Origin: Nakamurella sp. PAMC28650 | GTDB lineage: Bacteria > Actinomycetota > Actinomycetes > Mycobacteriales > Nakamurellaceae | Length of the DNA: 64,000 nt | Direction: 5' to 3' | NCBI RefSeq assembly: GCF_014303395.1 | Contig: NZ_CP060298.1 | Location: 3,057,001 to 3,121,000 of the forward strand | Shown here: piece by piece, positions 1 to 64,000 of the stretch | Position numbering within the stretch: position 1 is the stretch's first letter | Layout of the letters: each line of letters opens with the position of its first letter | The notes under the pieces: generated by a model | Told to the model about the DNA's origin: nothing | What the model saw: only the letters and a program-made list of their open reading frames with translations | Databases searched by the model: none | Program-made: the position numbers and the translations under genes

Positions 1-1
1 C

Positions 2-2170
2 GACCTGGTGAGGCTGGCCGCTCAGCTGGCCAGCCAGCTGGAACTGCGGTGGCGCAACGCTGCACTCGCAGCGGCGCAGATCGCCCAGCTCCGTGATCGG
101 CAGGCCCTGGACGGGGTGGTCCAGCAGACCGACGTGATGATCTACGCCAAAGATCTGGCTGGCCGGTTCATCCTGGCCAACCCGGTGCTGGAGGCCACCC
201 TCGCGGTACCGGGCGGACTGTTGGGGCGCCGCGATGACGAACTGTTCACCGCCGAGATGGCGGATGTCCTCCGTAGCAACGACATCGCAGTCGCCACTGA
301 ACGGGTCCGGCAGGAGTTCGAGGAAAACCTCGCTCACCCCGATGGTTCGGTGCATGTGTACCGTTCCACCAAGTTCCCGCTGCTCGATGACCAGCAGCAG
401 GTCTACGGCATCGCCGGGGTGTCCACCGACGTCACCGAGTTGATCACCACCCGGGCCGCCCTGGCCGAGTCCGAGCAGCGGTGGCGGGCCCTGGTGGAGC
501 ACTCGCCGGTGGCGGTCGCGGTGATCGGCGGCGACGGACGGTTCTGCTACGCCAATCCAGAAGCGGTGGCCCTCTACGGCGGGACGGTCGTCTCCGACGT
601 CGAAGGTCAGCCGGCGCGGGATTTCGTCGACGCCCAGGATCGCGAGGAGATCGGTGGCCTGTTCCAGGCCGTGCTGGCCGGTGGCCCACCGGTGCGCGGC
701 CGTCGTTGGCGGTTGCGGCAACTGGGCGGCCGACACCGGACGGTCGAGATCAACGCGGTGGGTGTGCTTCATCGGGGTGCCCCCGCCGTGCAGGTCGAGG
801 TGCGGGACGTCAGCATCCAGGCCGCTGCCCAGAAGGAACTGCAGGACTCCGAGCGCCGTTTTCACGCTGTCTTCAACGACAGTCCGGTGGCCATGGCGCT
901 TTCGGACGAGCAGGGGCGATGGGTGGAGACGAACGCCGCCTTCGGGGTCCTGCTGGGTGTCCCGCCCACCGATCTCATCGGCAAGACGGCGCTGCAGTAC
1001 GCCCACCCCGAGGACCACCACCTGATCGACGGTTCCGAGCAGGGCCAGCAGGACAGTCCGGACCGGGTACACCGCCTGGAGGTGAGATTCATCAGGCCCG
1101 ACAGCACCATTCGGTGGGCCTGGGTCAGCATCACCGCCACTCCCGGGCCCGAGGGCCGGTCCTGGACGCTGGCCATCGTGCAGGACATCACCACCAGGAA
1201 GGCGGCGGAGGAGGCGTTGCGCCAATCGGACTCAGATCTGGCGGCGATCGCCACGGTGACTCGCTCGGTGCAGGCCGGGCTCGATCCGCGGCCGGCCGTG
1301 GTGCAGGCCATCAAGGCCCTTTCCGGCGCCTCCACCGTGGCGATGCTGGAGCCCTCCGACCCGCAGACGCTCGAGGTCACCGCCTCGGCCGGCAGGGAAG
1401 CCGTCGGCATCGCGGTGTCCCTGCTCGATCTGTCGATGACCGCAACGGTGTGGCGCACCGGGGAGGAGGTTTTTCTCTCCGACGCTGCCGACAATCCCAT
1501 CGTCAACCCGGCGCTGCTCGCATTGGACGGCACGATCAGCGCACTGTGGCAGCCGGTGGTGGTTCAGGGCCAGGTCCAGGCCATGCTGAATGTGACATGG
1601 CAACACCGCGTCGCGGATTTCAGCGATCGCGCAGTGCGGTCGGTGGCCATGGTCGCCAATGAAGCGGGCGTGGCCATGCACGCTGTGCAGATGCAGCAGG
1701 AGCTGCAACGCTCGGCGCTGACCGACCCGCTGACCGGTTCGCTCAATCGTCGGGCCTGGGATGAGCAGATGGCGCAGATGGTCGATCAGGTCCGGGCGGG
1801 CGGTCAGGTGCTGACCGTGGCGCTGGTGGATCTGGACCACTTCAAGGTCTACAACGACACCTACGGCCACGGTGCCGGGGACATCCTGCTCCGTGATTTC
1901 GCCGACGCAGCACGGGAGTCGTTGCGGCACACCGATGTCTTCGCCCGCTGGGGCGGGGAGGAATTCATCGTCGCCATTCCCGGCGCCACCGAAGCCCAGG
2001 CCACCACGATCCTGGACCGTATTCGCCGATGTGTACCCGACCACCGGACCTGTTCGATCGGCTACACCCGGTGGATCACCGACGAGCCCATCGCCACGAC
2101 TATCGCCCGCGCCGACGTCGCTCTCTACGACGCCAAACGCGGCGGTCGCAACCGTCTGGCCAGTCGCTGA
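2..2170 (+). CDS. PAS/GAF sensor diguanylate cyclase, 5'-truncated by window edge
   Basis: The frame is open to the first base, so the true start lies upstream; 722 residues are visible. The order is three PAS-type sensor blocks (about residues 35-150, 155-275 and 280-400), a GAF-like block (about 410-560) and a C-terminal GGDEF domain (about 570-720). The catalytic loop reads GGEEF, an active variant, and RHTD sits five residues before it, matching the RxxD inhibitory site for c-di-GMP feedback. The family makes cyclic di-GMP from two GTP. No transmembrane segment is seen in the visible part, so sensing is probably cytoplasmic unless the missing N-terminus adds a membrane domain. The ligand is unknown. 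Confidence 0.92.
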   Translation, partial: DLVRLAAQLASQLELRWRNAALAAAQIAQLRDRQALDGVVQQTDVMIYAKDLAGRFILANPVLEATLAVPGGLLGRRDDELFTAEMADVLRSNDIAVATERVRQEFEENLAHPDGSVHVYRSTKFPLLDDQQQVYGIAGVSTDVTELITTRAALAESEQRWRALVEHSPVAVAVIGGDGRFCYANPEAVALYGGTVVSDVEGQPARDFVDAQDREEIGGLFQAVLAGGPPVRGRRWRLRQLGGRHRTVEINAVGVLHRGAPAVQVEVRDVSIQAAAQKELQDSERRFHAVFNDSPVAMALSDEQGRWVETNAAFGVLLGVPPTDLIGKTALQYAHPEDHHLIDGSEQGQQDSPDRVHRLEVRFIRPDSTIRWAWVSITATPGPEGRSWTLAIVQDITTRKAAEEALRQSDSDLAAIATVTRSVQAGLDPRPAVVQAIKALSGASTVAMLEPSDPQTLEVTASAGREAVGIAVSLLDLSMTATVWRTGEEVFLSDAADNPIVNPALLALDGTISALWQPVVVQGQVQAMLNVTWQHRVADFSDRAVRSVAMVANEAGVAMHAVQMQQELQRSALTDPLTGSLNRRAWDEQMAQMVDQVRAGGQVLTVALVDLDHFKVYNDTYGHGAGDILLRDFADAARESLRHTDVFARWGGEEFIVAIPGATEAQATTILDRIRRCVPDHRTCSIGYTRWITDEPIATTIARADVALYDAKRGGRNRLASR

Positions 2171-2218
2171 CGCCTGGTCCAACGACGCACATTCTCCGGT
2201 TGATCCCGTGGCCTCCGG

Positions 2219-2638
2219 TCAGGCCGTCGGTGCGCCCGTGATGTTCACCAGCCAGTTGACGCCGAACCGGTCGGTGCACATCCCGAAGGTGTCACCCCAG
2301 GGCGCGCGGTTCAGCGGCGCCGTGATCGTCGCACCCTCGGACAGTTTGTCCCAGTAGCCCCGCAGTTCCCCGTCGTCTTCGCCACTGAGGGACACCGAGA
2401 CGTTGTCGCCCGGGTTGAACTGCATGCTGTCGGGGGTGTCGGCGCCCATCAGGGTGAGGCCACTGGGCGAGACCAACAACCCGTGCATGATCTTGTCCTG
2501 CTCAGCAGGGTCTTCGCTGCCCTGCAGATCACCGAAAGTGCTGAGCGTCAGTTCACCACCGAGCACCGATCGGTAGAATTCCATTGCGTCCCGGGCAGTG
2601 TCGCGGAAACTCAGGTAGGGGTTCAGACGGGTCGTCAT
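2219..2638 (-). CDS. VOC-fold (PhnB/glyoxalase-like) protein
   Basis: 139 residues. The N-terminus (MTTRLNPYLSFRDTARDAME) and the late WGDTFGMCTDRFGVNWLVN segment are hallmarks of the PhnB-like branch of the vicinal oxygen chelate fold. The ATG at 2638 is chosen because a good Shine-Dalgarno (GAGAGGTG) precedes it; the open frame runs 13 codons further up with no better start. Members of this branch are often left as uncharacterised glyoxalase or bleomycin-resistance-like proteins, so no substrate is proposed. It converges on the diguanylate cyclase. Confidence 0.88.
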   Translation of the reverse strand: MTTRLNPYLSFRDTARDAMEFYRSVLGGELTLSTFGDLQGSEDPAEQDKIMHGLLVSPSGLTLMGADTPDSMQFNPGDNVSVSLSGEDDGELRGYWDKLSEGATITAPLNRAPWGDTFGMCTDRFGVNWLVNITGAPTA

Positions 2639-2941
2639 CGTGCACCTCTCGGTCGTCGGCGGTTTCGCTTCCATCATCGGCTCGATCGATAAAACTGGCT
2701 CCTGTTTTCAGCAGTGTCCTTGATCTGTCGCTCAGGACTCTCAACCACCCCCGGCGACGGCGGCTCGGATCTTCTCAGCAAGGAAAGCTACCGGAGGAGT
2801 GATCAACCGACCCGAGAGGGTCAATCCGCGACCGGCGGCCATCCGCCGGCACCGGAGGCCCGAACGAACCAACGAGGGCCGGGCGAGGTTCTCCAGCGGG
2901 GATTTGAGCAGGCAGGTTCCCGGAGATCAGAAGGAACTCCT
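2639..2941. other. Intergenic stretch, no clear gene
   Basis: About 300 bases between the VOC gene start and the next short ORF. It must hold the VOC gene promoter on the minus strand. Overlapping short frames are present on both strands but none has a ribosome site and family-like composition. No convincing operator or hairpin was seen. Confidence 0.5.
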
Positions 2942-3118
2942 ATGACGACACGTGAGCTGTTGGATGCCAGGCTCGAAGACTTCGACCGCCGCTGCGCGGC
3001 AGCCGTGGCCATCTTCGATCACCTGACGGCCAAGTGGGCCGATCACGAGCCGGTGGCAATCCTTGCTCGCCCGCGTGGTCATCGTTGCGTCTTCAACCGG
3101 TCGACCCGAATCAGGTGA
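2942..3118 (+). CDS. Possible small hypothetical protein (58 aa)
   Basis: A short ORF with an ATG preceded by a reasonable Shine-Dalgarno (AGAAGGAACTCCT). It begins MTTRELLDARLEDFDRRCAA, which looks like an amphipathic helix. The C-terminal third is Arg-rich and could be non-native, so the ORF may be a remnant of a longer gene. No family is recognised. It rests on the ribosome site and N-terminal composition alone. Confidence 0.35.
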   Translation: MTTRELLDARLEDFDRRCAAAVAIFDHLTAKWADHEPVAILARPRGHRCVFNRSTRIR

Positions 3119-3165
3119 AGCCGGTCGGGCCGCGGACATCCTCGAGCGCCGGCCCCACAGCGCGA

Positions 3166-3763
3166 TCACCAGGTGCCGCCCCCGTCGTCGCCACCCCAGT
3201 CGCCGCCGTCGTCGTCGCCGCCGAACCCACCGCCAAAGCCTTGCCCCTGATCACCGTCGAAGATGCCACTGACGGCATTGCCGATCATGTCGCCGGCCAC
3301 CACAGCCCCGCCGACTGCCAGCGCCTTCTTCCAGAATGGGGTCTTGTAGTACCCCGCTGGTGCGATCCCACCGCCGACCTGGCCGCCCCCGAAGAAATAC
3401 GGCTGGGCCGGGTGGTAGCCGGGGTAGGCGGTGTACTGATCGCCGTCGTGCACCACCGGGGTCGGTTGATCGACCGTCCTCGGGTCCACCGGGAGGTCAG
3501 GGCCCAGCGGCAAGCCCTGCTTCTCCCGGACCAGCCGAGTCGCCGTCAACCCCTCCACCACGATCCGCTTGGCCACCTGCAGCTCGCCGACGGTCGTGGC
3601 CGAGGACAGGATTCCTCCGGCTGCGGTGTATCGCTCCGAGGCATCTGCCAACGCCTGCCGGCTCATCGGGTCCGTACCGGCGTCCAACGAACTGACATCG
3701 GATCCGAGTCGGGCCTGCCAGGAGCTGACATCCGCCCGCTCCGCGGCCAATTGCTCACGCTTA
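3166..3763 (-). pseudogene. 3' part of Gly/Asp-rich membrane protein gene split by ISAzo13-type insertion
   Basis: About 198 codons remain on this side of the insertion. The fragment has a helical region (SRQALADASERYTAAGGILS and after), a Pro/Tyr-rich linker, one probable membrane helix (ALAVGGAVVAGDMIGNAVSG) and a C-terminal tail of Gly, Asp and Trp. Removing 3764-5073 and one TTA copy joins it in frame to codons on the other side, so the insertion broke a real gene. The first start left on this side is a TTG at 3750 with no good ribosome site. The family resembles small actinobacterial membrane proteins of unknown role. Confidence 0.7.
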
Positions 3764-5018
3764 GGGCCCGCCCGCGAATTATTTGGGTGTGTCCGGGCGT
3801 GTCGCGGGGTGCAGGGCTGTAGTTCCAGTCGCCGTGGAAGTCATGGCGGTGTAGCTGGCTGCTTTCAAGTTCTTTGATCTGGCGGTCGCTGATCTTGATT
3901 CCCCTCTCGTAGATGCCCAGGTCCAGTTCGGCGTGGACGCTGAGCCCGGTGGTGGTGGTTGTGGCTTTGATGGTTTCGATGACGACTTCGTGGGAGGTCA
4001 GGGGTCGGGCCCGCCAGCTACGGCTGATCGCGGAGAAGAGGCGATGCTCGATCTTGTTCCATTTCGAGGTGCCCGGCGGAAGGTGGCACACGGTGATCGC
4101 CAGGCCGGTTTCGGTGGCCAGCGCGGCGAGTTCGGTTTTCCACAACCGTAGCCGGGAGCCGTTGGACCCGCCGGAATCAGCGGTGATCATCAACCTTGTT
4201 GCGCTTGGATAAGTGTTGGTGCCCACAGTGTTCCACCATCGGCGGATGGATTCCACGGCGAACTGCCCGGTGTCGGCGTCGGTGCCGACGTTGATCCATC
4301 CGGTGTTCGCGGCGATGTCGTACACCCCGTACGGGGCGACCTTGCCCAGGGTTTTGTCCATGAAGTCGTGGACGCTGGTCCGGGTGGGTTCACCCTGGGG
4401 TTCCCATTCCTTGCCGCCGATGCTGAAATTCCCGATCAGCTCCTTTTTCTTGGTGTCGACGCTGATGACCGGTTCACCGGCGGCGCTGAACGCGGTGGCC
4501 TGATCGTTGAGATAGTTGAACTGGGCGTCGCGGTCGGGGTGTTGGTTGCCCTCGAGGGTCTTGGCGTTGGCTTGCAGGCTGTATCCGTTGGCCTTCAACA
4601 AGTTTCCCACTGTGGATGCCGACACCGGGTGGCCGTTGGTGGTCAGCGTGGCGGCTAGTTTCGACGTCGATTTCGTTGTCCACCGCAGCATCGACATCGG
4701 ATCGCCGCGGGTCACCGGATCCACCAGGGCATCCAACGCTTCCCACAGGGTGGGGTCGGTCACCGCCGCGCTGGGCTGGCCGGCGCCGGGGCGCCGGACC
4801 CGGCCCGGGATCTGGTCGGGGTAGTCCAATTCGCGGACTCCTTGGGCCACGGTGTCCGGGTGCGCACCGATCGCCCCGGCGACCACTTTGATCCCGCCCC
4901 GGCCCAGCGCCTTGGCTTCCGAGCCGAGCAACAACCGCCAGGCCCGCTCATCCAGATGGGGTCTGATCAGCAACAACCGTGACGTGAGGACTTCCACATC
5001 GGTGGTGGGTAGGGGCAT
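3663..5018 (-). CDS. ISAzo13-family DDE transposase
   Basis: 451 codons. The catalytic acids are visible as D in VISVDTKKKE, D in LMITADSGGSNG and E in KWNKIEHRLFS, in the spacing and context of the ISAzo13 family. It looks intact. The frame has no stop before the left end of the element and reads about 33 codons into the host gene, in a different frame from that gene, before stopping at 3663. The natural C-terminus is therefore probably near residue 418, and this copy carries a host-derived tail. Confidence 0.9.
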   Translation of the reverse strand: MPLPTTDVEVLTSRLLLIRPHLDERAWRLLLGSEAKALGRGGIKVVAGAIGAHPDTVAQGVRELDYPDQIPGRVRRPGAGQPSAAVTDPTLWEALDALVDPVTRGDPMSMLRWTTKSTSKLAATLTTNGHPVSASTVGNLLKANGYSLQANAKTLEGNQHPDRDAQFNYLNDQATAFSAAGEPVISVDTKKKELIGNFSIGGKEWEPQGEPTRTSVHDFMDKTLGKVAPYGVYDIAANTGWINVGTDADTGQFAVESIRRWWNTVGTNTYPSATRLMITADSGGSNGSRLRLWKTELAALATETGLAITVCHLPPGTSKWNKIEHRLFSAISRSWRARPLTSHEVVIETIKATTTTTGLSVHAELDLGIYERGIKISDRQIKELESSQLHRHDFHGDWNYSPAPRDTPGHTQIIRGRALSVSNWPRSGRMSAPGRPDSDPMSVRWTPVRTR

Positions 5019-5073
5019 AGCACAATTCTAGCGAAAAGAACCAGTCAAACCTACGTAATTACCCGGCATGTCC
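3764..5073 (-). mobile_element. ISAzo13-family insertion sequence (about 1,310 bp)
   Basis: The ends form imperfect inverted repeats: the left end starts GGGCCCGCCCGCGAATTA and the reverse complement of the right end starts GGACATGCCGGGTAATTA, with roughly 18 of the first 28 positions matching. TTA lies directly outside each end (3761-3763 and 5074-5076), consistent with a 3-bp target duplication. One transposase gene fills the element. The boundaries were set from the repeats and from the in-frame repair of the host gene, which agree. Confidence 0.85.
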
Positions 5074-5195
5074 TTAGCTGAACCGAACACGGCGTTCACT
5101 GCCTTCTCGTCGACCTGTGGACTACCACTTTGACGTCTCCAGTATGCGTCCGTGCGGGCATCAGCGGCCGGATCAACGATCGGGAAAGGGAGAAG
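5074..5195 (-). pseudogene. 5' part of the gene interrupted by the ISAzo13-type element
   Basis: Read on the minus strand, codons from about 5195 to the TTA junction stay open and continue in frame into 3166-3763 when the insertion is removed. The stretch before the junction reads DARTDAYWRRQSGS, then VDEKAVNAVFGSAKREQL. There is no ATG in frame. The only candidate starts are GTG at 5099 and 5090, the first with GAGAAGG close upstream, and a stop lies at 5196-5198. Either the protein starts at one of these GTGs or its start was lost. Confidence 0.6.
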
Positions 5196-5273
5196 TTACC
5201 GGCGGGCTCGTGATCAAAATGCACCGGGGGTGAGGTCGGTTAGCGTCGTGCCGGGGAGCGTCCGTTGTCGGAC

Positions 5274-5642
5274 TCAGTCGTGGACGGGTTCGCCGGTCAT
5301 CTGATGGTCGGCGTGGAACATGGCCTCCTGCAGGAGGTTTCGGACGTGGCCGCCGCGCAGTTGGTAGAAGACCTGGCGGCCGTTGCGGGTGCCCTGCACC
5401 AGACCTGCGAGGCGCAGCTTCGACAGATGCTGACTGGCCACGGTCGGCCGACAGCCGGCCGCGGCGGCCAGGGTCGCGACGTCCGAGGTCCCGGTCCGCA
5501 GCGCCCACAGGATCCGCACCCTGGTCGGATCGGCGAGCATCGCAAAGGACACGACCGCAGCATCGACCTGCGCCGAGGTCGGCTCATCAGGATGTGGACC
5601 CGATTCGACGGGTCGGATGGTCCGAGGCGCGGGTGATGGCAT
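5274..5642 (-). CDS. ArsR/SmtB-family metal-responsive repressor
   Basis: 122 residues with a winged helix-turn-helix: ADPTRVRILWAL is helix 1-2 and CRPTVASQHLSKLRLAGLV is the recognition region. The C-terminal helix contains HADHQ and a later His-Asp, resembling the helix-5 metal site of Zn/Ni/Co sensors, though the metal cannot be read off. It is divergent from a His-rich cation diffusion facilitator with about 100 bp between starts. The family normally represses such an exporter and releases DNA when metal binds. The ATG at 5642 gives a normal family length. Confidence 0.92.
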   Translation of the reverse strand: MPSPAPRTIRPVESGPHPDEPTSAQVDAAVVSFAMLADPTRVRILWALRTGTSDVATLAAAAGCRPTVASQHLSKLRLAGLVQGTRNGRQVFYQLRGGHVRNLLQEAMFHADHQMTGEPVHD

Positions 5643-5740
5643 TCCCCCAGCCTAAACCCCAGCCCTTCTCATATTCACGGATGCGCAGATGGCGCTACGA
5701 TGGCCGGGTCCAGTCCGGCAACCACAGATCGGTGCATGCC
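5643..5740. promoter_or_regulatory. Divergent ArsR / CDF promoter region
   Basis: 98 bp between the two starts. TACGAT at 5696-5701 could be a TANNNT-type -10 for the exporter. The run around 5685-5700 (GCGC-AGATG-GCGC) is a weak dyad that could serve the ArsR protein, but no strong palindrome is present. Confidence 0.4.
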
Positions 5741-6907
5741 ATGGTTCACCCCATTGATCACGGTCACCCCCACCAGCATGCGCACCCGAACGGTGACCAC
5801 GGGCACGGGCGCGGGCGGCGCGGGCACGACAGCGGTCACGAGCACGGGAATGACAGCGGCCACGAGCACGGGCATTCCCACGGCGACGATGGCTGGTGGG
5901 GCCGGTTCCGACATGCCGTCTCCAATGCGGTGGGCGGGCATTCGCACGACACCGCCGATCAGATCGACGATCCGTTGGAAGCAGACAGCGCTGGCCGCCG
6001 TGCCCTGGTGATCAGCCTCATCGGTCTGGGCATCACCGCCCTGCTGCAACTGGTCGTGGTGCTGATCTCGGGGTCGATCGCGCTGCTGGGTGACACCCTG
6101 CACAACGTCGCCGATGCGTTGACCGCTGTGCCGTTGCTGATCGCGTTCACCCTGGCCCGCCGGCCGCCGACGAAGAAGTACACCTACGGTTACGGCCGCG
6201 CCGAGGACATCGGCGGCCTGTTCGTCATCCTGATGATGCTGCTGTCCAGCGTGCTGGCCGCCTACGAGGCGATCTACCGGTTGCTGCACCCGCAGCAGGT
6301 GCACTACCTGTGGGCGGTGGCCGCTGCGGGCCTGGTCGGGTTCGTGGGCAACGAGATCGTCGCCCGGTATCGCATCCGCGTGGGCCGGCAGATCGGCTCG
6401 GCCGCACTGGTCGCCGATGGTCTGCACGCCCGCACCGACGGGTTCACCAGCCTGGCAGTGCTTCTCGGGGCCGGCGGAGTCGCGGTCGGCTGGCAGTGGG
6501 CCGACCCCGTCGTCGGTCTGCTGATCACCGTGGCCATCCTGGGCGTCCTTCAGTCCGCGGTCAGGCAGGTGGGGGCCCGCCTGATGGACGCCGTCGACCC
6601 CGAACTGGTCGATCAGGCGACCGCGGCGATGTTGACCGTCGGCGGCATCAACGGGGTCAGGGAACTGCGGATCCGGTGGATCGGGCACACCCTGCGCGCC
6701 GAGGCCGACGTCACCGTCGATCCCGCGCTGTCCGTGGGGCAGGCTCACGATCTTGCCCACCACGCCGAGCAGCACCTCCTGGCCGACGTCCGGCGACTCA
6801 CCGGCGCCACCATCCACATCAGCCCTGCCGGAGCGCATGCCGGCGCGCTTGCCGGCGCGCCGCTGGACGCAGGCGCGGATAGGTCCAGCGCGCACCGGGG
6901 TCATTGA
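5741..6907 (+). CDS. CDF-family cation efflux transporter with His-rich N-terminus
   Basis: 388 residues from the ATG at 5741 (MVHPIDHGHPHQH). The first 65 residues are His/Gly/Asp-rich, the usual cytoplasmic metal-binding tail of zinc or cobalt CDF proteins, and include a duplicated 8-residue unit DSGHEHGN/DSGHEHGH. Six membrane helices follow. Helix 2 has D-TLHNVA-D and helix 5 has D-GLHART-D, the family transport site. The soluble C-terminal ferredoxin-like domain ends with THEG-type beta strands. A proton-coupled export role against Zn, Co or Ni is inferred from family and from the ArsR neighbour. The frame is open upstream, but codons before 5741 overlap the regulator's promoter and lack a ribosome site. 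Confidence 0.93.
   Translation: MVHPIDHGHPHQHAHPNGDHGHGRGRRGHDSGHEHGNDSGHEHGHSHGDDGWWGRFRHAVSNAVGGHSHDTADQIDDPLEADSAGRRALVISLIGLGITALLQLVVVLISGSIALLGDTLHNVADALTAVPLLIAFTLARRPPTKKYTYGYGRAEDIGGLFVILMMLLSSVLAAYEAIYRLLHPQQVHYLWAVAAAGLVGFVGNEIVARYRIRVGRQIGSAALVADGLHARTDGFTSLAVLLGAGGVAVGWQWADPVVGLLITVAILGVLQSAVRQVGARLMDAVDPELVDQATAAMLTVGGINGVRELRIRWIGHTLRAEADVTVDPALSVGQAHDLAHHAEQHLLADVRRLTGATIHISPAGAHAGALAGAPLDAGADRSSAHRGH
5828..5875 (+). repeat. 24-bp tandem duplication inside CDF His-rich tail
   Basis: Two in-frame 24-bp copies encode DSGHEHGN and DSGHEHGH. They differ at only a few bases, so the duplication is recent. Copy number variation here would change the size of the metal-binding tail. 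Confidence 0.8.
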
Positions 6908-7087
6908 TGCTGACAGATCATTGTTGTTGATGAACAAAAGTTGGCGGGAAACATAGCTCGACTGTCGATGGTGTCGACGCATCGCACGCCCAGCGACGGT
7001 GAGACCGGGCATGCGCGGATCAGACTTCGTAGGCCTGCCGGGTTGCTGTTGTCGGCCCGCAGGGGGTTTACTGCTGGGGCAAGGTGC
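6908..7087. other. Region between CDF gene and M-box
   Basis: About 180 bases. A TTGTT-N7-AACAA inverted repeat at 6921-6937 lies just after the CDF stop. The promoter of the magnesium operon must lie in this interval or at its end; TTGCTG near 7042 and TTTACT near 7068 are possible -35/-10 elements, but the match is weak. No ORF is convincing. Confidence 0.4.
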
Positions 7088-7255
7088 CGTTCGTTAGCTG
7101 AGGCTCCTTCGCGGATACAGGCCAGCGACCCCGAACGTCCACCGACGCCCCGGGTCAGGACAGGCCATCCCGGCCTAAGGGGTGGTTCCGATTGGCTCCT
7201 CCACCTTTCGGGGTGGGGGTTCACGCCGCGAAGTGCCAAAGGTCTTACGAGGAGA
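7088..7255 (+). ncRNA. M-box (ykoK) magnesium riboswitch
   Basis: Conserved M-box blocks appear in the right order: GTTAGctGAGGCTCCT near 7092, GATACAGGCCA near 7113, CCC..GAA, ACGCC and GGGTC near 7144, ACAGG near 7159 and AAGGGGT near 7177. TTCGTTAG at the 5' end pairs with CTTACGAG at 7244-7251 to close the P1 helix. M-box RNAs bind Mg2+ directly and switch off downstream magnesium transporter genes when Mg2+ is plentiful. The genes that follow are all magnesium-type, which fits. Confidence 0.93.
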
Positions 7256-7276
7256 CGTACTTCACCGGCTGTTGCG

Positions 7277-7321
7277 GCCGGGCCTCTCCGATCGGCGCTG
7301 TGCTGTACGCCGTCGCCCGGC
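7277..7321 (+). promoter_or_regulatory. Hairpin downstream of M-box (expression platform candidate)
   Basis: GCCGGGC at 7277-7283 pairs with GCCCGGC at 7315-7321, and an inner CGGC/GCCG helix (7293-7296 with 7309-7312) extends it. It has no T-run, so it is not a canonical intrinsic terminator. It ends five bases before the leader ORF Shine-Dalgarno and could be exchanged with the next inverted repeat by the riboswitch. Confidence 0.55.
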
Positions 7322-7327
7322 GGATGG

Positions 7328-7374
7328 GAGGTAGTGGATGAGTATTAGCGATAGACCCCAGCCTGCACTACCTC
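7328..7374 (+). promoter_or_regulatory. Shine-Dalgarno-sequestering inverted repeat
   Basis: GAGGTAGTG at 7328-7336 and CACTACCTC at 7366-7374 form a perfect 9-bp stem. The left arm contains the GGAGG ribosome site of the leader ORF and the right arm lies inside that ORF's coding sequence. When folded, the leader cannot be initiated; a ribosome in the leader opens the stem. Confidence 0.7.
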
Positions 7375-7388
7375 TGGCGTCCCACTGA
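7338..7388 (+). CDS. Proline-containing 16-residue leader peptide of the magnesium operon
   Basis: ATG at 7338, preceded at 6-nt spacing by GGGAGG, the strongest ribosome site in this region. The peptide is MSISDRPQPALPLASH, ending at TGA 7386-7388, about 185 nt before the transporter start. Three prolines sit in the second half. In enteric bacteria, short proline-rich leaders (mgtL, mgtP) sense Mg2+ through ribosome destabilisation upstream of mgtA and mgtCBA; a similar role here is inference from position and composition. Confidence 0.65.
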   Translation: MSISDRPQPALPLASH

Positions 7389-7573
7389 CGTTCTTCTCCC
7401 TCTGTCACCAACTCACCGGTTCGGTGTGGACGGTGTCGCGTCTGGCGCGAGTGCGTCGTCCCCAGAGAATCTGCGCCGTTCTGCCGCTCCGACTCGGGTC
7501 GGGGGGCGGCCCGGCGTCTGTCCGTGTGCCAATTTTGGTTTCCCGCCGGCTGCGGGAGGAAGCGGGTCAAGCC

Positions 7574-9214
7574 ATGACCTCGAATGTGAACACGCCGCAG
7601 AAAGTCTCTGCGGCATTGGATTCCGCCCATGTCGGTGATATCCAGGGTGCGTTGGGCACGATCCGGATGGACGACGAAGGCCCCCGGGTGGGGGTGTCGG
7701 CGAAGATGCGTACCTTGCTGGCGATCGTCGGTCCGGGGCTGATCGTGATGGTCGGCGACAATGATGCTGGGGCGTTCTCCACCTACACCCAGGCCGGTCA
7801 GAACTACGGCACCCGGCTGTTGTGGACGTTGTTGCTGCTGGTGCCGGTGCTGTACGTGAACCAGGAGATGGTGCTCCGGCTGGGGGCGGTCGCCGGGGTC
7901 GGGCACGCCCGTCTGATCCTGGAGCGGTTCGGGAAGTTCTGGGGCGCCTTCAGTGTCATCGATCTGTTCCTGCTCAACGCGTTGACGATCGTCACCGAGT
8001 TCATCGGGATCAGTCTGGGTCTGCAGTATCTGGGTATCCCGAAGGTGCCGGGGGTGCTGGTGGCGGCGTTGGTGGTGTTGGCGGCGGCGAGCACCGGGTC
8101 GTTCCAGCGGTTCGAACGGGTCTGTCTGACGTTGGTGGCCGGGTCGTTGCTGTTGGTGCCGATCTTCTTCCTGGCCCATCCCGGTTTCGGGCAGCTCACC
8201 CACGATTTCCTGGTGCCCGGGATGCCCGGCGGTGCGTCGCTGTCGACGGTGATGCTGCTGATCATCGGGATCGTCGGGACGACGGTGGCGCCGTGGCAGT
8301 TGTTCTTCCAGCAGTCCTACATCATCGACAAGAGAATCACGCCGCGGTTCATGAACTACGAGAAAGCCGACCTGTGGATCGGTATGGCGATCGTGATCGT
8401 GGGTGGCGGCGCGATGTTCGCCTTCGCCACTGCCACGTTCGCCGGTCACCCGGAGGCCGGGAATTTCACCGACGCCGCCGGGGTCGCGCAGGGGTTGGGC
8501 AAGTACGTCAGCAAGACCGCGGGGGTGCTGTTCGCGATCGCGTTGATCGATGCCTCGATCATCGGCGCCGCCGCGGTCGGTCTGTCCACCTCCTACGCGC
8601 TGGGCGATGTGCTGGGCCTGAAGCACTCGCTGCACCGCAAACCGTCCGAGGCCAAGGGTTTCTACGCGGTGTTCGCGGGTCTGTTGTTGGTGGCCGCGAC
8701 GATCGTGCTGATCCCGGGTAGCCCGCTGGGGTTGCTGACCGAGGGGGTGCAGACCCTGGCCGGGGTGCTGTTGCCGTCGGCGACGGTGTTCCTGCTGTTG
8801 TTGTGCAACGACCGGGAGGTGTTGGGGCCGTGGGTGAACAGCCTGCGCCTGAACGTCTTCACCTCCGCGGTGGTGGCGGTGTTGGTGACGTTGTCGATCG
8901 TGCTGACCGCCAGTGTGCTGTTCCCCTCGATCGGGTCGGCGGCGATCCTGACGATCCTGGGCACCGGCGCGGGCATCCTGCTCGTCGGCGGGGTGGTGTT
9001 CGGGGTCAACCGCCTGCGGCACCCGCCGGCAACCGACCCGGATGCGGTGGATCGCAGCCTGCGGCCGACGTGGCGGATGCCGCCGATCGCGATGCTGACC
9101 CGGCCGCAGCTGTCCACCGGTCGCCGGATCGGCCTGACGGTGCTGCGGACCTATCTGCTGGTGGCGATGATCATGGTCATCATCCGGATCGTGCAACTCG
9201 CCCTCGGCCACTGA
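7574..9214 (+). CDS. NRAMP-superfamily transporter, probably Mg2+ (NRMT-like)
   Basis: 546 residues with 11-12 predicted membrane helices. In ordinary Mn/Fe NRAMPs helix 1 carries DPGN and helix 6 carries MPH. Here helix 1 reads VGDNDAGAFSTYTQAG and helix 6 reads TVAPWQLFFQQ, so the conserved soft-metal methionine is alanine. Loss of that methionine is a known feature of the magnesium-transporting SLC11 branch. Placement behind an M-box and ahead of an MgtE-type protein supports Mg2+. ATG 7574 is chosen because the earlier frame lacks family-like sequence; GGAGGAAG at 7554-7561 lies upstream. Confidence 0.88.
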   Translation: MTSNVNTPQKVSAALDSAHVGDIQGALGTIRMDDEGPRVGVSAKMRTLLAIVGPGLIVMVGDNDAGAFSTYTQAGQNYGTRLLWTLLLLVPVLYVNQEMVLRLGAVAGVGHARLILERFGKFWGAFSVIDLFLLNALTIVTEFIGISLGLQYLGIPKVPGVLVAALVVLAAASTGSFQRFERVCLTLVAGSLLLVPIFFLAHPGFGQLTHDFLVPGMPGGASLSTVMLLIIGIVGTTVAPWQLFFQQSYIIDKRITPRFMNYEKADLWIGMAIVIVGGGAMFAFATATFAGHPEAGNFTDAAGVAQGLGKYVSKTAGVLFAIALIDASIIGAAAVGLSTSYALGDVLGLKHSLHRKPSEAKGFYAVFAGLLLVAATIVLIPGSPLGLLTEGVQTLAGVLLPSATVFLLLLCNDREVLGPWVNSLRLNVFTSAVVAVLVTLSIVLTASVLFPSIGSAAILTILGTGAGILLVGGVVFGVNRLRHPPATDPDAVDRSLRPTWRMPPIAMLTRPQLSTGRRIGLTVLRTYLLVAMIMVIIRIVQLALGH

Positions 9215-9265
9215 CAACAGGACCGACCTTCCCGAATTTGATCCTCTCCCTGAAAGGGGTACCTC

Positions 9266-10570
9266 ATGAACGTCAACCACCACCCCGCCGCTTCCTCGTC
9301 CGCCTCGCCGCCGGCCGGTCTGTATCTGTCGGTGCTGCTCAAGCACGCCGTCGTCGACGCCACCGGGCAGAGCATGGGGGAGTTGTCCGACGGCATCATC
9401 CGGTTGCGTGGTGATCAGTACCCGCTGCTCACCGGATTGACGGTGAAAGTGGGGCAGAGTCCGGTGTTCGTGACGATCACCGATGTGAGCTCCATCGATG
9501 TGGCCCGGATCGAGCTGTCCACCCCGCGGCTGGACCTCCGGCCTTTCGAGCGTCGCGCCGGGGAGGTACTGCTGCGGGCAGATGTACTGGGCCACCGGCT
9601 GATCGATGTGGACCGTGCCGTACTGGTCCGCGCCTACGACGTGGAACTGCGGGCCACCGCCGAAGGGTGGGTGGTGGCCGGGTTGGACGTGCACAAGCAT
9701 CGGTGGCTGCATCTGGGGGGCCGTCACGAGCGGCACCCGTCCCGCGACTGGCGCAGTTTCGAGGCGCTGATCGGTCACCAACCGTCCCTGCTGACCAGGT
9801 CACCGTCGGGACGGCTCCGGCGGTTGCGGGCCGCGCAGATCGCCGATCTCATCGAAGAAGCCACCACCGCCGAGCAGGACGAGCTGTTGGCCCACGTCCA
9901 CGACGACCCCGAACTGGAAGCCGACGTCTTCGAGGAACTCGATGACGACCGGCAGGCCAGACTGCTGAAAAGCCGCACCGTCAAACAGGTCGCCGACGTA
10001 TTGACCCGGATGCGGGCCGATGACGCCGCCGATGCGGTGATGGACCTGCCGCAGGATCGCCGTCAGGCGGTGCTGGACCTGCTGCCGGAACCGCAGCACA
10101 CGAAAGTGCTGACGCTGCTGGGTTATCACGACGCCACCGCCGGCGGCCTGATGGGCACAGATTTCCTCGCCATCAGCCAGGACGACACCATCGAGCAGGC
10201 CCTTGCGGTGCTGCGGGCGGCCACGACCGCACAACCGGAGGCGTTGACGACCCTCTACAGCGTCGACGAGAAGGGCCGCCTGGTCGGGGCGATCGGTCTG
10301 GTCAGGGCCCTGCAGAAAGATCCCCGGTCGACGTTGCGGGAGGTCGCCGACGCCCATCCGGTGCACGCGAGTCCTGCCGACGACCTGATCGACGTGACCA
10401 TGCGGATGGCCGATTTCAACCTGTTCACCCTCCCCGTGGTGGATGCCGAGAACAAGATCCTCGGGGTCATCACCGTCGACGACGCCCTGGAGGCGGCCAT
10501 CCCGAAGGACTGGCGACGACGAGAACCCCGCCACCACAACACGAATGCTCCGGCGGATCCGATCCGCTGA
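9266..10570 (+). CDS. Channel-less MgtE-like protein: PRC-type N-terminus, MgtE_N domain, CBS pair
   Basis: 434 residues. The first 150 or so form beta-rich PRC-barrel-like repeats (DATGQSMGELSD, ADVLGHRLIDVDRAVLV). Residues about 180-290 are an MgtE N-domain superhelix (RAAQIADLIEEA, ELEADVFEELDDD, DDAADAVMDLPQDRRQ), ending in TAGGLMGTDF. A CBS pair follows to about 420. The membrane channel that should come next in MgtE is absent, and no hydrophobic helix is seen. In MgtE the N and CBS domains sense cytoplasmic Mg2+ and close the channel. Here they probably gate or regulate the adjacent NRAMP transporter. ATG has AAAGGGG upstream. Confidence 0.88.
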   Translation: MNVNHHPAASSSASPPAGLYLSVLLKHAVVDATGQSMGELSDGIIRLRGDQYPLLTGLTVKVGQSPVFVTITDVSSIDVARIELSTPRLDLRPFERRAGEVLLRADVLGHRLIDVDRAVLVRAYDVELRATAEGWVVAGLDVHKHRWLHLGGRHERHPSRDWRSFEALIGHQPSLLTRSPSGRLRRLRAAQIADLIEEATTAEQDELLAHVHDDPELEADVFEELDDDRQARLLKSRTVKQVADVLTRMRADDAADAVMDLPQDRRQAVLDLLPEPQHTKVLTLLGYHDATAGGLMGTDFLAISQDDTIEQALAVLRAATTAQPEALTTLYSVDEKGRLVGAIGLVRALQKDPRSTLREVADAHPVHASPADDLIDVTMRMADFNLFTLPVVDAENKILGVITVDDALEAAIPKDWRRREPRHHNTNAPADPIR

Positions 10571-10785
10571 CCGCACCGCACCATCCACACCCACGATCCT
10601 CACCGCACCTGCGGGGAGAGGTAGGCCGAGCCGATGTCCGTCACCGGTCGCCCCTGGTTCCTCCGGCCGAGACCCCTGGAACGCTCCGCGGAATGCGCAT
10701 TTCGCTCCGCCTGCTGCGGGGCCACCGACCGGCTTCGGCGAATGGGCACCGTTGGGAAACCGGCCGATCCGGTCGGGGTGACCTC

Positions 10786-11193
10786 ATGACCACGCAGGGG
10801 TCCCGTCCTGACGGGGATCATCGCGGCAGCACCAGGATGCGCTTGGCCGCAGCACTTTTGCGTCGCGGGCAGGACGTACTCTCCGTCTCCGAGCGGACCG
10901 GGGTTCCGGTCCCGCTGCTGGAGCTGCTGCTGGAGGAACACCAACCCCCACCGCGCCGGTCGCCACCCCGACCCGGCGGACCGCCGGTGACCCTACGAAT
11001 GGCCGTGACCGTGCTGGTCGTGGACTTCCTGGCGTTCTGCAGCCTCACCGTGTGCGTCACGGCGTTCCTGGAGCGCCAGCCGGATATCGGCGTCGTCAGT
11101 GGATTCTCCGCGCTGATTCTGATCGTGGCCGCGTGGTGGTTGATCCGCCGTCACCGACTGCCCAGCGGTCGGAGCAGACGGACCCCGAGCTGA
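10786..11193 (+). CDS. Small membrane protein of magnesium locus, unknown function
   Basis: 135 residues from ATG 10786. An N-terminal helical part (RLAAALLRRGQDVLSVSERTG then VPVPLLELLLEEH) looks like a helix-turn-helix or oligomerisation segment. A Pro/Arg linker follows, then two membrane helices (about 75-98 and 107-125). The arrangement, a cytoplasmic N-domain plus a two-helix anchor, is common in unassigned actinobacterial proteins. It lies on the same strand between the MgtE-like and MgtC genes, so a role in magnesium homeostasis is plausible but not shown. Confidence 0.65.
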   Translation: MTTQGSRPDGDHRGSTRMRLAAALLRRGQDVLSVSERTGVPVPLLELLLEEHQPPPRRSPPRPGGPPVTLRMAVTVLVVDFLAFCSLTVCVTAFLERQPDIGVVSGFSALILIVAAWWLIRRHRLPSGRSRRTPS

Positions 11194-11238
11194 ACAAATC
11201 GACTGCACGAGCCGAGCACAGCAGAGTGAGGACCACTG

Positions 11239-11943
11239 ATGGCAGTCCCGACAGACCTGGAATTCCTGCTGCGGGTGGCTCTGGCCACAGGCTGTGGGGC
11301 GCTGATCGGGCTGGAACGGCAATATCGTTCCCGTACCGCGGGGCTGCGCACCCAGGCGTTGGTCGCCGCCGGCGCGGCCGCCTTCGTCCTGGTCGGTGAA
11401 CAGGCCGGCACCACCATCGCGCCGTTGCAGATCACCGCCTACGTCGTGTCCGGGGTCGGGTTCCTCGGCGGCGGGGTCATCCTGCGCCAGGGGTTCACCG
11501 TGCAGGGCCTCAACACGGCTGCCACCCTGTGGTGCTCGGCCGCCGTCGGGTGCCAGGCGGCCACCGGTCACCCGGTCCCGGCTCTGACGATCACCGCGAT
11601 GGTGTTGGCGATCCACTTGTTCCTTTGGCCGATCGGCCGGTTGGTGGACCGGGCCCCCGCCGGCGGCGAAGAGACCGTCGGGTCCTACCTGCTGACCCTG
11701 GACGTTCGCCGCAGTCACGAGAGTCATCTACGTGCGCAACTTCCGCAAGCTCTGGCCGGCGGCCAGATCACCCTGCGCGGACTTTCCAGCCACGGGTCAG
11801 AACCGTGTCGTGGCACAACCAGCGCGCCGACACCCCCGACAGCGAAGCACCCGGTGACGACAGGACTCTGTTCTCCCGTCGTCCCCGTTGGCGCTCACCC
11901 CGCACGCCACTGTGACAGGCCCGAACACCCCTCCGAAGACTGA
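11239..11943 (+). CDS. mgtC: MgtC/SapB-family protein with disrupted C-terminal domain
   Basis: 234 codons. The N-terminal membrane domain is typical: GALIGLERQYRSRTAGLRTQALV, then SGVGFLGGGVILRQG and GLNTAATLWCSAAVG. MgtC proteins help growth at low Mg2+ and modulate F-type ATP synthase in pathogens. The C-terminal ACT-like domain starts normally (YLLTLDVRRSHESHL to ITLRGLSS) but turns into Pro/Thr/Cys-rich sequence near residue 190. Another frame then gives VRTVSWHNQR, which resembles the end of a normal MgtC. A deletion with frame change near 11790-11800 would explain this. Shine-Dalgarno GTGAGGA precedes the ATG. Confidence 0.82.
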   Translation: MAVPTDLEFLLRVALATGCGALIGLERQYRSRTAGLRTQALVAAGAAAFVLVGEQAGTTIAPLQITAYVVSGVGFLGGGVILRQGFTVQGLNTAATLWCSAAVGCQAATGHPVPALTITAMVLAIHLFLWPIGRLVDRAPAGGEETVGSYLLTLDVRRSHESHLRAQLPQALAGGQITLRGLSSHGSEPCRGTTSAPTPPTAKHPVTTGLCSPVVPVGAHPARHCDRPEHPSED

Positions 11944-11973
11944 GCACGCCGGGCCAGGTCGGCCGCTACGCCG

Positions 11974-12695
11974 TCATTTCAGGATGTTGACCGCCCGCGC
12001 CACCACCAAGGCGATCGTGACCAGGGAAACCGCCGACTGCAACAGCATGATCATTTTCGCCCACCGCGTCAGGGGCATGGTGTCGGTCGGGCTGAAGGCG
12101 GTGGCGTTGGTGAACGAGACGTACAGGTAGTCGACGAAGGCGGGCTCCCAGTCCGGATCCGCGATGTGTGGGGTGGCCATCTGCGGAAAGAGAAAGTCCG
12201 GATCGGTATTGGCCGCGGTGGCTCTCGCCGCCGGGCCCCCGCGGTCGAGTTCCCAGTACCACATCGCAAAGATGATCACGTTGGTCAGATAGATCGCCGC
12301 ACCGGTGGACAGCAACGGGCCGGCGGATCCGCCGAGCGAGCCGTCGACCAATCCGATGACCAGCAGGGTGGCCGAGTAGGCATTGGCCAGACTTCCGACC
12401 GCGATCAGTGCCAGGGCCAGCCGGCGCAGCGGTCTGGACACTCGGTCGACCCGTTGGGGATTCAGCGACACCAACACGGCCAGCATGACCGTTTCCACTG
12501 CGGGTAGGAGAAATCTGGACGCCAGGTTCAGTCGGTCGGGCAAGGCCACCTGCAGACCGATCGCCACCGCGGTGGCCAGCGCCACCGGCCACCGGTTCTC
12601 CCCGTCGGTGGCCCTTCTCCACGCAGGTATGACCACCCCGCCGTCGGGATCGGTGAACCGACCCTGCGGGTCGAGACGATGCTCCAGCCGGGCTA
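11974..12695 (-). pseudogene. 3' part of channel-like membrane protein gene split by IS5-type insertion
   Basis: About 240 codons with five or six membrane helices. Near the C-terminus, DYLYVSFTNATAFSPTDT followed by a long hydrophobic helix has the layout of a two-helix potassium-channel pore module, but the selectivity signature TVGYG is replaced. With one TA copy removed, the frame joins the fragment at 13738-13830 exactly, giving an ancestral 270-residue protein. A shortened product from a GTG or ATA-adjacent start on this side is possible but would lack the first 40 or so residues. Confidence 0.75.
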
Positions 12696-13355
12696 GGGCG
12701 TGTCCCGTGGATCGTTCTCCGTTAGATGCCTGAGCCAGATTCCGATGCTGGCGACGTCGACGGTGCCTCGGTAGACGAACTCCCGTTTGTCATACCGGGT
12801 GGCGACCGCGCGGTAGCCGCGTAGCCGGTTGAACGTCCGCTCCACGGTGTTGCGGTCCTTGTAGATTTCCTTGTCGAATTTGGGTGGCCGACCACCACGG
12901 GAACCCTTGGACAGGCGACCGTTGATCTGGTTCACCGGCTCCGGGATGGTCGCCTTGATACCCCTACGCCGCAACGACTTACGGATTCTGCCGCTGGAAT
13001 ACGCCTTGTCCGCCAACACCCGATCCGGTCGGGTCCTAGGCCGCCCATCACGGCCGCGCACGATCCGAATATCGGCCAGCACCGCGGTGAACGCCAACGC
13101 GTCATGCCGCTGACCAGCCGAGATGACCCGCCCCACCGGCCGACACTTCGAATCAGCCGCCATGTGGATCTTCGTCGTCACCCCGCCGCGGCTACGCCCC
13201 AAACCCTCCCGATCAACGACCGGCGGCGGCCGATCCGCAGAATTCTTGTAGTTCGATAGTGCCCCCTGTGTCTTTGAGGGCCTTGATCGGAGCCTCCAAC
13301 ACGACGCTGGCAAGGACGGCGGCGGGGATGTCCTTCGGCGGTTCGTGCCGGGCAC
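12693..13355 (-). CDS. IS5-family transposase, second frame (OrfB)
   Basis: The recognisable part starts near GLGRSRGGVTTKIHMAAD and has the second aspartate in VLADKAYSS and the glutamate in NTVERTFNRLRGYRAVATRYDK, so the DDE triad is complete across both frames. It sits in the +1 frame relative to OrfA, overlapping around 13213-13300. Its stop codon TAG is built from the TA target duplication plus one host base, so termination depends on the insertion site. No independent start is evident; expression is probably by frameshift. Confidence 0.85.
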   Translation of the reverse strand: MPGTNRRRTSPPPSLPASCWRLRSRPSKTQGALSNYKNSADRPPPVVDREGLGRSRGGVTTKIHMAADSKCRPVGRVISAGQRHDALAFTAVLADIRIVRGRDGRPRTRPDRVLADKAYSSGRIRKSLRRRGIKATIPEPVNQINGRLSKGSRGGRPPKFDKEIYKDRNTVERTFNRLRGYRAVATRYDKREFVYRGTVDVASIGIWLRHLTENDPRDTP

Positions 13356-13737
13356 CTGCCGCGTGGTGATGCGCCCGGATCACCGTCGCATCCACCCCCA
13401 ACGCCCACTCACCGACATCGCCGTGATCGCAGTCCGCCCGCAGCATCGACAGCACCCGCTGCCAGGTACCGTCCCCTGACCAGCGACGATGCCGGTTGTA
13501 CACCGTCTTCCAATTGCCGTAACACTCCGGGAGATCCCGCCACGCCGAACCGGACCTGGTCCGCCACAGCACCCCGTCGACGACCCTGCGGTGATCGACC
13601 CACCGACCACCCCGAATCGGGGTCCGATCCGGTAGCAAAGGCTCCAACCGGGCCCACTGCTCATCCGACAAATCATGACGATTCTGCACAAATCAGAGTC
13701 TGTCGGAACCGACCTCCAAGATCCGCGGGACACGCCC
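12696..13737 (-). mobile_element. IS5-family (IS427-type) insertion sequence, 1,042 bp
   Basis: Terminal inverted repeats are clear: the left end begins GGGCGTGTCCCGTGGATC and the reverse complement of the right end begins GGGCGTGTCCCGCGGATC. TA lies outside each end (12694-12695 and 13738-13739), the usual target duplication of the IS427 group. Two overlapping transposase frames fill the element. Boundaries agree with the in-frame repair of the interrupted gene. Confidence 0.93.
13213..13689 (-). CDS. IS5-family transposase, first frame (OrfA)
   Basis: 158 codons from GTG 13689 (residues HDLSDEQWARLEPLLPDR, a standard IS5/IS1182-like start domain). It carries the first catalytic aspartate in GVDATVIRAHHH. 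The frame runs past the point where homology should pass to the second frame and ends at 13213, typical of elements that fuse two frames by ribosomal slippage. Confidence 0.88.
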   Translation of the reverse strand: MQNRHDLSDEQWARLEPLLPDRTPIRGGRWVDHRRVVDGVLWRTRSGSAWRDLPECYGNWKTVYNRHRRWSGDGTWQRVLSMLRADCDHGDVGEWALGVDATVIRAHHHAAGARHEPPKDIPAAVLASVVLEAPIKALKDTGGTIELQEFCGSAAAGR

Positions 13738-13830
13738 TAGTTGGGCCGACAGGGCGCCCACCTCGGCCGCGTCTGCATCCCTTGCGGTTGGAGCCGAGGA
13801 ACGGTCAGGCCCGGTCGGTGCGTCGGTCAT
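13738..13830 (-). pseudogene. 5' part of channel-like membrane protein gene cut by IS5-type element
   Basis: Minus-strand ATG at 13830 starts MTDAPTGPDRSSAPTARDAD, continues EVGALSAQL and, after removing the element and one TA, reads into ARLEHRLDPQGRFTDPDGG of the other fragment without a stop. This is the native N-terminus. The residual ORF now ends inside the insertion. Confidence 0.75.
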
Positions 13831-13965
13831 GGCTCATTGTCGCGCGGAGGGCCGATGCTTTCATGAAGGCCGACCCGATCCATCGGCGCAGGGCGCCTCG
13901 ACAGGCCGCTGGAGTTCGTATACAACGTGCAGGTCACCGAAACGCTGGGCAACGAGAGGCCGTTC

Positions 13966-14784
13966 ATGAGCAAGGTGTGGTTCATCACAGGTGCGTCCAA
14001 GGGCTTCGGTCGGGAATGGGCAGAGGCCGCCCTCGAGCGCGGTGATCAGGTCGCCGCCACCGCCCGGAAGCTCGAGACCCTGGATGCGCTGGTGGACGCC
14101 TACGGGGACGCCGTCCTCCCGATGCGGCTGGATGTCACCGACAGGTCTGCCGACTTCGACGCCGTCGCCCGGGCCGCCGAGCACTTCGGACGTCTCGACG
14201 TCGTGGTGAACAACGCCGGCTACGGCCACTTCGGCATGATCGAGGAACTGACCGAGGACGACGCCAGGGCGCAGATGGAAACCAACCTCTTCGGCGCCCT
14301 GTGGGTCACCCAGGCAGCGCTTCCGATCATGCGCAACCAGGGCTCTGGCCACATCATCCAGGTGTCGAGCATCGGCGGCATCAGTGCGTTCCCGACCGTC
14401 GGGGCCTACCACGCCTCGAAGTGGGCGCTGGAAGGCTTCAGCCAGGCGCTGTCGCAGGAAGTCGCCGGCTTCGGGATCAAGGTGACCTTGATCGAGCCCG
14501 GCGGATACTCGACCGACTGGTCCGGCCCCTCGGCCAAGCGCAGCGAGGAGATCGCGGCCTACGACGACGTCAGGGAAACGGCCGGCCACCGCCCGTCGGC
14601 CGCAGCACCGGGAGACCCGGTCGCCACCCGCGGCGCCATCCTGAAGGTGGTCGACGCGCAGGAACCGCCACTGCGGATCTTCTTCGGCAGGACCCCGCTG
14701 GAGATCGCCACCAAGGACTACGAGTCCCGCTTGGCGACCTGGAACCAATGGCAGCCGGTGTCGGTCGAGGCCTACGGGGCCTGA
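13966..14784 (+). CDS. Short-chain dehydrogenase/reductase
   Basis: 272 residues. The nucleotide loop is TGASKGFGREW (TGxxxGxG), NNAG is at about 86-89, the catalytic serine is in VSSIGG and Tyr-Lys in YHASK. It resembles the classical SDR branch that acts on small hydrophobic alcohols or ketones with NADP(H), but the substrate cannot be inferred. ATG 13966 is preceded by CGAGAGG. It converges on the response regulator gene downstream. Confidence 0.93.
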   Translation: MSKVWFITGASKGFGREWAEAALERGDQVAATARKLETLDALVDAYGDAVLPMRLDVTDRSADFDAVARAAEHFGRLDVVVNNAGYGHFGMIEELTEDDARAQMETNLFGALWVTQAALPIMRNQGSGHIIQVSSIGGISAFPTVGAYHASKWALEGFSQALSQEVAGFGIKVTLIEPGGYSTDWSGPSAKRSEEIAAYDDVRETAGHRPSAAAPGDPVATRGAILKVVDAQEPPLRIFFGRTPLEIATKDYESRLATWNQWQPVSVEAYGA

Positions 14785-14798
14785 GGCACGCCTCGGCC
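14778..14798. terminator. Hairpin between convergent SDR and response regulator genes
   Basis: GGCC-T-GAGG-CACG-CCTC-GGCC forms a GC-rich hairpin overlapping the SDR stop. There is no T-run. It may act as a bidirectional, weak terminator between the converging genes. Confidence 0.45.
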
Positions 14799-14814
14799 AG
14801 GAGCTGGTGGAACT

Positions 14815-15477
14815 TCAGGTGCCCTCGATCATCCCGTTCTGATAGGCGAAGACGACCACCTGGACCCGGTCGCGCAACCCCAGCTTGCTCAGGATCCGGC
14901 CCAGGTGGGTCTTGACGGTGGTTTCGGCCACGGTGAGCCGTTCGGCGATCTCACTGTTGGACAGACCGGCGGCGACCTCGATGAGCACTTCCCGCTCGCG
15001 CGGGGTGAGTCTGGTCAGGTTGTCCGGCACGGGTACCCGCCTGGCCGGTGTCGGCATCCGGTCCGCGAAGGTGTCCAGCAGCCGGCGGGTCATCCGCGGG
15101 GCGATGACGGCGTCACCACGGGAGATGGTGCGCACCGCATTGATCAGCTCGGTGGGATCTGCATCCTTGAGCAGTAACCCGCTGGCGCCGGCGTTGAGCG
15201 CGGCGAATGCGTACTCATCCAGGTCGAAGGTCGTCAGGATGAGGACTTTCGAGCGGGGCGCGGACGCCGTGATCTCTCTGGTCGCCTCGATTCCGTCCAT
15301 CACCGGCATCCTGATGTCCATCAGCACGACGTCCGGGTCGAGCTCGCGGACCAGCCGGACCGCAACGGCGCCGTTCTCGGCTTCGCCAACCAGCTCGAGG
15401 TCCGACGCGGAGCCGAGGACCATCCGAAAGCCCAGTCGGATGAGCGGCTGGTCGTCCACCAGCAGAACGGTGATCAT
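14815..15477 (-). CDS. NarL/FixJ-family response regulator
   Basis: 220 residues. The receiver domain begins MITVLLVDDQPLIRLGFRMV, with phospho-acceptor Asp in DVVLMDIRMPVMDG and conserved Lys in LLLKDAD. The C-terminal LuxR-type helix-turn-helix reads LTPREREVLIEVAAGLSNSEI then TVKTHLGRILSKLGLRDR. Start ATG 15477 overlaps the kinase stop by four bases (ATGA), so the two are translationally coupled. The ABC exporter immediately upstream on the same strand is the likely target or input, a common actinobacterial pairing. Confidence 0.95.
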   Translation of the reverse strand: MITVLLVDDQPLIRLGFRMVLGSASDLELVGEAENGAVAVRLVRELDPDVVLMDIRMPVMDGIEATREITASAPRSKVLILTTFDLDEYAFAALNAGASGLLLKDADPTELINAVRTISRGDAVIAPRMTRRLLDTFADRMPTPARRVPVPDNLTRLTPREREVLIEVAAGLSNSEIAERLTVAETTVKTHLGRILSKLGLRDRVQVVVFAYQNGMIEGT

Positions 15478-16799
15478 CGGGCTACCGGGGCCGCAGACGG
15501 CGGGGCCGGAGACGGTGACCGGCCGGCGGGTTCGGCCGGCGAGTCGGACCCACGGAGCTCGGGGAGACGCAGCGTCACCGCGACGTGCCACCCGCCGCTG
15601 GTCGAGCGGCCGGCGGTGAAACTCCCGTGGAAGAGTGCGGCCCGTTCGCGGATGCCGAGGAGCCCGTGGGCGCTGTCGTCCCGGTGCGAAGCGGCCGGAT
15701 CCTCGGTGGCGGTTCCGTCGTCGCTGATCTCCAACCTGATCAGGGGGTGGTCGTAGGACAGCCGGATGGTGGCCCGGCCGGCGTCTCTGGCGTGCTTGAG
15801 GGTGTTGGTCAGCGCCTCCTGCACGATCCGGTAGATGGCCAGCTGCGCAGCCTCCGGGATCGCGAACGCCGCGCCGGAGACCGTGAGCGAGGTGCGCAGC
15901 CCGGTGGCCCGGACGCTGGTGAGCAGGGCTTCCAGGGACTGGGCTCCCGGCAGTGGAGCAAGGTCCGCCGGGCCCGTCTCGGTCCGCAGCACATCCAGCA
16001 CCCGGCGCGTGTCCGCCAACGCCTCCCGCCCGGTCCTGGCGACCTGACGCATCGCCGTGCGGGCCTGGTCGGGGTCGTCGGTCAGGGTGGCACCGTCGGC
16101 GAGGGTGATCATCACCGCCAGGCTGTGGGCGACGATGTCGTGCATCTCCCGGGCGATCCTGGTCCGTTCGGCGGCGGCCGCCAGCTGGGCCAGCTGCAGT
16201 CCCTCGCGTTCGAGCCGGTCCGCCCGGTCCGTCAACGCCGTCAGATGGGACCGGCGAGCCTGCTGGGTGATACCCAGCGACACCGCCGCGACCACCAGAA
16301 TCGTCAGCAGGAGGAGGAACCGCGGCCACAGCTCGTGCCCGAACCGCAGGACCGCCAGCACGACGCCGATCTCGACGGCCGCGGCCGCCGCCACGGCCAG
16401 GATGCGGCTGCGGTGCGCAGCCACGGTGTACAGCACGATCAGCACGGCCAGGTCGCCGCCCAACGGGACGTCGAACGCCCACTGCCCGGCGGCGACGACA
16501 CCGACCAGGACGAACGCCGCCAGCGGGGCGGTCCGGCGGAAGATCACCGGCAGCCACAGCGCCGCCTGCCACACGATGTCGATCACCGACCGGTGAACGA
16601 TGTCCGCGCTGGTCAGCGCGACCAGCGCCACCACCAGGGCTGCGTCGGTGAACAATGGGTGCCGCCGGCACCATCGCACGAGTGGAAGTCGCACTGCAGC
16701 AGGCCTTTCAACCGTGGGCTCCCGCCGGGTACCCGCCACCTCTTGCTCACCGGCCTCCCGCCGGCGCAGTGCGCTCGGGACGGCCGCGGTCAGCAACAC
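15474..16799 (-). CDS. HisKA_3-type sensor histidine kinase
   Basis: 441 residues from a GTG at 16799. Four or five membrane helices fill about residues 50-180. The dimerisation/phospho-acceptor box is ERTRIAREMHDIVAHSLAVM, and the ATPase region contains EALTNTLKHA (N box), EISDDG and HGLLGIRERA. This is the usual NarL-partner kinase that senses envelope or ligand stress through its membrane part. A shorter start is possible because the first 40 residues are Arg/Ala-rich and non-conserved looking. Confidence 0.94.
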   Translation of the reverse strand: MLLTAAVPSALRRREAGEQEVAGTRREPTVERPAAVRLPLVRWCRRHPLFTDAALVVALVALTSADIVHRSVIDIVWQAALWLPVIFRRTAPLAAFVLVGVVAAGQWAFDVPLGGDLAVLIVLYTVAAHRSRILAVAAAAAVEIGVVLAVLRFGHELWPRFLLLLTILVVAAVSLGITQQARRSHLTALTDRADRLEREGLQLAQLAAAAERTRIAREMHDIVAHSLAVMITLADGATLTDDPDQARTAMRQVARTGREALADTRRVLDVLRTETGPADLAPLPGAQSLEALLTSVRATGLRTSLTVSGAAFAIPEAAQLAIYRIVQEALTNTLKHARDAGRATIRLSYDHPLIRLEISDDGTATEDPAASHRDDSAHGLLGIRERAALFHGSFTAGRSTSGGWHVAVTLRLPELRGSDSPAEPAGRSPSPAPPSAAPVAR

Positions 16800-16857
16800 G
16801 TGACGAACCTCCGGTGGGGTTCATGTCAGTCCTACCGCACGAACGGCAGGAACCGCA

Positions 16858-16889
16858 CGAACCGCAGGGGGGTGATCCCCTGCGGTTCG
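16858..16889 (-). terminator. Strong hairpin terminator downstream of ABC permease
   Basis: CGAACCGCAGGGG and CCCCTGCGGTTCG form a perfect 13-bp stem around a 6-base loop. It lies between the ABC operon and the two-component operon on the minus strand. There is no long T-run, as is often the case in high-GC genomes, but stem strength supports a terminator or attenuator. Confidence 0.75.
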
Positions 16890-16915
16890 GCGTGGAGGTG
16901 GGAAGAGTGCGGTGC

Positions 16916-17755
16916 TCAGGCGTTGCGCCGGTTCAGCAGCACGGCGCTGATCGCCACCGCCACCGCGGCGTACAGGCAGAACACGCCGAACCCGGTCCAC
17001 GGGGCCAGACTCCCGGGGTCGGCATTGACGGTGGTGATGACGGCTCCGGCATTGCTGGGCAGGTAGGGGGAGATGTGGTCCTGCCAACTCTGTGGCAGCA
17101 CGTTCATGATCCCCGGCAATACCAGCAGCAGCCCGATGACGACGGAGATCCCGCCGGCGGTCGACCGGATGATGAAACCCAACGCCACGCTCAGCACACC
17201 GACGACGGTCAGGTACAGCCCGGTCCCGATGACCGACCGCAACGCACCCGGTGCGGACAGGGTGGTCCCGTGGGTGGCCAGGCCGGCCTGGCCGAGCCAG
17301 AAGGCCGCGAACGCGGCGATCTCCATCAGCACGAAGGTGGCGGCGCCGAAGACGAGAAGTTTGGCCCACAGCACCGGCAACCGCTTCGGGACCGCGCCCA
17401 GGGACGAACGGATCATGCCGGTGCTGTACTCGCCGGAGATGACCAGTACGCCCAGCACGGCGATCGCGAGCTGGGCGAAATTGATGCCCCGCAGGCTGGT
17501 GTCCACCGCGTTGAAGTTGGCGGCCCTGGCGGGATCCAGATGGGCCCAGTTGGCGTTGGTGATGACCCCGATCAGCAGTCCCAGCAGCGCCAGTGCTGCG
17601 ACGGCGACGCCCATCGTGATCCAGCTGGACCGCAGGGTCCGGAACTTGACCCATTCGGAGGCGATGACGCGGCGTTGCGAGACCGGTTGCACCTCCACGG
17701 TGCGGTGGACGGGTGCGGCGGACTGGGCGGAGGGGGCGGGTGCGGTGGTGGTCAT
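16916..17755 (-). CDS. ABC-2 type transporter permease
   Basis: 279 residues. After a Pro/Ala-rich N-terminus comes the ABC-2 family start SEWVKFRTLRSSWITMGVAV, then six membrane helices. GEYSTGMIRSSL is the family's conserved loop and the protein ends soon after the last helix (AVLLNRRNA). It overlaps the ATPase stop by four bases (ATGA), so the two subunits are coupled. The substrate is unknown; this class exports antibiotics, lipids or peptides. Confidence 0.93.
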   Translation of the reverse strand: MTTTAPAPSAQSAAPVHRTVEVQPVSQRRVIASEWVKFRTLRSSWITMGVAVAALALLGLLIGVITNANWAHLDPARAANFNAVDTSLRGINFAQLAIAVLGVLVISGEYSTGMIRSSLGAVPKRLPVLWAKLLVFGAATFVLMEIAAFAAFWLGQAGLATHGTTLSAPGALRSVIGTGLYLTVVGVLSVALGFIIRSTAGGISVVIGLLLVLPGIMNVLPQSWQDHISPYLPSNAGAVITTVNADPGSLAPWTGFGVFCLYAAVAVAISAVLLNRRNA

Positions 17756-18678
17756 GCGGCGTCCTTCGCGGTGATGGTGCCGCCGTGGTACTCCACGGCG
17801 TCGTTGGTGAGCTCCATGAACGCCTCTTCCAGAGAGGCCTGGACGCTGGTCAGCTGATGGATCATGATCCGGTTTTCGAAAGCGATCTCGCCGATCTTCT
17901 CCGCCGTGGACCCGTCGACCTCCAGCTCCCCGGCCCGGCTGCTGGTGACCGTGACCGTCGCGCCGACGAGCAGATCCCGCAGGCGTTCCGCCTCGGGGGT
18001 GCGGACCAGCACCGAGGAGCGACCGGCGGAGTGGATGATGTCGGCGATGGGCTGGTCGGCGAGCAGGCGCCCCTTGCCGATCACGATGAGATGCTCGGCG
18101 GTCTGGGCCATCTCGCTCATCAGGTGGCTCGAGACGAACACCGTCCGGCCTTCGGCGGCCAGCCCCCTGAGCAGGTTGCGGACCCACAACACCCCGTCGG
18201 GATCCAGCCCGTTCACCGGTTCGTCGAGAATCAACGTCTGCGGATCACCCAGCAACGCCGCCGCAATTCCCAGGCGCTGCCCCATGCCCAGGGAGAAGGC
18301 GCTCACCCGCTGCCGGGCCACCTCGGTCAGGCCCGCGAGATCGATGACCTCCTGCACCCGCTTCCTGGAGATGCCGTGGGTGACCGCCATCGCCAGCAGG
18401 TGGTGGTAGGCCGATCGGCCGGTGTGTACGGCTCGTGCCTCCAACAGCACCCCGACCTCCTGCAGGGGAGCAGGCAGATCGCGATAGCACATGCCGTGCA
18501 CGGTGACCGAACCGCCGGTGGGACGGTCCAACCCGATGATCATCCGCATGGTGGTCGACTTGCCGGCGCCGTTCGGGCCCAGGAATCCGGTGACCACCCC
18601 CGGTCGGAGGTCGAAGTTCAACCGGTCCACGACCGTCTTGTCGCCATATTTCATCGTCAAATCCTTGGCTGTGATCAT
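17752..18678 (-). CDS. ABC transporter ATP-binding protein
   Basis: 308 residues from ATG 18678. Walker A GPNGAGKSTTMRM, Q-loop region, signature variant FSLGMGQRLGIAAALL (LGMGQ in place of LSGGQ), Walker B TLILDEPVNGLDPDG and the switch His in VFVSSH are all present. The C-terminal 80 residues match the accessory tail of bacitracin/daunorubicin-type exporters. Partner of the permease that follows. Codons above 18678 are not family-like. Confidence 0.95.
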   Translation of the reverse strand: MITAKDLTMKYGDKTVVDRLNFDLRPGVVTGFLGPNGAGKSTTMRMIIGLDRPTGGSVTVHGMCYRDLPAPLQEVGVLLEARAVHTGRSAYHHLLAMAVTHGISRKRVQEVIDLAGLTEVARQRVSAFSLGMGQRLGIAAALLGDPQTLILDEPVNGLDPDGVLWVRNLLRGLAAEGRTVFVSSHLMSEMAQTAEHLIVIGKGRLLADQPIADIIHSAGRSSVLVRTPEAERLRDLLVGATVTVTSSRAGELEVDGSTAEKIGEIAFENRIMIHQLTSVQASLEEAFMELTNDAVEYHGGTITAKDAA

Positions 18679-18894
18679 GATCAGAACGCTACGGAGGGTC
18701 CGGCCCCCGACGCATCGGCTCGCAGACCGATCTTGCGGGGGAGGCCGTACGACTGCAGGACGACCCGCGAAACCGATAGGCCGGGTGCGATCGGAACGGC
18801 GATCCCCGGTCTGCCGGCGACGGCAGTCTGGTTGCCGATCCACCCTCCGCTGCCCCTGGTACCCACCCGGGCACCCACCGGATACGGTGTCGTG
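18679..18894. promoter_or_regulatory. Divergent promoter region, ABC operon / CorA
   Basis: About 215 bp. On the plus strand TACGGT at 18883-18888 is a TANNNT-type -10 six bases before GTG 18895, so CorA is probably made from a leaderless transcript. No palindrome that could be a NarL-type site stands out. Confidence 0.5.
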
Positions 18895-19866
18895 GTGCAA
18901 CGTAACCGCCTCTATCGCGACGGGGTGCTGGAGGCCGAGGACTTCGACCCGGCGGACATCAGCGAACGGATCTGCGAGCCGGGCGTCGTCGTCTGGCTCG
19001 ATCTGGAGTCACCCGACAGCAGCGAGCTGGAATTGCTGGCGGAGGAGTTCTCGCTCAACGCTCTGGCCGTCGAAGATGCCACCCACGAACACCAGCGGCC
19101 GAAGGTCGATCACTACTCCACCCATATCTTCATGAGCTTGTACGGTGTGCGCCTGGACGTCGGGACCGGTGAGCTGCACACCAGCGAACTGGCCGTCTTC
19201 GCCGCTCACAACTGGCTGATCACCGTGCGCAAGACCGGGGCCTTCGACATGGCGCACGTCGAGAGTGTCTGGGACAGCAACAGCGACCGGGCCGAGCACG
19301 GTGTCGGATTTCTCCTGCACGGGCTCCTCGACCACGTCGTGGACGGCCATTTCGACACGGTCCAGGAACTCGACGACGCCGTCGAGGAGGTGGAGGCCCG
19401 CCTCTTCGACGACAAGCCCCAGCCGCTCGCCGTCCAGAAGCGCTCTTTCCAGATGCGCAAGGCCCTCGTCGATCTGCGGCGGGTGAGCCTGCCGATGCGG
19501 GAGGTCCTGAACACCCTGATGCGCCGGGACCTGAGCATCGTCGACGAGGCGATGGCTCCCTACTACCAGGACGTCTACGACCACGTCCTGCGCGTCACCG
19601 AATGGACCGAGTCACTGCGCGACCTGGTCACGACCATCCAGGACAGCAATCTGCAGGTCCAGTCCAACCGCCTCAACGAGGTGATGAAGAAGCTGACCGC
19701 CTACGCCGCCATCTTCGGCGCAGTGGCGGCGATCACGGGCTTCTTCGGCCAGAACCTGCCCTACCCAGGCTTCGGCAACCACGTCGGCCTCACCATCATG
19801 TCCGTGCTCCTGGTGTTCAGCACCGTCGGTCTGGCGATCATGTTCAAGCGTCGCGACTGGTTGTGA
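18895..19866 (+). CDS. CorA-family divalent cation transporter with GQN signature
   Basis: 323 residues. A large soluble alpha/beta N-domain with a long helix (about 150-270) is followed by two membrane helices and a positively charged end (MFKRRDWL). The pore-entrance motif that is GMN in nearly all CorA proteins reads FFGQNLPYPG here. Family proteins carry Mg2+, Co2+, Ni2+ or Zn2+; altered GxN motifs are associated with changed selectivity. GTG 18895 is taken because a -10-like TACGGT lies six bases upstream; GTG 18892 is equally in frame. Confidence 0.92.
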   Translation: MQRNRLYRDGVLEAEDFDPADISERICEPGVVVWLDLESPDSSELELLAEEFSLNALAVEDATHEHQRPKVDHYSTHIFMSLYGVRLDVGTGELHTSELAVFAAHNWLITVRKTGAFDMAHVESVWDSNSDRAEHGVGFLLHGLLDHVVDGHFDTVQELDDAVEEVEARLFDDKPQPLAVQKRSFQMRKALVDLRRVSLPMREVLNTLMRRDLSIVDEAMAPYYQDVYDHVLRVTEWTESLRDLVTTIQDSNLQVQSNRLNEVMKKLTAYAAIFGAVAAITGFFGQNLPYPGFGNHVGLTIMSVLLVFSTVGLAIMFKRRDWL

Positions 19867-19942
19867 TCGTCGCCTCTTCCCGGCCCGAACACGATGGCGC
19901 CCTTGGGTTCCGGGGCGGCCGGGAGCCCGGAGTGATGATCCG

Positions 19943-20611
19943 CTACTTCGCCAGGCCGGAGACGAGGTTGATCGAGGCGGCGATGATGACCGCGCCCAGC
20001 GGGAAGGACAGCCATGCGTGACGCAGAGCCGTACGGCGGATCTGCTTCCCCTGCAGATCGGTATCCGACACCTGGAACGTCATCCCGATGGTGAAGGAGA
20101 GGTAGGCGAAATCGCTGTACTGCGGGGGATCGGACTCGTTGAAGTCGATCCCACCGGGTTCTCCCGAGTAGTAGAGGCGTGCGTACTTGAGCGTGAAGAC
20201 GGTGTGGATGAGCGTCCAGGAGACGAAGACCGAGAACACGGCGAACCCGGCCTGCAGGTATTTGTCGTTGCCGGCGGCGTGTCCGGCCCCGAACAGCACG
20301 ACGCCGACGGCGATCAGGCTGGCCACGCCGACCCCGACCAGGATGACATCGGCTGCATCGCGCCCAGGGTTCTCGCGGAGGGCATCGCGGGCGGTGGCGG
20401 GGCCGTCCAGCTTCCAGACGGTGGCCCACACCCAGGCGCAGAAGACGACCGCCAGGACGTCCCAGGCGATCAATGGTGCGTTCCGGCCGGCTCCGAGGAT
20501 CTCGCCGGCGAGGCCGACGATCACGCCCGCGATCGCAGACACCAGGAGTTTGCGACGAGCGGTGCTGACGTGGGCGGGGACCTTCACCGTGGCTGCGGAA
20601 TCATCTGGCAC
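19943..20611 (-). CDS. DUF1345 membrane protein
   Basis: 222 residues with about six membrane helices. The conserved DUF1345 block is visible as LIHTVFTLKYARLYYSG, then FNESDPPQYSDFAYLSFTIGMTFQVSDTDLQ, followed by a final hydrophobic helix. The block resembles the pore region of channel-like proteins, including the interrupted gene at 11974-13830. Function of the family is unknown. It converges on CorA with a 76-bp gap. Confidence 0.9.
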   Translation of the reverse strand: MPDDSAATVKVPAHVSTARRKLLVSAIAGVIVGLAGEILGAGRNAPLIAWDVLAVVFCAWVWATVWKLDGPATARDALRENPGRDAADVILVGVGVASLIAVGVVLFGAGHAAGNDKYLQAGFAVFSVFVSWTLIHTVFTLKYARLYYSGEPGGIDFNESDPPQYSDFAYLSFTIGMTFQVSDTDLQGKQIRRTALRHAWLSFPLGAVIIAASINLVSGLAK

Positions 20612-20719
20612 GTGAAGATGGTGCCACCGATCGACGCAGGGACAGCCTCGACAGGCCGTCGGCCCGGCGGGAGATGACCGTCGCTTCCAGCAGAGTCCGG
20701 CGTTTCGGTGAGGCGGTGT

Positions 20720-21151
20720 TCAGGGGGCGGAGATGTAGCCGACCAGTTGATCGTGTTCGGTCTCCAATTCGTCGATGCGGCTCTTGACCACGTCACCGAT
20801 GGTCACGATCCCCGCAAGGACTCCGTCGACGACGACGGGCATGTGCCGGAATCGCAGTTCGGTCATCGTCCTGGCCAGCGAGCCGATCTCGTCGCCCGGA
20901 ACGCAGGTGGTGACGGAGACCGTCATGATCTCGGCGACGGTCATGCCCAGCAGCGCACTCCCGTGCACGTGCAGTGCCCGGACGACATCCCGTTCGCTGA
21001 TGATCCCGCGAATGCTGTGCCCGTCGCCGGTCACCACGAGTGCACCCACCGCATGCCGGGTGAGCAGGGCGATGGCCTCGGCCATGGTGGCACCTGGCCG
21101 GACGGTCGTGACTGCCGAACCCTTGTGCGCCAGTACGTCGGTGACCCGCAT
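20720..21151 (-). CDS. CBS-pair protein
   Basis: 143 residues, two tandem CBS motifs and nothing else: VRPGATMAEAIALLTRHAVGALVV..RGIISERDVVRAL and VPGDEIGSLARTMTELRFRHMPVV..AGIVTIGDVVKSRI. Such proteins bind adenine nucleotides and are seen as stand-alone stress or dormancy regulators (the hypoxic-response-protein type). ATG 21151 gives a complete first motif. Confidence 0.93.
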   Translation of the reverse strand: MRVTDVLAHKGSAVTTVRPGATMAEAIALLTRHAVGALVVTGDGHSIRGIISERDVVRALHVHGSALLGMTVAEIMTVSVTTCVPGDEIGSLARTMTELRFRHMPVVVDGVLAGIVTIGDVVKSRIDELETEHDQLVGYISAP

Positions 21152-21378
21152 CTGTGTTCCTCCGACTCCGAGGGCCTGCCTGATGCAACGTTTCCGGTGA
21201 CCTTACGCCCGCAGGGCCCGCCCCGCTCGGTGCTTGGCCGGGATCACGCCGCGGCCCGGCCCACCGACGGGGTTCCCGACCTGGGAGTTGCAACCGTGCG
21301 CCGGGGGAAGCGCATGCCAGACTACTGTCCGGAAAAGCAATTTCGAGTCCGCTCTGCTGAGAGTGACGGTCAAAGAAC

Positions 21379-22146
21379 GTGCTCAGACAGTTCCCGTACG
21401 ACACCCCGGTCCGCTTCACCGTCGTCATCCCCGCCTTCAACGAGGAGTTCTATCTCGCCGACTGTCTGTCGTCCCTGGCCGCCCAGGACTTCCCCGGGCC
21501 GGTGGAGGTCATCGTGGTGGACAACAACAGCACCGACGACACGGCGGCCATCGCCCGGGCGGCCGGCGCCACGGTGGTGTTCGAACCCGACCGCGGCGTC
21601 TGCCACGCCCGGCAGCGCGGCACCGAGTCCGCGCGCGGGGAGATCGTCGTCTCGGCCGATGCCGACACCATCTACCACGCGGGTTGGCTGTCCAAGATCG
21701 AGAGCTGGTTCGCAGACAACCCACTGGGCGTGGCCGTCGGCGGGCCGTGCTATTTCCACGACGGTCCGGCGTGGGGCATGCGGTTGCAGCGCATGCTCTT
21801 CGGTGCCGTCAATCTGATCGTCCGGCTGGGCGGACCGGTCGTCTACGTCACGGCCACCAACTTCGCGTTCCGCCGTGACGCGTTCAGCGGCTACGACACC
21901 CGCCTGGCCCAGGGCGGTGACGAGTTGGATCTGCTGAGGCGTCTGCGGAAGAAGGGACTCGTGGCTTTCGATCCCAGCAATTCCATCGACACGTCGGCGC
22001 GCCGGATGGAAGAGGGTGTCGTCTACAACTTCGCCGTGTCCTTCTTCTACTACTACATCCTGGGGTATGCGCTGAACCGCATCTTCCGGCGGCCGGTGCT
22101 GGGCATGGCGCCGGCCTTCCGGCGACCGAAGGGCCATCGGAAGTAG
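21379..22146 (+). CDS. Family 2 glycosyltransferase
   Basis: 255 residues from GTG 21379. Classical GT-A start FTVVIPAFNEEFYLADCLSSL, VVDNNSTDDTAAIA, the DxD motif in SADADT and GGDELDLLRRL as the acceptor-side acidic block. One hydrophobic segment near 215-235 (FAVSFFYYYILGYAL) suggests membrane association, as in lipid-linked sugar transferases. It converges with a nine-base gap on the GT4 gene, so both may act on one glycolipid or glycan. Confidence 0.92.
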   Translation: MLRQFPYDTPVRFTVVIPAFNEEFYLADCLSSLAAQDFPGPVEVIVVDNNSTDDTAAIARAAGATVVFEPDRGVCHARQRGTESARGEIVVSADADTIYHAGWLSKIESWFADNPLGVAVGGPCYFHDGPAWGMRLQRMLFGAVNLIVRLGGPVVYVTATNFAFRRDAFSGYDTRLAQGGDELDLLRRLRKKGLVAFDPSNSIDTSARRMEEGVVYNFAVSFFYYYILGYALNRIFRRPVLGMAPAFRRPKGHRK

Positions 22147-22155
22147 GTCCCGCCG

Positions 22156-23364
22156 TCAGCGCGATTTTCGCGACAGCAGTCCCGGCATCCAACTGAGCAG
22201 GGCGGCCCGCCAGATCCGGGTCGACCGCGAGTGGCCCTTCTCGGTGAGGACCGCGTCGGTCGAAGCGCGGGCCCGCTCGTACAGGGCCGTGATCGCCGAT
22301 GTGGCATCGTCATTGGTGATGGCCGGCGGGGTGGTGCCGGTCGTGTGCAACATGTTCCGCAGCAGGGCGGGATTCCGGATGAGAGTGACCAGGGCGTCCG
22401 TCATCTCGCTCCCGTTCGAGACGAGGCGTCCGTCGATGCCATCGGTGATGTAGTCGACCAGTCCGGTGCTCCGGTAGCCGATGACGGGCAGTCCCGCCGC
22501 GCGGGCCTCGAGGGCGGCGATGCCGAACGCCTCCTGCCGGGACGAAGCGATGAACAGATGCGATCGGTGGTGCAGATCCCTGACGGCCACGGTGTTCTGG
22601 TAGCCCACGAGGGTCACCCGGTCGGTCAGGCCGTTGTCGTCGATCTGTCGCTGCAGGTCGTCCCGGCGTGGGCCGTCACCGACGATGCTGACCGAGAACG
22701 ACATGCCCGGGGGCAACTGCTGCCTCACCCTGGCGAGCACGTCGATGACTTCGTCCAGATGTTTGCGCTTCTTCAGCCGTCCGACCAGGACGATGCGGAC
22801 GGTGTCGGACAGATCGCGGTCGGCCGGGATGCCGGAACGCCACCAGTGGGTTTCGATCAGGTTGGGAACGATCGACACCTGATGCACCCCGGGCAGGGTG
22901 CGGCGGACGTGTCCGGCCGCAATGCTGCTGACCCCGGACCAGGCGGCCCTCATGCGCCCCCAGCCGAACGGCAGCGTGCTGATCCTGGTGGCCAGCGCGA
23001 CCTTCCACCACAGGGAGTGAACCGTTGCAGCCACCGGGATCCGGCGCCGGCCGGCGGCCCTGGTCACATAGATCGCGATCGGGGAGACCACGGTGAAGTG
23101 GGCGTGCAGGACGTCGATCTCTCGGCCGTCCAGCACCTCGGCGACGATTCTCCGGTTGCGCCACGGGAACGCCACCGTCAGCCAGCGCCCCCTGGCCGCG
23201 CGGACCACATCGAGATCGCTGTCCAGGTCGGCGGGTTCGGCCACAGCGGTGATGACCGTGACGTCGTGGCCCTGGGCGATCTGATGCCGCACCAGCGTCT
23301 CCACCTGGCGCTCGATCCCGCCGACGTCCGGCGCGAAGGAGTCGGCGACATGCACGATCCTCAT
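22156..23364 (-). CDS. Family 4 glycosyltransferase
   Basis: 402 residues. The N-terminal Rossmann half starts MRIVHVADSFAPDVGGIERQ with the glycine-rich acceptor loop. The C-terminal half has VRIVLVGRLKKRKHLDEVIDVL, SIVGDGPRRDDLQRQI and the nucleotide-sugar motif SSRQEAFGIAALEARAAGLPV (EX7E). It retains activated sugar configuration and acts in the cytoplasm. Last gene of the PIG-L / P450 / GT4 operon, 11 bp behind the P450. Confidence 0.94.
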   Translation of the reverse strand: MRIVHVADSFAPDVGGIERQVETLVRHQIAQGHDVTVITAVAEPADLDSDLDVVRAARGRWLTVAFPWRNRRIVAEVLDGREIDVLHAHFTVVSPIAIYVTRAAGRRRIPVAATVHSLWWKVALATRISTLPFGWGRMRAAWSGVSSIAAGHVRRTLPGVHQVSIVPNLIETHWWRSGIPADRDLSDTVRIVLVGRLKKRKHLDEVIDVLARVRQQLPPGMSFSVSIVGDGPRRDDLQRQIDDNGLTDRVTLVGYQNTVAVRDLHHRSHLFIASSRQEAFGIAALEARAAGLPVIGYRSTGLVDYITDGIDGRLVSNGSEMTDALVTLIRNPALLRNMLHTTGTTPPAITNDDATSAITALYERARASTDAVLTEKGHSRSTRIWRAALLSWMPGLLSRKSR

Positions 23365-23375
23365 TGGTTTCCTGC

Positions 23376-24845
23376 TCAGCGGGTGGGTGGAATGGAGTTG
23401 GACGGAGCATCGGCGTGCAGCCTGATAGGCAGCGCGAGTAGACCGTAGACGATGGACAGGTCACGGAAACGCAGATCCTGCGGTGGAATCGCCAACGTCA
23501 TGTCCGGGAATCGGCGCACCAGGGCGCGAAAGGCGACCCGAAGCTGCATCCGGGCGAGTTCGGCTCCGATGCAACGGTGGAATCCGTGGCCGAACGCCAG
23601 GTGGGTGGGTCCCTGCCGGTGCGGATCGAGACGATCCGGTGCGAGGCCGAACACGTCGTGGCGGTTGGCGCGGCTCAGCGAACAGATCACCACGTCGCCG
23701 GCGCGGACCCGGCGGCCGGACAGCTGCACGTCCGATCGGGCGAAGCGGGGAAATGCGATCTGCACGACGCTGAGGTGGCGTAGCAGCTCGTCGACCGTTG
23801 GGTTGACGGCGGCGTCGTCGGTCCGCATGAGGTGGGACTCCTGTTCGTCGCGCAGGAGCGCCAGGGTGCCCAGGGCCAACATGCTGGCCGAGGTCTCGTA
23901 GCCCCCGGTGAACACGCCGTCCGCGAGGCCGGCGATGGTGTCGTCGTCGACCTGGTCCCCGTGCGTCCTGAGCATGGCCGCGATGAGTCCGGTACCCGGG
24001 GCCCGACGTTGCTTGCTCACTGCCTCGCGCATGAATTCGCGTGATTCGGAGATCGCGCCGAAGATGCCGGCTCCCCCCTGCTCGACGTCGAACCTGTCGT
24101 GACCGAGTCGTCGGAAGCGGTCGCGGTCCGTGGTGGGTAGACCAAGGAGTTCGCAGATCACCTGGAACGGGACCGGAAACGCGAAATCGGAGACGACGTC
24201 GGCCACCGGCCCGGCGGCCTCCATCACATCGAGTTGATCTTCGACGATTCTTTCGATGGCCGGCTGCAGGGCGGACAGTCGTCTCGTGGTGAACTCCGGC
24301 ATCAGGATCTTGCGGAGCATGGTGTGGTCGGGGGGATCGGTGAAACCGAGACCGCCGATGAGGCCCGGTTCGCTGCCGCCGCCGATGAGCGAGCGGATGT
24401 CGGTGCTGTACGTGGTGTCGGCCAGGATCGTGCGCGCCTGCTCGTAGTCGGTGACGAGCCAGACGTTGATCCCCAGGATGCGTCCGATCTTGCTGACGGC
24501 GCCGTCGTCACCCGCAACCGGGGTCAATGGCACCGGGTCAAGGCCGTCGCGGCGAAGTGGCATGGTCAGTCGGGTCGGAAGATTCGAGACGTCGATCAGA
24601 CCGGGCCGGCCGCCGGAGGTGATGGACAGCAACCGCTGGATCAGCCAACGGCGCGCCACCGCGAAACCGGCCGTGCGTTGCTGTTTCAAGCGGACTTCTT
24701 CCCTGGTGACCACGGCCAGACGCCCCACCGGGGTCGGGACGGGCGGGCGGCGGGCATGATGGGACAGTATCTCCTCATTCGGGGCCCACTCCTGACACCG
24801 ACTCACGTCGGGTCGGGCTCGACCCTCCGGGTACAGCTCACCCAT
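23376..24845 (-). CDS. Cytochrome P450
   Basis: Up to 489 residues. Heme loop FGHGFHRCIGAELA carries the cysteine ligand, the ExxR pair is in the K-helix region (VDELLRHL.. then PRFARSD), and the I-helix reads DGVFTGGYETSAS, with Glu-Thr in the position of the usual Asp/Glu-Thr pair. ATG 24845 overlaps the PIG-L stop by eight bases; a GTG at 24713 gives a more ordinary 445-residue protein starting just before the REEVRLKQQRTAGFAVARRW helix. A monooxygenase modifying the lipid or sugar handled by its neighbours is a reasonable inference; the substrate is unknown. Confidence 0.92.
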   Translation of the reverse strand: MGELYPEGRARPDVSRCQEWAPNEEILSHHARRPPVPTPVGRLAVVTREEVRLKQQRTAGFAVARRWLIQRLLSITSGGRPGLIDVSNLPTRLTMPLRRDGLDPVPLTPVAGDDGAVSKIGRILGINVWLVTDYEQARTILADTTYSTDIRSLIGGGSEPGLIGGLGFTDPPDHTMLRKILMPEFTTRRLSALQPAIERIVEDQLDVMEAAGPVADVVSDFAFPVPFQVICELLGLPTTDRDRFRRLGHDRFDVEQGGAGIFGAISESREFMREAVSKQRRAPGTGLIAAMLRTHGDQVDDDTIAGLADGVFTGGYETSASMLALGTLALLRDEQESHLMRTDDAAVNPTVDELLRHLSVVQIAFPRFARSDVQLSGRRVRAGDVVICSLSRANRHDVFGLAPDRLDPHRQGPTHLAFGHGFHRCIGAELARMQLRVAFRALVRRFPDMTLAIPPQDLRFRDLSIVYGLLALPIRLHADAPSNSIPPTR

Positions 24846-25716
24846 CCGACTCCTCTCGCAGACTGTCCAGGATGTCGTCGAGCGGGCGGTCCTGCGGTGG
24901 TCGGCCGCGTTCGATGAACCACTCCCGCCCGAAAACCAGACGGTACAAGGGCTTCGGCAGACGCAGCATCCACGCCAGACCGCGTTCGGCGGCCGCATCC
25001 GCCGTGCTCTGGCTGCGATGGGCCGACATCGCCGCCCGCTTCTGGTCCAGGTAGCCGCTCACGTCCACCCGGTGGGTGATCTCTGCGCGAGCAGAGTAGA
25101 GGGAGTCGAAACGCGACGGGTCGAAATCAGCAGTTCGCGGTGCAAACCAACGTCCGAAGGACAGTGCGCGTTGCAGCAGATGTCGATCGATGGTGGCTTC
25201 CAGCAGCACTGCGGTGCCGGCCATCTCCGCTGCCCTGGCCCCGACCAGGTGGACCTGGACGTGGTCGGGATGGCCGTAACCACCGGCCCGGTCGTAGGTG
25301 GTCAGGACATCGGCGGCTTCCTCGCGCAGCACTTCCGCCAAGGGTTCGGCGGCCACCTCCACGGACATACCGGCAAAACAGCCGCCGATGGAAGGGCCGC
25401 GACCGGTGGCGCTCCCCGAGTCGGCGTACCCCAGGACCACGGTCCGGGCGCAGCCCAGCGCCCGCGCCGAGGCATGCAATTCGGCGAGACGGACATCACC
25501 GAGTGCCGTCGAGGTGGTCAGCTCCGCCGATGCCAGTCCCTTCTCGCCGGCCGTGGCCGTCACCAGTACGACGCGGTGACCCTCCGTCGACAACCTGGCC
25601 ATCGTGCCGCCGGTCAGCAGCGCCTCGTCATCTGGGTGGGCGTGGAAGAAGACAATGGTGTAGCGGGTGTCACCGGGCGTGCGAGGGCGGCGACGGGATC
25701 TGGCACGGGACGGCAT
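24838..25716 (-). CDS. PIG-L (LmbE-like) deacetylase
   Basis: 292 residues. The zinc site is AHPDDE near the N-terminus with a second part in GGYGHPDHVQVH. The family removes acetyl groups from GlcNAc-containing substrates: GlcNAc-PI, mycothiol precursor, or glycopeptide and glycolipid intermediates. First gene of an operon with P450 and GT4, so a modified amino-sugar product is suggested rather than mycothiol. Only 45 bp separate its start from the divergent DMT gene. Confidence 0.93.
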   Translation of the reverse strand: MPSRARSRRRPRTPGDTRYTIVFFHAHPDDEALLTGGTMARLSTEGHRVVLVTATAGEKGLASAELTTSTALGDVRLAELHASARALGCARTVVLGYADSGSATGRGPSIGGCFAGMSVEVAAEPLAEVLREEAADVLTTYDRAGGYGHPDHVQVHLVGARAAEMAGTAVLLEATIDRHLLQRALSFGRWFAPRTADFDPSRFDSLYSARAEITHRVDVSGYLDQKRAAMSAHRSQSTADAAAERGLAWMLRLPKPLYRLVFGREWFIERGRPPQDRPLDDILDSLREESDG

Positions 25717-25761
25717 CAATAGAGTGTGACGGGGCCCGCCGGGGGACGCGAAGGGCAGTGT

Positions 25762-26682
25762 GTGTCGAACTACTGGATCGTGGTGTCGTTGAGCCTGGCG
25801 TCTGCGCTGGCGTTCGCGACGTCCACCTCGCTGAAACATGTGAGTGCGGGGCGTGTGCCTGACGCCCAGAGCATGCAGCCGCGGACCCTCGGCCGATTCA
25901 TCCGCGCAACGGTGTCGCATCGTCTCTGGCTGGCCGGGATCGGTTGTGACGTCGTCGGGCTCACCCTGCAGATCCTCGCGCTGCACCGGGGCGCCCTGAG
26001 CGTCGTCCAACCCCTGCTGCTGACGAGCCTGTTGTTCGCGCTCGTCATCCGGGCCCGTTTCGAGCGTCATCACATCACCGGGCAGCAGACCCTGTGGGCC
26101 CTGGTCCTGATCGGCTCCCTCGGTGGATTCGTCCTGCTCGCCGCGACGCCGGCGGCCGTCCATCAGTCGGCCGACCGGATTCCCGCGGCCATTGCCGGGA
26201 CGCTGGGCGTGGTCCTCGTGGTGATCTGCCTCGTCCTGGGCCGCCGGCAGCGCAACGGCGGGCGCACCGCGGCGATCCTGGGTACCGCTGTGGGCATGAT
26301 CTATGCGGCCACGGCGGCACTGATCAAGGCGGCCACCGACATCGGTGCCAGGAATCTGCTCGATCTGTTCACCAGCTGGCAGCTGTACACGGTGATCGCG
26401 GTGGGCGCCGCGGGGCTGGTCCTGAGCCAGCTGACGTTCCAGGCCGGTCCGCTCACCGCCAGCCTGCCGGCCACTGCGACGGTCGATCCGCTGCTGAGCA
26501 TCGTGATCGGGGTGGTCGTCTACGACGAGCAGATCAGGCAGGGATTCGGGACCAACCTCCTGCTCGTCCTCCTGCTCGTGGTGCTGGGCGTTGCCGTCCT
26601 GCAGCTGAGCCGGAACGAGGCCGAGTCCGCGATGAGCACCGACCGCATCGTCCGTCAGCGTGATGCCCTGGGTCGGGACTGA
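25762..26682 (+). CDS. DMT-superfamily (EamA/NIPA-like) membrane protein
   Basis: 306 residues from GTG 25762, which has AAGGG upstream. Nine or ten membrane helices in two half-repeats; the first half contains LTLQILALHRGALSVVQPLL and the second LTFQAGPLTASLPATATVDPL, a layout shared by actinobacterial DMT proteins that resemble NIPA-type magnesium transporters. A paralogue with the same layout lies at 29456-30364. No substrate is claimed. Its 3' end overlaps the PAP2 gene by 28 bp on the opposite strand. Confidence 0.85.
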   Translation: MSNYWIVVSLSLASALAFATSTSLKHVSAGRVPDAQSMQPRTLGRFIRATVSHRLWLAGIGCDVVGLTLQILALHRGALSVVQPLLLTSLLFALVIRARFERHHITGQQTLWALVLIGSLGGFVLLAATPAAVHQSADRIPAAIAGTLGVVLVVICLVLGRRQRNGGRTAAILGTAVGMIYAATAALIKAATDIGARNLLDLFTSWQLYTVIAVGAAGLVLSQLTFQAGPLTASLPATATVDPLLSIVIGVVVYDEQIRQGFGTNLLLVLLLVVLGVAVLQLSRNEAESAMSTDRIVRQRDALGRD

Positions 26683-27380
26683 TCGCCGGCCTGCCGCACT
26701 GCGGTGGGGGACACCTCGCCATCGGGGCGTCGACGGAAGTCCAGACCGGTCAGACGGCTGACGAGCATCAGGGCGAACACGGCCCAGCAGGCCGCGAACA
26801 ACCATCCGGCCAACACATCGGTCGGCCAGTGCACACCGAGGTAGGCGCGGGACCAGCCCACGGTCCCGGCGAACGCGGCCGCCGCCGCCACCGACCACAG
26901 GCGTGCAGCCCGGCCCCTCAGGGAGGGCCAGATCGACCAGAGCACCATGATGGCGGCCAGTGCCGCGTTGGCGCTGTGCCCGGACGGCAACGACCAACCG
27001 GTCGCCGTCGCCATCCAGTCACCACGCGGCGGGCGGGCGCGATGCAGCAGATCGGACAGACCGGTGCGCAGCAATGCTCCGGAGGCCAGCACGACAAGGG
27101 CGACGACCGGCCGCCACCGACGCACCAGAGCCGTGCGGCGCTGTCGCCACCACACCACGGCCGCCGCTGCGGCCAGTCCCGAGTACAGCACGGGTGAGCT
27201 GCCCGAGGCGGTCGCAGAAAGGGCGACGTCGGTGGCCCACCCATGCCGATGCCGCAGCATCCAGTCGTGGATGGCAGTGTCGAACCCCGGCGGCCCCGGT
27301 GCCCGCATGACCACGGAGATCAACACGGCCAGCACTGCCACACCGGCAACCAGCCACGCTCCGCGTCGTCCGACTATCAC
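26655..27380 (-). CDS. PAP2-family membrane phosphatase
   Basis: 241 residues with six membrane helices. The three-part active site is RARPPRGD (KxxxxxxRP variant), PSGHSAN and SRAYLGVHWPTDVLAG. The family dephosphorylates lipid phosphates such as phosphatidate or undecaprenyl pyrophosphate on the outer face of the membrane. GTG 27380 lies seven bases after TACTAT, so the transcript is likely leaderless and the promoter overlaps an ACTAT/ATAGT dyad. Confidence 0.92.
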   Translation of the reverse strand: MIVGRRGAWLVAGVAVLAVLISVVMRAPGPPGFDTAIHDWMLRHRHGWATDVALSATASGSSPVLYSGLAAAAAVVWWRQRRTALVRRWRPVVALVVLASGALLRTGLSDLLHRARPPRGDWMATATGWSLPSGHSANAALAAIMVLWSIWPSLRGRAARLWSVAAAAAFAGTVGWSRAYLGVHWPTDVLAGWLFAACWAVFALMLVSRLTGLDFRRRPDGEVSPTAVRQAGDQSRPRASR

Positions 27381-27393
27381 TGTTTCGATAGTA
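27374..27393. promoter_or_regulatory. ACTAT-N10-ATAGT dyad at PAP2 start
   Basis: A variant of the local palindrome with a 10-base spacer. On the minus strand its TACTAT serves as the probable -10 for the leaderless PAP2 transcript, so any protein binding the dyad would block transcription. Confidence 0.5.
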
Positions 27394-27429
27394 GACGACG
27401 GCGCCTCTCGGACCGGGCCGGAAATGAGA

Positions 27430-27463
27430 AGAGGGCCACCGGCGGATGTGCCGGTGGCCCTCT
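27430..27463 (-). terminator. Terminator hairpin after the phosphodiesterase gene
   Basis: AGAGGGCCACCGGC and GCCGGTGGCCCTCT form a perfect 14-bp stem with a 6-base loop, located 16 bp beyond the stop codon of the phosphodiesterase gene on the minus strand and upstream of PAP2. Confidence 0.85.
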
Positions 27464-27478
27464 CCTCGCTCGGTGGTG

Positions 27479-29257
27479 CTACAGACCTGGGAGCACCGGG
27501 GTGTGCTCGGTGCGTACGGCCTGCAGGGTCTTCGGGTTGAGGCCCAGCAGCGCCAGGATGGTCGGTGCGATCGAGGTGGTCTGGACATGCGTGCCGTTGA
27601 CGGCGTGATGGGTGACCGCCGCGCCGGACACCACGAGCGCGACGTCCAGATCGGCCGGCGCGTCGCCGCCGTGCTCGGCGATCTTCTTGACCCCGCCGGT
27701 ATAGACGACGCCCGGCTGGGCGATCCCGATCAGGTCCGGGGCGTGCGGGTCGCCGTTCCTGGCCCGGACCAGCGTGTCGGCCGCGGCACCGGTGTAGACC
27801 CTGGTCAGCCCGGAGGTCCGGACCGTGGCGGAGTAGACGCCCTTGGGGTCGGTGATCTTGTTGGCCGGCGCACTGTGGTGCAGCAGGTAGCTCTTGGCGA
27901 AGTCCAGCGCTGCGCCCGACCGGTCGGACAGCCACAGCAGCATGCCGTCGTCGTCCACCGAGAAAATCACCAGTGCAGCGGCTTTGGGATGCGTGGAGGC
28001 CCAGGCGGCGTCGAGCCCCGCGATGATCTTGCCGTCGTCGACCCGACGCAGGGTGGAGCCGTCCGTCGGCGCCTGCCCGTGCTTGGCCGAGAGGATGATC
28101 GTGGTGCTGGAGGCCAGTCCGGCACGGGAGATCGCCGCGCTCATGGTGCCGACCTGGGCGTTGATGTAGCCCAGCGCCCTTCGCAGCAGCGGACCGGGGG
28201 TTCCGTCCTTCTGGTATCCACCGGCCAGCCCGTCCGACAGCGGCAGCTTCTCCGCGGTGGAGACGGTCTGGAAGTTCATGCCGAAGATCGCCGGCGTGCC
28301 CACCCGGTGGGTCCCGGAGTGGTCGAAGCCGTTGATCTCGTTGACGACGGCAGCCACCTTCGTGCTGTCGTAGACCTGCGTCAGGGCGTTGTCGGTGGTC
28401 CAGTCGTCACCGACGGAGTCGGCCACGCTGTTGATCTCCGGCGTGAAGAGGTCCTGGATGCCCTTGCCGGACGGCCCGTTCAGGATTTCGTACGCCGCGT
28501 GCTTGTCCGACCAGGCCGTGCGCAGACCGTGGCTGCGAGCGACCTCGAACACCGTGTTGACCCGCAGGTACTGGGAGGGATACACGGGAAGGCACGTCGC
28601 CGGGTCGACCGGCAACGCCGCCGGGTCGAGCAGCGACTGCGGGGTGGGCGTCATCTGCAGGATGGCGGCGGTGATGGCCTTGGCGTTCGCGACGGTGTCG
28701 GCCAGGCTGTTGGTCGGGAGGGCCTTCAGTGCGGACGCCGTCAGCCCCTGGCCGGCGTCGAGGGTGATCGGGTTCTGCGACCGGTCGGCGGCTTCGGTCC
28801 AGGAGACCTCGGTGCCGGGAACTGCAGTGGTGCAATCGATCGTGCCGGGTGCGAGCAGCTGGTGATTGTACGTGTCGTCGTAGAAGACGCCGGTGGTTCC
28901 GGGGCCTCCGCCGGTCAACTGGGCGACCATGCCCGGGAACGAGTCGGACGGGAAGGTGGTCTGGGCGTGGGTGTACTCGGTGCCCCGCGATACCAGGGTG
29001 GCCAGGGCCGAGTGCGGGTACTTCTTCACGTACCAGGCCAGGTCGGACTGGTGGAGTCCGTCGACCGAGAGCAGCAGGACGTGCTTGCTCCTGGCGGACG
29101 CTGCGGCCGTTGCTGATGCTGTCGCTGCTGCGGCTGTTGCGGACGCTGCGGCTGTTGCGGACGGGGCTGCCGAGGCCTGACCGACACCGGCCGAGGTCAG
29201 GGCGAGACCGGCGGCCACAGCGGCAGCACCGAATCGATAACGCTTGCGGATGAACAT
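27479..29257 (-). CDS. Secreted type I phosphodiesterase / alkaline phosphatase-superfamily protein
   Basis: 592 residues. A signal peptide (MFIRKRYRFGAAAVAAGLAL to QASAAPS) is followed by an Ala/Thr/Ser-rich spacer. The metallo-enzyme core starts LLLSVDGLHQSDLAWY (first metal Asp), with nucleophile Ser/Thr region TTFPSDSFPGMVAQLTGG, and the later metal loop SAKHGQAPTDG. This matches the nucleotide pyrophosphatase/phosphodiesterase branch, which hydrolyses nucleotide or phospholipid diesters outside the cell. ATG 29257 is preceded by GGAAAGG; 13 upstream codons are not signal-like. Confidence 0.9.
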   Translation of the reverse strand: MFIRKRYRFGAAAVAAGLALTSAGVGQASAAPSATAAASATAAAATASATAAASARSKHVLLLSVDGLHQSDLAWYVKKYPHSALATLVSRGTEYTHAQTTFPSDSFPGMVAQLTGGGPGTTGVFYDDTYNHQLLAPGTIDCTTAVPGTEVSWTEAADRSQNPITLDAGQGLTASALKALPTNSLADTVANAKAITAAILQMTPTPQSLLDPAALPVDPATCLPVYPSQYLRVNTVFEVARSHGLRTAWSDKHAAYEILNGPSGKGIQDLFTPEINSVADSVGDDWTTDNALTQVYDSTKVAAVVNEINGFDHSGTHRVGTPAIFGMNFQTVSTAEKLPLSDGLAGGYQKDGTPGPLLRRALGYINAQVGTMSAAISRAGLASSTTIILSAKHGQAPTDGSTLRRVDDGKIIAGLDAAWASTHPKAAALVIFSVDDDGMLLWLSDRSGAALDFAKSYLLHHSAPANKITDPKGVYSATVRTSGLTRVYTGAAADTLVRARNGDPHAPDLIGIAQPGVVYTGGVKKIAEHGGDAPADLDVALVVSGAAVTHHAVNGTHVQTTSIAPTILALLGLNPKTLQAVRTEHTPVLPGL

Positions 29258-29304
29258 GTAAACCTTTCCGAGCCGACCCACGTCGAGCTCGGACAATTTC
29301 TATT

Positions 29305-29321
29305 ACTAATGATCAGGTAGT
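29305..29321. promoter_or_regulatory. Degenerate ACTAT-N7-ATAGT site upstream of phosphodiesterase
   Basis: ACTAA-N7-GTAGT, one mismatch in the dyad compared with the perfect copies nearby and with the same 7-base spacer. It lies 48 bp upstream of the phosphodiesterase start. Confidence 0.4.
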
Positions 29322-29389
29322 ACCACTACGTCGGGAGGAACAACCGCTGAACGTCGGGTGAACCAGACCTCGGCCGGTCGGCCGCTGAT

Positions 29390-29406
29390 ACTATTGGATA
29401 AATAGT
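29390..29406. promoter_or_regulatory. Palindrome ACTAT-N7-ATAGT upstream of DMT gene
   Basis: Perfect copy; the symmetry extends one base each side to TACTATT-GGATA-AATAGTA (29389-29407). It stands out as AT-rich in a very GC-rich background and lies 50 bp before the DMT start. Confidence 0.7.
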
Positions 29407-29455
29407 AGCGATGGGGCCCAGACCCGGGCAGAACTGACCGGAGCGGGAGGTGGCC

Positions 29456-30364
29456 ATGCTGGGAGCGATCGTGGCCGCCCTGGGCGGATCGTTCTTCTTC
29501 GCTCTCGCCGCGGCCCTCCAGCATCGGGAGGCCCTGCGGATCGGCGGATCCGGTGTCGGTGGGTTTCGGGTGCTGTGGAAGTTGTGCCATCGGCCGTGGT
29601 GGGTGGTCGGCGTGGCGTCCGACGTCCTGTCGGTGGCACTTCACGTGATCGCGCTGTCGATGGCGACACTGTCACTCGTGCAGCCTCTCGGCGTGATGGG
29701 GGTCGTCTTCGCCATCCCCCTGGGCGCCGCGGTGCGTGGCCATCGGATCCGCCCACTGGATCTCGCCGCCGCCGCAGTCGTGGTGATCGGCCTGACCGTC
29801 CTCCTGAGAGCCCTTCCCGTCTCCACCTCGGTCCACGTGCCCGCCCTGCGTTCGGTCCTGGGCCTGACCGCCCTGACCGTGGTCCTGGTGGCGTTGGCGA
29901 CCGCCGTCGCACGCCTGACCGCCGGGCGCAGGCGAACCCTACTGCTCGCGGGAGGCGCCGGGGCGGCGTTCGGGGCCACCGCGGTGCTCGTGCGCACCCT
30001 GCTGCTGCTCCTGGAAGGGTCGGGTTCCGGTGCGGAGATGATCTGGACCGGGGTCTGTGTCGCAGTGCTGGCCGTCGGGGGGTATCTCCTACTCCAGAGT
30101 GCCTATCGCGCCGGGCATTTCGCCGGCGCGGTGGCGACGGCCACCGTGCTCGATCCCGTGGTGGCCGTGTTGGCCGGTGGCTTCCTGTTGCGGGAGAGCC
30201 TGCCCACCGGTCCGGTGACCCTCCTCATCATCGGCGTGTCCGGTCTGTTGGTGTGCGCGGGGGTCGCACTGCTCGTGCGCTCACCCGCGAGCCTCTCGCT
30301 AGGGCCGGTCGAAGGCTCGACCGAACCCGAGACCACCGACCACCCGGATGCTCTCATCCGCTAG
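29456..30364 (+). CDS. DMT-superfamily membrane protein (paralogue of 25762-26682)
   Basis: 302 residues, nine or ten membrane helices in two repeats. LHVIALSMATLSLVQPLGVMG and QSAYRAGHFAGAVATATVLDPV occupy the same positions as in the gene 4 kb upstream, so the two are paralogues. ATG 29456 has GGGAGG at 5-6 nt spacing. It sits under a perfect ACTAT-N7-ATAGT site. A lipid, carrier or cation substrate is possible; none is demonstrated. Confidence 0.87.
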   Translation: MLGAIVAALGGSFFFALAAALQHREALRIGGSGVGGFRVLWKLCHRPWWVVGVASDVLSVALHVIALSMATLSLVQPLGVMGVVFAIPLGAAVRGHRIRPLDLAAAAVVVIGLTVLLRALPVSTSVHVPALRSVLGLTALTVVLVALATAVARLTAGRRRTLLLAGGAGAAFGATAVLVRTLLLLLEGSGSGAEMIWTGVCVAVLAVGGYLLLQSAYRAGHFAGAVATATVLDPVVAVLAGGFLLRESLPTGPVTLLIIGVSGLLVCAGVALLVRSPASLSLGPVEGSTEPETTDHPDALIR

Positions 30365-30413
30365 CGCCTGCATCAATGGCTGTTTCACATGAGTTTCCAG
30401 CACTTCGATGGCT

Positions 30414-30430
30414 ACTATTCGACTGATAGT
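30414..30430. promoter_or_regulatory. Palindrome ACTAT-N7-ATAGT upstream of small membrane operon
   Basis: Perfect copy, extended to CTACTAT-N7-ATAGTAG (30412-30432). It lies 47 bp upstream of the start at 30477, almost the same distance as at the DMT gene. Confidence 0.7.
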
Positions 30431-30476
30431 AGAAGCGACCGGCCGTCGGGCCCGCGCCAGATCGAATGGAGCCATC

Positions 30477-30761
30477 ATGAGGACAGGGACTGCGGGACGG
30501 TTGCGAGCGGCCACCGGATGGGCCAGGCAGCGGGGTGCAGCGCTGATCAGGCGGCGGCGGGCGCAGCTCGTGGTCGCGGTCCTGTTCGGAGCGCTGCTGG
30601 GTGGAGGTTTCGTCGCCGCATCGACGGGCCTGTCGGAGGGGGGCCACGGTCGTGGCGCCGGCTTCTCCGTGTCGCAGGATTCCCGCCCGGGTCAGCCGCC
30701 CCAGGGCGGGCCGGGCAGCATGGGTCCCGGCAACGACGGCTCCGACGACAGCGGCCGGTGA
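30477..30761 (+). CDS. Small single-pass membrane protein
   Basis: 94 residues from ATG 30477 (GAATGGAGCC upstream). A basic N-terminus (ALIRRRRAQ) precedes one membrane helix (LVVAVLFGALLGGGFVAAS). The exported tail is Gly/Ser/Pro-rich and disordered. Not assigned to a family. Its stop overlaps the next gene's GTG in GTGA, so the two are co-translated. Confidence 0.65.
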   Translation: MRTGTAGRLRAATGWARQRGAALIRRRRAQLVVAVLFGALLGGGFVAASTGLSEGGHGRGAGFSVSQDSRPGQPPQGGPGSMGPGNDGSDDSGR

Positions 30762-31708
30762 ACGCCTTGACGACCTGGCCCGCGCCGGAGTCCTTGCACG
30801 ACGACCTTCCTGAACCGCCGTCCGGCGAGCTACCCCCGGTCTGGAAATTCGATGACGGAGTATCGGCCGACCTGTCCGCCCGCTGGGCGGCCGTGACGGA
30901 GGATGACGTCCTGCTGAAGGATTTCGTCCGCACGATGACCGGCGCCGGCGGCGTCCTCCTGCTGCTGGGCGGTCTGACGTCCGTCCTGATCGGATCCGGC
31001 CATCTCTGGTTCTCGTTGTGCTGCATCCTGTTGGGTGTCGATGCGGCGGTGGCGGTCCGGTTCTCGCACCGGCGTGACCGGATCACCCCGCGGCGGGTCA
31101 CCGCCCGCGAGATCGACCTACTGCTGGCCCATCGCAGCCTGGTCGGCTTCAGCGACTGGACGCACCTGCCGGCCGACGATCTACCGCAGGAGGTTGCCGC
31201 CGCGCGTCTGGCGGCGGCCCTGGCCGGCGAGCTGGAGTCCCTCCCCGCCTGGACGTCGGAGCAACTTGCCGGCCACCGGGTGCAACTGGATCCGGCCGAG
31301 GAATCCCGACTCCTCCAGCTCGCCTGCCGGGAGATCTACGACCACCGCCAGTTCCTGGACGCACAGCTGTCCCGGGCGACCACGTCGCCGACGGCGGTGT
31401 TGCGTGCGACCCGGCTCGAGTGGGAGGAACGGCTCGGGCAGACGTGGACCGCACTCGATGACCGGCTGTCGGCCTTCGGCGACTACGTCCGGGAGCTCCG
31501 AGAAGTGGCTGCCCTGCTCGAGAGCAGTGGCGCCGGAGAACGTCTCCACCGCTCCCCGCTCGAGCACGAACCGGCGATGGCGGTCCGGATCGTCGGACAT
31601 GAGATGGCGCGTGAGCACCTGCAACGCTTGCGGGGTGATGTCGCCGATCTGCAGGAAGAGCCTGCCGGAGTGCAGATCTCAGGTGACGGGAACCGGGCGA
31701 TCCAGTAG
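30758..31708 (+). CDS. Membrane-anchored helical protein, unknown function
   Basis: 316 residues from GTG 30758. Residues about 65-105 form two close membrane helices (GAGGVLLLLGGLTSVLIG, FSLCCILLGVDAAVAV). The remaining 210 residues are a long, charged, mostly helical cytoplasmic domain rich in Leu, Glu and Arg with coiled-coil character. No catalytic motif is visible. Coupled to the preceding single-pass protein and placed under the same palindrome; probably partners. Confidence 0.7.
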   Translation: MNALTTWPAPESLHDDLPEPPSGELPPVWKFDDGVSADLSARWAAVTEDDVLLKDFVRTMTGAGGVLLLLGGLTSVLIGSGHLWFSLCCILLGVDAAVAVRFSHRRDRITPRRVTAREIDLLLAHRSLVGFSDWTHLPADDLPQEVAAARLAAALAGELESLPAWTSEQLAGHRVQLDPAEESRLLQLACREIYDHRQFLDAQLSRATTSPTAVLRATRLEWEERLGQTWTALDDRLSAFGDYVRELREVAALLESSGAGERLHRSPLEHEPAMAVRIVGHEMAREHLQRLRGDVADLQEEPAGVQISGDGNRAIQ

Positions 31709-31740
31709 TGGTGACGGGAGGTGCGACCTCCGCAACTGTT

Positions 31741-31757
31741 ACTATCAACCCAATAGT
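31741..31757. promoter_or_regulatory. Palindrome ACTAT-N7-ATAGT upstream of DedA
   Basis: Third perfect copy, 50 bp upstream of the leader ORF start and about 88 bp before the DedA start. Flanks extend to TTACTAT and ATAGTAC. Confidence 0.7.
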
Positions 31758-31806
31758 ACTACGGGTTGTATCGTTATCAGTGACAGATCTGCACCGAAGG
31801 AGACAC

Positions 31807-31848
31807 ATGGATGCCATCGCAGGTCCGCCGTCCGCGAGTTCGTCGTGA
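31807..31848 (+). CDS. 13-residue leader ORF coupled to DedA
   Basis: ATG 31807 has the best ribosome site in the region (GAAGGAGA, spacing 3-6). The peptide is MDAIAGPPSASSS, and its TGA (31846-31848) overlaps the DedA GTG as GTGA. DedA has no other usable start nearby and no Shine-Dalgarno of its own, so its translation probably depends on ribosomes finishing this ORF. Confidence 0.55.
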   Translation: MDAIAGPPSASSS

Positions 31849-32489
31849 TCGCCGGCACTCTCGCGTCGGGCTTCAACCCGCTCGACGCCACCAGCGTCAT
31901 CGCTGCCACCGGCCTGATCGGCATCTTCTGCGTACTCGTCGCCGAGACGGGGCTGCTGGTCGGATTCTTCCTGCCGGGTGACTCGCTGCTGTTCAGTGCC
32001 GGACTGCTGGCCGCGAGTCAAGGTGCACTGCACCTACCGCTGGGCGGGGTACTGGCCGTGGCGGCCGCGGGTGCCCTGATCGGAGCGCAGATCGGTTTCT
32101 GGATCGGGCGGACACTCGGGGTCCGTCTTCTCGAGCGCGCCCGCAGGCCGGCCCTTCGACGGGCTGCCGATCGGGTGTCCGAAGTCATCGAACGCTACGG
32201 CCCGGCCAAGGCGATCGTGCTGGCCCGGTTCATCCCGGTGGTCCGCACCGTGATGAACCCGATGGCCGGCATGATCGGCATCTCGACGCGTCTGTTCACC
32301 CTCTGGCAGATCATCGGTGGCCTCGTCTGGTCGCTCGGCGTCACGATGGCGGGCTTCTGGCTGGGCTCGCAGATCACCGGCATCGACAAATACCTGCTGC
32401 CGATCATCGCGGTGGTCGTCGTCATCTCGCTGATTCCGGTGGCGCTGGAGTTGCGCAGGATGCGCCGCGAGGGCAGATCTGCTGCCTGA
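31845..32489 (+). CDS. DedA-family membrane protein
   Basis: 214 residues. Family signatures are VLVAETGLLVGFFLPGDSLLFSAG, GAQIGFWIGR, ERYGPAKAIVLARFIPVVRTVMNPMAG and a final helix. DedA proteins are proton-linked flippases or recyclers of lipid carriers; some return undecaprenyl phosphate to the inner leaflet. Sharing an upstream palindrome with PAP2 and phosphodiesterase genes supports such a role. GTG 31845 is the start implied by the leader overlap. Confidence 0.92.
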   Translation: MIAGTLASGFNPLDATSVIAATGLIGIFCVLVAETGLLVGFFLPGDSLLFSAGLLAASQGALHLPLGGVLAVAAAGALIGAQIGFWIGRTLGVRLLERARRPALRRAADRVSEVIERYGPAKAIVLARFIPVVRTVMNPMAGMIGISTRLFTLWQIIGGLVWSLGVTMAGFWLGSQITGIDKYLLPIIAVVVVISLIPVALELRRMRREGRSAA

Positions 32490-32505
32490 GAGGGTGGCCG
32501 GTCGC

Positions 32506-33603
32506 TCAGAACGCCCACTGCTCGATCTCGGCGGGAGCCGGACGGGAGGCAACCGCGGCCGAGGACTCCAGAGCCCGATCCGTCAGCCGCATACGGACGA
32601 TGAAGCAGCTGCCTTCCCCGACGGCGCTGCGTACCGTCACCGAGCCCATGCCGGCTTCGGCGATCGCCTTGACGATCGGCAGCCCCAGCCCACTTCCGGC
32701 GCGGTCACCGGCGGTACTGGACGTCTTGAACATCTCGAAGATCCGCCCGAGATCCGCCTCCGGGATCCCGGCACCCGAGTCGGCGACGGACAGCACGAGC
32801 ATCCCTCCGTCCACCTCACAGGTGATCTCGATGGAGTCTCCCGGTTCGGTGAACTTGACCGCGTTCTCGAGCAGACAGTCCAGCGCCACCTCCAGACGTT
32901 CGGCGTCGGCCTCGACCGTGCCCGGCAGCGTGGCGGACGACCACTGTCGGTCGGCACTGCTGATCCAGCGGTGCAGAACGGCGTCGATCAGCAACTTGAC
33001 GTCGACCGTCATCCGGACGCTCGACTCGCTGACCGTGGCCAGGGTCAGCAGGCTGGTCACCAGTGACGAGGCCTTGTCCAGTTCGGCGATGACCAGTTCT
33101 GCGTCGGCCTCGATGGCCCGTCCGGGTTTCGCTGCGACGATCAGCTCGACGAAGCCCCGTGCGATCGTCAGTCTGGTGCGCACCTCGTGCGTCCCGAACT
33201 TGGAGCGGAGCTCGCGGCTGTGGGCGCTCTCCATTTCCTGCTGCTGCAGCCGGACCAGGGTCGCCCTGGTGGCTCGCTGGCGTTCCACGTGCCACATCAG
33301 GAGCGCGAGAATGACTCCCATCAGTACGATCTCGGAGCATTCGGTCCAGGCGATCTCCCTGGTCAGGCTGTGTTCGGCGAACGCCACCCCGGTCACGACG
33401 GTGATCACCCAGAAGGTGACCCAGGCCAGCCGGCGGGGCCACGGATAAAGCCCGTACAAGAATGCGAAGCTGGCCCAGATCAGGTGGTACGGGATGGTCT
33501 CCGCACCGGCCCACAGGAACGTCAGGTAGGCGTTGACCGCGGCGAACACCACCCAGGCGTAGGCCAACGGCCAATTAACACGCGACGAGTCGGTATCCGA
33601 CAT
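32506..33603 (-). CDS. Sensor histidine kinase (EnvZ/PhoR-type)
   Basis: 365 residues. Four membrane helices fill the first 110 residues, without a large periplasmic domain, so it likely senses within the membrane. The phospho-acceptor box is SKFGTHEVRTRLT; N box LLENAVKFT, G1 DSGAGIP, F box and G2 GSGLGLPIVKAIAE follow. The gene overlaps the response regulator's 3' end by 29 bp. ATG 33603 was chosen because earlier codons lie in the regulator. Confidence 0.93.
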   Translation of the reverse strand: MSDTDSSRVNWPLAYAWVVFAAVNAYLTFLWAGAETIPYHLIWASFAFLYGLYPWPRRLAWVTFWVITVVTGVAFAEHSLTREIAWTECSEIVLMGVILALLMWHVERQRATRATLVRLQQQEMESAHSRELRSKFGTHEVRTRLTIARGFVELIVAAKPGRAIEADAELVIAELDKASSLVTSLLTLATVSESSVRMTVDVKLLIDAVLHRWISSADRQWSSATLPGTVEADAERLEVALDCLLENAVKFTEPGDSIEITCEVDGGMLVLSVADSGAGIPEADLGRIFEMFKTSSTAGDRAGSGLGLPIVKAIAEAGMGSVTVRSAVGEGSCFIVRMRLTDRALESSAAVASRPAPAEIEQWAF

Positions 33604-34249
33604 TGCGCACCGTTTCGATTCGGCTGATGGTGAGTTTTGCGCGCAGGCGCCGCATGCACACGTCGACCACGTTGCTCCCGGGGTCGAAGCCCAGTCCCCA
33701 CACCTCTGAAAGGAGTTCCTGCCGGGTGCAGACGGCCGGGGTGCGGTGCAGTAGATGCGCCAGCAGCGCGAACTCGCGCTGGGAGAGATCGATCCGGCGG
33801 CCATTGATGATCAGCTCGCGCCGCTCGAGATCCAACTGCAGGCCCGCGCCGGTCAGATGGCGCCGAAGATCGTTGCCGCCCTGGTGATCCGGGCGCCGGA
33901 TCCGCGTCCGGATCCGCGCCATCAACTCGGCATTGGCAAATGGCTTGGCGAGGAAATCGACGGCGCCGTGGTCGAGCACGCCCACCCTCCTGACCAGGTC
34001 CGTGACGGAGGACAGCACCAGCACCTTGATCTCCGGGCGGGTGACCAGGAGTTCCCGCAGGACGTCCTCCCCGCTCATGTCCGGGAGCATCAGATCCAGG
34101 ATGACCAGGTCGAATTCGGTGGAGTTCCCCGGCTGGAGTGCGGAACGCCCGTCCGGCGCGGGAGTGACCGCATATCCCTCTGCCGTCAATAGCCTGGTCA
34201 ACAGGAGCAACAAATTCGGTTCGTCCTCGACGATGAGTACGCGATTCAT
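33575..34249 (-). CDS. OmpR/PhoB-family response regulator
   Basis: 224 residues. Receiver: MNRVLIVEDEPNLLLLLTRL, Asp in LVILDLMLPDMSGED, Lys in FLAKPF. The C-terminal winged helix has LSQREFALLAHLLHR, RQELLSEVW, SNVVDVCMRRLRAKL and VRNVGYRL. The gene lies downstream of CopCD on the same strand with 153 bp between, including a palindrome. Confidence 0.95.
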   Translation of the reverse strand: MNRVLIVEDEPNLLLLLTRLLTAEGYAVTPAPDGRSALQPGNSTEFDLVILDLMLPDMSGEDVLRELLVTRPEIKVLVLSSVTDLVRRVGVLDHGAVDFLAKPFANAELMARIRTRIRRPDHQGGNDLRRHLTGAGLQLDLERRELIINGRRIDLSQREFALLAHLLHRTPAVCTRQELLSEVWGLGFDPGSNVVDVCMRRLRAKLTISRIETVRNVGYRLVAC

Positions 34250-34342
34250 CTTTCCGCCTGGTGTAGAACGGTTGCGCCGGTCGGCGTTTTGTCACGCTGT
34301 GTCTATCATATCACGGCCGAATCGGGCGATAGGGACTATTCT

Positions 34343-34360
34343 TTAACCCGTATGGGGTAA
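34343..34360. promoter_or_regulatory. Palindrome upstream of response regulator (CsoR-like GC tract)
   Basis: TTAACCCGTATGGGGTAA is an 18-bp near-palindrome (14 of 18 positions symmetric). The ACCC/GGGGT core flanked by TA resembles operators of the CsoR/RcnR metal-sensor family. No such repressor gene is in the window; autoregulation by the adjacent regulator is the alternative. Confidence 0.4.
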
Positions 34361-34402
34361 TAAGATTACTCAACGTAGCGCTCGAGTGCGATTCTGTGGT
34401 GC

Positions 34403-36523
34403 CTATGTGGTGCTCCTTTGATGCAGCTGTGATGCCTCCAGGGTTTCCGGTCCATCCCGGTCCATCGCCGACTCTACGAAATCGGTGCCCGACGGGGCCC
34501 CTCGTTGCCGGCTGATCCGTACCCACCGGAGGGCGCCGCCCAGGAAACAGACGGTGAGGAAAAGGGCCAGCAGGTTGAGCTCACCGCCCCAGGGCTGATC
34601 GCTCAGGATGGGGGTGACCGGCCCACCAGGTCGACCGGCCGCGACCCAGTTCCGGTTCCAGACGGCGGGTGCCAGACCGGGCCGCCAGGCGGTGAGAACG
34701 ATTTGCCAGCGGCCGCTCTCGGTCACCGGGATGTCGCCCAGCTGCCATCGGTCGGAGTCGGCGATCCGAGCCAGCGGCCGCGCGGGGACGATCTGCCCGC
34801 CGGGGCCGGTCATCGCCAGCGTGACGTCGCTGATCCGGGCGCGGGCCGGACGCCGGGTGTCGTCGATGGTGACCCTGGCCCAGTTCTGACCCAGGGTGTT
34901 GGGCGAGAGGTCCAGGGTCAGCAGGAGACCGTCGACCTGGCTCACGATCGGGGTCTGCGCGTCGTGCGGGGACGGCGCGAACGCCGGCCCGCGCGGCGGT
35001 GAGCCGAGGCTCAGGGTGGCTGCTGCGCCCAGGATCAGCACCATGGTCAGGCCTTCTGCTGCGGCCCGCCGCGCGAACCTCTTGTTCACTGCCGCGCCAC
35101 CGACCCGATCTTCCCGTCGGCCGCCGGAAGCAGGACGTGGGCCCGCCGGGGTGGTCGGGCGGAACTGGAGGTAGCTCTTCAATCCGAGGAGGGCCGCGGC
35201 CCCGGTGAGAGCAACCTTGACCAGCAGGATGCGTCCGTACGCGCTGCTGATCAGAGCATCGGCGCTGGCCACCTGACGCGCTCCCAGGGCGACGCCGGTG
35301 ATCACCGTGAGCGCCACGCAGACCGCTGCGGGCGCGGCAAAGGCTCTGAGGACGAGGGCCAACTGCCGACGGAACGACACCTGGAATGCTGTGACGGCCA
35401 ACAGGAGAACCGAGCCGGCCCAACCGCAGGTGACAGCCAGATGGACCCCCAGCAGGGTGGCGGCGGCGGGACGGTCGGCACCGGAGGAGACGTGGCTGCC
35501 GACGGCCAGACCGATGACGGCACCGAGCGCGGCCAGCCAGGTCAGGGCTCGCCCTGTTCGTCGCCGTGGGTGCCTGCTCAGCAGGAAGACGAAGGTCAAC
35601 CCGGCCAGGTGGACCGACCAGAAGTGACCGAAGGAGGTGGAGGTCAGCACATGACCGACCTGACGCAGGTCGCCCGCCGCGTCGACGAGTACCGCAGCCG
35701 ATGTGATGATCGCGGCCCCCGCCGTCGCGTGGAAGACCCGGCCGCAGGTCTGCATCCAGCGGGCCCGGTCAGCGTCGTCCAGGTGTACGCGCGGCAGGGT
35801 GGCGACGCGCAGCAGCAGGGAACCGAGCATCAGGGCCAGCACGACGAGGTCGCTCCAGCGCAGCAGGCTGCTACCCGCCGCAGGCAGTTCTCCGGTCCGA
35901 TCGACGGCCGAGCGGCTGACCGCGAGTTCGACGCCGAAGACGATCGAACCCCTGCTCACGTGCAGATCGTCAGCCGACTGGACCTGCCAGTCCAACGCGA
36001 AGGCTCCCTGTCCCATCGGTGGCATGGAAGTGATCAGGGTCGTAGCCGGTCCGGTGCCGGAAGGACCGGCGACCACCATTGCGCGGGTCCCGGAATCGGA
36101 TCGGGCCAGCACCGTCCCCTGCGCCGAGTACAGCGTCAGACGAGCTGATTCCGGCAGGACCTGTTCGTCGAAGGTCAAGGTGACCGACGGCGGAGCGGCC
36201 AGCAGATCTGCGCCGTCCGTGGGGGAGCTGGACACCAGCAGCGCGTGGGCGCTCGCAGGGGTCGGGTTGAACATCATCGTCGCGACGGCCAGGACCAGCA
36301 CCGCGAGGGCCCGTCTGATGATCTGCTCCGCGACCGGACGCGAACCTTCGGTGGCGGCGTCGGCGGTCGCCTTGCCGGCCTTGGTCCGATACCGGTGCGG
36401 ACGCCCGACCACCCGCACCGGTACGGCGGACGCCCGGCCCACGACATCGAGGGGTCGAACTCCCTCCCGGGGCTCCGCGGTCACACGCGCCGCAGCGAGT
36501 GTGACGGCCTTGCTCTTGGACAT
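34403..36523 (-). CDS. CopC-CopD fusion with C-terminal YtkA-like domain
   Basis: 706 residues. A long Arg-rich N-terminus precedes a signal helix (ALAVLVLAVATMMFNPTPASA) and mature CopC starting AHALLVSSSPTDGADL, the first His being the usual Cu(II) ligand, with DLHVSRGSIVFGV as its last strand. Eight membrane helices of CopD follow. The last 170 residues hold an exported YtkA/FixH-like beta domain and a final helix. The family moves or buffers copper in the envelope. It is divergent from the multicopper oxidase operon. ATG 36523 has GAGGAAG upstream. Confidence 0.9.
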   Translation of the reverse strand: MSKSKAVTLAAARVTAEPREGVRPLDVVGRASAVPVRVVGRPHRYRTKAGKATADAATEGSRPVAEQIIRRALAVLVLAVATMMFNPTPASAHALLVSSSPTDGADLLAAPPSVTLTFDEQVLPESARLTLYSAQGTVLARSDSGTRAMVVAGPSGTGPATTLITSMPPMGQGAFALDWQVQSADDLHVSRGSIVFGVELAVSRSAVDRTGELPAAGSSLLRWSDLVVLALMLGSLLLRVATLPRVHLDDADRARWMQTCGRVFHATAGAAIITSAAVLVDAAGDLRQVGHVLTSTSFGHFWSVHLAGLTFVFLLSRHPRRRTGRALTWLAALGAVIGLAVGSHVSSGADRPAAATLLGVHLAVTCGWAGSVLLLAVTAFQVSFRRQLALVLRAFAAPAAVCVALTVITGVALGARQVASADALISSAYGRILLVKVALTGAAALLGLKSYLQFRPTTPAGPRPASGGRREDRVGGAAVNKRFARRAAAEGLTMVLILGAAATLSLGSPPRGPAFAPSPHDAQTPIVSQVDGLLLTLDLSPNTLGQNWARVTIDDTRRPARARISDVTLAMTGPGGQIVPARPLARIADSDRWQLGDIPVTESGRWQIVLTAWRPGLAPAVWNRNWVAAGRPGGPVTPILSDQPWGGELNLLALFLTVCFLGGALRWVRISRQRGAPSGTDFVESAMDRDGPETLEASQLHQRSTT

Positions 36524-36879
36524 CCGGGCTTCCTCACGTCGTGTCGACAGAATGAGGCGGATCGCCTTCCGGTCAGCATGGGACCTGACCGAGGTTTTGG
36601 CGTCGATTCTGACGAATTTGTCATTTGGCGCCGTGCAACCGACGGTGTCCCTCATGAACCCGGCCACCGGCGGGACCATAGTCGGTTTCCCCGGGTCAAT
36701 GCAATGTTCACCAAATAAGGTGAGTTACCTCTGGTGTTGGGTCGGTGACCAATAGTGATGTACCGATCTGGTAGATGACAGTTCCGTCAGAATGGGTGAC
36801 AAAGCCGATCTGCGGGTCCACGCTCACATCCCGAGGCAGAGTGCCTTATGTCAGATGGCTGAACCGTGAGGGACCTCGT
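36524..36879. promoter_or_regulatory. Divergent promoter region, CopCD / oxidase operon
   Basis: About 355 bp without a gene. Two overlapping dyads, TCACC-AAATAA-GGTGA (36708-36723) and AGGT-GAGTT-ACCT (36718-36730), lie in an AT-richer stretch and are the best operator candidates. Promoter hexamers could not be fixed. The upstream in-frame ATG at 36775 is not used because its codons do not look like a signal peptide. Confidence 0.45.
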
Positions 36880-39800
36880 ATGACTGAGCTCGGTATTCGT
36901 CTTCGCGGCGGGATCAGCAGAAGCACTGCTCCGAGGCGTTTTCCCTCACTACGTCGCCGGCCGTTGCGACGTCCGGCTGCGGCGGTGTTGGCGCTGGTGC
37001 TGGCCACATCGGCATTGACGGCGATCGGTGGATCGACGGCCGCATCGGCCGCGCCGTCCCTGTCCGCAGCTGCGCCCGATCCGGGGTTCACCTCCTCCGG
37101 ACACCCGAATCCGGCGGCCGATCTCTCCTCGTGTTCGACGCGGGCGGCCGGCGTGCTCTGCGTGCGGGCCGCGCAGGATTCGATTCTCCCGGGCGCCCAC
37201 AATGGCGGGCAGGGGCCGGGCAAGAACGATCCGGTACCGCAATTCAAATGGCTGCTGAACAAGGACAACACGGGTGGGGTCACCCTGGGTGCGGACGGTC
37301 GAACCCCGATTGCCGCCGAGGTCACCAAATGCCACCCCATCACCTCCACTTTTCCGAATGGAAACGCTAACTACCCGAACCCGGTGAATACCTTCGACGG
37401 AACGGGGCCGTTGCTGGCTGACGGGTCACCGAATCCGGCGGCCTGCAACTGGCCCTCGATCCACAACATCACCTCCAGCCCGGTCGTATCGCAGGGGACA
37501 CAACAGGACTGGAACCCGACCACGCCGATTCCACTGCAGGTTGGCCGGGCTGGGCGGGGACTTCCCAACGGGAAGTACCTGGTGTCGATCACCTCGAACG
37601 GCTACCAGATCGGCGGCGGCCACTTCGTGGTCACCGATGGCAAGTTCTCCGGGCTCGACACGACGCCCGCCGGTGCGGTGGTGGTCGGGCTGAACCCGCT
37701 GCCGATCCCCCTGAGCAACATCAGGTTGAAGGTCTACGGGGACATGGGCGCCACCAACGCCCAGTGGGACGAGCAGTCCGAATTCGGCCTTCCCGGTTAT
37801 GACGCGCACCTGACCGATTTCGACGGTCCGGTGAACGTGGACTACTACAACAATCCGTTGTGCACCGCTTATCGGTTGAATCCCGATTACGACCGGGTGA
37901 ATCATCCCGATCCGACCGACTCCTTCTACCAGGTGAAGCTCGGTCTGGACGCCCGCCCGATCGTCGACCCCGCTCATCACATCCGCGGCAACTTCGAGGT
38001 CGCCGGGCCGGCGACCGGTTCGTGCACGAGCGACTCCAACGGCGACATCCTGATCCCCTACATGGCTCCGAACCGATACGGCTCTTCGGTCATCGCCGAT
38101 CAGAGCAGCGGCACCGATCCGGTCACCGGCCAGGTGATGGCCCCGCAGCAGACCTGCGCGGTGCTGAGCACCAAGGCAGACGCGGTCACCACCGCGACCC
38201 AGGCGCAGGCCTGCTGGGTGCAGACGACGACGCTGGAGGGCAACCACGACTTCGACACGTGGCCGCAGGCCAACTCGACCGGCTACGACACCGAACTGCT
38301 GGTCGGCGGCGAACTGGTGCCACAGGTGCAGTTCGGTTTCGTCCGGGCTGGCTGCATGGCCAATCCGGCCACCGGGACGGTGGACTACCAGGGTCTGACC
38401 GATCCGACGAAGTGGCTCTCACCGGCGGATCCGGCGTGCGCGACGGTGCCGCAGGAACCCGGCGCCCCGGCAGCGACCGGCGCGATCAAGGGCAAGATCA
38501 TGGGCGCCGCCGCCTACTATCCGGGACTGGGAGGGTTGACCGGCGCCAACGGCCAAGCCGGCAACGCGGGCACCGCCGGCTACAAGTTCGACCGCCCGGT
38601 GAAGCACCCGTGGGTGACGCTGTCGGATCTCAACAATGGCGACAAGACGGTCTGGGCCTCCAACGCCAACCTCGACGGCTCGTTCCAGATCAATGGCGTG
38701 CCGGACGGCTCGTATTCGGTCGCGGTGTGGGATCAGATGCAGGACTACATCTTCGATTCGTTCAACGTCACAGTCGCGGGCGGTAAGGTGGTCGACCTCG
38801 GCGTGGTGCCGCTGTTGGAATGGTGGACCCGGATCACCGGACACGTCTGCATCGATACCAACGGCAACGGCCGCTGTGATCCGGGTGAGGCCGGGGTGCC
38901 GCACTTCCTGGTGCAGAACCTGAACCGGACGAACAATGCGCAGGAAGGCGGCCAGAACACCGACGTCACGGATCAGAACGGTTTCTACCAATTTACCGAG
39001 GCTTATCCGCTGGGCTACAACGACGTCATCCAGGCGTTCAACACCCGTTGGAAGACAACAGGGATGACCTGGCAGGCCTGCAACGATCCGCAGGAACACA
39101 CCACGTCGACCGCGGCCGTCGACGTGCAGTACAACCCGGTGATCGCGCAGTGCGGTCGGCTGGACTGGGCGGTGCAGCCCTACAAGGGCGCCACCACCGG
39201 CCCCGGCGACGCGGCCAAGACCGTCAAACGCTCGGACAACGGCGGCATCGTGGCCACGGTCCTGTACGACGCGGTCCGCAACCGCAACCTGGGCCGGACG
39301 CAGGTGCAGTACGACTACTTCACCGGTATCCCCGGGGTGATGACCGAGCTCTTCCAGCCGATCAGGGCAGCGGCCGGTGCGCCGACCACCCAGTCGTGCC
39401 CCGGCGGCAGCACGGCGCCCAACGTGAGTTTCACGGGCTACCTGCTCAATTGTGACGGGTCGTACCATACGGCGACGGTCACGGGCGGCTACTCCACGGC
39501 GTACAAGAATGGTCAGGTCGATTCGACCGACCGGTTCGGCGCTGCCAACCCTGGCACCGTCAACGCCTATCAGAGCGAGCACTACGGCCGGGCCACCGGC
39601 TGCGTGGCCCGCGACGCGAACGGCAAGATCATCTCCGGGTCCCTGGGTGCCGGTGGCAAGGTGACCGGCACCAACTCCGACGGCACCACGGTGACCGACT
39701 TCCTGCCCGGATTGACGGTCGACCCGGCCAGCCCCAACCCGGGGCACTACACGCAGGCGTGCATCGAGGCGCCGGCGTCGGCGGTGAACTTCGGTCTGGG

Positions 39801-42800
39801 CACCGACAACCTGCTGCTGGACCCGAATGTGCCCACCGGGGCGACCCACGGCACCCAGACGGTGGACGGCAACTTCGCGCTGACCCCGACCGATGCGAGC
39901 GGGGCCCCGGTGACCGGTAACTTCCTGGCCAAGGTCGACATCCCCGGCGACAAGGTGCTGCCCCAGCCAACGCCGGGTGTGGACCGCCCGCTGTACAAGG
40001 TCGCCGACGAGACGAGCAACAACAACCTCGCAGGCTCCGGCCTGGCTCCGTACACCACAGATCTGGGCTCCACCGATACGAAGAACGATGGCCCGGGGCA
40101 CGCTTCCACCCCGCAGTTCGTCCCCCAGAACGCGGACCTGACCAACGTCTACAACCAGGACGGCACCCTGCACACCAACCTGGGTGCCAGCTGTCCGGTC
40201 CTGACCGCCCCGGGCACCACCGGAACCTGTGTGGCGTTCAGCTTCCCGTCCCAGGCCGGGCCGCCGAGCCAGACACCCATCGCGACGCCGGTGACGGGCG
40301 GGGATTCCCCGACCACCCAGATCGAGGACCCGAACACCGCGTCACCGTCTGCGGACCCGCAGTGCGCGGGCAGCGCCTACACGGTGAACGTCACGGATCC
40401 GGGTCTGCTGTCGGCGGGCGGAAGCATGCAGCAGGGCAACACCCGCAATTCCTGCGACGTGCACCTGATCCATGTCGGCGGCGGCCAGTCGGTCGCACCC
40501 AACTTCTACCTCTACACGGACGTGCCGATCCCGACGACGTTCATCGTGCAGAACTTCGACGACACCAACCTCTCGACGACCAAGACCGAGACGCAGTACG
40601 GCGACGCCGCTCCCATCCCGAACTCACCGGAAGGCGTCTACGACTGGCACGGCAACCTGGTCGACCAGATGAACATCGACCCCAACGGCATCGCCGAGGC
40701 GTTGATGCCGTCCACCGATGTGGCCAACTGCGCCACCCCGGCCGGGATCTGCCAGAACATCTACCGGTTCGTCGGCAACGACCCCGGAACCATCGATCAC
40801 CCCAACTTCAACTACAACCCGCAGTTCCAGACCATCACGGCCAACTTCCAGGCCATGCCCGGCGAGTTCACGCCGGCTGACACCGCCCCGACCCGTAGCG
40901 CGTTGGCCTTCCTCAACGGTGGTCAGAAGTTCACCGCGGCCGCCCAGTGCGCCATCGCGCCGACCTCACCGCAGCTGTATTCGGTGGACCACCCCTACGG
41001 CGCTCCGGCCGCGGCGGTGGTGATCAAGGGCCTGGGCTTCGGCGGTACCCAGGGCGCAGGTCGAGTCACCCTGGCCGGCAACGGTCTGACCACTCCTGCC
41101 GTCGCCGGCATTTCCAGCTGGAGCGACACCGAGATCCACGCGAGCATCCCGCTGGGAACACCGGGCGGCAAGTACCAGTTGACGATCACCAACGATGCCA
41201 AAACCGCGACGGTCAACGGGATCAGCTACTACGTCATCGACGGCACCTACAAGCCGGCGATCCTGGAGGTGGACCCGACCTTGACGGCCGAGGCCACCGA
41301 TCAGGCCGGCTGGACCGCGCAGACCAAGTTCCCCAGCATCCAGGAGGCCCTGGAACGGGCCGCCGGCTACTGGCTGAAGCCGACCGCGGGCAACCTCGTC
41401 TACACCCAGGTGACCGATAGCCAACTTCCCGGTGCGATCGTGGTGGTGTACCCGGCGGCCGTGACCCAGCAGTCCCCGGTGAACAGCGCCGTCACCAGCG
41501 GAGTCTGGTTCGAGCCGGTCATCATCCACTCGGCGGTCACCCTGCAGGGCGTCGGCCCGGGTGGCGTCATTCCGGCCACCGCCGGCAACCCGGCCACGGT
41601 GGTCCCCGGGACGGTCATCGACGGTCGCTACTACTTCGGCCTGACCGACAACACGGTCACCCCACCGGCGGCCATCGACTGGGCCACCGCCCCCCAGGAC
41701 GTCCGTGCCCAGCACGCCGTCGACATCTGGCAGAGCATCGCAGGTGTGCTCTTCCCGAAGACCCCGGGAGTGGACAACAAGCTGATCACCGAGGGCCAGA
41801 ACGTCACGGTGCTCGGCCAGAGGGATCAGCCGGAGTACGGTCCGTCGGCACACCCGGTCCTGGACGGCTTCGGGCTGCAGGCCGCGGTCACCATCAACAC
41901 CCCGGCGAACGTCAATGCCAACACCGGTCAGCGGACCGGTCCGGCCGGCGGGGCCGACGCCACCCAGGGCGGCGCGCTGTTCCTCAACGGTCACGACGAC
42001 TACACCCAGGTCACCAACGACGTCATCGACGGGAACTCCGGTTCCTACGGTGCGATCCGGGTCGGCAGCCCGCAGCTGGACGCCCAGCACAACTGGAACG
42101 TCGAGTTCGGCAACAACCAGATCGTGGCCAACGGCGGGAACAACCTGGGCGGCGGGATGGCGATCTTCAACGACGCCGGAGGCTACAACGTCCACGACAA
42201 CCTGATCTGCGGCAATCAGTCCGCCGAATACGGCGGAGGGATGAGCCAGTACGGCCTGAGCATCGCCCCGGTGACCTTCACCGGCACCCTGTCCACCGAC
42301 GGCAAGACGCTGACCTGGACGGGCGGCGGTACCGCCGGTCCGTTCACCGGCGCTGACGTCGGCAGCTCGGTGGCCGGTGACGGTTTGAAGGGCGCGAGCA
42401 TCGTCTCGGTGCAGTCGCCGACCTCGGTGACCCTCAGCGGGGTCAACGACGCGGGCCTGTTCAAAGCAGGGTTCCGGTACATCCCCGGCACCGCCGCCCG
42501 GCAGACCAACGTCAACGTCATCGCGCACAACGTGGTGAATCTGAACCAGAGCCAGGACGAGGGCGGCGGGATCATGATCGCCGGCCAGTTGCCCGCCGAT
42601 TCCACCAAGCCGTCGCTGGGTGCCGGACCACTGAACATCTCCGGCAACACGATCTCGGTGAACGCCGCCAACGACGACGGCGGTGGCATCCGGTTCCTGC
42701 AGGCGGGGAACTTCCCGATCCGGGTGGAGAACAACAGCATCACCAACAACGTCTCCTCCCACGAGGGCGGCGGCATCGCACTGGACGACACCGCCCAGGT

Positions 42801-43518
42801 CACCATCATCAACGACACCATCGCGAAGAACATCACGACTGCGACGGCGGTGACCAGCAACGGATCGGCTGCACCGGCCGGCATCTCCACCGCGCACAAC
42901 AGCGACCCGTTCCAGGCCACGCTGCCGGCCGGTAGTCCGACCTGGTCGAACCCGATCATCGCCAACGACATCGTCTACGACAACCGGGCCGGCTCGTGGA
43001 ACGCGTCGACCAGCAATGTCAGCGGCATTGGTCAGACCGGTGACGCCACTCCGCTCAATGTCTGGGACATCGGCATCGCCGACCCGGGTGCGGGGCTCCT
43101 GAGCCCGATCCATTCGGTGCTCAGCACCTCGCCCGGTGCTGCGGGCGGCGAGGGCTACACCGCCTCGCCGACCAACAGGGTCACCGCAGCACCGACGGTC
43201 GCCTCCGCCAACGCTCCAGGCTTCGCGGCCCCGTTCAGCCTGCAACTGGACATCACCCCGATGCGGATCAACTTCCGGTTCCGGGTGACCGCGATCGTCA
43301 ACATCGGGTTGCCCGCCAACAGCATCGGCGACTACCACATCGGCGCCACGTCACCCGCCGTGCTGCTCGGGGCCAACCAGCTGGCCCCCGGCGACATCAC
43401 AGCGCCGTTCAGCGGACCGATCTTCGCCCCCACGGTGGACATCGACGGTGTCTCCCGGTTCGACCCGCAGACCACCCAGCCCCGCATCGACGCCGGCGCG
43501 ACCCAGGCCCCCCGGTGA
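36880..43518 (+). CDS. Giant secreted scaffold protein: SdrD-like, TIG and beta-helix domains
   Basis: 2,212 residues from ATG 36880 (GTGAGGGAC upstream). A long signal peptide ends near TAASAAPS. About residues 530-640 form carboxypeptidase-regulatory/Cna-B-like strands (GSFQINGVPDGSYSVAVWD); about 650-710 is an SdrD-like block (CIDTNGNGRCDPGEAGVPHF) with the calcium-type Asp/Asn loop. About 1365-1450 is an IPT/TIG Ig-like domain. About 1700-2030 is a right-handed beta-helix with repeated NNxI, GGGI and NxI turns. No anchor motif or copper-ligand cluster is seen. It starts the oxidase operon and ends in TGATG. A structural or substrate-binding role is inferred. Confidence 0.9.
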   Translation: MTELGIRLRGGISRSTAPRRFPSLRRRPLRRPAAAVLALVLATSALTAIGGSTAASAAPSLSAAAPDPGFTSSGHPNPAADLSSCSTRAAGVLCVRAAQDSILPGAHNGGQGPGKNDPVPQFKWLLNKDNTGGVTLGADGRTPIAAEVTKCHPITSTFPNGNANYPNPVNTFDGTGPLLADGSPNPAACNWPSIHNITSSPVVSQGTQQDWNPTTPIPLQVGRAGRGLPNGKYLVSITSNGYQIGGGHFVVTDGKFSGLDTTPAGAVVVGLNPLPIPLSNIRLKVYGDMGATNAQWDEQSEFGLPGYDAHLTDFDGPVNVDYYNNPLCTAYRLNPDYDRVNHPDPTDSFYQVKLGLDARPIVDPAHHIRGNFEVAGPATGSCTSDSNGDILIPYMAPNRYGSSVIADQSSGTDPVTGQVMAPQQTCAVLSTKADAVTTATQAQACWVQTTTLEGNHDFDTWPQANSTGYDTELLVGGELVPQVQFGFVRAGCMANPATGTVDYQGLTDPTKWLSPADPACATVPQEPGAPAATGAIKGKIMGAAAYYPGLGGLTGANGQAGNAGTAGYKFDRPVKHPWVTLSDLNNGDKTVWASNANLDGSFQINGVPDGSYSVAVWDQMQDYIFDSFNVTVAGGKVVDLGVVPLLEWWTRITGHVCIDTNGNGRCDPGEAGVPHFLVQNLNRTNNAQEGGQNTDVTDQNGFYQFTEAYPLGYNDVIQAFNTRWKTTGMTWQACNDPQEHTTSTAAVDVQYNPVIAQCGRLDWAVQPYKGATTGPGDAAKTVKRSDNGGIVATVLYDAVRNRNLGRTQVQYDYFTGIPGVMTELFQPIRAAAGAPTTQSCPGGSTAPNVSFTGYLLNCDGSYHTATVTGGYSTAYKNGQVDSTDRFGAANPGTVNAYQSEHYGRATGCVARDANGKIISGSLGAGGKVTGTNSDGTTVTDFLPGLTVDPASPNPGHYTQACIEAPASAVNFGLGTDNLLLDPNVPTGATHGTQTVDGNFALTPTDASGAPVTGNFLAKVDIPGDKVLPQPTPGVDRPLYKVADETSNNNLAGSGLAPYTTDLGSTDTKNDGPGHASTPQFVPQNADLTNVYNQDGTLHTNLGASCPVLTAPGTTGTCVAFSFPSQAGPPSQTPIATPVTGGDSPTTQIEDPNTASPSADPQCAGSAYTVNVTDPGLLSAGGSMQQGNTRNSCDVHLIHVGGGQSVAPNFYLYTDVPIPTTFIVQNFDDTNLSTTKTETQYGDAAPIPNSPEGVYDWHGNLVDQMNIDPNGIAEALMPSTDVANCATPAGICQNIYRFVGNDPGTIDHPNFNYNPQFQTITANFQAMPGEFTPADTAPTRSALAFLNGGQKFTAAAQCAIAPTSPQLYSVDHPYGAPAAAVVIKGLGFGGTQGAGRVTLAGNGLTTPAVAGISSWSDTEIHASIPLGTPGGKYQLTITNDAKTATVNGISYYVIDGTYKPAILEVDPTLTAEATDQAGWTAQTKFPSIQEALERAAGYWLKPTAGNLVYTQVTDSQLPGAIVVVYPAAVTQQSPVNSAVTSGVWFEPVIIHSAVTLQGVGPGGVIPATAGNPATVVPGTVIDGRYYFGLTDNTVTPPAAIDWATAPQDVRAQHAVDIWQSIAGVLFPKTPGVDNKLITEGQNVTVLGQRDQPEYGPSAHPVLDGFGLQAAVTINTPANVNANTGQRTGPAGGADATQGGALFLNGHDDYTQVTNDVIDGNSGSYGAIRVGSPQLDAQHNWNVEFGNNQIVANGGNNLGGGMAIFNDAGGYNVHDNLICGNQSAEYGGGMSQYGLSIAPVTFTGTLSTDGKTLTWTGGGTAGPFTGADVGSSVAGDGLKGASIVSVQSPTSVTLSGVNDAGLFKAGFRYIPGTAARQTNVNVIAHNVVNLNQSQDEGGGIMIAGQLPADSTKPSLGAGPLNISGNTISVNAANDDGGGIRFLQAGNFPIRVENNSITNNVSSHEGGGIALDDTAQVTIINDTIAKNITTATAVTSNGSAAPAGISTAHNSDPFQATLPAGSPTWSNPIIANDIVYDNRAGSWNASTSNVSGIGQTGDATPLNVWDIGIADPGAGLLSPIHSVLSTSPGAAGGEGYTASPTNRVTAAPTVASANAPGFAAPFSLQLDITPMRINFRFRVTAIVNIGLPANSIGDYHIGATSPAVLLGANQLAPGDITAPFSGPIFAPTVDIDGVSRFDPQTTQPRIDAGATQAPR

Positions 43519-43555
43519 TGCCCGCGGACCCGGGCGGCGACGCCGATGGACCGCA

Positions 43556-43623
43556 CAGATCCGCCCTGCACAGATCCGCCCCGCACAGATCCGCCCCGCA
43601 AAGATCCGCCCTGCACAGATCCG
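43556..43623 (+). repeat. 15-bp tandem repeat array
   Basis: Four to five copies of CACAGATCCGCCCYG lie between the scaffold stop and the oxidase ATG at 43656. Period 15 keeps frame, so read forward from ATG 43518 it encodes HRSAL/HRSAP units and on the minus strand ADLCG/ADLCR units. Best regarded as an unstable spacer that may tune coupling between the genes. Confidence 0.85.
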
Positions 43624-43655
43624 CGCCGACGAGCAACGCAGAAAGGCAGCTCCCG

Positions 43656-45329
43656 ATGAGTGAAACACCGCCCGGCGCACCGTCACCCGCGCCGCACCCA
43701 GGGCAGACGGGCTGGATCAGGGCCGTTTCACGGCGGGCCCTGATCAGGTCGATGGTCGCAGCCTCGGCGGCCGGGGGCGTCCTGCTGCTCGGTCGGCCCG
43801 GCCCGTCCGGTGCCCGGTCGTCGGCGGCGTCGGCTGCGCCCGCGGGACCCACCGTGAAACTGGCGGCCGCCGCCGTGCCGGTGAAGGCATACACCCTGGC
43901 CGGGACGGACGGGTGGGTGTCGATGCCGGTCGGCGCGAATGCGATGCCGCCCTACTTCCCCGACAGCTTCGCTCCGCCGAACGGCAACAGCACCGGCGAT
44001 AAGCGGAAGGACCTGTTCACCACGTATGCGTTCGGGTTCCGCAACGTCAGCCAGTACAACCCGCCGACCGCGCCCGTCGGCGCCACCTCGCAGTTGCTGG
44101 TCGACAACGTGAAGAACCACGTGCAGATCTCGGCGCCGCTGATCTACGCGCAGGCCGGGCAGGACCTTCGGCTGACGTTGTTCAACCTGGGCATGGGCAA
44201 CCGCCCTGACCTGTTCGACAGCCACACCATCCACTTCCATGGCTTCGCCAACCAGATCGCCTACTTCGACGGGGTCCCGGATGCTTCCCTGTCGGTTCCC
44301 CCGGGGCAGTCCCTGCACTACCGGTACCTGCCGGTGGACGCCGGAACCTACATGTACCACTGCCATGTCGAGGACGTCGAGCACGTGCAGATGGGCATGA
44401 ACGGCATGGTGTTCATCGCGCCCCGCAAGGGCGTGAACTACGCCTACGACACACCGACCACCGCGGCCACGGACCCGGCGGTCACCACGCGATTCGACCG
44501 GCAGTTCTCCATCCACCTGTCCGAGATCTTCCCGCAGGGCCACTACGGCGACGCCCACATCCAGGACACCGACTGGACCGACTTCACCGGCTACTTCCGG
44601 CTGATGAACGGCCGGGCCTGGCCGGACACGGTCAAACCGCACGCCGGGGACTATCCGACGGGCGCGCCCGGCGATCCGGACGCCGCGGTTCCAACTACCA
44701 CCGACCCGGTGGACGGCAAGCGGCTGCGGTTCCAGCCGCTGTCGTCGTTGATCCAGGGGGAGAGCGGTGAGTACGTCCTGGTGCGGGTGTCGCACCTCGG
44801 GTACGAGCAGCACTCGCTGGTGCTGGAAGGGTTGCCGATGACGGTGATCGGGCAGGACGCCAAGTTCCTGGGCGCCGGCCGGGCCGGCTACTACGGCGAC
44901 TACCAGTACGGGAAGAACGGCGATCCGCTGGCCGCCCAGCGGGTGCCGGATCCGCCGCGCGGCAACGCCGAGACGCTGACCAACCGGGTCGACCTGGGGC
45001 CGGGGGAGAGCCGCGATCTGCTGATCGGCCCGCTGCCGTCCGTCTCGGCAGTGACCGTCTTCCCGTTCTACGACCGGGAGTTCGGTTACCTGAACGGAGG
45101 CGACAACACCTCCGGCTACGGCGGGATGCGCACCGAAGTACACGTGCACCCCAAGGGCGGCCTGACCCGCCCCAGCGCCGCGGAACTCGCCCTCCTGACC
45201 AAGGGCGCCGACTCCACCACGCTGGACCTCGGCGGCAACCTCTTGAACAACTTCGCGGGTGCCAACGGAACGTGGACCTACGCCGACGGCAACCCGATCG
45301 TGCAGGCCTTCCCCGGCAAGCTCTACTGA
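43656..45329 (+). CDS. Tat-exported multicopper oxidase with complete type 1 copper motif
   Basis: 557 residues from ATG 43656 (AAAGG upstream). The Tat signal is SRRALIRSMVAASAAGG. Cupredoxin motifs: HTIHFHG near residue 190 and YHCHVEDVEHVQMGMNGM near 232-250, the latter holding Cys-His-Met of a type 1 site inside the first domain, as in two-domain oxidases. A later GYEQHSLVLEG gives further His. The usual C-terminal HPxHxH and HCH pair of three-domain laccases is not found, so the trinuclear site is incomplete in this chain alone. ATG 43518 overlapping the previous stop is an alternative start. Confidence 0.9.
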   Translation: MSETPPGAPSPAPHPGQTGWIRAVSRRALIRSMVAASAAGGVLLLGRPGPSGARSSAASAAPAGPTVKLAAAAVPVKAYTLAGTDGWVSMPVGANAMPPYFPDSFAPPNGNSTGDKRKDLFTTYAFGFRNVSQYNPPTAPVGATSQLLVDNVKNHVQISAPLIYAQAGQDLRLTLFNLGMGNRPDLFDSHTIHFHGFANQIAYFDGVPDASLSVPPGQSLHYRYLPVDAGTYMYHCHVEDVEHVQMGMNGMVFIAPRKGVNYAYDTPTTAATDPAVTTRFDRQFSIHLSEIFPQGHYGDAHIQDTDWTDFTGYFRLMNGRAWPDTVKPHAGDYPTGAPGDPDAAVPTTTDPVDGKRLRFQPLSSLIQGESGEYVLVRVSHLGYEQHSLVLEGLPMTVIGQDAKFLGAGRAGYYGDYQYGKNGDPLAAQRVPDPPRGNAETLTNRVDLGPGESRDLLIGPLPSVSAVTVFPFYDREFGYLNGGDNTSGYGGMRTEVHVHPKGGLTRPSAAELALLTKGADSTTLDLGGNLLNNFAGANGTWTYADGNPIVQAFPGKLY

Positions 45330-45340
45330 TGAGGCGCCCG

Positions 45341-46996
45341 ATGAAATCTCAGCACCGTGTGGCCGGCGCCGTCCGCTCCCTGGGGGGCCGCGCGCTCGGC
45401 GGCCGTCGTGCGCTCCGTCGCCAGGTCCCGGTCGCAGTCGCGGTCCTGCTGGCGGCGATGTTCACTCCGCTGGCCGCCGGATCGGCCGCCGCGGCGACAC
45501 CGACGGCGCAGGCCGAGGGCTTGGTCTGCGCGGCCGGTTCCACCGCCGATTTCCGCAACCCGACCAAGGTCGCAACGAACGGCGCGATACCCACGCACCC
45601 GGGCTTCGTGCTGACCGCCCAGGACGGCTACATCACCACCCCGGACGGCAACTCCATCTACATGTGGGGCTACGCCGCCGGCGGGGGCTCCTACCAGGAC
45701 CCCGGGCCGGTGTTGTGCGTGAACGAGGGCGACACCGTCACCATCACCCTGGCCAACACCCTGCCGGTGGCCACGTCGATCCAGTTCCCGGGCCTGACCG
45801 GTGTGATGGCCAACGGCACACCTTCGCAGCCCGATGCCGCCACCAACTCGGTGGCCACCCCGGCCGCGGCGGAACCGGGCTCGGTGCCGAACGCCAGCGA
45901 CCCGGGCAAGGCGACGAAGGTGACCTACACGTTCGTCGCCGACCACCCCGGCACCTTCCTCTACGAATCTGGCACCGACCCGCAGCTGCAGGTGCAGATG
46001 GGCCTGGTCGGTGCGATCGTCGTTCGCCCGAAGCTCGGCAACCCGTGCCTGTCGCCCACGTCCCTCGACGGAAAAGTGCCCGCCGGCACGGTGTGCACGC
46101 CGTCCGCCCACGTCTACGACGATGCGGGCGCCACCCCGGGCATGGCGACTGATCCGACCAGTTGCGCGGTCCCGGCCGGCGGGCTGGCCTGCTTCTCGAC
46201 GTTCAACCCGACCAAGGAATACCTGCACGTGCTGAGCGAGATCGACCCGATGGTGCACTCAGCGATGGAGTCACCCGGGTCGCCGGGCGTTTACAGCTAC
46301 GACATGACCACCTACAAGGCCCGGTACTTCTTCATCAACGGGCGCAGCTTCCCCGACACCGTCTCGCCCAACTTCGCCGCCCACATCCCGTCTCAGCCCT
46401 ACGGCGCGCTGGCGCACATCCAGCCCCGCAACACCCAGCGGTACCTGACCGGTACGACGCCGAACCCCGACTACAACCCGGACTCTGCGCTGATCCGGTA
46501 CCTGAACACCGGTCCGGTCGACTACCCGTTCCACCCGCATTCCAACAACGAACGCCAGATCGGGTTCGATGCGCACCCGATGATCAACAACACCGCCGCG
46601 GCCACGCCGACCGACGTGTCCATCGACCGCTACTCGGTCGTCGTCCCGCCCGGGTCGACCATCGAGACCGAGTTCGCGTGGGTGGACCAGGCCAACTGGA
46701 ACCCGGCCACCCACCCGGTCGATAGCGGCGACCCCGGCACCGTCCCCGTTCCGGAGCAGCAGGCCAGGACCGAGGGCCAGTACTGGTCCGGCTCGCCCTA
46801 CCTGGGCTGGCAGAACGACCTGTCCACCGGCAAGACCCAATTCAACGAGTGCGGCGAGATGTACCAGGTCGCGCACAGTCATGCGCTGTTCCAAGCCACC
46901 AACTACGGCGCCTCGATGGGCGGAATGCTCACCATGATCCGGATCGACCCGCCTAACTCGTTCGCCGAACACGCCCACTGCACGACAGGGAACTGA
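45341..46996 (+). CDS. Cupredoxin-fold multicopper oxidase-like protein with partial ligand set
   Basis: 551 residues from ATG 45341 (GAGG at 6 nt); ATG 45329 in TGATG is also possible. Sec signal RRQVPVAVAVLLAAMFTPLA to AAAAT. The first domain keeps the fold but not the ligands: SIQFPGL replaces the HxHG motif and YESGTDPQLQVQMGLVG replaces HCHxxxHxxM. The last domain keeps DYPFHPHSNNERQIG near residue 394 and AHSHALFQATNYGASMGGM near 512, with Ser in the place of the type 1 Cys. It therefore has the half-set missing from the previous protein. Confidence 0.87.
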   Translation: MKSQHRVAGAVRSLGGRALGGRRALRRQVPVAVAVLLAAMFTPLAAGSAAAATPTAQAEGLVCAAGSTADFRNPTKVATNGAIPTHPGFVLTAQDGYITTPDGNSIYMWGYAAGGGSYQDPGPVLCVNEGDTVTITLANTLPVATSIQFPGLTGVMANGTPSQPDAATNSVATPAAAEPGSVPNASDPGKATKVTYTFVADHPGTFLYESGTDPQLQVQMGLVGAIVVRPKLGNPCLSPTSLDGKVPAGTVCTPSAHVYDDAGATPGMATDPTSCAVPAGGLACFSTFNPTKEYLHVLSEIDPMVHSAMESPGSPGVYSYDMTTYKARYFFINGRSFPDTVSPNFAAHIPSQPYGALAHIQPRNTQRYLTGTTPNPDYNPDSALIRYLNTGPVDYPFHPHSNNERQIGFDAHPMINNTAAATPTDVSIDRYSVVVPPGSTIETEFAWVDQANWNPATHPVDSGDPGTVPVPEQQARTEGQYWSGSPYLGWQNDLSTGKTQFNECGEMYQVAHSHALFQATNYGASMGGMLTMIRIDPPNSFAEHAHCTTGN

Positions 46997-46997
46997 C

Positions 46998-49900
46998 ATG
47001 ACGATCTGGTCTTCGAATTCGACGAGCGACGCCTTCCCGCCGGTCCCTGCCCGACCCGTGAGTGGCCGTTGGCCCCGCCGGGTCATGGCGTTGGTGGTGA
47101 CCACCTGCCTGATGACGCTGGCGTTGGTGGTGCTGCCCGCCACCGCCCAGGCGGCCACCCCGACGGTCGCACTCACCGCGGCGGTCACGCCGGGCAACCC
47201 GGCGGTGGCGTTCACCGCCACCGTCGGGAGCAACGCCGTGGGTGACACCGCTTACCTGTGCTTCGGTGACGAGGCGCCCGTCCTGTGTGACGCCGCCACG
47301 GCGGGCACAGCGGTCGACATGACCACCGCCACTGCCGTCGGAGGCGCAGCAGTGAGCCACACCTACGCCAAGGAAGGCACCTTCTCGGCGGTGCTCTACG
47401 AGGTGTCGGGCACCACGGTGACCGCGTCATCACCCAGCGCCGTCGTCGTCACCATCGACGGCACCGCACAGCTCACCGCTACCGCCACCGGCCTGACCGC
47501 CGTACTGGACGGTTCCGCCTCCACTGCCGCGGTCGCTACGGACACCTGGTGGGCCTGTTTCGGGGAACACCTAGCGTGCAGCGCCACCGCACCTGACCTC
47601 TCCGGCACCGTCGGCGTCAACGGGCCGCCGCTCAACAAGGTGAGCCACATCTACGCCAAGCCGAGCGCCGCAGCCGGGTATCCAGCCGGGTATCCAGCGA
47701 GTCTGACCGTCGTCGGGACCGCGGTGAGCAGTACCGTCTCGCTGCCGGTTCTGGTGAACTTCCCGGACCCGACCGCGATCCTGACCGCCGACAGCGTGAC
47801 CGGTACCGGGATCCTGCCGGTGATCTTCTATGGGAACCAGTCTTCGGTCAGCACCGGGGACAGCTGGGGGTTCTGCTTCGGCGACGTCCCGGGTTGCTCG
47901 GCGACCACCCCCGACCAGTCCGGGTCGATCAGTGGAGCGACCCCGACCGTCGCCTTGACCGGCACCCACACCTACCTGCCGGGGAACTACACCGCAGCCC
48001 TGTGGGTGAGCAAGCCCGGCTCCACGACCAGCACGGCGACCCTCGCGATCACCGTCGGCAATCCGGTCGCCGCACCGGACGGGACCTGTGCGCTGAGCGG
48101 GATCATCCGCACCTGCGACCTGTACGCCAAAGCCAACGGCACCGTCACCGCGGGCCCGGACACCATCAAGTTCTGGGGGTTCACCACGTCTGACACCGCG
48201 ACGCCGGTGCTGGGCGGCCCGACCCTGATCGCCACCGAAGGGGAGAAGCTCGCCTTCACCGTCCACAACCAACTCGATCCCAGGGCCGGCAACGTCGCGA
48301 TCACCGTGCCCTCGCTGGCCGGCGCACCAGACCTGATCGGGGTTGCAACCGGCGCCGCCGGCGGGTCCGGCTCGTTCACGCTGACCCGGCCGGGTACCTA
48401 CGTCTACGAGGCCGGCCTGACCTCCGGCGGCGCCCGGCAGGTCGCGATGGGCCTGTCCGGAATGCTGATCGTGCGGCCTTCGGTGGTACTCACCTCTGCC
48501 AACTCGGCCCACTGCGCCTACGACGGGGCCGTCAACGTCGATTGTCTGGCCAACAAGGACACCCGGAACTACTACGACCGGGAGAAGGTCGTCAAGGTCG
48601 ACGAACTGGATGCGGCCTTCACCGCAGACCCGTTCGGCTCCGACACCGGCGACTACCACCCGACGAACTACTTCGTCGACGGCGTCGCCTACGACTCGGC
48701 GAAGGCGGCGCTGGACCCGGCCGCCCCGGCCTTCAACGCCGCCGTCAACAGTGTCCGGTTGGACGCGTCGCCCGGCGACAGTGTGCTGCTGCGCTACGCC
48801 GACCTGGGGCTGCGGGAACACTCGATGAACCTGCTCAACCTGGTGCAGACCGAAACCGCCCGGGATGCGAACGTGCTGCCCAACGTCACCGTGCAGAGCA
48901 CCGAGTTCCTCAATGCCGGGCAGACCGCGGACACCTTCCTGGTCATCCCGCCGGGTGCGGTCACCGGCACGAGGTATCCGCTCTACGACGCCGGCATGCA
49001 CCTGAACAATGGCGCCACCGGGGGGCTGGGCGGTCTCTACACGTACCTGAACGTGGTCAACGGGACGAGCGCCGCCGATATCGGCCCGGTCGGCACCGCC
49101 GCATCCGTCGTGCCGACCTTCACCGGGTCGGTCCCGAACATCGACAACGGGCAGGTGCCCACCCTGACGGTCGCGGCGACGTTCAAGGCGCAGACCGCTG
49201 GGGCGTCGGTCAGCTCCGTGCAGTGGTCCCTGGACGTGCCCTCACCCGACAGCCTGTGGCAGCCTTCCGGGGCGGCCATCCCGGCCGGCAGCGCCACCGC
49301 AACGGTGCCGTTCACCATCGACCGGTCCACACTGACCCAGCAGCTGGGCATCGAACCGGACCGGATCTTCGGCGAGCACACCATCTGGTTGCAGGCCATG
49401 GATTCGAACGGCAAGGTGGGCCCGGTCGTCGGGGCGAGTTTCTCCCTGGCGATGCGCGATGCAGTGATCTCCACCCTGGCGATCAATCCGCAGGTCACCA
49501 ACGGCACCACCCGGTCCAACCAGTTCCCGGTCGCCTCCACCAAGATCTCCGCGCCGTCGAACGAGGTGAACGTGCCGGCATCGGTGATCTACGTCAACTC
49601 GACCGCCGGGTTCCCCGGCACCTGCGACACCGGGGGATGCCTGATCACCGTCGCGACAACCATCGCCGACGGCCCGGCCCAGGGCGACCTGGTCTACCAG
49701 ACGTTCACCTACACGGGACTCGGCGCGAACACCCAGCCCAACGGTCCCAGTTTCAACGGGGTCAGGATCGTCACGCCGGTGCCCCGCAACACCTATCTGT
49801 TCGACGCGGGCAACACGGTGGCCCTGGACGTCGTACCGGCCGGCTACATCGCACTCAACGCCACCGCCACGTCGTCACTGCCAGGCTGGGTCGTGGAAGG

Positions 49901-51431
49901 CGCGCAGGCCTGCGTGGTCTACGCACCCGGCGCCGTCCCGGGCCCGGCCGACCAGGTCGAGTCCAAGTGCAACCCCGGCAACAAGAAGGTGGTCACCGAG
50001 CTGAACGTGAACGCCGTCGATTCGCTGGTCGCGGTCAACGGGTTCCTGCCGCCGCCCCGACTGCCCGACGGGATCAACAACGCCGCCAACTTCTGGGTGA
50101 TGGTCCGCGCCCTGGAAGGCCCCGACGGCACCGACTGCATCGCGACGGCCGTCGCGTGCCGGTACAGCCCGTGGCTCTACTACCACCCGGTCACCACCAC
50201 CACGACCACCACCCGTGATCTGGCCCAGGACAACATCCCTGTCGTCAGCACCCTCGGATTCCCCAGCCGCGGCCAGCTGACCGCGACGACCACCGCACAC
50301 CAGATCGCCACGGTGAACTACTACGGCATCAATCCGACCAGGCTCCTGACGAACAACGGCGGCGCAGTCCCTGGCACCCTGGCAACGGGCACGCTGGTCA
50401 CCGGCTCGGCCGCCGGCCCGGACACCTACCAGACCCTGACCCTGGTCAAGGCCGGCCCGCAGACCACCCTGCTCTCGGCAACGCCGAACCCGAACAACGG
50501 ATTCGACGCTGCCGCCGGCAATCTCGGGCTGTTCGACTCCTTCGACGTGCAGGCGACCGCTACGTCCAAGTGGGCCGCCATCGCACTTGCCGAGGCTTTC
50601 GTCGCACCGACCAGCCGAGCCAGGGGCGCAGCTGCGCCTGCTCTGCGCCGGTGCAGCGTGAAGCCGAACATCCCGGCCGGTTGTGTGATCTTCGGCCAGG
50701 GCGCGGAAATGGCGCCGGCAGACGGTCTGTGGGGCAACAGTTCGAGCAAGGTCGTGACGGCCTTCCTCCCGCTGTCGCTGCTCCAGGGCATGCCCGACGG
50801 CCTGGTCCGGGTCTGGGTCCACGCCAAGGACATCGCCGGGAACTGGGGTCCGTTCGAGGCCGTCGACCTGATGCTCGACCGCACCGCACCGATCCTCGAC
50901 TCGGCCACCAACACCGCCCCCGCAGGGGCTGCCACCACGACCACCGCTGCGGCCACGCTACCCATGGTCGGGACGTCGCCGACCCTCGCACTGACGTCGG
51001 TCACCGGTTTCCCGAGGTCCGGCGGCTTCGTGGCGGTGACGACCTCGACCGGGGTGCAGGTGCTCACCTACACCGGCATCACCGCGAAGACGTTGACCGG
51101 GGTCACCGGCGGCACGGCCGCCACCATCGCGGCCGGAGCGCCGGTGGCAGCATTCACCGGCACGGCCTCCGTCCGTACGCACGACGTCAACAGCACGGCG
51201 ACCGGGCTGGTGTCCTCCGGCGTGGCCTCGGCCGAATGGTTCGTCGGTCCCGATCCCGGTCCCGGCAACGGGACCAAGGCCGTCACCATCCCGGTGGCCC
51301 TGCCCCCGTCGAAGAACAGCCCAACCGTCCTCACGTTCTCCATCACCGGCCTGCCGGTGGGCAAGACCGTATCCATCCGGGTGGTCGACGCGGCCGGGAA
51401 CTGGAGCGCGGTGACCACGGTGGTGATGTAG
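46998..51431 (+). CDS. Large exported PKD/cupredoxin-like protein of oxidase operon
   Basis: 1,477 residues; ATG is one base after the preceding stop (TGACATG). Signal helix RVMALVVTTCLMTLALVVLPATAQA. Residues about 40-370 are PKD-like Ig repeats (SHTYAKEGTFSAVLYE, SHIYAKPS, THTYLPGNYTAALWV). Residues about 385-690 are two cupredoxin-like domains without canonical ligands: TYVYEAGLTSGGARQVAMGLSG at the HCH position and LREHSMNLLNL near 605 retaining one His. The rest is Ig-like beta repeats, ending with DRTAPILDSATN-type and VVDAAGNWSAV strands. Probably an extracellular structural subunit of the same complex. Confidence 0.82.
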   Translation: MTIWSSNSTSDAFPPVPARPVSGRWPRRVMALVVTTCLMTLALVVLPATAQAATPTVALTAAVTPGNPAVAFTATVGSNAVGDTAYLCFGDEAPVLCDAATAGTAVDMTTATAVGGAAVSHTYAKEGTFSAVLYEVSGTTVTASSPSAVVVTIDGTAQLTATATGLTAVLDGSASTAAVATDTWWACFGEHLACSATAPDLSGTVGVNGPPLNKVSHIYAKPSAAAGYPAGYPASLTVVGTAVSSTVSLPVLVNFPDPTAILTADSVTGTGILPVIFYGNQSSVSTGDSWGFCFGDVPGCSATTPDQSGSISGATPTVALTGTHTYLPGNYTAALWVSKPGSTTSTATLAITVGNPVAAPDGTCALSGIIRTCDLYAKANGTVTAGPDTIKFWGFTTSDTATPVLGGPTLIATEGEKLAFTVHNQLDPRAGNVAITVPSLAGAPDLIGVATGAAGGSGSFTLTRPGTYVYEAGLTSGGARQVAMGLSGMLIVRPSVVLTSANSAHCAYDGAVNVDCLANKDTRNYYDREKVVKVDELDAAFTADPFGSDTGDYHPTNYFVDGVAYDSAKAALDPAAPAFNAAVNSVRLDASPGDSVLLRYADLGLREHSMNLLNLVQTETARDANVLPNVTVQSTEFLNAGQTADTFLVIPPGAVTGTRYPLYDAGMHLNNGATGGLGGLYTYLNVVNGTSAADIGPVGTAASVVPTFTGSVPNIDNGQVPTLTVAATFKAQTAGASVSSVQWSLDVPSPDSLWQPSGAAIPAGSATATVPFTIDRSTLTQQLGIEPDRIFGEHTIWLQAMDSNGKVGPVVGASFSLAMRDAVISTLAINPQVTNGTTRSNQFPVASTKISAPSNEVNVPASVIYVNSTAGFPGTCDTGGCLITVATTIADGPAQGDLVYQTFTYTGLGANTQPNGPSFNGVRIVTPVPRNTYLFDAGNTVALDVVPAGYIALNATATSSLPGWVVEGAQACVVYAPGAVPGPADQVESKCNPGNKKVVTELNVNAVDSLVAVNGFLPPPRLPDGINNAANFWVMVRALEGPDGTDCIATAVACRYSPWLYYHPVTTTTTTTRDLAQDNIPVVSTLGFPSRGQLTATTTAHQIATVNYYGINPTRLLTNNGGAVPGTLATGTLVTGSAAGPDTYQTLTLVKAGPQTTLLSATPNPNNGFDAAAGNLGLFDSFDVQATATSKWAAIALAEAFVAPTSRARGAAAPALRRCSVKPNIPAGCVIFGQGAEMAPADGLWGNSSSKVVTAFLPLSLLQGMPDGLVRVWVHAKDIAGNWGPFEAVDLMLDRTAPILDSATNTAPAGAATTTTAAATLPMVGTSPTLALTSVTGFPRSGGFVAVTTSTGVQVLTYTGITAKTLTGVTGGTAATIAAGAPVAAFTGTASVRTHDVNSTATGLVSSGVASAEWFVGPDPGPGNGTKAVTIPVALPPSKNSPTVLTFSITGLPVGKTVSIRVVDAAGNWSAVTTVVM

Positions 51432-51483
51432 CGGCGTCACGGTAGATCCGGCCAAATCCCAGTCAGAGCAAAGAGATGAACAG

Positions 51484-52077
51484 ATGAGCACAACCCAGGT
51501 CCACGACCTGACCGAGCAGGAACCAGTACCGGACCAGGCGGTGGTCGAGCCGGATCGCACAGTCGTGGGCGGCCGACCGGGCCGTCGGAACCGGCGCCGG
51601 CTGCTGATCTCCGTGGTCGCGCTCGTGGTCGTCGCTGTGGCCATCGTCGGGGTCCGGATCGGCTCGGAGGACACCGCACCCCGGGCGGCCGTCGTCTCCG
51701 TCGCCCACCCGGCCGCGCCGGTGCCGACCAACGCGGCGGTCGAGGCGGCCTGGGGCATCCGGTTCACCAACGTGATCGTGCTGGCGGACAACGGCGGTGT
51801 GGAGTTGCGCTACCAGGCCCTCGACGACACCACGTCGGCCAAGATCCACGAGGGCAACGCGACCTCGAACGAACTGCCCAGCATCACCGTGGACGGCACG
51901 AATTCATCTGTCGCACCCAGCGCGGTCCTGATGCACTTCCATCATGGCGACATCACCACCGGCCGCACGTATTCGATCATCTACGGCAACGCCGGGGGAG
52001 TCGTGACCGTCGGCGAGTTCGTCACGATCGTCATGAAAGACGGTCTGAAGATCGAACACATCGAAGTGTCGAATTGA
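51484..52077 (+). CDS. Membrane-anchored small protein with MHFHHGD motif
   Basis: 197 residues. A charged cytoplasmic N-terminus (about 40 residues) is followed by one membrane helix (LLISVVALVVVAVAIVGV). The exported domain of about 120 residues is beta-rich and includes VLMHFHHGDITTGRTYSIIYG, whose His cluster could bind copper or another metal. No family is recognised. Its place after three oxidase-like genes suggests a membrane tether or small copper subunit, loosely comparable to the small MnxE/MnxF subunits of the Bacillus manganese oxidase; this is inference. Confidence 0.72.
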   Translation: MSTTQVHDLTEQEPVPDQAVVEPDRTVVGGRPGRRNRRRLLISVVALVVVAVAIVGVRIGSEDTAPRAAVVSVAHPAAPVPTNAAVEAAWGIRFTNVIVLADNGGVELRYQALDDTTSAKIHEGNATSNELPSITVDGTNSSVAPSAVLMHFHHGDITTGRTYSIIYGNAGGVVTVGEFVTIVMKDGLKIEHIEVSN

Positions 52078-52097
52078 GTGAAAGGGCGAAACTCCGG

Positions 52098-52730
52098 ATG
52101 AACGCGGTGAAACGGCCCCGGTCGAGATGTCGATTGATACCAATGGTGCTGGCCATGGGATGTATCGCATGGTCGACGGCGTGCACCTCCCAGGCTGTTC
52201 CGGGACCGCAGCCACCGGTCCAGGCCGCCGCGGTTTCCGGTCCGGCCTCCGGGGCACCGGCGCCGGCGAATGCCGATACGGGCCCGTTGACCCTCCGGAG
52301 CACGGCCTTTCCCGCCGACGGGCTGATTCCGGTGAACTTCAGCTGTGCGGGCGACAACACGTCACCGCCGCTGACGTGGCACGGCGCCGCTCCGGTCGGC
52401 ACCACCACGTGGGCGATCGTCCTGCAGGACCTGGACGTCAAGCCCGGTCCGTGGATCCAGTGGATGGTGACCGGAATCCCGGTGGCCACCCGCAGCCTGG
52501 CGGCGGGCCAGGTCGCAGCAGGCTCCGTCGCCCGAAGAGCGAGCAACAGCACCGCGGGCTTCGTCGGGATGTGCCCACCGTCTGGGACGGTCCACCACTA
52601 CCGCTTCACCGTCTATGCCGACGGTGGACCGCAGTCCGTTCCAGTGGCTGCCGGTCCCCAGCAGGTGTTGAAGGCGATCGAAACGGGCGCCGTCGGAACG
52701 GCCTCTCTGGACGGCACCTTCGCGCGCTGA
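52098..52730 (+). CDS. PEBP-family (YbhB/YbcL-like) exported protein
   Basis: 210 residues from ATG 52098 (AAAGGG upstream). The N-terminus MVLAMGCIAWSTACTSQ looks like a lipoprotein or signal sequence. The PEBP core shows LTLRSTAFPADGLIPVNFSC, NTSPPLTWHGAAP, DLDVKPGPWIQWMVTGIP (DPD-like and GxxxHW-like ligand loops, with Gln for His) and HHYRFTVYAD. Bacterial PEBPs are of unknown role, though some inhibit peptidases. Last gene of the oxidase operon, starting 20 bp after the previous stop. Confidence 0.87.
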   Translation: MNAVKRPRSRCRLIPMVLAMGCIAWSTACTSQAVPGPQPPVQAAAVSGPASGAPAPANADTGPLTLRSTAFPADGLIPVNFSCAGDNTSPPLTWHGAAPVGTTTWAIVLQDLDVKPGPWIQWMVTGIPVATRSLAAGQVAAGSVARRASNSTAGFVGMCPPSGTVHHYRFTVYADGGPQSVPVAAGPQQVLKAIETGAVGTASLDGTFAR

Positions 52731-52777
52731 GCAGCCCCAGGCCACCGACCGAACAGCAGCCAGCCTCGTGATCGTAG

Positions 52778-55846
<3,069 letters not shown>

Positions 55847-55969
55847 GCCCGGGAGTACCACGCTTCCGTCCCGCTCGACGGGCACCGCCATGCGGTCAAG
55901 GTGATGGTGCGGTGCTGATCGGGGGAGCCCCTGTTGCCGCCTCCGCGATCGCCTGGCGTGCTGCGCTCG

Positions 55970-56491
55970 CTACTGCTGAGCCGGCACGGCGGGCTTGCCT
56001 GTGTGCGGCAACGGTTCTCCGGCATTCCATACCTCGCGGACAGCGACGGTGACGAAGCGCCAGCCGTCGGGCGTGCGGCGCAGGGTGCAGTCGTACCACC
56101 CACCGCCGTCGGCGTGGTCGAACTGGTCCTGCCCGAGCATGTGCACGCCCAGCAGGTAGGACCGGGTGCGGGCGTCGTCCCCGTCGATCTCGATGGCGTG
56201 GTTGGCGCTCAGGTGCCACGTGCCGGCGTATTGGCCCAGCCCGCGATCCGACCCGGTGCGCATCAGCTGCTCGTGGCCTTCGAGCCTGAAAGAATCACCG
56301 ACGCTCATCACGCCCTCCGGTACGTAGAGATCGGTGTTGCCCTGCCAGTCGCGTTCGTCGAGGGAGCGGGCGAACTCCACCAGTAGGTCGCTGATGCGGG
56401 CCCGGTCCACCAACCATTGAAGTTGTGCCGCAGGATCTGCCGGGGCCACCGAACGGATCGGCCTGGTGGTGGGGGAGAGGTCGGCGCTCAT
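55970..56491 (-). CDS. SnoaL/NTF2-fold protein
   Basis: 173 residues. The first helix (LQWLVDRARISDLLVEFARSLDERDW), the YVPEGVMSVG strand and the closing WRFVTVAVREVWNAG strand match the SnoaL-like cone fold, a family with enzymes such as dehydratases and isomerases. No clear catalytic pair is assigned. Its start overlaps the LysR gene's stop by four bases (ATGA), so it is co-expressed with its probable regulator. Confidence 0.85.
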   Translation of the reverse strand: MSADLSPTTRPIRSVAPADPAAQLQWLVDRARISDLLVEFARSLDERDWQGNTDLYVPEGVMSVGDSFRLEGHEQLMRTGSDRGLGQYAGTWHLSANHAIEIDGDDARTRSYLLGVHMLGQDQFDHADGGGWYDCTLRRTPDGWRFVTVAVREVWNAGEPLPHTGKPAVPAQQ

Positions 56492-57495
56492 CTGTCGGGT
56501 TCCGTTCTGGCGGTGGGGACTTCAGGGATGGTGTCGCCGGCAGCTGCGTGGGCGCTCGGGGGTGAGAGGTGGACCGCCGGGACAGGGTTCTGGAGAGTGG
56601 CGGCGGCGTCGACCAGCAGGTCGTGCAGCCAGCGGTGGCCGGGATCGAATTCCCGGGACGGTTGCCACCAGATTGCCTCCACCAGTTCGGGCAGGTCGGT
56701 GCTCAACTCGACGACCCGGACGCCTGCGGAGGCCAGAAGCTTGCGCGCCAGCCTTTCCTGCAGGATCGCCACCCTACGGGTGCCGGTCAACAGGAACGGC
56801 AGAGCGAGGAAGTCCTCGATGACGACGTCGACGTCGCGCTGGACCCCGGCCAGCTGCAGGTGGTGGTCGGCGGGTGTGAACTGGGTCGGCCGATTGAAGG
56901 TCAGGATCCAGCGCAGCCCGGAGAATTCCTCCTGGGTGATGATGTCCGCGACTGCGTGATTGTCCACCGCCGTGACGCAGACCCACCGGTCACGGTAGAG
57001 ATCGGTGGAGGGTAGGTCGTGGAGGAACCCGCGGGGCAGCACCATCAGGTCGACCGTGCGCAGCAACGCTGTCGCATCGTCGACCGCGGCGAGGTCGACG
57101 GGCCGGATCCGCATCCGCACGTTCGGAGCCCGCTCCTCGAGCAACGCCAGCAGTGGGCCGCCCAGCACGGTGAGTGCGTAGTCCGACATGACAAGGTTGC
57201 ACTCGCGGTCCGATGACCGCGGTTCGAAGACCGGCCGGGCGGCGAAGGTCCGCTCGACGTAGCGCAGCGCCGTATCGGCCTGGTCCAGCAGGGCCGTGGC
57301 CAGCGGCGTCAGTACGAACCGCTGCCCCTCGCGGGCCAACAGCTCGTCACCGAAGTGGCGCCGCAACTTTCCCAGGGCGGCGCTGGTGGCCGGCTGACTC
57401 AGCCCGATGGTCTCCCCGGCCTTGGTCACACTGCGCTCGGTGAGCAGCGAGTGCAACGCCACCAGCAGGTTCAGATCGATGCTGGGCAGATCCAT
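56488..57495 (-). CDS. LysR-family transcriptional regulator (NodD-like branch)
   Basis: 335 residues from ATG 57495; an ATG at 57531 adds 12 residues. The N-terminal helix-turn-helix is SIDLNLLVALHSLLTERSVTKAGETIGLSQPATSAALGKLRRHFGDELLAREG (in segments), typical of NodD-like members that answer to aromatic or small organic inducers. The effector domain follows from about residue 90. It converts the SnoaL gene into a two-gene operon and is 103 bp from the MFS gene on the same strand. Confidence 0.93.
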   Translation of the reverse strand: MDLPSIDLNLLVALHSLLTERSVTKAGETIGLSQPATSAALGKLRRHFGDELLAREGQRFVLTPLATALLDQADTALRYVERTFAARPVFEPRSSDRECNLVMSDYALTVLGGPLLALLEERAPNVRMRIRPVDLAAVDDATALLRTVDLMVLPRGFLHDLPSTDLYRDRWVCVTAVDNHAVADIITQEEFSGLRWILTFNRPTQFTPADHHLQLAGVQRDVDVVIEDFLALPFLLTGTRRVAILQERLARKLLASAGVRVVELSTDLPELVEAIWWQPSREFDPGHRWLHDLLVDAAATLQNPVPAVHLSPPSAHAAAGDTIPEVPTARTEPDR

Positions 57496-57598
57496 CGTGG
57501 CGGCCTCCGTTGTCGTGTCCCCGGCCTCCATGGTGCATCCGGCGGGACTACGAAGCGTGGGGGACTCGTGCGGGATCATCCCGGTGGGCGGACGTCGC

Positions 57599-58858
57599 TC
57601 AGGTCTCACTCGTGTCGAGCCGTTCGGTGTTGCGGCGCAGCGCCAGGAGCGTGACGACGGCCATGATCGCCGCCGCGACACCGATGACGCCCAGAGCGGG
57701 CTGCAGCCCACCGGCCCCACCGCCGACCGATGCGATGATCAGCGGTGAAAGGAACTTGCCGATGAACAGCGTGCCGGTCCACAGTCCGACTCCCCGGCCA
57801 CGCTGGACGAAGGTCAGGCGGTTGACCGCCCACGTCAGCAGGATGGGCAGCAGGGTTCCGGTACCCAAGCCGGTGAGCATCGCCCCGACCGTGATGACCG
57901 GCACCGAGGATGTGGCGAAGACGGTGACGAGCCCGACTGCTGCGACGGCGAACGAGGCGGGCACCAACAGCCGGGGAGAACAGCCGGAAAGCCTGCCGAA
58001 CGCCACCGCACCGGCAGCGGTGGCCATTGACATGGCCGCGCTGACCAGTCCGATGCCGCTGGAGGAGGTGAAGCCGACATCAGTCAGGACGAAGGACAGT
58101 TCGACGATCAGGGCGTAGAAGACGATGCCGCCGAACAGGGTGATCAGGCACGGCCCCAACAGTTTTCGCCACGACATGGCCGGCAGCCGGGCACCCTTCA
58201 CGAGCGCCGTCGGGCGGGCCGGCTGCCACAGCATCTTCGCCATGGGCACCACCAGCAGCGCTGCGGTGACGTACATCCAGAACGGCGTCCGCCACCCGGA
58301 GGCTCCTAGCACCCCACCGATGACCAGGAACACGGTAGCGGCCAGTGCCGCGACGAGTGTCTGAAGCCCGAGGTACCTACTGCGCCGTGACCCCGTCCAG
58401 TAGTCACCGATCAGCGTGGTGCAGCACGTCATGATCGCGGCCTCGCAGATCCCGACCAGGATGCGACTGACCAGGATGGCCCCGAGCGAGCCGAGGTAGA
58501 GCGGGGCGGTGCCGAAGACCGAGTAGGCAATCATGGCGATCAGCAGGAGTCGCTTGCGGTCGTCCCGGTCGTCCCGGTCGACCCGGTCGACCACGACGCC
58601 GGCGAACGGCGCGGCCAGCCCGATCAACAGGGCCGGGACCGTCAGCACGATGGGCACCAGCACATCCACCCCAGGTGTGCCCGCGAACGCCTTGGACATC
58701 TGCGGCAGGACCGGGGCGATGAGCACAGCTCCCAGAACGGACAGGCAACTCCCGGCCAGCAGCAGCACCAGCTGGGTCGGACCGGCGATGCGCACCGGTG
58801 GTGGCCCCGAGCGTCCGGGTTCCACGAGCGGTGGGGTCACGGCAAGATCTTCGGACAT
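57599..58858 (-). CDS. MFS transporter
   Basis: 419 residues, 12 predicted membrane helices. The loop 2-3 signature is present as AGVVVDRVDRDDRDDRKRLLL (GxxxDRxxRR-type). YLGLQTLVAALAATVFLVIGG and VGLWTGTLFIGKFLSPLI lie at the usual positions of helices 5 and 11. Small-molecule import or export by proton antiport or symport is inferred from family. ATG 58858 starts MSEDLAVT; the ORF extends further only through a tandem repeat. Confidence 0.93.
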   Translation of the reverse strand: MSEDLAVTPPLVEPGRSGPPPVRIAGPTQLVLLLAGSCLSVLGAVLIAPVLPQMSKAFAGTPGVDVLVPIVLTVPALLIGLAAPFAGVVVDRVDRDDRDDRKRLLLIAMIAYSVFGTAPLYLGSLGAILVSRILVGICEAAIMTCCTTLIGDYWTGSRRSRYLGLQTLVAALAATVFLVIGGVLGASGWRTPFWMYVTAALLVVPMAKMLWQPARPTALVKGARLPAMSWRKLLGPCLITLFGGIVFYALIVELSFVLTDVGFTSSSGIGLVSAAMSMATAAGAVAFGRLSGCSPRLLVPASFAVAAVGLVTVFATSSVPVITVGAMLTGLGTGTLLPILLTWAVNRLTFVQRGRGVGLWTGTLFIGKFLSPLIIASVGGGAGGLQPALGVIGVAAAIMAVVTLLALRRNTERLDTSET

Positions 58859-59578
58859 GTGTGCACCTGGGTTCGTCGTTGGGCCGCGGCGGGTGGTCGG
58901 GCAGGATCGGGTGGTGGAGCAGGATCGGGTGGTCGGGCAGGTCAGGTGGTCGGGCAGGTCAGGTGGTCGAGCAGCCTGCGCGGGACGAATCGGGGGTTCG
59001 CCCGTCGGGTCGGCGACGCGGTGGCCGAACCGGTGTGCCGGCAGCACTACGGATCAGTCGCCGTCGGTGACCTGTTGGCGCCTGTCGTCCAGCAGAATTC
59101 GGAGCCGGTGAGAAACACTGCACAGTGGAAGTTCTCGGCTGGTCCGGTGATGCCGTGCGGCCCTTGTCCCGCCGGTGATCGACCCGACCCGACCGACCCG
59201 GCGGCCCGCCGCAGCCGCCTGTGGTGTGAATTGCCGTCGCAGCATTCGGACGGGCACTGTCATCGTCGACTCCTGCGCGGTTCGGGTGGTGTGGTGCAAC
59301 AGGCACCGTGAACGAAGGTGGGAGCGACGTGAGAATGCCGCTGATCCGGTGGACCAGAGCCAACCACGGTGCCGACGATCAGGAAAATCTCTTGTCGAGA
59401 TGACCGAAATCCGTCACGCAAATATTGCCGGTGATTGCCGCGTGCACCCCCACCACCCGGTACCGGCGACGTGGATGGGTGGCACCGCGGGCGCTCTACC
59501 ATGGGGGCAATTTCACCTTCCCCAACTGGTCGGTTTCCAGGAACGCATCGACCGACCAGCCCTGACGAAAGGGTCACC
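58859..59578. other. Intergenic region with tandem repeats, otherwise no clear gene
   Basis: About 720 bases. The MFS promoter must lie here, with the tandem repeat at 58891-58978 close to its start. Short ORFs exist on both strands, including one at 59054-59299 (minus) with a GGAG site, but their sequences have no family-like features. No hairpin terminator stands out. Confidence 0.5.
58891..58978. repeat. 17-18 bp tandem repeat upstream of MFS gene
   Basis: Five imperfect copies of GGGTGGTCGGGCAGGATC, three of 18 bp and two of 17 bp, start 32 bp upstream of the MFS start. The change in unit length rules out a conserved coding role. Each unit could be a repeated regulatory half-site or a simple slippage product. 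Confidence 0.8.
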
Positions 59579-59749
59579 GTGGATTCCGCTGCACCTGACT
59601 TCGCTCTCGGCCGACTCACCGACGGCGCCCGGGTCCGTTCGACGGCGGTGGGACCAGGTGCCATCGAAAACACCGTCACAGCCGGGCTGGTCGCTCCCAC
59701 CGATCCGCCGGTGCGGGTAGGAACCTGTCGGCGAGGGCAATCCTCATGA
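59579..59749 (+). CDS. Small ORF coupled to SDR gene, possibly a truncated enzyme
   Basis: 56 residues from GTG 59579 (GAAAGGG at good spacing), starting MDSAAPDFALGRLTDGARVR. Its TGA overlaps the SDR ATG as ATGA, which favours real translation. The sequence reads like the N-terminus of a larger enzyme that now stops early, but no family can be named with confidence. Confidence 0.5.
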   Translation: MDSAAPDFALGRLTDGARVRSTAVGPGAIENTVTAGLVAPTDPPVRVGTCRRGQSS

Positions 59750-60483
59750 CGGCTCCGCTGGCCGGCAAGGTCATCGTCATCACGGGAGCGGCACAGGGGC
59801 TGGGGGCGGCGCAAGCTGCCGCCTGCACCGCTGCCGGCGCCACCGTCATTGCTCTCGCCCGGACACCGGCGGAGGGCATCCGTCGCCACGACGTTGCTGC
59901 CGGATCTGATTGGGCGGCGTTGGGTGCCGACCTGTCCGAGGCCTACGGCACCGTGCACGGGCTGGTCAACAACGCCGGCATCACCCACCGGGCACGACTT
60001 CTCGAGTTGCAGCGGGCCGATCTGGACCGGGTGATGTCAGTGAACCTGGTCGGTCCGTTGATGGGTATCCAGACTCTTGCCCCGCTGATGAGCGGCGGCG
60101 GTTCGATCGTCAACATCGGCTCGGTCGCGGCTCTGACTGCGCACTACCCGGTGGCCTACACCACCAGCAAGTGGGCGTTGCGCGGCTTGTCCCAGATTGC
60201 TGCAATGGAACTGGGGCCCAACGGTATCCGGGTCAACACGGTTCATCCCGGATTCATCCAGACGCCGTTGACGGCCTCGGCGCCGCCGGCGTTCCTCGCG
60301 GCGAACCTGGATCAGACGCCGCTGGGCCGGGCCGGCCGGGCCGACGAGGTGGCCGGCATCGTCGCATTCCTGCTGTCCGACGCGGCTGGCTTCATCACCG
60401 GGGCCGAAATCCCGGTGGACGGCGGCCAGACCGGCCACGGCGGCGCCAAGGCCATTTCCGACTTCCTGCGCTCCGCCGGCTGA
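59746..60483 (+). CDS. SDR-family oxidoreductase (FabG-like)
   Basis: 245 residues. TGAAQGLGAAQA is the nucleotide loop; NNAG, catalytic Ser in IGSVAA, Tyr-Lys in YTTSK, and the C-terminal GAEIPVDGGQTGHGG are all standard for classical SDRs. The NADP or NAD substrate is not determined. It stands between sugar genes and may oxidise a sugar or polyol. It starts within the stop of the preceding small ORF. Confidence 0.93.
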   Translation: MTAPLAGKVIVITGAAQGLGAAQAAACTAAGATVIALARTPAEGIRRHDVAAGSDWAALGADLSEAYGTVHGLVNNAGITHRARLLELQRADLDRVMSVNLVGPLMGIQTLAPLMSGGGSIVNIGSVAALTAHYPVAYTTSKWALRGLSQIAAMELGPNGIRVNTVHPGFIQTPLTASAPPAFLAANLDQTPLGRAGRADEVAGIVAFLLSDAAGFITGAEIPVDGGQTGHGGAKAISDFLRSAG

Positions 60484-60591
60484 CTCGACGCATTTGTTTG
60501 CTGCAGGCCCGGTGTTGCGGCGTGGCCCGGAGTGCGATGCTTGGCGTGGCCCCGCATCGGAGGAATCCGAATCAAGGGGTAGAGGAATCGA

Positions 60592-60918
60592 ATGGCTCTG
60601 CTGATCGGGATTGTTTTCCTCATCGTGGCGGTGGGTCTGGTCGCCGCCGGCCTGCAGACCCGGAGGCAGGCGGCGTCGATCCCGGGAGGGGCACCGGGGA
60701 CGGTGGTCGGCCTGGTCACCCGGGGTCCGGCGGCCACCGACGGCACGGGCGGCGCGCAACTGTCGAGCTTGTCCCCGGTCGTGACGGTCGCCTTCGACGA
60801 GACCGGTTCCCGGCCAACGAGACTCGTCGGTGACAGTTCGATCGTCGCGGCCCTGCTCCTCGGGCTGGGGTCAGCATTCACCGCGGCCGCGGCGGTCATC
60901 CTGCTCGTGGTTGCGTAG
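60592..60918 (+). CDS. Small two-helix membrane protein
   Basis: 108 residues. Hydrophobic helices lie at about 1-20 and 85-107, joined by a 60-residue exported or cytoplasmic linker rich in Gly, Ala and Thr. AGAGGAA precedes the ATG. No family is recognised. It lies between the SDR and GH27 genes and converges on the latter. Confidence 0.65.
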   Translation: MALLIGIVFLIVAVGLVAAGLQTRRQAASIPGGAPGTVVGLVTRGPAATDGTGGAQLSSLSPVVTVAFDETGSRPTRLVGDSSIVAALLLGLGSAFTAAAAVILLVVA

Positions 60919-60936
60919 CGCGCGCCGCTACGTTGC

Positions 60937-62994
60937 TCAACCCCCGCAGGTCAGACGTGGTCCGGCCCAGTCGGCGTGGTTGTGATCGGCACTGCCGTTG
61001 TCGTCGACGACCAGTTTCAGCCAGGTGGCGCCGGTGAGGTCTGCGGTCAACGTACGGGCCGGATCCGCACCGGTCAGGACCCCGGAATCGGCGACCTTGC
61101 CGTTGTCCGCGTAGATCTGGAAGATGGCGCTGCCCTTGAGGCCGACTTCGTCGTCGATGCCGACTGCTGTGGTCAGGGTCGAGCAATTGCCGCCGAGGTA
61201 GTAGGTGATCGTGCTGGGCGCGTTGACCCCCAGACCTTTCGTGAACACCGTGCCATTGATGGTGATCGGCCGGCCATCCCCGGCCGCGTTCTCGCCGTTG
61301 CTGGTGTTCTTCTCCACCGGGCCCCACCCGTTGGTGGCCGAGTCCCAGGTCAGCGCGCTCACGTCGGATGTCCCGGCCGGCGGCGGCGATTCCACCGTCA
61401 CGTCGATGGCCGTGGTCACCGTGACCAGTTTGGCGTGAGGCCCCCAGAGATAGCTGGCCGTCACCGAGACCCGGTAGTTTCCGGTGGCGGCACCGGCCGG
61501 TGCGGTCAGCGTCCATCCCGTGGTCAGCGATCGACCGGTGCTGAGTGCCATCTTCTCGTTGCCCCCGGTGGTGCTGATCGTCCATCCATCAGCCGCATCC
61601 GCGGTGACCCTGACGTCGGCCAGCGGAGCCTTGCCATTGTTGATGATGCTGCTGCTCGCGGGATAGGAGTGCCCGGCGAGCACCACTGCGGACTGCGACG
61701 AGTCCCCGGTGGCGACGGTCAGCGACAGCGAGGTGGAGGGAGCGAGCGCCGCCCAGTTATCGGCCCGGGTCGATACCCGGAGCATGACGGTGCCGTGGGC
61801 CGGTACGGAAGCCGTGATGGCGCCTGCGGTTTCGGTACTGGTGCCGGTCCACAGGTCCTTGATCTGGTAGGCCGCCGTCCTGGGGAGTCCGGCCAACGCG
61901 GTACTCGTGGAGATGGAGCGCGCGGTGTCACCGGAGTTGTAGAGCGCGATCGCCCGGTTGCCATTGGCCAGCGGCTTGCTGAAGACCATCGACGTGGCGT
62001 CGGCGGCGATGACCTGGCCCTGGACCCCGAGTCGGTCCTGATCGACGGCGATGATGTCCTTGTTGAGCAGGATCGACATGGTGGCCGGGGTGGCCCTGCG
62101 CAGGTCGGTGCCGATCAGCAGCGGTGCTGCCATCTCGGCCCAGAGCGCGAAGTGGGTGCGGTACTCGGTGTCGGTCATGCCGCCGTTGCCGACTTCGAGC
62201 ATGTCGGGATCGTTCCACGCGCCAGGCTTGGCGTAGGCCGACAGCGGTGCGTTCTGGGCGATGATCGACTTGAGACTGGCCCAGTTGTCACTGATGTCAC
62301 CGGTGGTGCGCCAGAGGTTTCCCACCTGATCGGCCCAGGTCCACGGCGAGTACTGGCCCCACTCGCACAGGCTGTAGGCGATCTTTCGACCGCTGCCGGC
62401 CAGGGCTTTGCCCATCGCGGTGTAGCGGGCGACGTATTGCGCCTGGGTGCTGGCGTTACCCGCGTCGGTGCCGCAGTTGTCGTACTTGAGGTAGTCGACC
62501 CCCCAGGCGGCGAAGTCGTTGGCATCGGTGGTCTCGTGTCCGAGACTTCCCGGGAAGTGTGCGCAGGTCTCGGTACCGGCTGATTCGTAGATGCCGAGCT
62601 CGAGGCCCTTGGAGTGCACATAGTCGGCGGTGCCCTTGATGCCGTCCGGGAACTTGACCGGGTCGGCGACCAGATGCCCTGCCGCATCACGGGTCTTGCT
62701 CATCCAGCAGTCGTCGATGTTCACGTAGCGGTAGCCGGCCGACTTCAGGCCGGAGCTGACGAAATAGTCGGCGGTCTGCTTGATGAGCTGCTCGTCGACG
62801 TTGCAGCCGAACGAGTTCCAGTCGTTGAAGCCCATCGGAGGCGTCCTGAGGAGACCGTTGGCGGCGCCGATGGACACCGCAGGGCCGGCGGCGGCAGGGG
62901 TTGCGGGAGTGGCCGCGGTGGCCGTCCCGGCCAGGCCGACGGTCAGGATGGCGACGGCCGCGGACGCGCCGAGCGTGCGGAAGAAGCGGGTCAT
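60937..62994 (-). CDS. Secreted GH27 alpha-galactosidase with NPCBM domain
   Basis: 685 residues. Signal peptide MTRFFRTLGASAAVAILTVG to ATAATP. GH27 core: TPPMGFNDWNSFGCN, nucleophile Asp in VDYLKYDNCG, acid/base Asp in GAWNDPDMLEVGNGGM. A NEW3-type Ig domain (about 430-530) and a C-terminal NPCBM carbohydrate-binding domain (about 550-685, SDVSALTWDSATNGWG to HADWAGPRL) follow. It releases alpha-linked galactose from extracellular polymers or oligosaccharides. GAGGACC lies before the ATG. Confidence 0.96.
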   Translation of the reverse strand: MTRFFRTLGASAAVAILTVGLAGTATAATPATPAAAGPAVSIGAANGLLRTPPMGFNDWNSFGCNVDEQLIKQTADYFVSSGLKSAGYRYVNIDDCWMSKTRDAAGHLVADPVKFPDGIKGTADYVHSKGLELGIYESAGTETCAHFPGSLGHETTDANDFAAWGVDYLKYDNCGTDAGNASTQAQYVARYTAMGKALAGSGRKIAYSLCEWGQYSPWTWADQVGNLWRTTGDISDNWASLKSIIAQNAPLSAYAKPGAWNDPDMLEVGNGGMTDTEYRTHFALWAEMAAPLLIGTDLRRATPATMSILLNKDIIAVDQDRLGVQGQVIAADATSMVFSKPLANGNRAIALYNSGDTARSISTSTALAGLPRTAAYQIKDLWTGTSTETAGAITASVPAHGTVMLRVSTRADNWAALAPSTSLSLTVATGDSSQSAVVLAGHSYPASSSIINNGKAPLADVRVTADAADGWTISTTGGNEKMALSTGRSLTTGWTLTAPAGAATGNYRVSVTASYLWGPHAKLVTVTTAIDVTVESPPPAGTSDVSALTWDSATNGWGPVEKNTSNGENAAGDGRPITINGTVFTKGLGVNAPSTITYYLGGNCSTLTTAVGIDDEVGLKGSAIFQIYADNGKVADSGVLTGADPARTLTADLTGATWLKLVVDDNGSADHNHADWAGPRLTCGG

Positions 62995-63571
62995 GGTGGT
63001 CCTCTACTCGTGGCGTGACCGGGGTCGTGCGTGACCGGGGCTCGGAATGGACGACGAATCGACGTTGGGGACTTCGGCGGTGGGCGCTCCGGGTGGTGTG
63101 GATGGCCTTGTCCGGGTAGCCCTGTGCGGATAGCCCTGTGACGATCGCCACTGCCTGTACTACTCCGATTCGGTGGAACGCACAAGACCCCCCACCAAAC
63201 TCGAACATTGCGTTGCTGAGGCGTCGGTTAATGTCCGAATTTCCCTTGTTTGCTCGATTCAGGGTTCGCCCGCTCTCGGGCCACAGCACGGCGGGCCCGC
63301 CTGATGACCTCCTGTGGCACCGCCCGATCGGAGGGTCTTCGGGCCGACGACCACCGGTATGTGACGCTCCAAGCCTTTTGTCTGTTTCCGCATCCTCAAT
63401 ACCTGCGAGATCGCACATCCGTTATCGGATTGTGACCGTTTGCGATCTGGCAGTGACTGCTGTGTGTGATTTATGTTCGAGTCTGCGAACATCTGGTGTT
63501 TTCAAGGCCTACGGGTCCCACCTGAGCGTGATGTTTTGTTGATTCCGCCCCTCAACGAAGAGGTCGTCTGC
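62995..63571. promoter_or_regulatory. Divergent promoter region of GH27 and GH35 genes
   Basis: About 577 bp without a credible gene. It contains the ATGTTCG-N6-CGAACAT palindrome at 63473-63492 near the GH35 start and a spaced pair, CGAACATT at 63202-63209 and AATGTCCG at 63230-63237, nearer the GH27 start. Both have the same half-site. Two repeated TAGCCCTGTG-type runs near 63115-63135 are present. No LacI or ROK regulator gene is in the window. Confidence 0.6.
63473..63492. promoter_or_regulatory. Perfect palindromic operator candidate, ATGTTCG-N6-CGAACAT
   Basis: A 20-bp perfect dyad with 7-bp arms, 80 bp before the GH35 start. The size and layout fit a dimeric sugar-responsive repressor such as a LacI or ROK protein. 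Confidence 0.65.
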
Positions 63572-64000
63572 ATGTCGAGTCGTCGAAGTTTTCGCATCTC
63601 GGCAGTCATCTCCGCGGTCACATTGATCCTGGGCCTCACCGTCGGCAACGCCGGCGGCGCAGTCCCTGTGCCCCATGGCGCGAACGCCCCGGTCCCGGTT
63701 CCCACGGTGACGTCTGCGGCGAGCACGACGAAGGCCCCGGCGGCTCACACCGTCACCTTCGACGGGTACTCGTTCATGGTGGACGGCAAACGGACCTATC
63801 TGTGGTCGGGGAAGTTCCACTACTTCCGCCTGCCGAGCCAGGACCTGTGGCGCGACATCCTGCAGAAGATGAAGGCGGCCGGGTTCAATGCGACGTCCCT
63901 GTACTTCGACTGGGGTTATCACTCGTCGGCGCCCGGCGTCTACGACTTCACCGGCGTGCGCGACGTCGACAAACTGCTCGACATCGCCGCCCAGGTCGGC
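63572..64000 (+). CDS. GH35-type beta-galactosidase, 3'-truncated by window edge
   Basis: 143 residues visible. The signal peptide (SAVISAVTLILGLTVGNAGGA) is followed by a Pro/Thr-rich spacer and then the GH35 N-terminal block FDGYSFMVDGKRTYLWSGKFHYFRLPSQDLWRDILQKMKAAGFNA (in segments), with the conserved SGxxHYFR-type start and YFDWGYHSS. The catalytic Glu pair lies beyond the window. Secreted beta-galactosidase acting on plant or fungal polysaccharide side chains is the expected role. AAGAGG precedes ATG 63572. Confidence 0.93.
   Translation, partial: MSSRRSFRISAVISAVTLILGLTVGNAGGAVPVPHGANAPVPVPTVTSAASTTKAPAAHTVTFDGYSFMVDGKRTYLWSGKFHYFRLPSQDLWRDILQKMKAAGFNATSLYFDWGYHSSAPGVYDFTGVRDVDKLLDIAAQVG

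Follow-up and report, generated by a model that had tools for sequence, protein, structure and literature searches.

A candidate extracytoplasmic multicopper oxidase of Nakamurella with trinuclear-centre ligands divided over two gene products

On the accepted view, multicopper oxidases (MCOs) began as trimeric two-domain proteins and led on to single chains of six domains, ceruloplasmin among them. In two-domain MCOs, two protomers of a trimer are described as jointly supplying the ligands of the trinuclear centre (TNC) (PMC13151041). The six-domain enzymes have a single TNC and are thought to derive from three two-domain units; in the bacterial ones domain 2 is said to hold the type 1 (T1) site, and the TNC to lie between this domain and domain 3 (PMC3600357). 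In the Mnx complex (MnxE3F3G) of Mn(II)-oxidizing Bacillus, the MCO is reported to need partner proteins; mnxG is given as the only gene encoding an MCO, and MnxE and MnxF (~12 kDa) are said to have no known homologues (PMC5622069). The iodide oxidase IoxA/IoxC is a bacterial MCO for which a multimer built from two or more gene products is reported, with all four copper-binding regions assigned to IoxA (PMC9415286), and the fungal POXA3 laccases are called heterodimeric, the large subunit being the laccase and the small one accessory (PMC3129051). An enzyme with TNC ligands split over two gene products was not found in searches of the open-licence literature.

The stretch of DNA analyzed here (the window) comprises 64,000 nt of Nakamurella sp. 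PAMC28650 (GCF_014303395.1, NZ_CP060298.1, positions 3,057,001-3,121,000, forward strand). It contains three adjoining genes for two-domain cupredoxin proteins, MCO1, MCO2 and MCO3, which are paralogous by sequence. The T1 site is present only in domain 1 of MCO1, and the TNC histidines, four in each, only in domain 1 of MCO1 and domain 2 of MCO2. Like Mnx as described, the locus would represent an operon-encoded multi-subunit copper oxidase, and the comparison with Mnx made in the preliminary description holds as a functional likeness; it does not extend further, as there only mnxG encodes an MCO, whereas here the ligands are distributed over two MCO-type chains. With IoxA/IoxC the likeness is that of a multimeric bacterial MCO, and with POXA3 that of the heterodimeric name.

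In gene order, the operon consists of a giant scaffold, MCO1, MCO2, MCO3 and a small membrane protein (Table 1), an arrangement found in Actinomycetota, Chloroflexota and others, with 62 complete loci in the gene-order count. At 45329 an in-frame ATG overlaps with the MCO1 stop codon TGA (TGATG), and so MCO2 may start there and not at 45341; the stop of MCO2 and the ATG of MCO3 are separated by a 1-base gap. Both forms of gene coupling had been noted previously, together with motifs and coordinates that stand as given. The 5' limit set at 43656 was too late, as the conserved unit starts upstream at 36775, and the 2247-aa scaffold gene and the divergent CopC-CopD gene had been overlooked. One long gene interrupted by a frameshift or an assembly artefact was rejected as the explanation, because the layout of three genes is seen again in every untruncated locus and MCO1 carries a Tat motif. 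MCO1 and MCO2 share an ORF in none of 85 loci, and MCO1, MCO2 and MCO3 are separate genes wherever the locus is untruncated. The locus L060, not among the complete loci, has its small-protein match upstream on the other strand. A broken MCO2 is made up by two ORFs mid-locus in L085, several overlapping ORFs carry scaffold and MCO3 in L031, and the MCO2 pieces of the genome G099 are spread over three contigs.

Table 1. Features of the locus in window coordinates. Counts out of 85 refer to aligned loci, 80 of which are the best 80 of 322 related stretches from one genome collection.
Feature	Position	Strand	Remarks
Sensor histidine kinase, possible regulator; neighbour, not core	32506..33804	-	Pfam HATPase_c
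CopC-CopD fusion, accessory, divergent from operon	34403..36679	-	Pfam CopC and CopD
Exported scaffold, 2247 aa	36775..43518	+	Pfam SdrD_B; homologue in 79/85 loci
MCO1, two-domain cupredoxin: T1 copper site and domain-1 half of TNC, Tat motif (R26 R27)	43656..45329	+	
MCO1 ligands H190 (T1), H193 and H195 (TNC), motif HTIHFHG	44223..44240	+	85/85 each; 10/10 profile-found copies
MCO1 ligands H235, C236, H237, H243, M246/M248 and acidic loop E239 D240 E242	44358..44399	+	
MCO2, two-domain cupredoxin: domain-2 half of TNC, no T1 Cys	45329 (or 45341)..46996	+	
MCO2 ligands H398 and H400 (FHPHS)	46532..46540	+	82/82 each, 2 gapped rows aside
MCO2 ligands H512 and H514 around Ser513 (AHSHALF)	46874..46882	+	81/81 each, 3 gapped rows aside
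MCO3: N-terminal repeats, ligand-less cupredoxin pair, long C-terminal extension	46998..51431	+	
MCO3 cupredoxin-pair core	48063..49157	+	Segment-seeded profile matches 80/85 loci
Small protein, one apparent TM segment (by eye), last operon gene	51484..52077	+	67/85 loci
PEBP (YbhB-like) protein, outside conserved core	52074..52730	+	Pfam PBP; matched in window and L015 only

The distribution of ligands had been proposed from the window sequence, and it is conserved among the aligned loci. MCO1 was described as having HTIHFHG and an HCH...H...M type 1 motif without a second HxH pair, and this is confirmed: its H235-M248 region reads HCHVEDVEHVQMGM, and no domain-2 ligand pair is present. Across the 85 loci (80 of them the best 80 of 322), H235 is kept in 84 and C236, H237 and H243 in 85 each; counted by site, the T1 His/Cys/His are kept in 85/85 and the four TNC histidines in 84/85. 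One or other of two peptide patterns from the T1 region, GTYMYHC and DVEHVQM, served to retrieve 80 of the 85 loci; these patterns favour H235/C236 and parts of the T1 loop, though not H190-H195, H237 or any MCO2 ligand. MCO1 copies found by profile instead retain the same ligands and acidic loop in 10/10 cases. MCO2 had been noted to lack both motifs in domain 1 and to carry FHPHS and AHSHALF in its last domain; this too is borne out, and the histidines are conserved in the aligned rows. Ser513 stands at the type 1 Cys position, and the residue between H512 and H514 is S in 40, N in 40 and V in 1 of 81 rows, and never Cys. No T1 Cys was found in the aligned rows of MCO2 and MCO3, nor HxH in the cupredoxin pair of any of 80 MCO3 homologues. 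In the Pfam Cu-oxidase_2/_3 test (cut-offs 21 and 20.4 bits), MCO1 (46.7 and 43.5) and MCO2 (35.3 and 20.4) pass; MCO3 scores 13.1 in the superfamily test, below the cut-off of 21.

Every ligand position can be seen in 81 of the 85 loci (80 of the 85 being the best of 322), and 80 of these 81 keep the exact MCO1/MCO2 split, four TNC histidines in MCO1 domain 1 and four in MCO2 domain 2 with no set in MCO3; in 1/81 a Leu replaces one MCO1 TNC His. Some of the collection loci come from near-identical species, so that locus counts are not independent events. The split ligand pattern is real and beyond chance. The complementarity of the two sets, as first suggested, holds in 80/81 loci and extends to compact two-gene loci and a natural fusion. 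Co-conservation across genomes had been set as a check: in three genome samples, which include the source genomes G000, G332, G334 and G333, strong MCO1 and MCO2 matches occur together in 18 genomes, and no genome has a strong match to only one of them. Mirror-tree correlations over 77 loci (r of 0.92 for MCO1-MCO2, 0.85 for MCO1-MCO3 and 0.87 for MCO2-MCO3) fit a common history and are not evidence of contact. Operon genes co-occur for many reasons.

Based on ligand conservation, co-occurrence and gene order, the compact two-gene versions and the fusion, the reading of one putative oxidase with its ligands divided over two complementary chains is strongly supported. Very probably, judging from the sequences, the operon product is an extracytoplasmic heteromeric two-domain MCO, probably with its three subunits at 1:1:1, in which MCO1 and MCO2 share one TNC at their interface. 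From the ligand count per chain, a homotrimer of MCO1 or MCO2 alone would be unable to hold a TNC; that the two ligand sets meet we infer from homology to two-domain MCOs. The three proteins, one copy each, would assemble as in a homotrimeric two-domain MCO, with MCO1-D1/MCO2-D2 as the only one of three interfaces binding the three TNC coppers and the other two, involving MCO3, ligand-free and structural. Substrate electrons would enter at the T1 copper of MCO1 and reach the shared TNC, the place of O2 reduction to water, by way of the HCH bridge. MCO1 may be exported folded via Tat and MCO2 and MCO3 via Sec, with joining outside, while CopC-CopD may help in copper supply.

For the substrate, the likeliest single class may be a metal ion, Fe(II) or Mn(II), an assignment that we consider quite possible and somewhat short of probable. 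It is favoured by the E239-D/E240-x-E242 loop beside T1. In the alignment, MCO1 D240 falls on the Asp of HCHVTD in ceruloplasmin, a residue which we take to line the iron site. No substrate-naming gene was found among the operon neighbours. Nearly an even chance is given to the same heteromer acting on an organic substrate (phenols, quinols) or on Cu(I): CopC-CopD in the flanks of 34/61 eligible loci would fit copper handling, and the acidic T1 loop is absent from one group of the gammaproteobacterial sample (HCHVEA) and from a Burkholderiales group (HCHITPPEH). Against an organic or Cu(I) substrate stand the alignment of D240 and the conservation of the three acidic positions (E239, D/E240 and E242) in 85/85 main-group loci each, a figure that covers the best 80 of 322 stretches and is partly favoured by the fetch pattern DVEHVQM, and in 10/10 profile-found copies.

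The composition of the ring depends on MCO3. The preliminary description had included a third, ligand-poor cupredoxin protein in the unit; in agreement, MCO3 is present in all 80 loci long enough to show it (the 85 loci including the best 80 of 322), and the five loci without a core match end <=180 nt past the last gene found. That the TNC is common to MCO1 and MCO2 in an assembly other than 1:1:1, with MCO3 a mere scaffold adaptor, we regard as unlikely, given this constant presence, the position of MCO3 beside MCO2 in the tree (L099_MCO3g falls in the MCO3 clade) and the loss of ligands in both its domains, as expected of a ring-filling subunit. Such an assembly would nevertheless suit the Burkholderiales-type loci, in which an MCO3-like pair forms the N-terminus of the scaffold protein, as well as the compact two-gene loci and the single-chain fusion, which seem to manage without MCO3. 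Within the 1:1:1 heteromer preferred here, MCO3 could be the link between enzyme and giant scaffold, as its fusion to the scaffold in Burkholderiales suggests. Its N-terminal repeats give a weak PKD match, below cut-off.

The compact forms were recognized among weak matches. In the sample drawn from the class of G333 these scored 68-87 bits and comprised 8 genomes with the MCO1 profile and 9 with the MCO2 profile, 2 being in both; G634, G657, G617 and G772 are compact pairs and G726 is a complete two-domain MCO, and further weak matches lie in G545, G579, G671, G784, G570, G571, G580, G614, G709 and G758. The weak matches from the Chloroflexota sample are a natural single-chain fusion with the same ligand partition (G520) and a complete MCO (G400). 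No third MCO-type pair was found in the DNA examined at the compact pairs and the fusion, so that for these loci either the subunit ratio is a different one or the idea of a ring does not apply.

It is very improbable that MCO1 and MCO2 act separately, MCO1 as a homotrimeric T1 (perhaps T1 plus type 2, nitrite-reductase-like) carrier and MCO2 as a non-catalytic copper-binding protein: both chains have nitrite reductases among their best fold matches and one type 2 copper could in principle sit in a half TNC, but MCO1 has all four domain-1 TNC histidines including HCH and MCO2 all four domain-2 histidines, a third His at the H386 position in domain 2 of MCO1 occurs in only 45/85 loci (80 of them the best 80 of 322), and co-occurrence and the natural fusion argue for one enzyme. 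The NirK pattern of T1 plus a three-His type 2 site without a TNC is not what is seen, MCO1 and MCO2 keeping four plus four TNC histidines, and the NCBIfam model Cu_nitrite_red scores 41 bits on MCO1 against a cut-off of 296.

The top-ranked two-domain fold matches of the predicted MCO structures were 3g5w and 2zwn. We take these, a blue copper oxidase of Nitrosomonas europaea and a metagenomic laccase, to be type C two-domain MCOs. In the Foldseek comparison for MCO1, the three-domain ascorbate oxidase 1aoz (TM 0.48/0.40) came first by E-value, ahead of 3g5w (TM 0.51/0.70). With the type C enzymes the locus shares two cupredoxin domains and a T1 site in the N-terminal domain, here of MCO1 only; in contrast to them, no chain holds all eight TNC histidines, the halves being on separate gene products with a ligand-free third chain. 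As in the six-domain MCOs as described (ceruloplasmin, hephaestin, MnxG), there are six cupredoxin domains in sum with one TNC set (80/81 loci), though over three genes and not in a single chain, and with T1 on the other side of the corresponding interface. Whether the operon represents an undescribed MCO class, an obligate 1:1:1 heterotrimer resembling a ceruloplasmin in three genes, mounted on a scaffold, oxidizing Fe(II) or Mn(II) and with a TNC only at the interface, is a tentative and rather doubtful proposition; if true, the separate compact two-gene forms would mean that TNC splitting arose more than once. An assembly of three different chains in which one active site survives would sit between two-domain trimers and six-domain chains, and the operon, with three paralogous genes co-inherited across phyla, looks like a living example of such an intermediate. 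The family is widespread, with 322 related stretches in one genome collection, and, since no chain has the full ligand set by itself, is readily mistaken for three odd or inactive oxidases. It would offer a testable case of a catalytic metal cluster that depends on two proteins, apparently exported by different routes, coming together outside the cytoplasm. In Actinomycetota and Chloroflexota it is also a candidate agent of metal oxidation outside the cell.

Several proteins are encoded next to the three cupredoxin genes. The scaffold has a CarboxypepD_reg match below cut-off and IPT-like and beta-helix-like regions judged by eye; in five of the six loci without a scaffold match, the MCO1 ORF starts <450 nt from the locus start, and L040 has no match in 2.0 kb upstream. 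The small membrane protein, first described for its MHFHHGD motif, belongs to the unit (Table 1), and 17 of the 18 loci without a match stop ~180 nt or less after the last gene found, while in L053 the match is absent from 0.9 kb downstream. Its HFHH is kept in only 2/67 relatives and was rejected as a copper site. The PEBP, formerly counted as part of the oxidase unit, was rejected as a subunit, being matched in only 2/85 loci with a model built from two sequences (window, L015), which distant PEBPs may escape. Haem electron transfer within the operon proteins was likewise rejected, with no CxxCH in 79 scaffold, 85 MCO1, 84 MCO2 and 80 MCO3 ORFs, and a Pfam scan of 33522-34295 gave no match. 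Flanking kinases form a single-linkage cluster covering 42 loci, but only 12/61 eligible loci match one representative. CopC-CopD homologues were counted wherever they lie in the flanks, and 37 of the 40 members of their BLAST cluster are located downstream on the same strand.

The preliminary description proposed that MCO1 and MCO2, two adjacent two-domain cupredoxin genes, could encode parts of one heteromeric oxidase with complementary copper ligands. In an alignment with three complete single-gene two-domain multicopper oxidases (MCOs), this complementarity is exact over the eight scored columns of the trinuclear centre (TNC). The first domain (D1) of MCO1 holds the type 1 (T1) copper set (H190, C236, H243 and M246 or M248) and the D1 half-site of the TNC, formed by the four histidines H193, H195, H235 and H237; the ligand pairs of the second domain (D2) are absent from its C-terminal part. 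MCO2 lacks the D1 ligands and carries H398/H400 and H512/H514 in D2, with a serine in place of the T1 cysteine. Beside the alignment, we take the ligand names and their assignment to T1 and TNC from general knowledge of the family. MCO1 fills the four D1 columns in 13/13 rows and in 6/6 gamma/beta-type rows, and MCO2 fills the four D2 columns in equally many. For MCO3, the third cupredoxin gene, a TNC ligand set was found in 0/17 rows, with an isolated histidine in a D1 column in one row. The T1 His-Cys-His and four D1 histidines of MCO1 together with the four D2 histidines of MCO2 are present in 80 of the 81 loci with all positions in view, the exception having one ligand replaced by leucine. 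HxH pairs do occur elsewhere (three MCO1 C-terminal parts, five MCO2 N-terminal parts), none of them, by eye, at ligand positions.

The two genes also occur together. Among 296 genomes of the window's class, MCO1 was found in six and MCO2 in the identical six (E <= 1e-20). The Chloroflexota sample (201 genomes; the phylum of G332) yielded strong matches to both in five genomes, with best scores per genome above 560 bits, and weak matches in G400 (MCO2 only) and G520 (both, within one ORF). In the class of the Methylococcaceae MAG G333, presumably Gammaproteobacteria in the GTDB sense, seven of 274 genomes gave strong matches to both (MCO1 at least 155 bits, MCO2 at least 183 bits). No genome in these three samples had a strong match to one of the two alone, and the co-conservation check speaks for the pairing.

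The host genome is a single contig of 5.63 Mb, in which the stop codon of MCO1 is overlapped by an in-frame ATG of MCO2 (TGATG), a coupling already noted in the preliminary description. Pfam recognized multicopper oxidase domains in MCO1 and MCO2 with scores reaching the curated cut-off, and in MCO3 only with one below it; no NCBIfam cut-off was reached by any of the three. MCO3 has long N- and C-terminal extensions, and its ORF length is very variable among relatives.

Coordinates of the operon, its neighbours and variant loci (L numbers are extracted loci with their own coordinates)
Feature	Sequence	Position	Strand	Remark
Histidine kinase	window	32506-33804		divergent, upstream of operon
CopC-CopD gene	window	34403-36679		divergent, upstream of operon
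Exported scaffold, 2247 aa	window	36775-43518	+	first gene of run 36775-52730
MCO1, cupredoxin protein	window	43656-45329	+	
MCO2, cupredoxin protein	window	45341-46996	+	alternative in-frame ATG at 45329
MCO3, cupredoxin protein	window	46998-51431	+	
Small protein, one apparent TM segment	window	51484-52077	+	
PEBP	window	52074-52730	+	end of run
Beta-galactosidase	window			downstream of operon
MCO3-type pair-scaffold fusion, Burkholderiales-type	L099	11754-19026		
MCO3-type pair-scaffold fusion, Burkholderiales-type	L176	12321-19001		
MCO3-type pair-scaffold fusion, Burkholderiales-type	L178	3045-11096		
Compact two-gene locus	L179	8255-10268	-	
Compact two-gene locus	L180	7775-9840	-	
Compact two-gene locus	L181	7360-9352	+	
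Compact two-gene locus	L182	7807-9826	-	
G520 764-aa single-chain MCO	L183	572-2866	-	identical ORF in L129
Subtilisin-like S8 protease (example)	L047	18329-20629		

When the window's genome and those of 40 relatives (41 in all) were searched, G032 yielded an operon copy (80% identical) together with two paralogous operons, and G001 yielded one, the remaining matching genomes giving only short, weak matches of general-oxidase type. A scan of genome contigs with the MCO1 alignment and the patterns GTYMYHC and DVEHVQM returned 322 related stretches; the best 80 were kept. Most come from Actinomycetota and Chloroflexota; one Dormibacteraeota and one Methylococcaceae MAG are also among them. Adding the window and the four G032/G001 loci gives a set of 85, in 62 of which profiles for each gene place scaffold, MCO1, MCO2, MCO3 and small protein in this order on a single strand. 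L060 has the first four genes and a small-protein match upstream on the opposite strand. The other 22 miss an end gene at one or both ends and, except for L040 and L053, are truncated where the sequence stretch ends or begin less than 450 nt from that end. Independently of the fetch patterns, HxxHxH, HCH, the T1 histidine and E-D-x-E are kept in all ten MCO1 copies found by profile search (eight newly sampled genomes and an extra G332 copy), and both HxH pairs in 8/8 MCO2 ORFs examined whole; in G099, MCO2 is in pieces with one HxH pair per piece.

Variant architectures bear on the role of MCO3 and on the history of the split. In Paraburkholderia, Cupriavidus metallidurans CH34, G774 and G636, the single gene that comes after MCO1 and MCO2 combines a cupredoxin pair with the scaffold. 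The fused pairs of Paraburkholderia, G774 and G636 fall inside the MCO3 clade, which ties MCO3 to the scaffold; G748 has the same order, with a third ORF matching the scaffold only. Compact pairs of two-domain genes (312-340 aa) with the identical ligand partition occur in four genomes of the G333-class sample, in one of them in reversed gene order. The G520 ORF joins an A-like and a B-like half (four MCO-type cupredoxin domains) to a C-terminal cupredoxin-like domain; its first half bears the T1 and D1 ligands and its second half those of D2. A 68-row tree separates MCO1 (19 rows, 100/100), MCO2 (19 rows, 91/91) and MCO3 (17 rows, 95/90), the latter two clades being adjacent. As the compact pairs and fusion halves are placed elsewhere, among complete two-domain MCOs, the ligand split may have had more than one origin, on a tree whose rooting is insecure.

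Several known systems serve for comparison. In bacterial six-domain MCOs, a single chain is reported to carry T1 in domain 2 and the TNC at the junction of domains 2 and 3 (PMC3600357). The mnx operon encodes its MCO by mnxG only (PMC5622069), all four copper-binding regions are present in IoxA (PMC9415286), and in heterodimeric fungal laccases the large subunit is the laccase (PMC3129051). Titles and abstract openings in the open-licence literature yielded no report of a TNC common to two gene products. A two-domain MCO has all ligands on each chain and a six-domain MCO is a single chain; the MCO1-3 operon has neither property, its domains lying in separate genes, and we therefore rate it as a variant of the two-domain MCO that is new relative to those described.

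By homology, each D1 would face the D2 of its neighbor. In one ring of MCO1, MCO2 and MCO3, a TNC would be possible at the MCO1-D1/MCO2-D2 interface only, leaving ligand-free D1 against ligand-free D2 at the other two, which matches the observed ligand pattern; we infer a 1:1:1 stoichiometry. A Tat motif was matched in 82/85 MCO1 sequences (the misses being one near-match and two cut sequences), whereas only 9/84 MCO2 sequences have one, so that the two proteins appear to be exported along different routes. For three of the four compact pairs, inspection by eye shows no signal peptide on the T1-bearing partner and a Tat motif at the start of the other, a pattern that would suit joint export.

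Acidic residues stand beside T1 (E239, D/E240, E242) in 85/85 loci, partly favored by the fetch patterns, and also in the 10/10 profile-found copies. D240 aligns with the aspartate of ceruloplasmin HCHVTD, which we take to be part of the iron site. By homology with ceruloplasmin, the high-affinity iron site of hephaestin comprises three acidic residues and one histidine, according to a review (PMC3738974). These comparisons favor a metal ion; against it count the different T1 loops of other groups (HCHVEA, HCHITPPEH) and the lack of an Fe- or Mn-indicating gene among the operon neighbors. A metal-ion substrate is a tentative reading, slightly less likely than not.

Flanking DNA encodes CopC-CopD at 34 of the 61 eligible loci, which fits a copper demand outside the membrane. 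A subtilisin-like S8 protease often adjoins the operon (flanks of 24 loci, over half of them Chloroflexi or Anaerolineae), possibly with a function in scaffold processing.
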